Source of the DNA: Terrimonas ginsenosidimutans | Lineage (GTDB): Bacteria; Bacteroidota; Bacteroidia; Chitinophagales; Chitinophagaceae | Reading direction: 5' to 3' | NCBI RefSeq assembly: GCF_022012415.1 | Contig: NZ_JAKLTR010000032.1 | Coordinates: 1 to 36,027 of the forward strand | Length of the DNA: 36,027 nucleotides | Shown here: positions 1 to 36,027 of the stretch, in pieces | Layout of the letters: each line of letters opens with the position of its first letter | How positions within the stretch are numbered: the stretch's first letter is position 1 | Position numbers and translations under genes: made by a program | Notes under the pieces: model-generated | Database searches by the model: none | The model's input: only the letters and a program-made list of their open reading frames with translations | Told to the model about the DNA's origin: nothing

Positions 1-180
1 CGTCTGAGTCACACCGCAGGTGTGCGAAGGCGCCAAAAACTGTTTGAGCCAGCACGCCAAACGAACCGAAACACTCCTCCGGCGAGTTTTTTTGGTGCAG
101 GTGACATCCTCCCATTTTTAGCCATTTTTTCCCAGCCTTGATTTTTTTTTGTTACTTTTTTTGCATCAAGGCAAAAAAAG
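1..180. repeat. Leader part of dispersed intergenic repeat, with two hairpins
   Basis: No gene is supported here. A perfect short hairpin, CACACC-GCA-GGTGTG, lies at 10-24. A second perfect inverted repeat has 13-bp arms at 152-164 (TTACTTTTTTTGC) and 171-183 with a 6-base loop, and sits directly against the first 60-bp repeat unit. The stretch looks continuous with the tandem array that follows, so it is probably the upstream end of the same dispersed element and may continue to the left of the window. Function is unknown; the T-rich and A-rich arms could act as a bidirectional terminator, but that is inference. Confidence 0.5.
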
Positions 181-480
181 TAAACGGAGTCTTCGAGGCA
201 ACCCCTCGAAAAAAAAGCGCCTTGCCCGCCCGCAAAAAAGTAAACAGCGTCTTCGACCTCCCGTCGAAAAAAAACGCCTTGCCCGTCCGGCAAAAACGTA
301 AACAGAGTCTTCGCATCACCCCCCCTCAAAAAAAAACGCCTTGCCCGTCCGGCAAAAATGTAAACAGAGTCTTCAAGCCAACCCCTCGAAAACAAGCGCC
401 CTTGCCCACCGGCAAAACTGCAAGCAGAGCCCTTCGACGCTCCCGTCGAAAAAAAACAGCCTCCCGGCGCTGCCTGCCGG
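181..480 (+). repeat. Five imperfect tandem ~60-bp hairpin repeat units
   Basis: Units begin at 181, 241, 299, 361 and 421 with lengths of 60, 58, 62, 60 and 60 bases. Each starts with a version of TAAACAGAGTCTTCGA, continues with an A-rich run after TCGAA, then CGCCTTGCCCG and a second A-rich run. Most units can fold two short stems: TTCGA.. with ..TCGAA, and TTGCC with GGCAA. The stem bases covary: unit 1 has TTCGAGG with CCTCGAA, units 2 and 5 have TTCGAC(G) with (C)GTCGAA. Unit 3 is degenerate. A further copy in the opposite orientation ends the window. There are no unique spacers, so this is not a CRISPR array. Confidence 0.85.
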
Positions 481-527
481 ACCTCCCCGGCAACGCCGCC
501 AACCAACAAATTTGCTACCTTCATTTC

Positions 528-1223
528 ATGAACATCGTGATCGTTGATGATAACAAAATTGCCCGCACTACCCTGAAGCAGCTCGCTTCCCGCGTGAAAG
601 ACCTTGTGGTAGTCGCGGAATGCGAGAATGCTATTGACGCCCGCGATGTGTTGCAGAATGAACCTGTCGACCTGCTTCTGCTGGATATCGAAATGCCTGA
701 GATGAGCGGATTGGAGCTTACGCGCGATCTCGGGACTAAACGTCCGCTGATCATCTTCACGACTTCCCGGAAAGATTATGCGGTAGAAGCTTTTGAATTG
801 AATGTGGTCGACTATATCGTAAAGCCTGTCACACTTTCCCGTTTCATCCAGGCGATCGATAAAGCCCGGGATATCAGGCAAAGCGATGGTGAAGAAATGA
901 AAGTGTCAACAGACGCTTTCCTATTCATCCGGGATTCGAGTGTGGTAAGACGACTTAGCATTGAAGATATTCTGTATGCAGAGGCGATGGGTGACTATGT
1001 CAAGCTGCATACTTCTCAAAAATTTTATGCCGTTCACACAACACTTAAAGCAGTGGAAGAACGGCTCCCTTCCAACCAGTTCCTGCGCATTCACCGTTCC
1101 TTTATAGCTGCGTTATCCAGGATCGATACGATCCAGGATGGGGCGGTTGTCGTCAATGGGAAATCGCTTCCTGTGGCAGATGCCTATCGGGCAGGCCTTA
1201 ATAAACGGATGAATATCCTTTAA
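528..1223 (+). CDS. LytTR-family response regulator
   Basis: A 231-residue two-component response regulator that should bind DNA when phosphorylated. The receiver domain spans about residues 2-115, with the acidic pair D7-D8, phosphoacceptor D53 in LLLLDIEMP, T78/T79 as the switch position and K99 in the IVKP motif. A LytTR DNA-binding domain fills about residues 128-231, with the typical stretch FLRIHRSF. The reading frame stays open upstream through the repeat array, but the start at 528 is chosen because the receiver fold begins there and a CAAATTTG sequence resembling the Bacteroidota -7 box lies at 507-514, leaving a short leader. No LytS-type kinase adjoins it within the window; a partner may lie to the left, or one of the two kinases here could serve. 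Family assignment is secure, targets are unknown. Confidence 0.93.
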   Translation: MNIVIVDDNKIARTTLKQLASRVKDLVVVAECENAIDARDVLQNEPVDLLLLDIEMPEMSGLELTRDLGTKRPLIIFTTSRKDYAVEAFELNVVDYIVKPVTLSRFIQAIDKARDIRQSDGEEMKVSTDAFLFIRDSSVVRRLSIEDILYAEAMGDYVKLHTSQKFYAVHTTLKAVEERLPSNQFLRIHRSFIAALSRIDTIQDGAVVVNGKSLPVADAYRAGLNKRMNIL

Positions 1224-1736
1224 CAATTCGTTAGGTCTTCACCTCTCTATAATACTTGCAACGCATTTATCCCAGCGGGAACCTTACGCCGATCAATACT
1301 CATGGGTTCACGGCAGGCCTGATGTGTATTTTGTTTTTGTAAAAAAACGACCGATCAGATCTCCTCATTCGCCGACTCATTTCCCCTGCCTGTCTATACT
1401 GGCTTTTCTATGTAGCAGACAAGTCTGAGCTTTGGTGTGTTGAGAAGGACGAAAGGCCCGGTTGGTGATGAGATACTGGTTGAGGCCTGTGAGATGGGAA
1501 GGTGAATACGTCGTCCTCAATATATACTATCCGGGATCCTGCAGCGCAGGTAATGATGAGGCAGGTCAACTCTGGGAAAATGATCAGTGATGATTGAATA
1601 GAGTAGGATCCCGGTTTTTATCGATCAATTTTTTTATTCTCATAGCAGTTTGGTTTTGGTTACGGGCTGCATGTTCATGCGGCCCTCTTTTTTACTCTCC
1701 CTTGACAGGTCCTTCCGGCATCTATATAAAACAGGA
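1224..1736. other. Gene-poor intergenic stretch with a nested inverted repeat
   Basis: I see no convincing coding sequence in these 513 bases. The notable element is a perfect 10-bp inverted repeat, CCGGGATCCT at 1531-1540 and AGGATCCCGG at 1605-1614, followed at once by TTTTTA. Nested at its left arm is a small perfect hairpin CCTGC-AGC-GCAGG at 1538-1550. The remainder is unremarkable. Confidence 0.6.
1531..1620 (+). ncRNA. Possible structured RNA or terminator-like inverted repeat
   Basis: The 10-bp arms CCGGGATCCT and AGGATCCCGG enclose 64 bases and the right arm runs into TTTTTA, as a factor-independent terminator or the 3' end of a small RNA would. The left arm can instead form the hairpin CCTGC-AGC-GCAGG, so two exclusive folds are possible. 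No clear promoter was found upstream. A plain terminator, or chance, is also possible. Confidence 0.25.
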
Positions 1737-1943
1737 ATGAAAACAATCTACACCATATTATTTTTTCTTGACCTTGCTGTGCTGATCCTGCTGGCATATT
1801 TGCTGCTGCGGCTGGTGGATTCCGGGGGACATACCGTATTGATGATCGCGGTATGTCTTGGTATGATCGGCAGCATCCTGTTGCTGGGAATGTTTGTAGG
1901 AGAGTATATGCGTCCGCAACGCGGAAAAGGTACTGACCTCTAA
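1737..1943 (+). CDS. Small two-helix membrane protein, unknown function
   Basis: A 68-residue protein with two hydrophobic segments, about residues 5-24 (YTILFFLDLAVLILLAYLLL) and 33-55, separated by a short polar turn, and a basic hydrophilic tail (MRPQRGKG). The reading frame extends upstream to 1650, but the start at 1737 is preferred: it is preceded by an AGGA-like sequence and gives a clean membrane protein with a lysine at position 2. It stands alone between the LytTR regulator and the hybrid kinase. I do not recognise a named family; many Bacteroidota encode small inner-membrane proteins of this type. Coding status is likely but rests only on its composition and topology. Confidence 0.6.
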   Translation: MKTIYTILFFLDLAVLILLAYLLLRLVDSGGHTVLMIAVCLGMIGSILLLGMFVGEYMRPQRGKGTDL

Positions 1944-2170
1944 AAGCATTTGCCTTTTAAGTTATACTTCTTAAGTCTGACGGCCATTGGCCGAAAATAT
2001 TACCGGCTACTCTTGGAGATGCCTGACCGCAATACTGGTAATTACTACACGCATGAGACCTTCGGTCATCTTACTGCCTGAAAACGTATCCTTAAATAAA
2101 TGGCATTGGTTTACGATCTTTTAGTACCGAACTCCATGTGCTTTCCTTAACTTACAGTAGTCTTCTGCAC

Positions 2171-4357
2171 ATGACCAGTAAAAGAATCATCTATTACCTG
2201 CTGGCCGCTTTTATTACCGGCAATCTCCTGCTCATTTTCATGCAATATAATTCCGCCAGGAATATCGATACCCTGATATACGGAAACGAGAAATTACTGG
2301 AAGAATTTAAAACAGACAATGAATTACGCGAACTGGAAAAGAACATGTTTGCTATGGAAAGCGATATCCGCGGAGCGATCGCCATGTCTGATGAATCCGT
2401 TGCACGCAATATTACTGAACAGGTAGATGCTGTTCAACGTGATCTTTTATTATTGCAGCAAATAACTGATGATGACAGTTCCATAAAATTCATCGACGAC
2501 CTTGACAGGCTTGTTCAGGAGAAGATCCTGCTTAGCAGGCAGATCCTCGACACATTCGTTCATTCGGGAAAGAAATCTGCGGAGATCTTGATGGCTGATC
2601 AGCAGGGGCGAAAACTAATGGATTCGATCTCACTGGTATCACATAAAATCGATACAAGCCGCCAGGCATTGTTTACCGTTGTCACAAAATCCATCGATGA
2701 TAGTGGACGCAAAGCGCGTCGCTGGGGAACGATCCTCATCATTATTGTTTTGCTGAGCGGAGCAGGCTTGTTCTGGTATATTATTAATCGTATTGCAAGT
2801 CAGAACCAATTGATCCGTCAACTGGATGCATCAGAGAGAAAGGAAAGGGAAGCGGCGCGTATCAAAGAGAATTTTCTGGCAAACATGAGTCATGAGATCA
2901 GGACTCCGATGAATGCCATACTTGGCTTTGCTTCTTTGCTTGAAAAGAAAACACTTGACAGGGAATCTGCCGACTACATACATACGATCCGCCAATCGGG
3001 AGAGAATCTGTTAACGATCATTAATGATATCCTTGACCTGTCCAGGATCGAAGCGGGGATGATGCGGATCGAGTCGATCCCTTTCGGGGTCCGTGAACTT
3101 ATGCAATCTGTTGAAACGATGTTCCGTGAGAAGGCGAAGGAAAAAGGATTGTTACTTTCAACAGTGATCGATGATAAGGTGCCGGAAGAGCTGCAGGGAG
3201 ATGCGGTCAGGCTTACGCAGATCATGGTAAACCTGATCGGCAATGCGATCAAATTCACCAGGCAGGGGAGTGTCAGTATCCAGGTGAGTGCTTCCGGCAT
3301 GAAAGAAGATGAGGTGTTGCTTGCGGTGTCAGTAAGCGATACAGGCATCGGCATAGATAAAGAAAAGCTCCCGGGGATCTTCAACCGGTTTGAACAGGCT
3401 GAAGATTCTATCACGAGGAAGTACGGCGGCACAGGGCTTGGCCTGTCTATCGTGAAAGATCTGGTAGATATGCAGCATGGAAATATAACCGTTATCAGTG
3501 AGCCCGGGTTGGGAACACGTTTTCAATTCAGCATTCCGTATAAGATTGTATCATCAGCCAGCGGTGTAAATAGTGTTAAAGAGGAAAGCCGTTTCGCGGA
3601 ACCCGCGAAAGAACTGAAAGTACTGGTAGTGGAGGATAATGAGATCAATCAGTCATTGATGAAAAAGTTGCTTGGAAGCTGGGCGATCGATCCCGATATC
3701 GTGTCGAATGGCCTTGAAGCAATTGAGCGCCTTCAAATAAGTAAGTATGATATAATTCTGATGGATATACAAATGCCGGAAATGGATGGTTATACAGCTG
3801 CAAGAATTATCCGGGAAGAATTGCGGATATCCACTCCCGTTATTGCGATGACCGCACATGCGCTGGCGGGTGAGCGCGAGAAATGTCTCGCGGCGGGAAT
3901 GGATGAGTATATCGCAAAGCCTGTCCGTGAACGCGAATTACAACAGATGATCGTACGGTTTTCATCGTCTGTGCTTGATCAGGATCAGGAAAAAAATATA
4001 TCAGCCAACCACAAATACAAGTACATCGATCTCTCGTATATGGAAGAGATCAGCGGAGGAGACATCGATTATGAACGAACTGTTACAGCGCAATTCCTGG
4101 AGATCATACCGGCAGATCTTGTAAAAATGAATAATGCGCTGAATAAAAAAGACTTTACGGCCCTGTCAAAATTAGCTCATTCGATAAAAGCGTCCATCGC
4201 GGTAATGGGAATGAATGCAGCAATGGATATCGAGCTTGATACAATGGAAACAGGTAGCAGTGAAATGGAAAAGTATGTTGCATTTACCAGGTTTGCGGAG
4301 TATTGCAAGGAAGCAATGAAGGAAGTACATCATTTCAATGCGATCATTAACAAATGA
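2171..4357 (+). CDS. Hybrid sensor histidine kinase with receiver and HPt domains
   Basis: A 728-residue inner-membrane phosphorelay kinase. Transmembrane helix 1 (about 6-26) and helix 2 (about 184-206) flank a helical periplasmic sensor region of roughly 150 residues, compatible with a CHASE3-type or four-helix sensor. The HisKA domain has phosphoacceptor H241 in MSHEIRTPMN, followed by an HATPase domain with N box NLIGNAIKFT, G1 DTGIGI and G2 GGTGLGLSI. The receiver domain has D532 in LMDIQMPEMDGY, and a C-terminal HPt domain has H670 in LAHSIKAS. The architecture matches BarA/EvgS-type kinases. The frame is open from 2138, but 2171 is preferred because it gives a short basic N-terminus before helix 1. 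No dedicated output regulator adjoins it; the HPt domain would need to pass phosphate to a regulator elsewhere. Confidence 0.92.
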   Translation: MTSKRIIYYLLAAFITGNLLLIFMQYNSARNIDTLIYGNEKLLEEFKTDNELRELEKNMFAMESDIRGAIAMSDESVARNITEQVDAVQRDLLLLQQITDDDSSIKFIDDLDRLVQEKILLSRQILDTFVHSGKKSAEILMADQQGRKLMDSISLVSHKIDTSRQALFTVVTKSIDDSGRKARRWGTILIIIVLLSGAGLFWYIINRIASQNQLIRQLDASERKEREAARIKENFLANMSHEIRTPMNAILGFASLLEKKTLDRESADYIHTIRQSGENLLTIINDILDLSRIEAGMMRIESIPFGVRELMQSVETMFREKAKEKGLLLSTVIDDKVPEELQGDAVRLTQIMVNLIGNAIKFTRQGSVSIQVSASGMKEDEVLLAVSVSDTGIGIDKEKLPGIFNRFEQAEDSITRKYGGTGLGLSIVKDLVDMQHGNITVISEPGLGTRFQFSIPYKIVSSASGVNSVKEESRFAEPAKELKVLVVEDNEINQSLMKKLLGSWAIDPDIVSNGLEAIERLQISKYDIILMDIQMPEMDGYTAARIIREELRISTPVIAMTAHALAGEREKCLAAGMDEYIAKPVRERELQQMIVRFSSSVLDQDQEKNISANHKYKYIDLSYMEEISGGDIDYERTVTAQFLEIIPADLVKMNNALNKKDFTALSKLAHSIKASIAVMGMNAAMDIELDTMETGSSEMEKYVAFTRFAEYCKEAMKEVHHFNAIINK

Positions 4358-4470
4358 TCGTTTCATTGAATAAATAGAAACTTTACGACCTGTATCGGTT
4401 CACGATTTCTTAATAAATGTTAAACTCCGCAATTATTAACGACCAAAATAGCCAATTCACCGACTTGTTG

Positions 4471-4501
4471 TTGCTTTGACACCGTTTGTGAAGTAGGTTT
4501 G
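4471..4501 (+). promoter_or_regulatory. Bacteroidota-type promoter for the gene at 4520
   Basis: A perfect -7 box of the TAnnTTTG type, TAGGTTTG, lies at 4494-4501, and a -33 TTG lies at 4471-4473, a 20-bp spacer. Transcription would begin near 4508, just upstream of the start codon at 4520. The consensus is established for Bacteroides and Flavobacterium; use here is inference. Confidence 0.55.
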
Positions 4502-4519
4502 AGGTAACAATAAGTCACC

Positions 4520-5026
4520 ATGAAACAAATGCTACCATTGCGGACAATCGAGTACAACGTACCATTGCCGGCAAAATCCATCAGGCATGTTGGAGCGGAT
4601 GGAGAGATCGGGCATGAGCAACCCACCAGTTTGCTGCATGCACACATCGATTTTCAGAGCGGCCGCTTACAACTGGACGGCAACTGGAAGTTTATTATGT
4701 CATCCAATTCACAAGCGGAAAAGAGATGGTTTGATCTTCACCGGGAATGGATCCATCTGAATGCAACCGTCTATCCGGGTCAGGCTGTCGACCTTGCTGA
4801 TGCGAAGTCAGGCGCTGCCTTTGCTGTTGAAGGTGTTTTGTCAGATGGAGATACAGAAGCGGAATACACAGGTTTGTTGCTGCTTGATCCGGGCAAACCG
4901 AACAACGCCACCAGTATTCAATGCTGGAAATTGAGCCTGTACCTGTACAATACCGAGTCTGATGAATGCGAGATCAAGTTGACCTGGGCGTTCTATCCTG
5001 CGGCGAAGTTGGGAGAGATGAATTGA
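4520..5026 (+). CDS. Unrecognised cytoplasmic protein, 168 residues
   Basis: I do not recognise this family. The protein has no signal peptide and no transmembrane segment, so a cytoplasmic location is likely. It is mixed alpha/beta in composition, rich in aromatic and acidic residues in its second half, with short hydrophobic strands such as TGLLLLDP and WKLSLYLYN that suggest a beta sandwich or barrel. It stands alone: a good TAnnTTTG promoter lies just upstream and a factor-independent terminator at 5131-5162 lies downstream, so it appears to be a single-gene transcript. The codon pattern and clean boundaries make it very likely to be a real gene. It is not obviously linked in function to the kinases or the polysaccharide locus. 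Confidence 0.75.
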   Translation: MKQMLPLRTIEYNVPLPAKSIRHVGADGEIGHEQPTSLLHAHIDFQSGRLQLDGNWKFIMSSNSQAEKRWFDLHREWIHLNATVYPGQAVDLADAKSGAAFAVEGVLSDGDTEAEYTGLLLLDPGKPNNATSIQCWKLSLYLYNTESDECEIKLTWAFYPAAKLGEMN

Positions 5027-5130
5027 GCAGGTTGTTGCCTGATGGACTGACTTCTGTCGAAAGTTTGCACAGTATGTTGATCACAGAAAGGGAGTTCATT
5101 AATAGTAACAATCCCTGGATAATTATTTAT

Positions 5131-5162
5131 AGAGGAAGCATCATATGCCTTCCTCTTTTTTT
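5131..5162 (+). terminator. Factor-independent terminator after the 4520 gene
   Basis: GAGGAAG-CAT at 5132-5141 pairs with ATGCCTTCCTC at 5145-5155, with one bulged G, and a run of seven T follows at 5156-5162. Confidence 0.85.
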
Positions 5163-5335
5163 ATGTGCATCAATACCCGTGGGTATTATTATTCTGCCTG
5201 GTGAATGAAGCGAGATCAGAGGCGTTTAGATCACTACCTGATCTGCAGGCCCTGCAATCGAATGTTTGTCATCAACAATCAACCATCGATTTCTCCTACC
5301 CGCCGATCTCCAAAGCCGATTCAACGAAAGCCGGA

Positions 5336-5365
5336 TTGAATCGCATGACGGGTGATATAGATTTG
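5336..5365 (+). promoter_or_regulatory. Bacteroidota-type promoter for the gene at 5403
   Basis: The -7 box TAGATTTG (5358-5365) matches TAnnTTTG exactly, and a -33 TTG sits at 5336-5338 with a 19-bp spacer. This gives a leader of about 30 bases before the start at 5403. Confidence 0.55.
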
Positions 5366-5402
5366 AATCATCAAACAATTATTCATCATTAATGGGAAGC
5401 AA

Positions 5403-5975
5403 ATGAAAAATTTATTCATATTACCTGCAACTTTTTTGTTGTCAGTCGTTGTAGCAAATGCTCAGGGAAATACGCCTGATATTATAAAGGCGAAAGCAGA
5501 GATCAAAGAATCGAAGATCGAAAAGAGAGAAGCAAAGAAAGAACTTCGTGGAATAGACGGGGATGAACCGGGAGTAATGGTCATGGATCATTTCTACGAA
5601 GACTTTGGAAATATAGATCCGGCCTGGAAAAGGACAAAATTCTTTGATGAAGCAAGTTTTATAAGTGATGGTAAGTTGACCGTTGCTTATTATAATTCAG
5701 ATGCCACGCTGGTTGGGACAACGACACCTGCGACGTTTGCTGAACTGCCCGCCAGTGCGCAGAGTTCTATTAAAAAGCAATACAAAGGGTTTGAGAGCGG
5801 GAAGGTGATCCTGTTCAGGGATAACACGGAAGACGCGTCAGATATGATGTTATATGGCAAGACGTTCTCTTCTGGCGACAACTACTTTGTGGAATTGGCA
5901 AAAGCCGGAAAGACGGTGATCGTGCAGGTAGGAATGGATGGTTTGGTCAGCTTCTTCTCAGAAAAAGCGAAATAG
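5403..5975 (+). CDS. Small secreted protein, possibly PepSY-like, unknown function
   Basis: A 190-residue protein with a clear signal peptide: basic start, hydrophobic core FILPATFLLSVVVA and an ANA|Q cleavage site after residue 20. A charged helical stretch (about 25-48, rich in Lys and Glu) follows, then a domain of about 130 residues. That domain has pattern elements seen in small periplasmic proteins of Bacteroidota with a PepSY-like or beta-lactamase-inhibitor-like fold: a bulky W-K-x-T-K-F-F segment, an AYYNSDATLVGTT strand pair, and a SSIKKQYKGF helix. That fold suggestion is inference. It has its own promoter (5336-5365), a GGGAAG sequence before the ATG and a strong terminator at 6015-6042, so it is probably transcribed alone. 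Confidence 0.8.
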   Translation: MKNLFILPATFLLSVVVANAQGNTPDIIKAKAEIKESKIEKREAKKELRGIDGDEPGVMVMDHFYEDFGNIDPAWKRTKFFDEASFISDGKLTVAYYNSDATLVGTTTPATFAELPASAQSSIKKQYKGFESGKVILFRDNTEDASDMMLYGKTFSSGDNYFVELAKAGKTVIVQVGMDGLVSFFSEKAK

Positions 5976-6014
5976 GTCTTAGGATGGTTTTCATGATACA
6001 GGTTTATGGTTTAG

Positions 6015-6042
6015 TGCCCCGGGAGACCGGGGCATTTTGTTT
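6015..6042 (+). terminator. Strong factor-independent terminator
   Basis: TGCCCCGG at 6015-6022 pairs perfectly with CCGGGGCA at 6027-6034 around a GAGA (GNRA-type) tetraloop, followed by TTTTGTTTATT. It lies 40 bases after the secreted-protein gene and should end its transcript. Confidence 0.92.
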
Positions 6043-6557
6043 ATTAGCCTGAACACCGGGGACGTTGGAGTTTACGTAAAGGAGATTGGTTGAATGACAG
6101 CGTGCGGAGCTTGGTTGTTGCGGCAATGGTGTAAAGTGGTGTGGTTATGGTGTAACCAGCTTGCCGGGCCGGGTGAGGTCCCGGATGGGGGCGAGGCGAT
6201 GTTTGCCCGTATGAGGTCATTTCTTTGCAATGTTACGGGCAGGTCGGGGTCGTAAATCCCCGCTATGGTTCATTTTACGGTATTATTCGAGTACAAACAC
6301 GTGCAATAAGTTAAAGGCTTTAACGTCTATATATCACCCGCGAAGGGTACCCGTACCTGCTCTTAATCAACAAATTAAGGGTTTTCTATTAGCCGAATGT
6401 TATGTAAGGATGAAATTGTTCTTTTTTCTCTATTACCTAACGAGTTATAACGGTTATGCTTTCCAATGATTTTAGTTTTTGCTTACCTTCAGCCGCGCAT
6501 GAAAACGTGGTCATCTTATTGATGCTCAGGCGGCGAGGTGATTATGTATATGATTTA

Positions 6558-6585
6558 GCCGGCAGGCGAGCTGGCCCGATTTTTT
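6558..6585 (+). terminator. Terminator-like hairpin in the leader of the polysaccharide locus
   Basis: GCCGGC at 6558-6563 pairs with GCTGGC at 6570-6575 (one G-U pair) around AGGCGA, followed by CCGA and a run of T at 6580-6585. No gene ends nearby on this strand, so it could act as an attenuator ahead of the gene at 6714, or be chance. Confidence 0.3.
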
Positions 6586-6713
6586 CTCAATGCGCCCAAA
6601 AAATGGCCAGTCATTTGCTAATTGCTTGTGACTGAGATGGCGAAGCCTTGTATTTTGTGGGTATTCCAATAAGCAAAAATTATTATCTTACGCACCTATT
6701 ATCCATTGTCGAA

Positions 6714-7319
6714 ATGAAAAAACAACCAACCCTACTGATCCTTGCTGCACTGTTATGTGTAAGCACGTCCTCTTTGTTTGCGCAGAATGGCCAAATGCGT
6801 GAATCGATTTTTGAGCCGGGGCAGAGAAAGCCGATTTATTCGCTTGGCGGATATTTTGTAATGAGCGGTAAAGAGAATCATCCGATCGGATTGAACGGAG
6901 AGTTTAAAGTAATGAAAGTAACGTCATTTTTAAACCCGGAGGCACAGCAATTAAGCAATAGTTTTATTACAACTACTATTGGTCTTTATTCGGTTCCCGA
7001 AGCGGATTCCAAATTCGGGTTCTTCGATAAACACAAAACACCGACGATCAATATCGCATATCTCATGGCGGGTTATCGGTATTATTTCGGTTCTTTTGAC
7101 TACGATCAGAGTGACCCGTGGCAATGGTTTTTGGAAGGTAATTTGGGGTTAGGAATGATCACTTACAAAAATCCAGCTGTTGCATTTTCTGCGGGTGCTG
7201 GTTTTTCACTTTCGAAGCGTCTTGACGGGCATATTTTCTATTCGGGCTTTTACCATAATGACAAACCGCTGAATAATATCGGAAGCCTGTCTTTTGGCAT
7301 GGCGTATAAATTCCGTTGA
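6714..7319 (+). CDS. Outer-membrane beta-barrel protein
   Basis: A 201-residue secreted protein. The start at 6714 is preferred over the upstream in-frame start at 6648 because it begins a canonical signal peptide (MKKQPTLLILAALL, cleavage near SLFA|Q after residue 23). The mature part has alternating hydrophobic strands with aromatic girdles, such as AYLMAGYRYYFGSF and FSAGAGFSLSKRLDGHIFY, and ends in a strand MAYKFR with a penultimate aromatic residue, as is typical of outer-membrane barrels. It lies 34 bases before the Wza-like gene, so it may assist export or assembly of the polysaccharide at the outer membrane; that link comes only from position. It could equally be a generic OmpA-like or PorT-like barrel. 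Confidence 0.75.
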   Translation: MKKQPTLLILAALLCVSTSSLFAQNGQMRESIFEPGQRKPIYSLGGYFVMSGKENHPIGLNGEFKVMKVTSFLNPEAQQLSNSFITTTIGLYSVPEADSKFGFFDKHKTPTINIAYLMAGYRYYFGSFDYDQSDPWQWFLEGNLGLGMITYKNPAVAFSAGAGFSLSKRLDGHIFYSGFYHNDKPLNNIGSLSFGMAYKFR

Positions 7320-7353
7320 TAGGAAGCCCGATTTTTTTAATCTTATATATTTA

Positions 7354-8148
7354 ATGAAAAACAGTAACCTACTAGGCCTAATTGTGCCTTTAGTCCTATT
7401 ATACAGTTGCCGCACGTCCAAGCAACTTCCATACTTTCAAGACCTGTCAGATACGGCTACTGTTCAAACAATTGCTACTGCAAAAGCTCCGCCGCTCAGC
7501 CTACAAGCTGACGATCAGGTTCAGGTTTCTATCTCCAGTCCAAGTGCAGAGGCAACAAGTTTTTTTAACCTGATCACTGCCAATCCCTCACCTTCTACGG
7601 GCACATTATCAAATTCAAGTAGTGTTAATCAGAGTTTTATAAACGTTTATGTTGTATCTACTGAAGGACGAATTACTATGCCGATATTGGGAGATATTCA
7701 GGCAGCCGGTTTAACATTAGAGCAGTTACGACAGAAAGTGGTGGTAGCGCTCAAACCTTATTTGACCAATGCTATTGTTTCTACAAGATTGATCAATTTT
7801 AAAGTTACCGTAATTGGTGAAGTCAGTAAGCCATTTACTGTGCCGGTGAATGGAGAGAAAATTAATGTTATAGAGGCGATAGGAGCTTCGGGAGACATGA
7901 CTGTATTTGGTTCTCGTAAAAAAGTTAAGGTTATACGGAAACTTCCTGACGGAAATACTGAAGTTGCCAAGCTTGACTTTAATAGCAGCAGTGTTTTTCA
8001 ATCGCCATACTTCAATTTGAGACAAAATGATATTGTGTATGTGCAGCCGAATAAAAATAAAGGATTTCTTGCCGACAATACTACGTTCTGGGCTTCTATG
8101 ATTCTCAGTGTTGCCTCAATTTTAACGATTATTCTCACTCGAAATTAG
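7354..8148 (+). CDS. Wza-like polysaccharide export outer-membrane lipoprotein
   Basis: A 264-residue export-channel lipoprotein. The start at 7354 gives a lipoprotein signal with lipobox LLYSC and lipidated C19; the longer frame from 7294 overlaps the preceding gene and would bury that signal. A poly-export domain spans about residues 45-135 (LQADDQVQVSISSP at its start) and an SLBB-type domain about 140-215, including FKVTVIGEVSKPFTVPVNG and INVIEAIGASGD. A C-terminal hydrophobic helix (about 245-262, FWASMILSVASILTIIL) is common in Bacteroidota Wza homologues and E. coli Wza, where it crosses the outer membrane. It precedes the Wzc gene as in most Wzx/Wzy loci and should form the outer-membrane exit pore. 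Confidence 0.92.
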   Translation: MKNSNLLGLIVPLVLLYSCRTSKQLPYFQDLSDTATVQTIATAKAPPLSLQADDQVQVSISSPSAEATSFFNLITANPSPSTGTLSNSSSVNQSFINVYVVSTEGRITMPILGDIQAAGLTLEQLRQKVVVALKPYLTNAIVSTRLINFKVTVIGEVSKPFTVPVNGEKINVIEAIGASGDMTVFGSRKKVKVIRKLPDGNTEVAKLDFNSSSVFQSPYFNLRQNDIVYVQPNKNKGFLADNTTFWASMILSVASILTIILTRN

Positions 8149-8264
8149 TCCGTCTTTTCTTTCCATCTTTCTCAAATGCATTTGGAGTAAACTAAATGTT
8201 CAGGATTAGCTTTGATAATTTCAAAGAAGTTCTGAGGTGTAAAATATTTTAATCATACTTTAAT

Positions 8265-10628
8265 ATGAAGGATCAAGATATATATAGTGAAGATGTTCAT
8301 CTGGCGGAGGAGGATTTTGATATTAAAAGATGGATTTTCCGTGTATCTCGTTCGTGGTACTGGTTTGCTGGAAGCTTATTTATCTGTTTTCTGGGAGCAT
8401 GGTTATATTTACGTTACACAAACCCTATATATCGAGCCGTCGCGTCGGTTATGATCAAAGATGAAAAAAAGGGTGGTGATGTAGACAACTCGCTTCTGAA
8501 GGAACTTGGAGTTAGCGCTAATAAACTTGTTGAGAATGAAATTGAAGTGTTAAAGAGTTATGACCTTATGGAGGAAGTTGTGAAAAGGGAAAAATTGAAT
8601 ATTTTCTTTTTTGCAGAGGGACGTATTCGGGATATTCCTCTTTTTGATCATGAAGTTCCATTTCAGCTAGACATCCTAAATCAGGACAGTATAGTTAATT
8701 ATGCTGAATGGGCGGTTATGATAGTTGCAGGAGGGATTGATATTTCAAGTGGTACGAAAAAGCTCACTGCAGTCAAATATGGAGAGACTTACACTTTGGA
8801 TGGTTTCAGATTCAAAGTGTTTCCCAAAGACATCTCTCAAAATTCCGGAAAAATTCAGCAAGCATTTAACGGAGCCTATTTTATCAAGATAATACCCGTT
8901 GTTGCCGCTACCAGTTCTTACAGCGGCAAATTAGTTATTGGGGCGGTCAGTAAGCAGTCTTCAGTTGTTAACCTTACAATTGATGACTTACATAAATCTA
9001 GAGCAAAGGTAGTATTGGAAGGCCTTATTGACATTTATAACCGGCAGGGGTTGGATGACAAGAATAAAGTCACGGCTAATACGATAGATTTTTTAAGTGA
9101 AAGATTAAGGGCTGTAGCTGTGGATCTTCAGGGCGTTGAAGGAGATGTCGAAAGGTTTAAAAGTAAAAATCAAATAACAGACATCTCCTCAGATGCACAA
9201 CAGTTCATGGAGATGACGAAAGATATTGATATGCAGCGCGCGGAGAGTCAGACTCGCCTAAATATTGTATCTGCATTAGAGACGGACCTTTTAGTTAATC
9301 AGGAAAATGCGGGGCTTGTACCCAGTACTTTAGGAATTCAGGAAGTTTCTTTGGCTTCTCTTGTCGAACGGCATAATTCCCTGGTATTAGAAAAGGAGCG
9401 AGTGGAGAAAAACAAAGAGATTGGGCCACAAAATCCACTACTCATCGATTTGCAACAACAAGTTCAGGAGACCCGCAAGAAATTGCTTGCCAACGTTCGA
9501 AACCTTAAACAGGCGTATCAGATAACACTCAATGATATCGCGAGAAAAGATGAACAGTTGAGGGGGCGGTTGAGGAACATTCCGCAGTTGGAGCAAAAGC
9601 TTGTGGAGATTAAAAGAAATCACAATGTTGAAGAGCAACTGTATGCTTTTTTACTTCAGAAAAGAGAAGAAGCTGCGGTGACGCTTGCCTCCAACATCCC
9701 TGACTCGCGGACGATCGTAAGGGCACGTGAAGTGGGCCAGGTTGCCCCGACATCAAAGGTCATTTGGATTGTCGCCATTCTGATAGGCCTTTTCACCCCA
9801 TTGATCGTAATGCTGATTAGAGATTTTTTTAATAATAAAGTTGGAGATGCGTCAGAAGTCGGAAGAAAAACCAGAGTTCCGCTGCTTGGTGTTATATCCC
9901 ACATCTCACGCATTAAATCCGCTTTCATTATAACTGCAAAGTCAAGGTCAGTTGTTGCCGAACAAATTCGTACACTGAGGACTGCAATAGGTTTTACAGG
10001 AAAAGGGAAAGATGTTAAAAGAATTCTGGTGTCTTCTTCCCAGCCAGGAGATGGAAAGAGCTTTATAAGCATTAATCTCGCAGCGAGTTATGCGTTACTC
10101 GGGAAGAAGACCGTAATTGTCGAGCTAGACCTTCGCAAACCGCACGTGGGAAAATATTTAGGAATAGTATCCAAACAGGGCATTAGCGCTGTTCTAGCGG
10201 GAAAAGAAAAATTAGAATCTGTGTTGGTTGACATCCCGGAATTTGGCGGAAATCTTTCTTTATTACCCGCAGGATATCTTCCTCCTAACCCCGCAGAACT
10301 TATCTCTACCGTCCAAATGGAAATGTTATTCAAATCTCTGAGTGAGTTGTTCGACTATATAATAATTGACACACCTCCATTTGGCTTGGTAACGGATGCC
10401 GTTCTCCTCCAGCAGTATGCGGATATCACTCTTGCTGTTGTAAGGCAGGCACATACCAATAAAGAGGTTTATGCAGAACTGAATCAGAGAAGCCGGCAGA
10501 AGCCGGAGCATCCGCTTTATACCGTCTTAAACGGAGTCGGTTGGAAGAGACGTTATCAACAAGGATATGGATATGGCAAGTATGGACACTATGGTTATGG
10601 CAAAGGATACTTTGAAGAAGAGAAATAG
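8265..10628 (+). CDS. Wzc-like polysaccharide co-polymerase / tyrosine autokinase
   Basis: A 787-residue inner-membrane protein controlling chain length and export. Helix 1 (about 32-51) opens the Wzz domain; a long periplasmic coiled-coil region (about 270-470) with a GNVR-type segment follows; helix 2 (WIVAILIGLFTPLIVMLI) precedes the cytoplasmic BY-kinase domain. Walker A is SQPGDGKS with K598, Walker A' is IVELDLRKP with D622, and Walker B is IIIDTPP with D702. The C-terminus is a tyrosine cluster with seven Tyr at 764, 768, 770, 773, 776, 778 and 782, spaced by Gly, the expected autophosphorylation tail. Bacteroidota fuse the membrane and kinase parts in one chain, as here. No Wzb-type phosphatase gene is present in the window. 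Confidence 0.95.
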   Translation: MKDQDIYSEDVHLAEEDFDIKRWIFRVSRSWYWFAGSLFICFLGAWLYLRYTNPIYRAVASVMIKDEKKGGDVDNSLLKELGVSANKLVENEIEVLKSYDLMEEVVKREKLNIFFFAEGRIRDIPLFDHEVPFQLDILNQDSIVNYAEWAVMIVAGGIDISSGTKKLTAVKYGETYTLDGFRFKVFPKDISQNSGKIQQAFNGAYFIKIIPVVAATSSYSGKLVIGAVSKQSSVVNLTIDDLHKSRAKVVLEGLIDIYNRQGLDDKNKVTANTIDFLSERLRAVAVDLQGVEGDVERFKSKNQITDISSDAQQFMEMTKDIDMQRAESQTRLNIVSALETDLLVNQENAGLVPSTLGIQEVSLASLVERHNSLVLEKERVEKNKEIGPQNPLLIDLQQQVQETRKKLLANVRNLKQAYQITLNDIARKDEQLRGRLRNIPQLEQKLVEIKRNHNVEEQLYAFLLQKREEAAVTLASNIPDSRTIVRAREVGQVAPTSKVIWIVAILIGLFTPLIVMLIRDFFNNKVGDASEVGRKTRVPLLGVISHISRIKSAFIITAKSRSVVAEQIRTLRTAIGFTGKGKDVKRILVSSSQPGDGKSFISINLAASYALLGKKTVIVELDLRKPHVGKYLGIVSKQGISAVLAGKEKLESVLVDIPEFGGNLSLLPAGYLPPNPAELISTVQMEMLFKSLSELFDYIIIDTPPFGLVTDAVLLQQYADITLAVVRQAHTNKEVYAELNQRSRQKPEHPLYTVLNGVGWKRRYQQGYGYGKYGHYGYGKGYFEEEK

Positions 10629-10687
10629 GAACAATAATAAGGAAGGTAACAGGGGGTGATTCAATCGGGTGTTAGTTTTTAGATGAA

Positions 10688-12208
10688 ATGCAATCAATTA
10701 TGAACAGTAAGCGGATTTTTGTAAACGCAGGTGTATCTGTTGTTCAGGTAATCGTATCAGGGTTTGTACTTTTCTTTCTATACAAATTTCTTCTTAATGA
10801 AATCGGTGCGGGTCTGCTGGGGGTGTGGTCATTAATCATGGCAACTTCGTCTATGGCAAATCTTGCCAATTTTGGCCTCACCTCAGGATTAGTCAAATTT
10901 GTAGCTGAGTACAGGGCCAAAGGAAAGATATCAGAGTTGTATCCGCTTATTTTTACAGGACTTATTAGTATGGCCGTATTCATTTCTATAGCGATCGCGG
11001 TAATATACATTGCTAGTTTTTTTCTTCTCGAAAAGTTTATAGATAAGGAGTATTTGGACATTTCCATGGCAATTCTACCTTTTTCACTTTTAAGTTTGCT
11101 GCTTAATTCAATCGGCGGAATTTTTACGTCAGTCCTTGAAGGGATGCAGAAAAACTATTTAAGACATATTATTTATATCGGCGGCCTGGTTATTCTTGCG
11201 GTATTAAGCATCATCCTCGTTCCTAAGTATCAAATTTATGGAGTGGTGTATGCGCAATTAGCCCAGTCTTTTTTTGTATTACTTGGCGGTTGCATTGTTG
11301 TGGGGAGGTCTAAGCTTGTGACTCGATCTCAAAGTGTTTTGTCAGGGTGGGATAAGAATATTTTTAAAAGCCTGCTTTCTTACGGCTCCAAATTCCAGGT
11401 AATCTCTATCTGTCAGATGTTGCTTGATCCAGCGACAAAAATGCTTTTAAGTAAGTTCGGAGGGATCCAGTCGGTCGCTTATTATGAGATGGCAAACCGT
11501 TTAATTTCTCAGATAAGGGGGTTAATTGTAAGTGCCAACCAGGTTATGATTCCAGTCGTTGCGGAGGCAGCCGTGAACGGCAGGGAGAAGATTCGCAACA
11601 TTTACGTAAAAACATTTCGGCTTATATTATTTATCGAAGTTCCGCTTATTACTCTTTTGATTATTTTTCTTCCGGTTATTTCGCAGGTTTGGATCGGACA
11701 TATCGAGAGTTCATTTTTGACTTTTGCATATTTTCTTTCATTTCTTACAATAATTCTTGTTTTGAATGGCCCAGCTTATTTCGGTATACTGGGGGAAGGT
11801 AAGTTGAGAATGATGATGATCGTTTACATTCTGATGGCAATAATGAATGTACTTTCGGCCTACATTTTCGTTGTGTTTGATCCTGAATTCGGAGCATTTT
11901 GGGGTAGCATTTTGACAACGCTTGGTGGAATAATCGTGATGTCGATGTTATATCAGAAAGAGCATGGAATCAGGTTTAAGGATTTGTTTGCGAAAAGCGA
12001 GATTATGCTATTTGTTGCAGGTCTGGCAGTAACTGCATGCTCTATAATATTGAATTCTGTTGCAAAAAATATTTACCTGTCACTCGGAGTGAGCGCGCTC
12101 GTTTATTTAGTCTTTTTTTTACCAGCTGTTCTGCGTGATTATCGGGCGCAAGCCGTGATTAATAGGTTGTTCAAAAAAAAATCTCCTATCCATGAAACGG
12201 ATGCTTAA
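10688..12208 (+). CDS. Wzx-like polysaccharide flippase
   Basis: A 506-residue polytopic membrane protein of the MOP/MATE polysaccharide-transporter family, expected to flip the lipid-linked repeat unit across the inner membrane. About 12-14 hydrophobic helices can be read, starting with VVQVIVSGFVLFFLYKFLL. The typical N-terminal pattern is present: a small-residue-rich first helix, an LGVWSLI segment, and NFGLTSGLVKFVAEYRAKG, which matches the conserved loop after helix 2. An alternative start lies four codons later at 10700; neither has a clear ribosome binding site. It overlaps the next gene by 17 bases, indicating translational coupling. Substrate specificity cannot be read from sequence. 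Confidence 0.92.
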   Translation: MQSIMNSKRIFVNAGVSVVQVIVSGFVLFFLYKFLLNEIGAGLLGVWSLIMATSSMANLANFGLTSGLVKFVAEYRAKGKISELYPLIFTGLISMAVFISIAIAVIYIASFFLLEKFIDKEYLDISMAILPFSLLSLLLNSIGGIFTSVLEGMQKNYLRHIIYIGGLVILAVLSIILVPKYQIYGVVYAQLAQSFFVLLGGCIVVGRSKLVTRSQSVLSGWDKNIFKSLLSYGSKFQVISICQMLLDPATKMLLSKFGGIQSVAYYEMANRLISQIRGLIVSANQVMIPVVAEAAVNGREKIRNIYVKTFRLILFIEVPLITLLIIFLPVISQVWIGHIESSFLTFAYFLSFLTIILVLNGPAYFGILGEGKLRMMMIVYILMAIMNVLSAYIFVVFDPEFGAFWGSILTTLGGIIVMSMLYQKEHGIRFKDLFAKSEIMLFVAGLAVTACSIILNSVAKNIYLSLGVSALVYLVFFLPAVLRDYRAQAVINRLFKKKSPIHETDA

Positions 12209-12698
12209 AAAGGTGCTTGGCAAGAATGCGGCGGATGCGGTTCGGCCATATTTTCCTATGACGCGCTCAAAGTGGAAGCTTATTCTTATTAAGCGTAGGT
12301 TTAAAGAATTTGGCGAAAGAAGTACTATTACCAGCCCATCGATATTTCAAGGGATGGAAAACATATCTATTGGCAAAGATTCTGATATAGGGGCGTTTGT
12401 TCATATTTGGGGAAACGGTGGCGTGACAATTGGCGATGGCGTATTGATCGCGTCACACGTCGTGATTACGAGTTTAACTCACAGCTATTCGGGTAAACAG
12501 ATAAAAAATGCTCCGACAGTAGCGGCCCCCATCCATATCGATAATGGCGTATGGATTGGTGCACATGCGGTGATTATGCCAGGTGTTACAATTGGTGAAG
12601 GTGCTGTTATAGGAGCTGGTGCTATTGTGACATCTAATGTTCCTGCTATGGCAATAGCTGTCGGTGTGCCTGCCAGGATAATAAAATATCGGGAATAA
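12192..12698 (+). CDS. Hexapeptide-repeat acyltransferase (LbH family)
   Basis: A 168-residue left-handed beta-helix acyltransferase that probably O-acetylates a sugar of the repeat unit. Hexapeptide coils run through about residues 50-160: ISIGKDSDIGAFVHIWGNGG, VTIGDGVLIASHVVITS, then the LTHSY loop whose His is the likely catalytic base, followed by IHIDNGVWIGAHAVIMPG and VTIGEGAVIGAGAIVTS. It ends with the usual VGVPARIIKY. Its start lies inside the wzx 3' end, so it is co-transcribed with wzx. The acceptor sugar is unknown; acetyl-CoA as donor is the family norm. Confidence 0.88.
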   Translation: MKRMLKKVLGKNAADAVRPYFPMTRSKWKLILIKRRFKEFGERSTITSPSIFQGMENISIGKDSDIGAFVHIWGNGGVTIGDGVLIASHVVITSLTHSYSGKQIKNAPTVAAPIHIDNGVWIGAHAVIMPGVTIGEGAVIGAGAIVTSNVPAMAIAVGVPARIIKYRE

Positions 12699-12701
12699 CC
12701 C

Positions 12702-13376
12702 ATGAAGAGTTTTTTAATAAACAGGATAAAAGATATTCAAAATGCTAGGATCCTATCAAAGCATAAAGGGAAAAATATCAGGTTTCTTAAGAATGTTAGA
12801 ATCGACGCTAAATGTGTTTTTGAAGCTTGGGTATCTATTGGCGAGAGCAATAAGTTGAGTAATTGCCAAATCGGAACAGGAAGTTATACAGGGAGAAATG
12901 TTGAATTTGGGTCAGTTAAAGTTGGCAGATTCTGTTCAATCGGATCATTTGTCAGAAACACTGGGGGGCGGCATCCTTTATCCCGGTTTGTGTCAACTCA
13001 CCCGGCTTTTTTTTCAACAGGGAAGGCGGCAGGGTTTACGTTCGGAAGAGAGCAGAAGTTTGAAGAGTTCAGATATGCCACTCCACCATTTTGGGTCGAG
13101 ATCGGCAATGATGTCTGGGTAGGGGACAATGTAACTATTCTAGATGGTATTAAGATTGGTGACGGCGCGGTGATTGGAGCGAATGCGTTGGTTACGAAAG
13201 ATATCGAACCATATTCTATCAATGTTGGTATACCAGCAAAGAAAATTGCATCCCGCTTTAATCAATCCGAGATTGATTTTCTGCTGGATGTAAAATGGTG
13301 GAATAGGGATTTCGAATGGATTCGAGACAATTTCAACATGTTTGATGATATAGAAAAACTTCGGAGCGCTTTATAA
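12702..13376 (+). CDS. CatB/XAT-type hexapeptide acyltransferase
   Basis: A 224-residue protein with left-handed beta-helix repeats and the long inserted loop of the xenobiotic-acetyltransferase (CatB-related) branch. Coils are seen at about 45-90 (VSIGESNKLSNCQIGTGSY, VKVGRFCSIGSF) and 135-185 (VEIGNDVWVGDNVTIL, IKIGDGAVIGANALVTK). The loop between them carries the HPLSRFVSTHPAFFS segment, with catalytic-type His, as in CatB-like enzymes encoded in many capsule clusters. A C-terminal helical tail (about 195-224) with KWWNRD is typical for that branch. It starts 3 bases after the previous stop, so the two acyltransferases are surely in one operon; they probably modify different positions or sugars. 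Confidence 0.88.
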   Translation: MKSFLINRIKDIQNARILSKHKGKNIRFLKNVRIDAKCVFEAWVSIGESNKLSNCQIGTGSYTGRNVEFGSVKVGRFCSIGSFVRNTGGRHPLSRFVSTHPAFFSTGKAAGFTFGREQKFEEFRYATPPFWVEIGNDVWVGDNVTILDGIKIGDGAVIGANALVTKDIEPYSINVGIPAKKIASRFNQSEIDFLLDVKWWNRDFEWIRDNFNMFDDIEKLRSAL

Positions 13377-13387
13377 AAAGCTGATAA

Positions 13388-14635
13388 ATGAAAGTAATAT
13401 TTTCAACTGGCCATGGGCGTTTACATATAGTACAGTCAGCTGTATCTGTGAAGAAAGCGGGATGTAACGTGGTTCTAATAACAGGATGGGTTCCGGGTAA
13501 ACACATATCTGAAAAATGGATAAACAGATTTGGCAGATTTCTCGGTCGTTCGAACCTTGCATCTGGATTAAAAAAGCGTTCTCCGAAAGAACTATCGCCA
13601 GATGAAATAAGAACGTGTGGCAGTTCTGAATTTGTTGTACAGATACTTTTTAAATTATCAGCATATCGCTTCTTCAAGCGGGCGGTTGGAGCTGTGCTTG
13701 GATGGCGGCTTTTTGGATGGCAGTCAAAAAAATATATCTCAAATGCTGAAATTTTTCATGTCAGAAGTGGTGCTGGTAGAGGAGGCGCAATAAAAAAAGC
13801 TCGTCAAAAGGGGATGAAGATCGTAGTTGATCATAGCATCTCTCATCCAAAAGAAATGGAGAAGCAATTGCTGAAGTCTGCGGGTAAAGGAGGAATAAAG
13901 CATAATCATTATCTTGGAACCTGGCCTTCTGACAAATTCTGGAGATCAATAGTAAGAGATTGTGAAGAAGCAGATGTTCTTGTAGTTAATTCAGAATATG
14001 TAAAATGGTCTTTTGTAATTGAAGGGTATGAAGCGGACAAGATCAAGGTTGTCCCTCTCGGCGTGAGTACGGAATTTGGGAGTGGTAAATTGAGCTATCA
14101 AACCACCAATGTGATCAAACTAGTGTTCACCGGGGCCTTTGGCAGCAGGAAAGGGGCATCAATAATTATAGAGGCGCTTGAGATTCTGGAGAAAAAAGGG
14201 GTTAAATATTCTTTTGAAGTTATTGGGAGTGTAATGGGGGATATTGTAATCCCTGATTGGGTGAATGAAAGTGATTCTATAAAGTTTTACGGCCATTTAC
14301 CGCAATCTGAGATGATCCCATTGCTCACTCAGAGTGATATCTATATTTTTCCAACATACAGCGAGGGATCTGCTCAGTCAGTCAAGGAAGCAATGGCATT
14401 GGGGCTTCCCGTAATTACCACGCAACAGTGTGGGTCTCCAATTACGCACTTAAAGACAGGCATGCTCATTTCTGACGGCGACGCCAGTCAACTGGCAGAG
14501 GCTATTTTACAGTTAAGGGAAGACAAAGGCCTGCGGGAATCTATTGGCAAACAAGCCGCGCTTCTTATTAAAGGTGAGCACACCTGGGAGAATTATGGTG
14601 AAAAGATGGTTGAGATTTACAAGAATTTATTGTAG
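13388..14635 (+). CDS. Glycosyltransferase, GT4-like (GT-B fold)
   Basis: A 415-residue cytoplasmic glycosyltransferase. The N-terminal Rossmann-like half begins MKVIFSTGHGR and contains the motif VLVVNSEYVKWSF near its end, typical of GT4 acceptor domains. The C-terminal donor-binding half has LVFTGAFGSRKGASIIIEAL, and the EX7E signature with E326 and E334 inside PTYSEGSAQSVKEAMALG, followed by PVITT. It starts 11 bases after the CatB-like gene. It should add one sugar of the repeat unit from a nucleotide-sugar donor with retention of configuration; donor and acceptor are not predictable here. Confidence 0.9.
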   Translation: MKVIFSTGHGRLHIVQSAVSVKKAGCNVVLITGWVPGKHISEKWINRFGRFLGRSNLASGLKKRSPKELSPDEIRTCGSSEFVVQILFKLSAYRFFKRAVGAVLGWRLFGWQSKKYISNAEIFHVRSGAGRGGAIKKARQKGMKIVVDHSISHPKEMEKQLLKSAGKGGIKHNHYLGTWPSDKFWRSIVRDCEEADVLVVNSEYVKWSFVIEGYEADKIKVVPLGVSTEFGSGKLSYQTTNVIKLVFTGAFGSRKGASIIIEALEILEKKGVKYSFEVIGSVMGDIVIPDWVNESDSIKFYGHLPQSEMIPLLTQSDIYIFPTYSEGSAQSVKEAMALGLPVITTQQCGSPITHLKTGMLISDGDASQLAEAILQLREDKGLRESIGKQAALLIKGEHTWENYGEKMVEIYKNLL

Positions 14636-14649
14636 GTAAAAAGCACACA

Positions 14650-15957
14650 TTGGCTAGCAGTCGTATTATAATAAAAGTGCAGATGGGCCTGTATGCTATT
14701 TTATCAGGCATAAGGCTAAACCTTGGAGGTCAGTTAGGCTTAAATGAGATACTGGCGGTCGGGGGGAGCTTATCAATAAAAAAATGGAAGGAACTATTCA
14801 GGGATGTACCGGACATAAAAAGGATAACTATAGCTTATTTAGTTTTTCTTTTTGCCCAGATATTAAGTGACATAGTAAATCATTCAGCTACGAATGATCT
14901 TGTGAGAGGCTGGGCAAATATTGCAATGGCCATTATAGTTACTAATTTTCTTGCGCGTCTGTTGTATCGCGCACCGGCCTTGATTGTCGTTTATTTGATC
15001 GGAGAGATTATACGCTTGGCGCTTTTCGGTGAGGAATCCGAGGGCGGGCTAGAGGATATGGGGTTCTTTAAATTTTACCTCGTGCCTATTCTCAATTCAA
15101 TTGTATTAGTATTGGCGTATTACTTATTAAGTAAAAAAAGAGAAAGCCGCCGTCTGATTGTGGGCCTGCTTGTATTTTATGGGTTGTTCAGTATCGCGTT
15201 TGACGCGAGATCCAACGGGATTTTTTGGATACTTACAGGTTTCGTCCTTCTGCAGATGGAAAGGGTAAAAAAACTTACACTAAGGAAAGCTGTACCATAT
15301 CTGGTTTTTTTTATAATTCTGTTCCAGCTTCTTTATAGTTTTTATGTGTCGTCGGTTCTATCAGGAAGTATTGGCGGGGATCACTCGAAAGAACAGTTTG
15401 ACAGGCTTGAAAATCCATACAATCCCTTAGCACTATTAGCATCGGGAAGGGCGGAAACATTCGTCGCAATTGAAGCAATCAGAGACAAGCCTGTTTTTGG
15501 TCATGGTTCTTGGGCTCCGGATAAAGATGGGAAATATACTCTTTTGATGCATAAAATGCATGGTGAAGAGGAGAAGTTTCTTTCACATCTCGAAAATGCT
15601 GAAAAAGGCCTTATTATTCCAAGCCATTCAGTTATAATAGGCACATGGGCTTGTGCTGGGGTGCTTGGTTTCCTAGCTATAATGTACATCTTTGTTTTGC
15701 TGGTAAGACGTTTTTTTAGTCTCTTTCGGCAACCGGAGTTTTCAGCCAGCCCGCTTTGCCCGATATTGATTTACTTTTTTTTCTATCTCGTATGGACATT
15801 TTTCTTTTCGCCACTCCCGCATATTAAACAGACTTTGCCCGTTATGATAGCACTGGTGGTTGTATTACACCGCAAAGGAGAGATACAGTTTAAGCAAAAA
15901 CAGGTTAAGCGGACAATGGATTCTATAGCTTTAACTAAAGTAGGATTTACAAACTGA
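14650..15957 (+). CDS. Wzy-like polysaccharide polymerase (O-antigen ligase/polymerase family)
   Basis: A polytopic membrane protein of up to 435 residues with about 10-12 predicted helices, expected to polymerise repeat units in the periplasm. A large periplasmic loop (about 230-325) sits between helices and holds the sequence around GHGSWAPDKDGKY; it ends in SHSVIIGTWACAGVLG, resembling the HNxxL...GxxG pattern of the Wzy/WaaL family. The start is uncertain: TTG at 14650 gives the longest frame, with GTG at 14677 and ATG at 14683 as alternatives. The ATG keeps the first helix intact and is a good candidate. It is flanked by glycosyltransferase genes and is the only polymerase candidate in the locus. 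Confidence 0.82.
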   Translation: MASSRIIIKVQMGLYAILSGIRLNLGGQLGLNEILAVGGSLSIKKWKELFRDVPDIKRITIAYLVFLFAQILSDIVNHSATNDLVRGWANIAMAIIVTNFLARLLYRAPALIVVYLIGEIIRLALFGEESEGGLEDMGFFKFYLVPILNSIVLVLAYYLLSKKRESRRLIVGLLVFYGLFSIAFDARSNGIFWILTGFVLLQMERVKKLTLRKAVPYLVFFIILFQLLYSFYVSSVLSGSIGGDHSKEQFDRLENPYNPLALLASGRAETFVAIEAIRDKPVFGHGSWAPDKDGKYTLLMHKMHGEEEKFLSHLENAEKGLIIPSHSVIIGTWACAGVLGFLAIMYIFVLLVRRFFSLFRQPEFSASPLCPILIYFFFYLVWTFFFSPLPHIKQTLPVMIALVVVLHRKGEIQFKQKQVKRTMDSIALTKVGFTN

Positions 15958-15961
15958 TTAG

Positions 15962-17110
15962 ATGAAAATAGTTTTTATCTCGTTATCGGATGCTTCGGAT
16001 GTTCGTAGTTGGTCTGGATTAACTTACCACATATCAAAAGCATTAGCTTCTCAGCCTGGCGTTCAGGTTATTTATTTGGATAAACTGGCAGAAAAATCTA
16101 AAGGAATCCCTTACTTAGTTCAAGGAGTAAAAAAGGTTTTATATGGAAAATTGGGAAAGCATATTGATATAAAACTTTCTCCTTGGCGACTTAAAAAAAT
16201 AGGCAAAATACTATTAAAGTTATTGCCACAAGATGCAGATATAATTTTTGCTGATAGTTCACTACCGCTTGCATATTTGAAGACAGATATACCAAAGGTA
16301 TTTTATACCGACGCGACTTTTGCGAGTATTCTCGGGTTTTACAGGCCGATTTCGTCGTATGCAAAAGAGACGATAAGAAACGGAAATAAAATTGATCGAT
16401 TAGCCATTCAGGCAAGTAAGATCGCAATATATTCGTCCGATTGGGCGGCTGCGTCGGCAATAAAAGATTATGAGTGTAGCTCAGACAAGATAAAAGTTGT
16501 TCCTTTTGGCGCAAATATAGAATGTGACAGAACGTCTAATGATATTGATGCATTGGCCAGAAATCGCACAGACATGCCTGTATGTAATTTCCTCTTTTTA
16601 GGAGTTGATTGGGCAAGAAAGGGAGGCGATTTTGCAGTAGAAGTGGTCAAGAAAATGAATAGCCTTGGCGTTCCATCTGTTTTGCATATCGCAGGTATCC
16701 CTAATTTAAGTGATTACGGCGAGTTTGTTGTTAACCACGGATTTATAAGTAAACGGGAAGAGGCCGGTCGTAACAGACTCAGTGAACTGATGAGCAATTC
16801 ACATTTTCTTCTTTTACCAACTCGCGCGGATTGCACTCCGGTCGCGTATAGCGAGGCGAATTCATTTGGTCTTCCAGTGTTAACCACCGATGTTGGTGGT
16901 ATAAGAACAATAGTTCGGGATGGAGTGAACGGCTGGGCATTTCCCTTATCAGCCTCTGCTCAGGAATATGCTGATTTTGCAATATCTGTCTTCCAGGACA
17001 AAGACCGTTACAGGAAGATGTGTTTGTCTTCATTCGACGAATTTGAGAAAAATCTTAATTGGCATATATCAGGTAAACGAATCATCGAACTACTGAAAAA
17101 TATCAAATGA
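15962..17110 (+). CDS. Glycosyltransferase, GT4-like
   Basis: A 382-residue GT-B-fold glycosyltransferase. The N-terminal domain starts MKIVFISLSDASDVRSWSG, the acceptor-side pattern of many GT4 enzymes. The C-terminal domain shows FLFLGVDWARKGGDFAVEVV, and a variant of the EX7E motif in which the first acidic residue is Asp: D290 and E298 in TRADCTPVAYSEANSFG, followed by LPVLTTDVGG. It starts 4 bases after the polymerase stop and its stop codon overlaps the next start by 4 bases (ATGA), so translation is coupled. Donor and linkage are unknown. Confidence 0.9.
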   Translation: MKIVFISLSDASDVRSWSGLTYHISKALASQPGVQVIYLDKLAEKSKGIPYLVQGVKKVLYGKLGKHIDIKLSPWRLKKIGKILLKLLPQDADIIFADSSLPLAYLKTDIPKVFYTDATFASILGFYRPISSYAKETIRNGNKIDRLAIQASKIAIYSSDWAAASAIKDYECSSDKIKVVPFGANIECDRTSNDIDALARNRTDMPVCNFLFLGVDWARKGGDFAVEVVKKMNSLGVPSVLHIAGIPNLSDYGEFVVNHGFISKREEAGRNRLSELMSNSHFLLLPTRADCTPVAYSEANSFGLPVLTTDVGGIRTIVRDGVNGWAFPLSASAQEYADFAISVFQDKDRYRKMCLSSFDEFEKNLNWHISGKRIIELLKNIK

Positions 17111-18225
17111 AAAAATCGATTACGTTTGTAACGCTAGGCAACATTGAAACAATAGCCACGATGAAGAGAGCACTAGGAATGGCTTATCCTTTACATAAAG
17201 AGGGATGGAATGTGTCTATTATTGCTATGGATTGTTTTGAGAATCGTAAACGGATTTCATTAGAGTGCGGAAACGATGTTACTGTAAGGTATTATAAAGA
17301 ATCCAGCGCCAATGACGAAGTAGCTCAGAAAACAGCCTTGATCAGAGAACTGAAACCGTCCCATATTTATTTCTGTTCATTCAGCGTGAGAAACCGTATT
17401 ATAAAAAATAAACTCGGTTATAAGCCATTTATTATTATTGAACATAGTGAGCTTCAGTCTGGTATTAAGGATCTGTCGTTTCCCCAGAAAATAAAAGCTC
17501 ATCTAATGGAATATGGCTCTGTTATATATGCAGATGGCCTCGTTTGTGCAAGTACCTTCCTTGTAAAGGAATACAGGAAGTATGCAAAAAAGTTATTTAA
17601 AAGGAAAATGCCAATTTCCTATTCGCCGTACGCGTTCAATAATGATGTAGTTTCTGCACCCAAAATCATTCTTGAAGAGCTGGAGGAAAAATATCGTGGG
17701 AAAGATGTGTTTCTTTATATGGGGACAATGACAAGAAATTATGGACTGTTTGCGATGCTAGATGCAATGAAAAATAACAGAGCTCAGTATCCCGAGGCCA
17801 GGCTTTTGTTAATGGGTAAGGGGCGACATTACCAGGAAGGTATTGCCTATGCCGAGAAAAACAATCTTACTAACATTGTCGATTTTTTGGGTTATGTGCC
17901 TGAAGAAGAGATCAGTTCATATTTCGAATTGGCCGACGCTTTCATTTCGCCATTGAATAATACAGTTCAGGATATTGCGCGTTGCCCCAGCAAAATTTAC
18001 ATGTACCTGCCATTCAAAAAGCCGGTATTTACCAGTAAGATCGGGGAGCCTGCTGAGATCTTCGGGGAAAACGGCTTCTACTTTGACACTAGCAAGCCAG
18101 AGTCCTTATCCGTATTAATGATGCAGAAGAAAGAAGGAAAACTCCGTGAGCCTGATATCAATATTGATGAGCATAGCTGGCACCAAAGAACAATAGACTT
18201 CAATAACTGGATCAATTCACTTTAA
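17107..18225 (+). CDS. Glycosyltransferase, GT4-like and divergent
   Basis: A 372-residue predicted glycosyltransferase. It has the GT-B layout: an N-terminal domain with FVTLGNIETIATMKRALGMA, a linker near 165-175, and a donor-binding domain with DVFLYMGTMTRNYGLFAMLD and VDFLGYVPEEEISSYFELAD. The usual EX7E signature is replaced by PLNNTVQDIARCPSKIYMYL followed by KKPVFTSKIGE, which matches the CPSKIYEYM-type variant seen in many capsule enzymes. The gene overlaps the previous one by four bases. I am confident of the fold and class but not of the sugar. Confidence 0.85.
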   Translation: MKKSITFVTLGNIETIATMKRALGMAYPLHKEGWNVSIIAMDCFENRKRISLECGNDVTVRYYKESSANDEVAQKTALIRELKPSHIYFCSFSVRNRIIKNKLGYKPFIIIEHSELQSGIKDLSFPQKIKAHLMEYGSVIYADGLVCASTFLVKEYRKYAKKLFKRKMPISYSPYAFNNDVVSAPKIILEELEEKYRGKDVFLYMGTMTRNYGLFAMLDAMKNNRAQYPEARLLLMGKGRHYQEGIAYAEKNNLTNIVDFLGYVPEEEISSYFELADAFISPLNNTVQDIARCPSKIYMYLPFKKPVFTSKIGEPAEIFGENGFYFDTSKPESLSVLMMQKKEGKLREPDINIDEHSWHQRTIDFNNWINSL

Positions 18226-18232
18226 TAGCAGC

Positions 18233-19582
18233 ATGAATAACGAGATTTTGATTACAAAACAGGAGGGTAATTTTTTCTTTGGATTTCATGATATACCAGC
18301 CTGGAACAGCAAAGGCAATAAACTTGCCGCACTCAGAATTGACAATATTTACACTCCCCCCCAATCATCCTCCATCTGTGATGTAGGATTTGTAGAAGAC
18401 GGTGAGTTTATCAAGTTGGGAACAACAAATGCTTTCAATTATCCTCAAGGGGCTAGACAGCAATGGATAGGAAATACTGAATTACTTATTGTCAATGACC
18501 GGATTGATAATGCATGGCGATCTAAGGTATACGATACAGAATCCCGTCGGGAGGTATCTGAATTAGCTTTCTCTACTCATGTGATTACTGATGAGGGGTG
18601 GGCTTTTGGTCTGGATTACTCGCGTCTCCACAGAGTTGGGGGATATGGATATACTGGACTTAAAGATGAAACAGCTGGTAGTGATACTCCCGATAACGCA
18701 GGAATTATAAGGCATAACGTTTATTCAAAAGAAAGCAATCTGATCGTATCTATAAAGCAGGTGTCGGAATTTCAATCGGCACCGGGTATAGGTCAGCATC
18801 ATTACATTACCCATCTCGTTTTAAATCCATCACAAACCAGAATTGCTTTTTTGCACAGATCCAAATTGAAGGACGGTGGAGAAACATCCAGATTGATGAC
18901 AATCGGTGTTGATGGCCGTGAGCTTCGTTGTCTTGCCACCGGTTTTTTAAGCCATTTTGATTGGAAGGATGATAATCATGTGGCAATATGGGGTAGAACG
19001 GGTAGCGGGATTGAAAAGCTAAGAAACTCCGTTCTTTACAGAATGATGCCTTCCGGGTTGATCTCAAGAGCAAAAAAGATAATAAAGAAGCTGATTTACA
19101 AACCTAAACCTGCAATGCAAGGGGCATCTCTTTTTAATTGGCTGGTTTTCAGTGATGAGACTGTTCCGAAACAAACTTTTTTGGCTAAGGGCGTAATCAC
19201 TGAAGATGGGCATCCTATGTTTTGCCCGGCTAATCGCGACTGGATGATCTGCGACAATTATCCCGACAAGGATGGAGTTAGAACCTTGTTTCTTTTTCAG
19301 GATAGTACTCAAAGAAAAATTGATCTGGGAAAGTATAAGATGATACCCGATAAGCCTGATATGTCTTCAATCGGCGATGCCCTTGTTGGTGTTGAAGCAT
19401 CTGTGCTGAAAGCTTTTGATATCAGGAATATGGCCTTTTATCGGAGCGGGCTTCACTGTGATCTTCATCCCCGCTGGAAAAAAGACGGGACTATGGTCGC
19501 ATTTGACTCCATTCATGAAGGGAAGCGATCGATTTATGGATATGAGGTTGGGGAGATTTTGTTCCCAATTGAAAGAAAATGA
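18233..19582 (+). CDS. Beta-propeller protein resembling oligogalacturonate lyases, within the EPS operon
   Basis: A 449-residue protein without signal peptide or membrane helix, so probably cytoplasmic. It reads as a beta-propeller of TolB/OGL type: repeated blades such as FFFGFHDIPAWNSKGNKLAA, THLVLNPSQTRIAFLHRS, HPMFCPANRDWMICDNYP and LHPRWKKDGTMVAFDS. His-rich positions H189, H190 and H194 (QHHYITH), H327 (DGHPMF), H408 and H412 (LHCDLHPRW) are placed much as the metal-binding residues of oligogalacturonate lyase family proteins, although the Gln-x-x-His-x-His pattern of those enzymes is not fully kept. It starts 7 bases after a glycosyltransferase gene and ends 7 bases before the next, so it is part of the operon. 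Possible roles are a lyase or epimerase acting on an intermediate, a binding or scaffold protein, or an unusual transferase. The fold call is moderately sure, function open. Confidence 0.6.
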   Translation: MNNEILITKQEGNFFFGFHDIPAWNSKGNKLAALRIDNIYTPPQSSSICDVGFVEDGEFIKLGTTNAFNYPQGARQQWIGNTELLIVNDRIDNAWRSKVYDTESRREVSELAFSTHVITDEGWAFGLDYSRLHRVGGYGYTGLKDETAGSDTPDNAGIIRHNVYSKESNLIVSIKQVSEFQSAPGIGQHHYITHLVLNPSQTRIAFLHRSKLKDGGETSRLMTIGVDGRELRCLATGFLSHFDWKDDNHVAIWGRTGSGIEKLRNSVLYRMMPSGLISRAKKIIKKLIYKPKPAMQGASLFNWLVFSDETVPKQTFLAKGVITEDGHPMFCPANRDWMICDNYPDKDGVRTLFLFQDSTQRKIDLGKYKMIPDKPDMSSIGDALVGVEASVLKAFDIRNMAFYRSGLHCDLHPRWKKDGTMVAFDSIHEGKRSIYGYEVGEILFPIERK

Positions 19583-19589
19583 AGTCAGT

Positions 19590-20672
19590 ATGATTGCAAT
19601 ACTTCAGCCGTTTATCCCACATTACAGGGAAGACTTTTTTACAGGTCTTGGAAGCCATGAATCGTGTGATGTTTTTGTATATGATAAAAAAGAGGCGGAT
19701 AAAAGCAACTTCAGACAATCAGGAATTGCTACAAAAAAAATCGCGTCGTTTGAACGTAAAGGCATTCTTGTATATAATCCGTTCTCGCTTTTAAAACAAG
19801 AATACAAGGTATTGGTCCTGATGTTGAATTTTGCCCATTTATCTACATGGATACTTTTATTGACACGCATCTTTCATCGTAAAAAAATAATTCTTTGGGG
19901 ACATGGCATTTCGGTAAAGCGTTATACTGCGGAAGAACAGCGTCCTTCCAGGCTTTTGCGATGGATGATTGGATTATCAGATGGCGTGTGGTTTTATACG
20001 GCGAAAGAAAAGGAGATCTGGCAAAAGATCCATCCGCAAATCCCCTCAGTTTCTTTAAATAATACAATATCAGAGGTAGATAGGATCGTTTCCCGCGTTC
20101 CAGGGGATAAGCAGATCCTCAGGGGAAAATACAGGATCAGGGAAGAAGTTATATTTATTTTCAGTGCCCGTTTTAATACAGCTGATCGCCGAATCGATCT
20201 CCTGGAAGAATCGATGAAAAAACTGAGCAGTAAAAAGTTCGGTTTTATTATAATAGGAGACGGTAAACTCAAACCAGATTTTGGCAGATACAAAAATGTA
20301 TATGACTTCGGGGAGTTGTATGACAGGCAAACTAAAAACGAATTGTTTGACGCGGCTGATATCTATTTTCAACCTGGCTGGCTGGGCCTGTCTATTGTCG
20401 AGGCAATGGCCTACGGTAAGCCCATTATTTCATTTGAACGCAGCACAGCGTTAAAACAATGTGTTGAATATGCATACGTTCAGAATGGATTCAATGGGTT
20501 GATTTTTTCTGATACAGAAGCATTTCTTACCGCTGTTCAGCGCTTAAGTTTTCAGGAGCTCACGATACTCGGAGAGAACGGGAAACGATTTGCTGCAACA
20601 TATTTGAGTATGGATAATATGGTAAACTCCGGTTTGTCACTGATAAAAAAAATACGAGGAGAGAAATCATGA
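19590..20672 (+). CDS. Glycosyltransferase, GT4-like
   Basis: A 360-residue GT-B enzyme. The reading frame is open from 19416 inside the preceding gene, but the start at 19590 is chosen because MIAILQPFIPHYREDFF is the normal N-terminus of this group and lies 7 bases after the previous stop codon. The acceptor domain includes LWGHGISVKRY, and the donor domain has FIFSARFNTADRRIDLLEE, FIIIGDGKLKPDF and FQPGWLGLSIVEAMAYGKPI, in which the final Glu of EX7E is kept but the first is replaced. It overlaps the next gene by four bases. Donor sugar is unknown. Confidence 0.88.
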   Translation: MIAILQPFIPHYREDFFTGLGSHESCDVFVYDKKEADKSNFRQSGIATKKIASFERKGILVYNPFSLLKQEYKVLVLMLNFAHLSTWILLLTRIFHRKKIILWGHGISVKRYTAEEQRPSRLLRWMIGLSDGVWFYTAKEKEIWQKIHPQIPSVSLNNTISEVDRIVSRVPGDKQILRGKYRIREEVIFIFSARFNTADRRIDLLEESMKKLSSKKFGFIIIGDGKLKPDFGRYKNVYDFGELYDRQTKNELFDAADIYFQPGWLGLSIVEAMAYGKPIISFERSTALKQCVEYAYVQNGFNGLIFSDTEAFLTAVQRLSFQELTILGENGKRFAATYLSMDNMVNSGLSLIKKIRGEKS

Positions 20673-21832
20673 GATTGTTACACATTGTCGCAGGGATGGA
20701 TCCGCGCACTGGCGGAGTGACACAGGCAGTGAGTATGATCATCGGCGGGTTAAGTAATAATGGGATTAATAATGAGGTGGTATGTTTGGATCACCCGGAG
20801 GCAGATTTTTTGTCCGGTTATACTTTCACTATTCACGCACTAGGCCCTGCAAAAACGGCCTGGCGTTTTAGCGCGAAGTTGAAACCTTGGCTTTTAGCGC
20901 ATATTAGCAACTATGACGCTATTGTTGTCCATGGACTTTGGCAGTACCATGTTTATGCGATTTATAATGCTTGGAGAAAAATCAAGTATTCCAGGCCCAA
21001 GCTATACGTTATGCCGCATGGAATGCTTGATCCATATTTTCAGAATGCTTCCGGCAGAAGGTTAAAAGCTATCAGGAATAGCTTATTCTGGCTTTTTTTC
21101 GAAAGGAGCCTGGTAAATAATGCAGACGGATTGTTCTTTACTTGTGAAACTGAACGCGTACTGGCCAGTAAAAGTTTTAAACAATATAATGCGCGGAGAG
21201 AGGAGATTGTGAGCCTCGGAATTCCTGAAGCAATACCGTTTGCCGGTTCAATGCGCGAGGCGTTGATTGCGAAATGCGGGGGAGTTGATCCAACCGACTG
21301 CATCCTGTACATCAGTCGCATTGATCCCAAGAAGGGGGTTGATTTGTTGGTCGACGCTTATATTTCCCTCAAGACTCAGACTCAGATTAAGCTGCCGAAA
21401 CTGGTCATTGCTGGACCGGGACTTGATTCAAGTTTTGGAAAAACAATACTGGATAAAGCTGCTGGCAATACAGACATAATATTCACCGGTATGCTTAACG
21501 GAGATGCTAAATGGGGGGCATTTTATCTTAGCTCGGCCTTGATTTTACCAAGTCACCAGGAAAACTTTGGGTTTGTTGTAGTTGAAGCAATGTCCTGCAG
21601 TAAGCCTGTATTGATAACAGATCAGGTAAATATCTGGCGCGAAATAGATAAAGGAAATGCGGGATTGGTAGAGGAAGATAATTTAGCAGGGATTTTAAAG
21701 TTACTTTCATCATTTGCTGCTTTGAACCAGGCTGCAATTTCCAGTAAAGGCGAAAATGCACTGGCAACGTTCAACAAGCTTTTTTCATTAAAAAGTTCGA
21801 CAGGGTTGTTTTTGAAAGCCCTGAATAAGTAG
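20669..21832 (+). CDS. Glycosyltransferase, GT4-like
   Basis: A 387-residue GT4 enzyme. The N-terminus MRLLHIVAGMDPRTGGVTQA has the glycine-rich turn that follows the first strand in GT4 proteins. The acceptor domain includes VVHGLWQYHVYAIYNAW and the PHGMLDPYF motif common in capsule glycosyltransferases. The donor domain has LYISRIDPKKGVDLLVDAY, and the full EX7E motif with E298 and E306 in SHQENFGFVVVEAMSCSKPV. It is translationally coupled to the previous gene through a 4-base overlap. This is the most canonical GT4 in the locus. Confidence 0.92.
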   Translation: MRLLHIVAGMDPRTGGVTQAVSMIIGGLSNNGINNEVVCLDHPEADFLSGYTFTIHALGPAKTAWRFSAKLKPWLLAHISNYDAIVVHGLWQYHVYAIYNAWRKIKYSRPKLYVMPHGMLDPYFQNASGRRLKAIRNSLFWLFFERSLVNNADGLFFTCETERVLASKSFKQYNARREEIVSLGIPEAIPFAGSMREALIAKCGGVDPTDCILYISRIDPKKGVDLLVDAYISLKTQTQIKLPKLVIAGPGLDSSFGKTILDKAAGNTDIIFTGMLNGDAKWGAFYLSSALILPSHQENFGFVVVEAMSCSKPVLITDQVNIWREIDKGNAGLVEEDNLAGILKLLSSFAALNQAAISSKGENALATFNKLFSLKSSTGLFLKALNK

Positions 21833-21852
21833 ATACAAAAGTTATTGAGGTT

Positions 21853-22395
21853 ATGCATAATACTGATACGCATTCAGGGGCGTCATTTTCTGTGAAGAAC
21901 AGGATTGCCAGGGTGATATGGAATGCAGTTTATTTGTTTCTTTTTCGGTTTAGTCCCACGCCGCTACATGGCTGGAGATCTTTTTTATTACGATTGTTTG
22001 GTGGTAAAGTTGGAAAAGGGGTGCATGTATATCCCGGAGCAAAAATATGGGCCCCATGGAATGTTGAGCTGAAAGACCAATGTGGAATTGCCAATGACGT
22101 TATTTTGTATTCGCAGGGTCATATAAAAATTGGAGCCAGATCTGTTATTTCACAAGGGTCTCACATCTGTGCCGGAACGCATGACTATACGCGTAAGGGA
22201 TTTCCATTGATCACTATGCCTATCACGATAGGAGATGAGGTATGGATTGCAGCTGAATGTTTTATCCACCCGGGAGTTACTATCGAAGACGGGGCGGTTG
22301 TTGGTGCACGATCAGTAGTGACAAAAGACTTGCCTCGCTGGATGGTATGTTCCGGTCATCCCTGTCAGCCAATAAAACAACGCATACTTGAATAG
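21853..22395 (+). CDS. WcaF-like acetyltransferase
   Basis: A 180-residue hexapeptide acyltransferase resembling putative colanic-acid acetyltransferases of the WcaF type. The N-terminal region (about 15-55) has the typical hydrophobic-aromatic RVIWNAVYLFLFRFSPTPLHGWR segment split across a helix, and is followed by LLRLFGGKVGKGVHVYPGAK. Hexapeptide coils run over about 60-165, with a catalytic-type His in CAGTHDYTRKGFPLI. It ends in CSGHPCQPIKQR, the family's usual VGNPAKPIK-like close. It lies 20 bases after the previous gene. It would O-acetylate a glycan residue; this is the third acyltransferase of the locus. Confidence 0.9.
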   Translation: MHNTDTHSGASFSVKNRIARVIWNAVYLFLFRFSPTPLHGWRSFLLRLFGGKVGKGVHVYPGAKIWAPWNVELKDQCGIANDVILYSQGHIKIGARSVISQGSHICAGTHDYTRKGFPLITMPITIGDEVWIAAECFIHPGVTIEDGAVVGARSVVTKDLPRWMVCSGHPCQPIKQRILE

Positions 22396-22420
22396 TTTGT
22401 CAGAATTATAAAGAATATTG

Positions 22421-23257
22421 ATGCTTTCCCCCCTTGATTTAACAATCGCTATCCCCGTAAAAAATGAACAAACGAATCTTGCAGGCTGTCTTGCGGCCAT
22501 AGGGTCCGGATTGGCTAGAAAGATCGTTGTGATTGATTCTGGTAGTACAGATGAAACAATAAAGATCGCTGTTGACAATGGAGCAGAAGTCATTCCTTTC
22601 GAATGGAATGGAAAGTTCCCTAAAAAACGAAACTGGTTTTTACGGAATCATCGTCCCGAAACTGAATGGGTGCTGTTCCTGGATGCAGACGAGTATTTAA
22701 CGGAAGAATTTAAGAAGACTCTTCGGGTGGCTCTTGACGACAATAATGTTTCGGGCTATTGGCTAAGCTATTCAATTTATTTTCTTGGAAGAAAACTGAA
22801 AGGGGGCTATCCCTTGCGCAAGCTCGCACTTTTCAGAGTGTCTTCCGGAGAATATGAACGGATCGATGAAGAGCGGTGGAGTCATCTGGACATGGAAATT
22901 CATGAACACCCCGTGCTGAATGGTAAAACTCAAAAATTAAAAACCCAGATCGACCATCGCGATTTTCGCGGAATTCAGCACTATATGCATAAGCACAACG
23001 AATATGCAAGCTGGGAGGCTGCCAGATTCTTAAAATTAAAAAATGATCAGACAGCCTGGAATTCGTTAACGTGGAAGCAAAAAATGAAATACAGACTGAT
23101 GAATACACCTTTTATTGGACCAGTCTATTTTTTGGGAAGTTATATTTTTATGGGTGGCTTTTTGGATGGTGCACGAGGCTTTTCATTTGCAATTTTTAAG
23201 ATGTCTTACTTTACGGAAGTATATTGTAAAATTCAGGAAATACAGAAACACAAATAA
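22421..23257 (+). CDS. Glycosyltransferase family 2, WaaE/KdtX-like
   Basis: A 278-residue GT-A-fold glycosyltransferase. The nucleotide-binding region has IAIPVKNEQTNLAGCL and IDSGSTDET (D39, D44), and the metal-binding DXD motif is D88-A-D90 in LFLDADEYL. The stretch PKKRNWFLRN between them and the later HEHP segment are typical for the WaaE/KdtX branch that adds glucose or related sugars to LPS core or capsule. The C-terminal region (FKMSYFTEVY, preceded by the hydrophobic FLGSYIFMGGFLDGARGF) suggests membrane association. ATG at 22421 is taken as start; the codon before it, TTG at 22418, is in frame. It is the last gene of the tightly packed block. Confidence 0.9.
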   Translation: MLSPLDLTIAIPVKNEQTNLAGCLAAIGSGLARKIVVIDSGSTDETIKIAVDNGAEVIPFEWNGKFPKKRNWFLRNHRPETEWVLFLDADEYLTEEFKKTLRVALDDNNVSGYWLSYSIYFLGRKLKGGYPLRKLALFRVSSGEYERIDEERWSHLDMEIHEHPVLNGKTQKLKTQIDHRDFRGIQHYMHKHNEYASWEAARFLKLKNDQTAWNSLTWKQKMKYRLMNTPFIGPVYFLGSYIFMGGFLDGARGFSFAIFKMSYFTEVYCKIQEIQKHK

Positions 23258-23404
23258 AGAAGGGTTACTAATCGTTGATAATCAAAAGGAAGAAAAAAAT
23301 ATCTAAAAGGGAAAAATAAATTTCAGGAGAATACGTATATAGGATGGCTAAGAGTTTTTACTAATTTCAACTCCGATCTGATTTATTCAGGTATGCCATA
23401 TGAT

Positions 23405-23419
23405 TGTTGCATTGCAACA
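23405..23419. promoter_or_regulatory. Perfect 7+1+7 palindrome ahead of the PA14/T9SS gene
   Basis: TGTTGCA-T-TGCAACA is a perfect interrupted palindrome 19 bases before the start at 23438. It could be an operator for a dimeric regulator or a short hairpin in the leader. No known regulator can be named from it. Confidence 0.35.
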
Positions 23420-23437
23420 CCATTGAACCAATCCTAT

Positions 23438-24928
23438 ATGCTGAAAAACCTTTTAAACAGTTGTATACTGATATCACTCTTTGCAGTGAGATCACTAGCA
23501 CAATCATGCACCCCACAAGGAGACGAAATCACATTCGGAACTAACGACACCTGGATCGGGTATGTATACGATAACTCCGATTTGACCAATTACAAAGGAT
23601 ATATTTTGCAAGGCACTCCCGGCAACCCTGCTTTTGATCAGGCGTTTGGCGGATTTTATGTCAACTTCCCAACCAATGGTTGTACTGTGCACACAGAATC
23701 CTTTAGCGTAAGATATAAATTAAGAAAAACCTTTGCTCCGGGTGATTACGATTTCAATATCACAGGTGATGACGGATATCGTTTAAGTATAGATGGTGGA
23801 ATTACATGGGCTGTAAACAATTGGAGTTTTAACGGATATACGGAAAATACAGTAACACTTTCTCTTAACGGCACTTATGATCTTGTTCTTGAGTATTATG
23901 AATACGCTCACAATAACCGCATAACTTTTCAGGTTTCTAACGCCTGCCTTGGTACAGGCAGTACAACAGTTTATGGGGCAAACAATGTTTGGCGAGGTTA
24001 TGTCTACAATGGGACAGATTTTAATTTTTTTAAAGGATTAAGAAATCAGGGATCCTCAGTCAGTTCTGATTTTGATGAAAATTTCGGAGGTGCTTATGTT
24101 CGTTTCAATACAAGTAGCTGTGCTTTACTAAGTGAGCAATTTTCTGTCCGTTACAGACTGTCGCGGACATTTAGCCCCAATAATTACTCGTTCATAGTTG
24201 GTAGTGAAGACGGCTACCGTCTTAGCTTTGATGGGGGAGCCTCCTGGGCTATTGACAACTGGTCAAATACAAGCTATACCAGTTCAAATCTTATGGTGAA
24301 TCTTAATGGGGCTTACAACATGGTTCTCGAATACCGTGAGTTCAGCGGGACTAACCGGATTTTCTTTTCATCGGGCCTTGCCGTCGTTTTACCTGTTGAA
24401 TTGATATCATTTTCAGCACGCAAAACCAGTTCTGGAATTCTAGTTAACTGGCGAGTCGGGACATCTGCAGATTTGCTTCGCTTTGAAATCGAGAGAAGCT
24501 CTGACGGACAACAATTTCGCACCGTCGGTGATAAACCTGTTAGTCTATTCAGTGACAGGTATGACTTTCTGGACCCATTTTCTCCTTCTGGTCAAATATA
24601 TTACCGACTTAAAATACTTGAGCGTTCTGGTAAAATCTATTATTCAAAACCCGTAATAATTCCTTACGAGAATCAAGGGTTTAAAGTGTTTCCCACTTTA
24701 GTTAATAACGGAAATTTTTATTTTGCTAACAATCAGCCTTTGAAGGCTGCCGTTATTCATGTAGTTGATTTCGCCGGCCGGCCGATTCATAAATATTTAC
24801 TGAATGATCTTGCGGCGCAACAAACAACGTCATTGAGACTTCCCGCGTTTATCACCAAAGGGTTCTATTTTATTAAATTGGAAGAGGCCGGGGTCTTGCG
24901 GGTGGCTGAAAAAATATATGTGCAGTGA
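23438..24928 (+). CDS. Secreted protein with two PA14-like repeats and a type IX sorting domain
   Basis: A 496-residue exported protein. The start at 23438 gives a signal peptide (MLKNLLNSCILISLFAV, cleavage after A21), while the longer frame from 23393 would not. Two homologous domains follow, about 23-170 and 174-312. Each has W-x-GYVY near its start, FGG-x-YV, ESFSVRY or EQFSVRY, a GDDGYRLS or SEDGYRLS loop with DGG, and a LVLEYYE or MVLEYRE strand, which is the pattern of PA14-type carbohydrate-binding modules. A fibronectin-III-like segment begins near P319 (PVELISFSA), and a type A C-terminal T9SS sorting domain begins near F415 (FKVFPTLVNNGNF) and ends ERIYVQ-like at the last residue. 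It should be secreted across the outer membrane and anchored at the surface, plausibly binding the polysaccharide made by the locus; that role is inference. Confidence 0.87.
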   Translation: MLKNLLNSCILISLFAVRSLAQSCTPQGDEITFGTNDTWIGYVYDNSDLTNYKGYILQGTPGNPAFDQAFGGFYVNFPTNGCTVHTESFSVRYKLRKTFAPGDYDFNITGDDGYRLSIDGGITWAVNNWSFNGYTENTVTLSLNGTYDLVLEYYEYAHNNRITFQVSNACLGTGSTTVYGANNVWRGYVYNGTDFNFFKGLRNQGSSVSSDFDENFGGAYVRFNTSSCALLSEQFSVRYRLSRTFSPNNYSFIVGSEDGYRLSFDGGASWAIDNWSNTSYTSSNLMVNLNGAYNMVLEYREFSGTNRIFFSSGLAVVLPVELISFSARKTSSGILVNWRVGTSADLLRFEIERSSDGQQFRTVGDKPVSLFSDRYDFLDPFSPSGQIYYRLKILERSGKIYYSKPVIIPYENQGFKVFPTLVNNGNFYFANNQPLKAAVIHVVDFAGRPIHKYLLNDLAAQQTTSLRLPAFITKGFYFIKLEEAGVLRVAEKIYVQ

Positions 24929-24973
24929 CAATGACTTTTAAAAAGAAAAAGTATATGCAGCGGGCTTATACTA

Positions 24974-24981
24974 TATCTTTG
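24974..24981 (+). promoter_or_regulatory. -7 box (TATCTTTG) directly ahead of the wcaI-like gene
   Basis: An exact TAnnTTTG match ends only 6 bases before the GTG start at 24988. The transcript would be leaderless or nearly so. No clear -33 TTTG was found at the expected distance. Confidence 0.45.
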
Positions 24982-24987
24982 TAATCT

Positions 24988-26211
24988 GTGAAAAACATTC
25001 TTTTAATTGCCGGGAACTACCATCCCGAACTTACTGGCATCGGCCGCTATAATGGAGAAATGCTTGAATGGCTCTCCAACCAGGGATATGATTGTACAAC
25101 CATCGCAACATATCCATACTATCCTCAATGGAAAATAGCTCCTGCCTATAAAAAGAAACACCGCTGGTATTCGAGCGAAAAGAATGGCAACATAAGGATC
25201 TACCGGTGCCCTCACTACATTCCCGCCAGGCCAGGAGGCATCAAACGGATGATACTCGATTTTTCTTTCTTTGTCTCAGGCTTCTTCAAAACACTTCAAC
25301 TCGTATTTGGGAAAAAGCGGGATATTATTATTGTGGTATCGCCGCCTTTGGTTCCCACATTGCTGGGTTTGACATACAAATTCTTCAGAGGCGGTAAAAT
25401 GATCTTCCACGTACAGGATCTTCAGATAGAAGCTGCCCGCGATCTGCAAATGATAAAGTCCAGAAGCCTGATCAGGATGCTGTTCGGTCTTGAACGCTTT
25501 ATCATGAAAAGAGCGTCAGTTCAAAGCAGCATCTCTACCGGAATGGTAAATAAAGTAAAGGCGAAATCAGGCAGGGATGTTATCCTGTTCCCTAACTGGT
25601 CCGACACAACACGCTTCTTTCCGCTTGAAAAGCAGGGTTTGAAAACAGATTTTGGCTTTGCAGAGACTGATACAGTTGTACTCTACTCAGGTGCTATCGG
25701 GGAAAAGCAAGGACTTGAGATCATATTGACCGCTGCCGGTTTTTTCCGGGAGAATACTTCCCTTAAATTTATTATTTGTGGTTCGGGGCCTTATAAAGAG
25801 AAACTGAAACAGCAAGCATTGAATGCTGGAATAACAAATGTTCATTTTTTGGATTTACAACCAGCGGAACAGCTGAACCGGTTCCTGAATATGGCTGATA
25901 TGCATCTGGTTATCCAAAAAGCTGACGCAAGTGACCTGGTAATGCCAAGCAAACTCACCAATATACTTGCTGTCGGTGGTCTTGCAATCGTAACAGCAAA
26001 TCCGGGAAACAGCCTGTATGACGAGATCAATGATCACCAGATGGGGATCATTGCAACGGCCGAAAGCGCAGAATCCCTCGCGGAAGCAATAAAAATCGGA
26101 ATGACTGACAGGATCAGCCAATATAAAGCCAATGCAAGACGTTATGCAGAAGATTTTTTGTCAATCGACAAAGTGATGCAACGTTTTGTGACCTCTGCCA
26201 TTGAAAAATAG
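24988..26211 (+). CDS. WcaI-like glycosyltransferase
   Basis: A 407-residue GT4 enzyme resembling WcaI, the colanic-acid glycosyltransferase. Hallmarks are the N-terminus KNILLIAGNYHPELTGIGRY, TYPYYPQWK in the acceptor domain, VSPPLVPTLLGL, FHVQDLQIEAARDLQM, and FPNWSDTTRFFPL. The donor domain has VLYSGAIGEKQGLEIIL and MPSKLTNILAVGG in place of the usual EX7E region, as is normal for this subfamily. The start is GTG at 24988, chosen because it begins the conserved first strand. A TATCTTTG -7 box just upstream suggests that this gene starts a second transcription unit. In E. coli WcaI adds glucose or fucose-linked sugars; the specific role here is not known. Confidence 0.88.
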   Translation: MKNILLIAGNYHPELTGIGRYNGEMLEWLSNQGYDCTTIATYPYYPQWKIAPAYKKKHRWYSSEKNGNIRIYRCPHYIPARPGGIKRMILDFSFFVSGFFKTLQLVFGKKRDIIIVVSPPLVPTLLGLTYKFFRGGKMIFHVQDLQIEAARDLQMIKSRSLIRMLFGLERFIMKRASVQSSISTGMVNKVKAKSGRDVILFPNWSDTTRFFPLEKQGLKTDFGFAETDTVVLYSGAIGEKQGLEIILTAAGFFRENTSLKFIICGSGPYKEKLKQQALNAGITNVHFLDLQPAEQLNRFLNMADMHLVIQKADASDLVMPSKLTNILAVGGLAIVTANPGNSLYDEINDHQMGIIATAESAESLAEAIKIGMTDRISQYKANARRYAEDFLSIDKVMQRFVTSAIEK

Positions 26212-26240
26212 CCCCCTGTGGAGGCTACCATACATTTTCT

Positions 26241-26248
26241 TATTTTTG
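26241..26248 (+). promoter_or_regulatory. -7 box (TATTTTTG) ahead of gmd
   Basis: An exact TAnnTTTG match followed by C, in the gap between the WcaI-like gene and gmd. It would give a leader of about 38 bases. An imperfect hairpin TAGCC...GGCTA at 26209-26227 lies just upstream. No clear -33 element was seen. Confidence 0.45.
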
Positions 26249-26292
26249 CGGTCGAAATCAAATTCTTTAAATAACCATTATTTAATTATTCT

Positions 26293-27405
26293 ATGGGAAA
26301 GAAAGCCATAATCACTGGCGTTACGGGGCAGGACGGAGCTTATCTGTCAGAACTGTTATTGGAAAAGGGATACGAAGTACACGGTATCAAAAGACGTTCT
26401 TCTCTTTTCAACACAGACAGGATCGATCACCTGTACCAGGATCCTCACGAAAAGAATCTCAATTTCAAACTGCATTATGGCGATCTGACGGACAGCACAA
26501 ACCTGATCCGCATCATCCAGGACGTTCAGCCTGATGAAATTTACAATCTCGGTGCAATGAGCCACGTAAAAGTGAGCTTTGACGCACCTGAATATACCGC
26601 TAACGCCGATGCGATCGGAACACTTCGCGTACTCGAAGCTGTTCGTTTGCTGGGCCTTACCGAAAAAACCAGGATCTACCAGGCATCTACTTCCGAACTA
26701 TACGGACTGGTGCAGGAAGTTCCTCAGAAAGAAACAACACCTTTCTATCCACGCAGCCCATATGGTGTGGCAAAGCTTTATGCTTACTGGATCACCGTAA
26801 ACTATCGTGAAGCATATAATATGTTCGCTTGTAACGGGATCCTTTTCAACCATGAAAGCCCATTGCGTGGAGAAACCTTCGTTACCCGTAAGATCACACG
26901 TGCCGTAGCGCAGATCTCTCTCGGAATGCAGGATAAACTTTATATGGGTAATATCGATGCGCGTCGTGATTGGGGCCATGCGAAAGATTATGTGGAAGCG
27001 CAATGGAGGATCCTTCAACAGGACGAACCGGAAGATTTTGTGATCGCAACAGGTGTTACAACCACCGTTCGCGACTTTATCAAAATGTCTTTTGCCGAAG
27101 TAGGCGCGGAACTTGAATTTAAAGGAAGCGGTGTAGATGAGAAAGGATATATCAAATCATCTAATGATCCCGTCAACCTGCCTGCAGGTAAAGAAGTAGT
27201 TGCCATCGATCCAAAATACTTCCGCCCGACAGAAGTGGAACTGCTGATCGGCGATCCTACCAAAGCAAAAACAAAGCTTGGTTGGGAACCACAATATGAC
27301 CTCGCTGCACTTGTAAAAGAAATGATGGCTGCCGATGTGGAATTGTTCAGGAAAAATAAACTGCTGAAAGATGCGGGTTACGAAATTCTGAAACAGCACG
27401 AGTAG
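26293..27405 (+). CDS. gmd: GDP-mannose 4,6-dehydratase
   Basis: A 370-residue extended short-chain dehydrogenase that converts GDP-D-mannose to GDP-4-keto-6-deoxy-D-mannose in the cytoplasm. The N-terminal NADP-binding motif is G9-V-T-G12-Q-D-G15 followed by [21 protein letters not shown] is the family's characteristic strand. The active-site region contains STSELYG, and Y157 and K161 form the catalytic YxxxK (YGVAK). Later family motifs include [16 protein letters not shown] and [11 protein letters not shown]. Length matches the family. With the downstream fcl gene it gives GDP-L-fucose. A TATTTTTG -7 box precedes it, so it may have its own promoter. Confidence 0.97.
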
Positions 27406-27413
27406 GGCTAAGT

Positions 27414-27585
27414 GAAAAGTAAAAAGTCAAAAGTAAAAAATGGTGAAGGTTTGCCAGGCCGGGCAAATTTTACTTTTGACATCTGCGCGCTGAGTAGTCT
27501 CTGTAACTATTGGCACCTGACGCGATCGGAGCGGGAGACGCTTTAAGGCTCCTGATTTTTACTTTTGAATTTTTACTTTTTAATT
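27414..27585. repeat. Inverted-repeat element between gmd and fcl
   Basis: A left arm at about 27415-27439 (AAAAGTAAAAAGTCAAAAGT...) is matched, with one mismatch over 25 bases, by the reverse complement of a right arm at about 27556-27580. A third inverted copy lies inside: GTCAAAAGTAAAA (27426-27438) pairs perfectly with TTTTACTTTTGAC (27468-27480), and this stem is extended by TTTGCC (27450-27455) with GGCAAA (27462-27467). Two exclusive folds are thus possible. Such AAAGTCAAAAGT-type runs are commonly seen between genes of Bacteroidota; here the arrangement could be a MITE remnant or a processing hairpin within the operon. Confidence 0.75.
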
Positions 27586-27598
27586 TTATTTAGAGCTA

Positions 27599-28531
27599 AT
27601 GGAAAAGCAGAAAAAAATATATGTCGCAGGGCATAGGGGAATGGTGGGTAGTGCGATTGTGCGTAAACTGAAGGAGGAAGGGTTTGAGAATATCCTGGTC
27701 AGCACTTCAAGCGAGGTGGACCTGCGCAACCAGCAACAGACGGCTGATTTTTTTGCCAAAGAAAAGCCTGACTATGTATTTCTCGCGGCAGCAAAGGTTG
27801 GCGGCATCGTGGCCAACAATACCTATCGTGCGGAGTTCCTTTATGATAACCTGATGATCCAGTCCAACGTGATCCACCAGGCCTATGTGAATGGGGCGAC
27901 CAAGCTAATGTTCCTTGGGTCTTCCTGTATCTATCCAAAACTGGCTCCTCAACCTTTGAAGGAGGATTACCTGCTGACAGGGCCGCTGGAAGAAACGAAT
28001 GAACCTTATGCGATCGCAAAGATCACAGGTATCAAAATGTGTGATGCATACCGCGCGCAGTATGGCTGTAATTTTATTTCGGTGATGCCGACGAATCTTT
28101 ACGGTCCCAATGATAACTATGACCTGCAGAAATCACACGTACTACCCGCTTTGCTCAGGAAGTTCCATGAAGCAAAGCTGAACGGAGAGCCAAACGTGAC
28201 TGTATGGGGAAGCGGAACCCCACTGCGCGAATTTCTCCATGCGGATGATCTTGCAGAAGCCTGCTTTTACCTGATGCAGAATTATAATGAGCCAGGCCTG
28301 GTGAACATTGGCGTGGGCGAGGATATCAGTATAAAAGACCTCGCAAATCTTGTAAAGAAGATCACGGGTTACCCGGGAGAAATTGTGTGGGATACATCAA
28401 AACCTGATGGAACGCCACGCAAACTGATGGATGTGACAAAACTCCATAGTTTTGGCTGGAAAGCGAAGATCGGTCTGGAAGAAGGGATCTCCAGGGTGTA
28501 TGAAGACAAGTTTGCTGAAAAAGTAAACTAA
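27599..28531 (+). CDS. fcl: GDP-L-fucose synthase
   Basis: A 310-residue extended short-chain dehydrogenase, a 3,5-epimerase/4-reductase making GDP-L-fucose from the Gmd product. The NADP-binding motif is G11-H-R-G14-M-V-G17; the active-site Ser is in LGSSCIYPK, and the catalytic YxxxK is Y137/K141 in [27 protein letters not shown]-type ([11 protein letters not shown]) and [10 protein letters not shown] motifs are conserved family markers. Length is normal. It follows gmd by 193 bases containing the inverted-repeat element, and is followed by a terminator-like hairpin at 28550-28579. GDP-L-fucose presumably serves one of the seven glycosyltransferases. Confidence 0.97.
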
Positions 28532-28549
28532 ATAATATTGAGAGAATAA

Positions 28550-28590
28550 ATGCCGGAGGCTTTTAAAGGCTTCCGGCATTATAATTTTAT
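28550..28590 (+). terminator. Hairpin terminator after fcl
   Basis: ATGCCGGA at 28550-28557 pairs with TCCGGCAT at 28572-28579, and the inner GGC/AAAGGC region can extend the stem imperfectly. The 3' side is T-rich but interrupted (TATAATTTTAT). It lies just before the GTG start at 28594, so termination may be partial. Confidence 0.65.
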
Positions 28591-28593
28591 CAG

Positions 28594-28977
28594 GTGAAAA
28601 AGGTCTTTTGGAAAGTTATCGTGCTTGCATCGTTAGTGATGCTGTTGATCCCGGATTTCCACCCGGAACGGTTTTACACCAGCGAATATCACGAATGGCT
28701 GGATATACTTCACCATAGCGGTTATTTTTTTGTATTTACAACTGCCATTCTTTGGGTGTTTCCTGGCTGCCGGCGTTTCTTTCCCTTCTATTTTCTTATT
28801 ATAGGTGTTTCGGTTATGTTGGAGGTAGCCCAGTTGTGGATCCCCAGGCGCAGCTTTGGATTGATGGACATGGGTAGCAATATTCTCGGAATTACGCTGG
28901 CCTATCTCTGTTGGTGGACTATCAGCAGGCTCCGGGCCCGTTCCCGGAAAAAAGCTGATCAGTCTGATCAGGTTTGA
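28594..28977 (+). CDS. VanZ-like membrane protein
   Basis: A 127-residue inner-membrane protein with four hydrophobic segments. VanZ-family marks are a DxxHH pattern near the end of the first loop (D37, H40, H41 in WLDILHHSGYF), E-x-x-Q in LEVAQLWIPRRSFG, and D-x-x-x-N-x-x-G in MDMGSNILGI. The start is GTG at 28594. VanZ-like proteins are common in Bacteroidota and near cell-envelope polysaccharide genes, but their biochemical function is not settled; teicoplanin resistance in enterococcal VanZ is the name-giving role. It ends 77 bases before the wcaJ-like gene. Confidence 0.88.
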   Translation: MKKVFWKVIVLASLVMLLIPDFHPERFYTSEYHEWLDILHHSGYFFVFTTAILWVFPGCRRFFPFYFLIIGVSVMLEVAQLWIPRRSFGLMDMGSNILGITLAYLCWWTISRLRARSRKKADQSDQV

Positions 28978-29018
28978 TCCTCTGATCGCAATCCCACTCA
29001 AGTTTTTGCGTTGTACTG

Positions 29019-29026
29019 TATATTTG
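29019..29026 (+). promoter_or_regulatory. -7 box (TATATTTG) ahead of the wcaJ-like gene
   Basis: An exact TAnnTTTG match followed by C, which would give a leader of about 20 bases before the start at 29055. No clear -33 element at the standard distance. Confidence 0.45.
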
Positions 29027-29054
29027 CAACCTGAACCAACCCTGACCATTTCCT

Positions 29055-30455
29055 ATGCGGAACCGATACCTGTATTTCCTGCGGATCGTCCTGATATTAT
29101 GTGACCTGCTGATGGTCAACGGTTGCTATTGGGCTACCTACTTTCTGATCAATAGCATTTGGGATAAACTGGAACTCGAAACCTACCTTAACTTTGTTTC
29201 CCCTTATAACCTGATCTGGCTTGTCACCGTTATTATCTTCCGTTTATATAATGATGAAACTGTGAGGAAGGTGGAGCAGCTGATGAGGGCCACCTGGAAA
29301 TCTGTTGTGGCGCTTATGGTGCTGTTCGCGCTTTACCTGTTTGTTACCAAGAACTACGCTCTTTCCCGCCAATTCCTCATCTTCCTTTTCTCCTTTCTTT
29401 CTGTAGCCTTTTTTGTAAGCAGGTTTCTTATCACCATACTCGAAAGTTCCAAAAGAAGACAGCGTTCAAGATATCGGGTAAAAGTGGCGGTACTGGGTTT
29501 CAATGATACCGGAATAAAGCTTGCAGAATATTTCGGTTTTCATGCCAGCGAATTCAGGTTCGAAGGCATTCTTGATGAGGGAGATAAAACCACTTTTGTT
29601 AATAAGAATATCGCTCAGCTGCATGATGTGATCCGCCGCGGGATCCGCCAGGCTTCCCTGCGAAGTATAGACGAAGTATATGCCTCAGTTCCTCCTGCAT
29701 ACCTTGTTACGGCACATACGCTGGTGGAAGAAGCCGAAAAACAGTGCGTAAAGCTGAAGATCGTTCCGGATCTGAACAGTGTTATCGCTGCGCATTTCCA
29801 GATCAGCTATATGAATGATTTTCCTGTTCTTTCATTGCGTCCGGAGCCATTGGAGAATTTGCATAACCGGTTCAAGAAAAGAATATTCGATGTAGTGTTC
29901 AGCCTGATGGTCATTGTTTTCTTACTAAGCTGGCTTTACCCGATCATCGCATTGCTGATCAAGATCCAAAGCCCCGGGCCTGTATTGTTCAAACAGAAAA
30001 GAAGTGGTCGTAACAACAAGCCCTTCATGTGCTATAAGTTCAGAAGCATGCGGGTGAATAAGGAAAGCGAGAAGACCCAGGCTACAAAGAATGATAGCAG
30101 GATCACGCGTATTGGTAGTTTTCTTCGTAAAAGCAGTCTCGATGAATTGCCGCAATTCTTCAATGTGTTGAAAGGAGAGATGAGTGTGGTTGGCCCGCGT
30201 CCACACATGCTTTCGCACACAGAGCAATACAGATCGATCATCGATCAGTTCATGGTGCGTCACTTTATGAAACCAGGAATTACCGGATGGGCACAGGTAT
30301 CTGGTTTTAGGGGCGAAACCAAGGAAGTAGGACAGATGGAAAAGCGTATTGAAAAAGACATCTGGTATCTCGAGCATTGGAGTCTCATGCTTGATCTGCG
30401 GATTATTTACCTCACAGTGTACCAGGTTATACGCGGTGATGAAAAAGCGTACTGA
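29055..30455 (+). CDS. WcaJ-like undecaprenyl-phosphate sugar phosphotransferase
   Basis: A 466-residue polyprenyl glycosylphosphotransferase that starts repeat-unit synthesis by moving a sugar-1-phosphate (glucose-1-P in WcaJ) onto undecaprenyl phosphate at the inner membrane. Four N-terminal helices (about 10-30, 48-66, 80-100, 108-128) precede a CoA-binding-like Rossmann region (VKVAVLGFNDTGIKLAEYFG, about 145-165). A hydrophobic re-entrant helix (VVFSLMVIVFLLSWLYPIIA) introduces the catalytic domain with the motifs KQKRSGRNNKPFMCYKFRSM, SLDELPQFFNVLKGEMSVVG and PRPHM, and the closing KPGITGWAQVSGFRGET. It completes the locus at its right end, with its own -7 box. The gene is full-length. 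Substrate sugar is inferred from family only. Confidence 0.95.
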   Translation: MRNRYLYFLRIVLILCDLLMVNGCYWATYFLINSIWDKLELETYLNFVSPYNLIWLVTVIIFRLYNDETVRKVEQLMRATWKSVVALMVLFALYLFVTKNYALSRQFLIFLFSFLSVAFFVSRFLITILESSKRRQRSRYRVKVAVLGFNDTGIKLAEYFGFHASEFRFEGILDEGDKTTFVNKNIAQLHDVIRRGIRQASLRSIDEVYASVPPAYLVTAHTLVEEAEKQCVKLKIVPDLNSVIAAHFQISYMNDFPVLSLRPEPLENLHNRFKKRIFDVVFSLMVIVFLLSWLYPIIALLIKIQSPGPVLFKQKRSGRNNKPFMCYKFRSMRVNKESEKTQATKNDSRITRIGSFLRKSSLDELPQFFNVLKGEMSVVGPRPHMLSHTEQYRSIIDQFMVRHFMKPGITGWAQVSGFRGETKEVGQMEKRIEKDIWYLEHWSLMLDLRIIYLTVYQVIRGDEKAY

Positions 30456-30473
30456 TCATTCCCCCGGCTCATA

Positions 30474-30507
30474 AGTTATAGAAATATGGATGTCTGTTTC
30501 TATAACT
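30474..30507. repeat. Perfect 11-bp inverted repeat after wcaJ
   Basis: AGTTATAGAAA (30474-30484) and TTTCTATAACT (30497-30507) are perfectly complementary around a 12-base loop, 18 bases after the wcaJ stop codon. There is no T run, so it may protect the mRNA 3' end or be a protein-binding site. Confidence 0.6.
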
Positions 30508-30532
30508 ATTCTCTAATCTTATTTTAATCCAG

Positions 30533-30578
30533 GAGGTTTAAGATCTATGCTAATGCTTAAGGTCTTAAACCTCTTTTT
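30533..30578 (+). terminator. Factor-independent terminator of the polysaccharide locus
   Basis: GAGGTTTAAGATC (30533-30545) pairs with GGTCTTAAACCTC (30561-30573) with one G-U pair, followed by TTTTTGTTT. This 13-bp stem is the strongest end signal after the locus. Confidence 0.88.
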
Positions 30579-30763
30579 GTTTGGTCGTGTTTCTACGCTC
30601 TATGCATGCGATTTTACGAGCTATATTACGATAAGGAAATTTTTGATATGACCTATTAAGGGGATACTGGCAGGATAGTTGTGTAAAGTTTAAGCATATC
30701 AATGTCAAAGAAATATTCTCTATGAGATTTCTAGTCGATAGATTTTTTTAAGAGGAAACCATT

Positions 30764-30894
30764 ATGAGTATAAACGCGCGATGAAAAAAAGTAGAATTGC
30801 GACCAACAAATACGCGATTCTTACTCATGTTTATATGATTTTCATAGTGCAATGCTTTACAGTTTATGGTTTTTTGTTTTTCTTTGTGACATGA
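30764..30894 (+). CDS. Possible coupled tiny ORFs: 6-residue leader and 37-residue membrane peptide
   Basis: A six-codon reading frame (MSINAR, 30764-30784) is preceded by AAGAGGAAACC, one of the few Shine-Dalgarno-like sites in the window. Its TGA overlaps the ATG of a second frame, 30781-30894, encoding 37 residues with a basic start (MKKSRIATNKY) and a hydrophobic segment of about 22 residues with FIVQCFTVYGFLFFF. The second product would be a single-helix membrane peptide. The region is AT-rich, so a chance occurrence is quite possible. Confidence 0.25.
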
Positions 30895-31025
30895 GCTATC
30901 AATCATGATCCTGTTATAATGATTGAATTGCAAAAGCTCAGATTCAGGCATTAGTCTGAATTAATTTCCGATGTGCTTGCCGTATAAAAAGCGAATCGAA
31001 ATCTGTAACGTCTGAAAGAAAACTG

Positions 31026-31256
31026 ATGATTATCTATTTCTTGCTAGGCACTATTGTAGGCGGTTCATTGGTTATTATAAGTGTTTGGGACAAACTGGTC
31101 CTGTATCGCAAAGAAGTAACCAATTCCCGTGAAAGCATTAATCGCCTTGAAAAACTAAACCATCGCCTTCGTTTTGAGGAGTTCCTCAAAGCCGATAAGG
31201 CAAGAGAAGGAGAAGAAGACCATTACCTTGAAGAGCTGGGTGAAACAGCTGCGTGA
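31026..31256 (+). CDS. Small membrane-anchored protein with charged helical tail
   Basis: A 76-residue protein: one N-terminal transmembrane helix (about 2-20, IIYFLLGTIVGGSLVIISV) followed by a highly charged, probably coiled-coil tail (SRESINRLEKLNHRLRFEEF, then Lys/Asp/Glu-rich to the end). The tail would face the cytoplasm. I do not recognise a family. Coding status is supported by the amphipathic composition and by a matching terminator downstream at 31402-31434. It stands alone between the polysaccharide locus and the reductase gene. Confidence 0.55.
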   Translation: MIIYFLLGTIVGGSLVIISVWDKLVLYRKEVTNSRESINRLEKLNHRLRFEEFLKADKAREGEEDHYLEELGETAA

Positions 31257-31639
31257 TCAATGATCAACAGCATCTCAAACCCGACCTTAAAGTTTTGTCT
31301 ATCCTATCTTAAATGAAACACCAAGGTATTTTGGCGGAAAGCTTTTATACCCCGGACTTTTTAACCAATCCGGTAATGGTGAATTAAATCCTCTATCTTA
31401 TGATTCCCTGCTCAGCTGAGGGAATCTTTTTTTTGCCCCTGCTTCTCCCGCAATTCTTCATTTACGACTCTTCAAAGAAGTTTACTGTATTTCAAGGGGA
31501 ATACGATTTCATAAGTGTCATAGAATTTAAAAAAGGATAAGGTTTAAAAGTTCTGAAGGACGTCCGCAGAGCTTCGGCCCCTCTCAAACCTTTCTCTAAC
31601 CTCCCCAAATCTCATTAAATTCGTTTCCAAAAACCAACC
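31257..31639. other. Intergenic stretch with terminator
   Basis: Apart from the terminator at 31402-31434 and a weak -7-like TAAATTCG at 31616-31623 ahead of the next gene, I see nothing in these 383 bases. Confidence 0.55.
31402..31434 (+). terminator. Strong factor-independent terminator
   Basis: GATTCCCT (31402-31409) pairs perfectly with AGGGAATC (31419-31426), followed by a run of eight T at 31427-31434. The loop contains the small palindrome CTCAGCTGAG. Confidence 0.9.
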
Positions 31640-32326
31640 ATGTCAACACCTGTTCCTGAACAGCACATCGTCCAGATACTTTCAGCGGAGTATGTCGCCC
31701 ATAACGTACGTCGCTTTAAGCTTAGCAAACCAGCAGGATATAGTTTTGAACCCGGCCAGGCAACAGAGATCAGCATTAATAAAGATGGATGGTTAAATGA
31801 AAGGCGTCCTTTTACGTTTACAAGTCTCGACGAATGGGATCATCTTGAATTCACGATCAAGATCTATACTGATCACGATGGCGTAACAAATCAGCTTGGC
31901 GAGATCATGCCGGGTGAGGAACTGATCCTTCATGATATTTTCGGCACGATCACTTACAAAGGAGAAGGAGTGTTCATTGCGGGAGGAGCGGGACTTACCC
32001 CATTCATAGCGATCCTTCGTCGTTTGCAAAAAGATGGGAAGCTTGGTCATAACCTGCTGCTTTTTTCAAACCGTACTTCGCAGGATATCATTCTGAAGAA
32101 TGAATTACAGGTTATGCTGGGAAGGAATTTTATCAATACGCTTACGCAGGAAACCGATCCATTGTATGACCACGGAAAAATAGATGCGGAATATATCAAA
32201 ACCAAAGTGCGGGACCTTGATCAGTATTTCTATATCTGCGGGCCGGACCCGATGGTTGAGTCATTGAGAGCGATCTTAACCTCCCTGGGTGTAAAGAAAG
32301 AGAAGATCGTGTTCGAAGAATTTTAG
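31640..32326 (+). CDS. FAD-dependent ferredoxin/flavodoxin reductase-like oxidoreductase
   Basis: A 228-residue single-domain-pair flavoprotein of the ferredoxin-NADP+ reductase superfamily. The FAD-binding barrel carries R55-R-P-F-T-F-T-S62, the RxY/F-S/T motif, after GYSFEPGQATEI. The NAD(P)-binding half has AGGAGLTPFIAIL (residues 114-126) and the YICGPDPM motif with C200. There is no C-terminal [2Fe-2S] domain, so an external electron carrier or direct substrate is needed. The length fits the short FNR-like flavodoxin reductases seen in Bacteroidota. It is preceded by a weak TAAATTCG box and followed 25 bases later by the MITE-like element; it has no functional partner among its neighbours. 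Confidence 0.9.
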   Translation: MSTPVPEQHIVQILSAEYVAHNVRRFKLSKPAGYSFEPGQATEISINKDGWLNERRPFTFTSLDEWDHLEFTIKIYTDHDGVTNQLGEIMPGEELILHDIFGTITYKGEGVFIAGGAGLTPFIAILRRLQKDGKLGHNLLLFSNRTSQDIILKNELQVMLGRNFINTLTQETDPLYDHGKIDAEYIKTKVRDLDQYFYICGPDPMVESLRAILTSLGVKKEKIVFEEF

Positions 32327-32351
32327 GACGATGAACCTCCCGCAGGGATAC

Positions 32352-32616
32352 CTACCGTGTACCCACATTTTTCCTTTTATATGACCGAATAATTCCTTGA
32401 TAGCTTGATGGCGTAGGGAACGCGACGGACGCGGCGATACGCGACGTACGCGGCGAATACAAAGTCTGCTATGGCTGTTTTCGCGGCGGACGCGGCGATA
32501 CGCGACGTACGCGGCGAATACAAAGTCTGCTATGGCTGTTTTCGCTGCGTCCGCTGCGTATCGCCGCGTCCGCCGCGTTCCCCTACGCCATTCAAATACT
32601 TATGGGTACACGGTAG
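32352..32616. mobile_element. MITE-like element with 14-bp terminal inverted repeats
   Basis: Perfect 14-bp ends CTACCGTGTACCCA (32352-32365) and TGGGTACACGGTAG (32603-32616) bound a 265-bp element without coding capacity. It is flanked by near-identical direct repeats: CGCAGGGATAC at 32341-32351 and CGCAGGATAC at 32617-32626, differing by one G, as a target duplication would. Inside is a second inverted pair of about 40 bases (32405-32442 and 32556-32595, GC-rich, with a few mismatches), and two 61-bp tandem direct copies (32428-32488 and 32489-32549) that differ at one base. No transposase is present, so it would be non-autonomous. It could alternatively be an old dispersed intergenic repeat. 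Confidence 0.75.
32428..32549. repeat. Two near-identical 61-bp tandem direct repeats
   Basis: Copies at 32428-32488 and 32489-32549 begin GACGCGGCGATACGCGACG and differ at a single base near their 3' ends. They lie wholly inside the MITE-like element, and their near identity points to a recent duplication or to gene-conversion-like maintenance. Confidence 0.92.
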
Positions 32617-32975
32617 CGCAGGATACGGGAACCGCAGTTCGCTTATCTCTCTTCCTGCCTTGCCGGTAAAACAAACCGTAAGCCAGGAAGGAAATGGCAT
32701 TTTTGATGAAGAATAACGATGAAAGAAAAAGTTCCTGGTGGTGCTAACTCTCTCCATTCACATTGTTATTCCTTCAATTGACTTGCTATAACAGTTCGAT
32801 TAGGCGAAAAAAGTCAAAAAAGTAATAGTTTTCACTTAATTTATCGTTAAATGCATTAAGTTCACTTGTCAAAACTTGCTGCAACTTTTCGCAAACTCTC
32901 GCGGGCGCTGGATATTCTCCGGCATTGCAAAAGCAGAGCGATGTTTTGTTTTTTAATCCACGCGAACTTTGCATA

Positions 32976-35969
32976 ATGAAATTAAAGACCGGTTCAGGTT
33001 TTTTTTTACTGATTTTTTATCTGACGATTGCCCTCTCAACCACGGCGCAGGTTGCGTCTCCCTATCAATCATCTTATAATTTTGTATACCGTAACTGGAA
33101 TAATCAGTCCGGGCTTCCCCAGAACACCGTTTATGATATAGCCCGCGATAGCGCCGGTTATTTATGGGGTGCTACGGAAGAAGGGTTGTTTCGCTTTGAT
33201 GGTGCAGAGTTTACCATCGTGAATGAAGCGAATACCCCGGGTCTGTACTCCAGTACCTTTTATGATATTTTGCCTGTTGGCGGAGATCTTTGGGCTTCCA
33301 GCAGGAATGCTGTTCTGCGTATCCGGCGTAAGGTGGAGCAGGTGATCGATTTCCGCAGGTATGTACAGGGCGGCTGGATCGAAGCAATTGAGCAGGACCA
33401 GCAGGGCAGGCTTTGGGTGGGGACAAGTACGGGCGACTTGTTTTACGTTCTTCACGACTCTGTCTATTCATGTCCGAAATGGGATGCGCGGGAAGCGGGT
33501 TCTATCGAAACGATCAGCAGTAGCAGGAATGGGTTATTCATCGGCACATCCGCCGGGTTATTCAAACTGGGTGACCCATCGGCTAAGCCAGTTTCGGTCC
33601 CGCGTTTTAACGGATTACAGATCACTTCTTTTTGCCGGGATAATAATGACGAGATCTGGATCGGTACGGCGAAAGGACTGTTTCATATTGGAAAAGATAC
33701 CGTGGCGTTCAATGAATCAAACGGTCTGAAGGAAGGCTTCGTGAATGCCGTTTATTGTGCGCGGGACGGGCGGCTTTGGATCGGTCTTCGCAGTGCGGGC
33801 TACCAGGTTCTTGACAATGGAAAACTGATCACGCCTTCGCAGGAGAAAATGGCTCACGATGGGGTACGTGCGATACTTGCCATGGAGGAGAATCTCGTTT
33901 GGATGGGCACAAACTCATCCGGTCTGATACAATTGAAACCAACCCTGATCGAAAGTTCCCCACCTGAAACAAACCTCGCCGGTAAGATCATTCTTCCTAT
34001 CTATCAGCATCCAAATGGCGAGATCTGGGTTGGAACAGCCGGGCAGGGTGTAACGCGGTCCTTCCAGGGGAAGTCTGCTACATTTACGCAGGGAAATGGT
34101 GTGTCCAGCAATCTTGTGCTCGCCATCTATGGAAGAAACGATCACGTTTATGTGGGTACATCAAATGGCCTCGACAGGTTCAATATTGTCACACAAAAGT
34201 TTGACCGGCATTTTACAGATAAGAACGGTTTGCAGAATAACAGTGTTTACAGTCTCTTCAATGATAGCCGGAACCGTCTTTGGATCTCTACGCGCCTTGG
34301 CGGTTTACACTGGATGGATGAGGATGAAGTGATCCATTCATTCACCATACCTGTTTTGCAGGGCAGACCTAACCTTCTTTGCGCATTTGAGGACAGTCGC
34401 CGGAATCTTTGGTTTGGAACCCGGGGAGGAGGTGCGCTGCGGGTCAACTATGGTAATAATGCGGTAGAGCAATTTCATGCGAAGCAGCAGTTCCCGGCCG
34501 ATATCGTTTATGCTTTTTTTGAAGACAAGGAAGGTGATCTCTGGATGGCCACTGAAAAAGGATTGGTATTGCACAGCAATGGAAAGTTCAGAGTGTTTGA
34601 TAAAACGGTTGGCCTGTTTTTTAATGAGGTCTATCGCATACTGGAGGATTCAAAAGGTTTTGTGTGGATGAGTGGGAATCTGGGTCTGCAACGAATCGCC
34701 TTAAGTGAGTTGCTGGCCGTAAAGCATTCTTCATCCAGTCGTGTTCGTCTGGGTGTAAGACTTTTCAATTCGCTTGATGGCATGCCAAACTCGGAAACAA
34801 ATGGCGGATTCTTCCCTGCGGGTTGGGCGATGCAGGATGGAAGTTTATGGTTTCCCACTGCGCAGGGTATTGCCATCGCTGATCATGGATTGATCGGGGC
34901 GGAATCAAATGCACTGAATATCCAGGTACAGTCGCTGCGATTCGGTAACAACGAGTATCTGCCAACGGAGTCGATCGAGATCCCGCCGGGCGTATATAAT
35001 TTCGAGATCAGGTATACCAATATTGATTTTGCAAAGGCTTCAGATATACAATTTCATTTCCGTTTGAAAGGCCTCGATGATCAATGGACACAGGCCGGCA
35101 ACAGACGTATCGCCTATTTCTCCGCGCTTGCACCGGGCGAGTACACATTTGAAGTAAAAGCAGAGAGATATGGTTACTGGTCGCAGGCTGCTGTACTTCA
35201 TTTCAAAGTGCTTCCGCATTTCTATCAGGCTACCTGGTTCAAAGTGATGGTCGTGGTCATTTGTATGGCAGCGGTCGCCTTAATAGTGATGTGGCTTAAA
35301 AAATCTGCCAGAAGGAATATACGCGAGCAGCAAAAGATCATCAAAGCGCAGATCAATGGCCAGGAAAAAGAACGGCAGCTGATCAGTACTGAATTGCATG
35401 ACAGCATTAATCAGCAGCTTACAACAGCCAAGATCTATCTCGACTTTGCCAAGAGCAATGATAAAATGCAAAGCGAGCTTATTGCGAAGAGTGAAACAAT
35501 GGTGAATGATGTGATCAATGATATCCGGTCGCTTTGTCATTCGCTTACTCCGCCGGGGTTGAAGGATATTGGCCTGAAAGAAGCGCTTGAAGATCTGTTG
35601 AGCCCATATCTTTCTGTAGGAAAGCTGCAGACGCATTTGCGTTATGATCTTGCCCCGGATGAACTGCAGGAAGATCTTGAATTCAATCTTTTCCGTGTTA
35701 CACAGGAGCAGTTGAATAATATCACCCGGCATGCAGATGCAACTGAAGTATGGTTTGAATTCGAATCGGATCCGACTGGCATACATGTCTCGATCAGGGA
35801 TAATGGAAAAGGCTTTGAGTTGAAAAAAGTACAGCGTGGCCTTGGCTTTGATAATATCAGGAATCGTCTTGCGATCTATGGTGGTAAGATGGAGATCCGG
35901 ACTTCTCCCGGAAAGGGATGCACGCTTCAGCTTTTTATTCCGCATTTGCGTGAGGGGGAGGGAGCATAA
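32976..35969 (+). CDS. Propeller-type sensor histidine kinase (Reg_prop, Y_Y_Y, HisKA_3)
   Basis: A 997-residue membrane sensor kinase. The start at 32976 gives a signal sequence (MKLKTGSGFFLLIFYLTIAL, cleavage near TTA|Q at 24); the longer frame from 32925 does not. About fourteen propeller repeats follow (residues about 35-630), with the pattern DSxGxLWxGT-x-GLxR, for example DSAGYLWGATEEGLFRFDG and DQQGRLWVGTSTGDLF, enough for two seven-bladed propellers. A Y_Y_Y domain (about 650-745) precedes one transmembrane helix (about 754-776). The HisKA_3 domain has H808 in ISTELHDSINQQL, and the HATPase domain has EQLNNITRHADA, DNGKGFE and GLGFDNI. HisKA_3 kinases normally pair with NarL/LuxR-type regulators; none is seen before the window ends. 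In Bacteroidota such sensors often detect glycan fragments. Confidence 0.93.
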   Translation: MKLKTGSGFFLLIFYLTIALSTTAQVASPYQSSYNFVYRNWNNQSGLPQNTVYDIARDSAGYLWGATEEGLFRFDGAEFTIVNEANTPGLYSSTFYDILPVGGDLWASSRNAVLRIRRKVEQVIDFRRYVQGGWIEAIEQDQQGRLWVGTSTGDLFYVLHDSVYSCPKWDAREAGSIETISSSRNGLFIGTSAGLFKLGDPSAKPVSVPRFNGLQITSFCRDNNDEIWIGTAKGLFHIGKDTVAFNESNGLKEGFVNAVYCARDGRLWIGLRSAGYQVLDNGKLITPSQEKMAHDGVRAILAMEENLVWMGTNSSGLIQLKPTLIESSPPETNLAGKIILPIYQHPNGEIWVGTAGQGVTRSFQGKSATFTQGNGVSSNLVLAIYGRNDHVYVGTSNGLDRFNIVTQKFDRHFTDKNGLQNNSVYSLFNDSRNRLWISTRLGGLHWMDEDEVIHSFTIPVLQGRPNLLCAFEDSRRNLWFGTRGGGALRVNYGNNAVEQFHAKQQFPADIVYAFFEDKEGDLWMATEKGLVLHSNGKFRVFDKTVGLFFNEVYRILEDSKGFVWMSGNLGLQRIALSELLAVKHSSSSRVRLGVRLFNSLDGMPNSETNGGFFPAGWAMQDGSLWFPTAQGIAIADHGLIGAESNALNIQVQSLRFGNNEYLPTESIEIPPGVYNFEIRYTNIDFAKASDIQFHFRLKGLDDQWTQAGNRRIAYFSALAPGEYTFEVKAERYGYWSQAAVLHFKVLPHFYQATWFKVMVVVICMAAVALIVMWLKKSARRNIREQQKIIKAQINGQEKERQLISTELHDSINQQLTTAKIYLDFAKSNDKMQSELIAKSETMVNDVINDIRSLCHSLTPPGLKDIGLKEALEDLLSPYLSVGKLQTHLRYDLAPDELQEDLEFNLFRVTQEQLNNITRHADATEVWFEFESDPTGIHVSIRDNGKGFELKKVQRGLGFDNIRNRLAIYGGKMEIRTSPGKGCTLQLFIPHLREGEGA

Positions 35970-35971
35970 CA

Positions 35972-36027
35972 TTGTTGTTGCCGGGCGGGCAAAGGCGCTG
36001 TTTTTTCGACGAGAGGTCGAAGACTCC
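35972..36027 (-). repeat. Inverted copy of the 60-bp hairpin repeat, cut by the window end
   Basis: Read on the - strand this matches the array at 181-480: GGAGTCTTCGACCTCTCGTC, then GAAAAAACAGCGCC, then TTTGCCCGCCCGGCAACAAC. The stem TTCGAC/GTCGAA is kept with a different 5-base loop. It begins right after the kinase stop codon and continues beyond the window. Confidence 0.88.

What the first reader, a model, noticed from the sequence alone, without database searches (positions are those of the whole stretch)
18233..19582. Lyase-like beta-propeller inside a polysaccharide biosynthesis operon
The protein resembles the TolB/oligogalacturonate-lyase propeller group, with several conserved His in loop positions (H189, H190, H194, H327, H408, H412), but has no export signal and is packed between glycosyltransferase genes with 7-base gaps on both sides. 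Degradative propellers are normally found in uronate catabolism, not in synthesis. A cytoplasmic propeller could modify a lipid-linked intermediate (elimination, epimerisation), edit wrong products, or scaffold the transferases. This is the best candidate in the window for an undescribed function.
Basis: partly seen in the sequence, partly recalled or inferred. Interest (0 to 1): 0.7.

Follow-up and report, generated by a model that had tools for sequence, protein, structure and literature searches.

The report
Propeller epimerase candidate in sugar-coat operon
A gene inside a bacterial slime-polymer operon encodes a propeller-shaped protein built like a sugar-acid-cutting enzyme; it most likely flips one carbon of a sugar acid before the sugar enters the polymer, as its named relative in a Shigella O-antigen cluster is annotated to do.

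Summary
In detail: a 449-aa protein without an obvious signal peptide, 7 bases from a glycosyltransferase (GT) gene on each side. AlphaFold (pLDDT 94) gives a beta-propeller whose best PDB matches are PL22 oligogalacturonate lyases; profile comparison puts PL22 active-site positions in register. The protein belongs to a large family without a Pfam model (at least 552 places in GTDB contigs). Of the best 80, 31 have a GT within three genes; recognisable neighbours of the others include sugar-catabolism genes. One member is Shigella sonnei WbgV, named 'UDP-GalNAcA C5 epimerase' in RefSeq. The window's clade (13 of 13 classified rows beside GTs) lies far from WbgV, carries two inserts, one with a basic amphipathic helix, and the gene sits in the variable centre of the operon: a congener keeps the operon frame without it. 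Most likely it is a cytoplasmic, membrane-associated C5-epimerase acting on a UDP- or lipid-linked uronic acid. Substrate and activity are unproven. Of the proposed His cluster, H189 and H408 are not conserved; H194, H327, H412 (and H241) are invariant.

The parts
18233..19582 (+). 449-aa cytoplasmic PL22/TolB-like beta-propeller (P0001), proposed uronate C5-epimerase
18812..18814 (+). H194 codon, invariant 81/81; aligned with H192 of PL22 3pe7
18890..18892 (+). R220 codon, 79/81; aligned with PL22 R217 (catalytic base, role recalled)
18953..18955 (+). H241 codon, invariant; aligned with PL22 H242
19211..19213 (+). H327 codon, invariant; aligned with PL22 metal ligand H287 (role recalled)
19460..19468 (+). 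D410-L411-H412; D410 and H412 invariant, aligned with PL22 H353 and H355 (metal ligands, role recalled)
19007..19132 (+). insert of the window's clade (about residues 259-300, absent from WbgV) with a basic amphipathic helix (modelled helix 274-288), possible membrane contact
19358..19435 (+). second insert (about residues 376-401), gapped in 65-68 of 81 rows and in WbgV
17107..18225 (+). upstream GT4; homologue at -1/-2 in 8 of 13 propeller loci of the clade, in 0 of 7 propeller-less loci examined
19590..20672 (+). downstream GT; homologue at +1/+2 in 10 of 13 propeller loci of the clade, 0 of 6 propeller-less Chitinophaga-like loci, but present in propeller-less G395
7294..30455 (+). Wzx/Wzy-type exopolysaccharide operon: export protein, Wzc-like, Wzx, acetyltransferases, GTs, Gmd, Fcl, initiating sugar transferase

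Best explanation
The protein is a cytoplasmic (probably membrane-associated) beta-propeller enzyme related to PL22 oligogalacturonate lyases, in the same family as Shigella sonnei WbgV. It most likely inverts C5 of a hexuronic acid (D-GlcA to L-IdoA, D-GalNAcA to L-AltNAcA or similar) while the sugar is still UDP-linked or lipid-linked, so that the neighbouring GTs build an L-uronate into this strain-specific exopolysaccharide. Mechanism: the conserved site (H194, R220, H241, H327, D341, Y343, D410, H412) neutralises the carboxylate, possibly through a metal, and removes H5 as PL22/PL42 lyases do; re-protonation from the other face replaces beta-elimination. Shown by computation: fold, family, conserved site, operon position, variable presence. 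Annotated elsewhere, not tested here: WbgV activity. Inferred: metal, substrate, membrane contact, epimerase rather than lyase outcome.
For: High-confidence propeller model with PL22 as best PDB match (3c5m E 1.1e-10, TM 0.54/0.63) and PL42 at rank 6. hhalign to a PL22-type alignment: 97%, E 7e-11, with R220-R217, H241-H242, H327-H287, D410-H353, H412-H355 in register; a generic TolB-like control sequence gave 53%, E 1e-4, over query residues 83-235 only. WbgV matches the family profile at E 7e-53 over 357 columns, keeps the invariant residues and is named UDP-GalNAcA C5 epimerase in RefSeq, in a cluster with a UDP-GlcNAc dehydrogenase and an epimerase/dehydratase. Window clade: 13 of 13 classified rows beside GTs. 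A UDP-sugar dehydrogenase lies within the fetched stretch in 9 of 13 clade loci, directly adjacent in L031, and 17 kb away in a tenth (L029 = G710). The window genome holds four PF03721 matches, all on other contigs. The operon frame is shared while the propeller varies. Carboxylate neutralisation by metal or Arg and H5 abstraction are described for polysaccharide lyases (PMC8377490, PMC10951650, passages).
Against: WbgV is only 24% identical and a long branch far from the window clade, so substrate transfer is weak. No primary paper for WbgV was found; PMC9723277 names WbgZ as the C-5 epimerase and ties WbgV to another sugar, and the wording of PMC6467956 is compatible with that (passages). 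The window contig has no UDP-uronate dehydrogenase, nor has the 19-kb stretch around the G238 relative. The Chitinophaga dehydrogenase is also present in six propeller-less clusters, so it is not specific to the propeller. Recognisable neighbours of the non-GT relatives include catabolic genes, so the ancestral chemistry could be lytic. Metal ligands differ from PL22 (D410 for H353; H408, mostly Arg in the family, for Q350). The PDB superposition is loose (rmsd 6 A or more).
Confidence: 0.55

Rival explanations
1. Cytoplasmic uronate lyase: it cleaves wrongly built or recycled uronate-containing lipid-linked oligosaccharides (editing or turnover) by PL22-type beta-elimination.
For: PL22 is the closest known fold and profile found and Arg/His positions are kept. 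Neighbours of the 49 non-GT relatives include LacI regulators, GH2, GH4, sulfatases and fucosidases, where a lyase fits.
Against: WbgV, in a biosynthetic cluster, is named an epimerase. A lyase acting on a biosynthetic intermediate would be wasteful (inference). The Mn ligand set is altered.
Confidence: 0.17
2. An isomerase or epimerase acting on a different position or a non-uronate acid (the conserved site binds another carboxylate or a keto sugar).
For: One branch (Bradyrhizobium, Pacificitalea, Cupriavidus) keeps the site; in the two with gene annotation the neighbours include amino-acid-type metabolism genes. The window operon itself carries no UDP-uronate dehydrogenase.
Against: The PL22 register points to uronate carboxylate chemistry. 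UDP-sugar dehydrogenases lie in 9 of 13 clade loci.
Confidence: 0.15
3. Non-enzymatic scaffold that holds GT17107 and GT19590 together at the membrane.
For: Homologues of both GTs lie within two genes of the propeller in 7 of 7 Chitinophaga-type loci L021-L027, and an amphipathic basic insert is present.
Against: Fifteen alignment columns are invariant in 81 sequences, ten of them W, H, D, Y or R, including relatives from archaea and relatives with no GT found nearby.
Confidence: 0.06

Closest known systems
WbgV, Shigella sonnei / Plesiomonas shigelloides O17 ('UDP-GalNAcA C5 epimerase', RefSeq WP_000923778.1)
   Same: End-to-end family match (hhalign E 7e-53), the invariant residues, O-antigen/EPS gene cluster with GT, flippase and ligase/polymerase-type genes
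   Different: 24% identity; WbgV has an N-terminal extension and lacks the two inserts of the window clade; sugars of the two polymers may differ; no UDP-uronate dehydrogenase in the window operon
PL22 oligogalacturonate lyase (3pe7, 3c5m)
   Same: Propeller fold; R220, H241, H327, H412 align with R217, H242, H287, H355; PL22 too is cytoplasmic (recalled)
   Different: No PF14583 match; H353 replaced by D410, Q350 by H408 (Arg in 64 of 81 relatives); biosynthetic context
PL42 L-rhamnose-alpha-1,4-D-glucuronate lyase (7esl)
   Same: Propeller, rank 6 in Foldseek; uronate neutralised by Arg, His base/acid (passages)
   Different: Fungal enzyme in the PDB entry; catalytic residues were not aligned here
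TolB propeller
   Same: Fold and PD40-like repeats (PD40 hit in 34 of 81 members)
   Different: Tol-Pal component (recalled); P0001 is far below the TIGR02800 cut-off (11.5 of 343 bits); TolB was not examined for the conserved His/Asp set

Membership tests
WbgV-type propeller family (no Pfam model found) | End-to-end sequence homology with WbgV | tested here: met
   E 7.4e-53, 357 columns; 24%, E 3e-20 for the single comparison
WbgV-type propeller family (no Pfam model found) | Invariant W78, H194, H241, H327, D341, Y343, D410, H412, R432 (as found here) | tested here: met
   (81 of 81); the WbgV row has them
UDP-hexuronate C5-epimerase (as WbgV is named) | UDP-uronate supply encoded in the same cluster | tested here: not met
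   No PF03721 match on the window contig; four elsewhere in the genome; 9 of 13 clade loci have one in the fetched stretch
UDP-hexuronate C5-epimerase (as WbgV is named) | C5 epimerase activity | not testable with these tools
   needs purified protein
PL22 oligogalacturonate lyase | Match to PF14583 above its cut-off | tested here: not met
   0 Pfam families for P0001 at E 10; 1 of 81 members at 0.053
PL22 oligogalacturonate lyase | Propeller fold of the PL22 type | tested here: met
   ranks 1-3 (TM 0.42-0.63, rmsd 6-11 A); blades not counted one by one
PL22 oligogalacturonate lyase | Mn ligands H287, Q350, H353, H355 (roles recalled) | tested here: not met
   two of four identical (H327, H412), D410 and H408 at the other two
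PL22 oligogalacturonate lyase | Catalytic Arg (R217, role recalled) | tested here: met
   R220, 79 of 81
TolB | TIGR02800 score over cut-off | tested here: not met
   11.5 bits against 343

The most novel reading that the evidence does not exclude
A widespread enzyme class without a family model, derived from PL22-type lyases, performs uronate C5 epimerisation before polymerisation; the Bacteroidota clade makes UDP-L-iduronate or a lipid-linked L-iduronate (or L-AltNAcA) for exopolysaccharides, a precursor (UDP-IdoA) that one review calls not naturally available (PMC6272578, passage).
Probability: 0.3. Interest if true: 0.75.

Novelty: new variant of a known kind. Interest (0 to 1): 0.5.

Why it matters
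The C5-epimerases known from heparan sulfate and alginate act on the polymer (recalled; heparan sulfate case in PMC6272578, passages). A propeller enzyme that inverts C5 on the activated or lipid-linked sugar would give a route to L-uronates, link a lyase fold to epimerase chemistry, and give function to a family for which no Pfam model was found and which occurs in many bacterial phyla and in archaea. It would also predict which Bacteroidota exopolysaccharides carry L-uronic acids.

Tried and rejected
TolB or PL22 membership by library score: rejected. Viral or phage origin: no hit in viral contigs or phages. wbgV-like DNA in the E. coli genome collection: none at blastn sensitivity. Dehydrogenase co-location as a specific marker: weakened, because six propeller-less genomes, chosen because they have that dehydrogenase, carry it in the same operon frame; 43 of 394 same-family genomes have that dehydrogenase type at E 1e-185 and only one of these 43 (G710) has a propeller match at E 1e-20. 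A count over random EPS clusters was not possible (genome search cap reached). PDB sequence search with profile A1: only chance-level hits. A second control alignment (A8) was made and not used; the control is one sequence.

GT neighbours were called with a simple ORF caller and profiles grown from window proteins, so GTs of other families can be missed. For non-GT neighbours 170 proteins of 101-800 aa were listed, 142 aligned, 134 scanned; the rest were dropped by hand, mostly very long or short ones, to meet the limits. For GT neighbours 119 proteins of 13 loci were listed and 72 of 8 loci scanned. L008 is in alignment A1 but was left out of the tree. Eight short or weak matches (L009-L016) were not used further. 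The thirteen clade loci are L021-L032 plus G238 (L131); the thirteen classified tree rows are L021-L032 plus the window.

Full report
OBSERVATION. The ORF at 18233-19582 (+) encodes 449 aa. It lies 7 bases after a GT4-like gene (17107-18225) and 7 bases before another GT gene whose ATG is at 19590. The surrounding operon (about 7294-30455) is a Wzx/Wzy-type exopolysaccharide operon: polysaccharide export protein, Wzc-like protein, Wzx flippase, acetyltransferases, GTs, Gmd, Fcl and an initiating sugar transferase (the Wzy role of 14650-15957 is inferred from its length and position, Pfam gave nothing). The protein has no Pfam family at E 10 and no PDB sequence relative at E 10.

FAMILY. tblastn against plasmids found 36 records with a match, 35 of them covering at least 80% of the protein, among them Shigella sonnei WbgV, named 'UDP-GalNAcA C5 epimerase' in RefSeq, in the O-antigen cluster with a UDP-GlcNAc 6-dehydrogenase and an epimerase/dehydratase gene (some records name the same gene a glycosyl transferase). 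Against an 81-sequence family profile WbgV scores E 7e-53 over 357 columns; direct identity is 24%. The GTDB-based contig collection holds at least 552 confirmed places; titles of the best 80 show many bacterial phyla and archaea. In the 81-sequence alignment fifteen columns are invariant, among them W78, H194, H241, H327, D341, Y343, D410, H412, D425 and R432, and R209 and R220 are 79/81. H189 (16/81) and H408 (13/81) are not conserved. Pfam gives no family-wide hit (best: PD40 in 34 of 81 members); the ten members scanned against NCBIfam gave only hits far below the cut-offs.

FOLD AND SITE. AlphaFold2 with the family alignment gave mean pLDDT 94.1 and pTM 0.93; residues 291-300 average 63. 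Foldseek against the PDB ranks PL22 oligogalacturonate lyases first (3c5m E 1.1e-10, TM 0.54 by query and 0.63 by target, rmsd 6.0 A; 3pe7 TM 0.42/0.49), then hydrazine synthase, TolB and PL42. hhalign against an alignment of two PL22 structures and three PL22-like Bacteroidota proteins gave 97% and E 7e-11 over 194 columns, aligning R220 with R217, H241 with H242, H327 with H287, H408 with Q350, D410 with H353 and H412 with H355 (3pe7 numbers). That H287, Q350, H353 and H355 bind Mn and R217 is the base in PL22 is recalled; the paper was not held. A generic TolB-like protein, used as control, gave 53% and E 1e-4 over query residues 83-235 only, so without H241, H327, D410 and H412 (a single sequence, a modest control). 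Thus the site is PL22-like with a changed metal-ligand set.

CONTEXT. With home-made profiles, 31 of the 80 loci have a GT within three genes. The window's clade of 14 tree rows holds the window, L021-L032 and one row that was not classified (G238); the 13 classified rows are all beside GTs. On the tree the GT label needs 8 changes, at least 6 of them forced by well-supported branches, against about 26 in shuffles. Among 134 neighbour proteins of the other 49 loci the commonest Pfam families are LacI (7), hexapeptide transferases (7), MocA-type oxidoreductases (5), and GH2, GH4 and sulfatases (3 each); most neighbours there share no common family. Several of these relatives begin with Tat-type leaders (sequence reading). 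So one fold and site occurs in both catabolic and biosynthetic settings, which fits a shared first step, removal of the uronate H5 proton, with different outcomes. This is inference.

VARIABLE MODULE. A congener (G395) has the same operon frame (export protein, Wzc, GT, Gmd, Fcl, sugar transferase at 65-95% identity) but no propeller; most of the centre of the operon is replaced. Six Chitinophaga-like genomes (kinship inferred from synteny and a dehydrogenase about 80% identical) have the frame of the Chitinophaga propeller loci, including ugd, without the propeller. These six were picked because they carry that dehydrogenase, so they show that ugd occurs without the propeller, not how often. 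A homologue of the downstream GT (19590) is at +1/+2 in 10 of 13 propeller loci (missing in L030, L031 and G238) and in 0 of 6 such Chitinophaga-like loci, but it is present in G395; a homologue of the upstream GT (17107) is in 8 of 13 and 0 of 7. In the same-family sample 4 of 394 genomes, the window's own included, have a propeller match at E 1e-20; besides the window's own only G710 is close (58%). The gene therefore behaves like a serotype-type cassette that probably alters one sugar of the polymer (inference).

SUPPLY OF URONATE. A UDP-sugar dehydrogenase is in 9 of the 13 clade loci as fetched, and in 10 of 31 GT-context loci against 0 of 49 others. Seven of the nine are close kin (six Chitinophaga and [Flexibacter] sp. 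ATCC 35208) and not independent. In L029 (G710) it is 17 kb away, outside the fetched stretch. L028, L030 and G238 showed none in the fetched stretches. The window contig has none; the genome has four PF03721 matches elsewhere, two of them in a nucleotide-sugar block on contig C2.

CLADE FEATURES. Compared with WbgV, the window clade has two inserts. The first (about residues 259-300) holds a stretch that is basic and amphipathic in all 13 rows examined (P0001, L021-L032): best 18-residue windows have hydrophobic moment 0.45-0.69 and net charge +4 to +7. It suggests contact with the membrane, where Wzx substrates are assembled; this is not shown.

LITERATURE. All ten searches of the open library were used. 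'WbgV' is in five papers by search listing; I read passages of two Plesiomonas papers. PMC9723277 names WbgZ as the C-5 epimerase and ties WbgV/WbgX to another sugar; PMC6467956 says that wbgVX and wbgZ indicate UDP-D-FucNAc4N and UDP-L-AltNAcA, which is compatible with that. The RefSeq name and these readings disagree, and I found no primary biochemical paper for WbgV in this library. [quoted passage not shown] one search for UDP-iduronate terms found only that review. For PL42, Arg neutralises the carboxylate and His acts as base and acid (PMC10951650, passages).

VERDICT. The finding is real and its fold guess is right. The most likely role is C5 epimerisation of a uronate before polymerisation, by analogy with WbgV and PL22 chemistry. 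It is not an undescribed kind of enzyme, but the clade, its inserts and its probable substrate look new, and the family as a whole is poorly described in what I could search.

Noticed in passing
window 174-456: About 60-base tandem repeat (4.7 copies, 78% matches) inside the mechanical ORF 138-1223, ahead of what reads like a response regulator (sequence reading); open frames on both strands over the repeat are probably spurious.
   Followed up: no
window 32420-32578: Tandem repeats of 61 and 19 bases rich in CG between the EPS operon and the gene at 32925; function unknown.
   Followed up: no
window 23393-24928: 511-aa secreted-looking protein with two similar domains and a sorting-domain-like tail (sequence reading) inside the EPS operon; a 45% relative stands at the same place in the congener G395.
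   Followed up: partly
L018, L019: Branch of the same propeller family (Bradyrhizobium, Pacificitalea) beside amino-acid dehydrogenase, aminotransferase, hydantoinase and RidA genes: a possible racemase or epimerase in amino-acid catabolism.
   Followed up: partly
L054, L085, L089, L090, L095, L004: Relatives that begin with Tat-type leaders (sequence reading; the one scanned, L004, scores below the NCBIfam TAT cut-off): an exported, probably degradative branch of the family.
   Followed up: no
L130 (G000 C2:212000-231999): Nucleotide-sugar block in the window's genome: two UDP-sugar dehydrogenases, an epimerase-like gene, and RmlC/RmlD-like and DegT-like genes (the last three read from sequence starts).
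   Followed up: partly
G395 C20:34227-35623 (L132): The congener's initiating sugar transferase gene is split into two reading frames (90% and 83% identical to the window's 29055-30455): a possible pseudogene or sequencing error.
   Followed up: no
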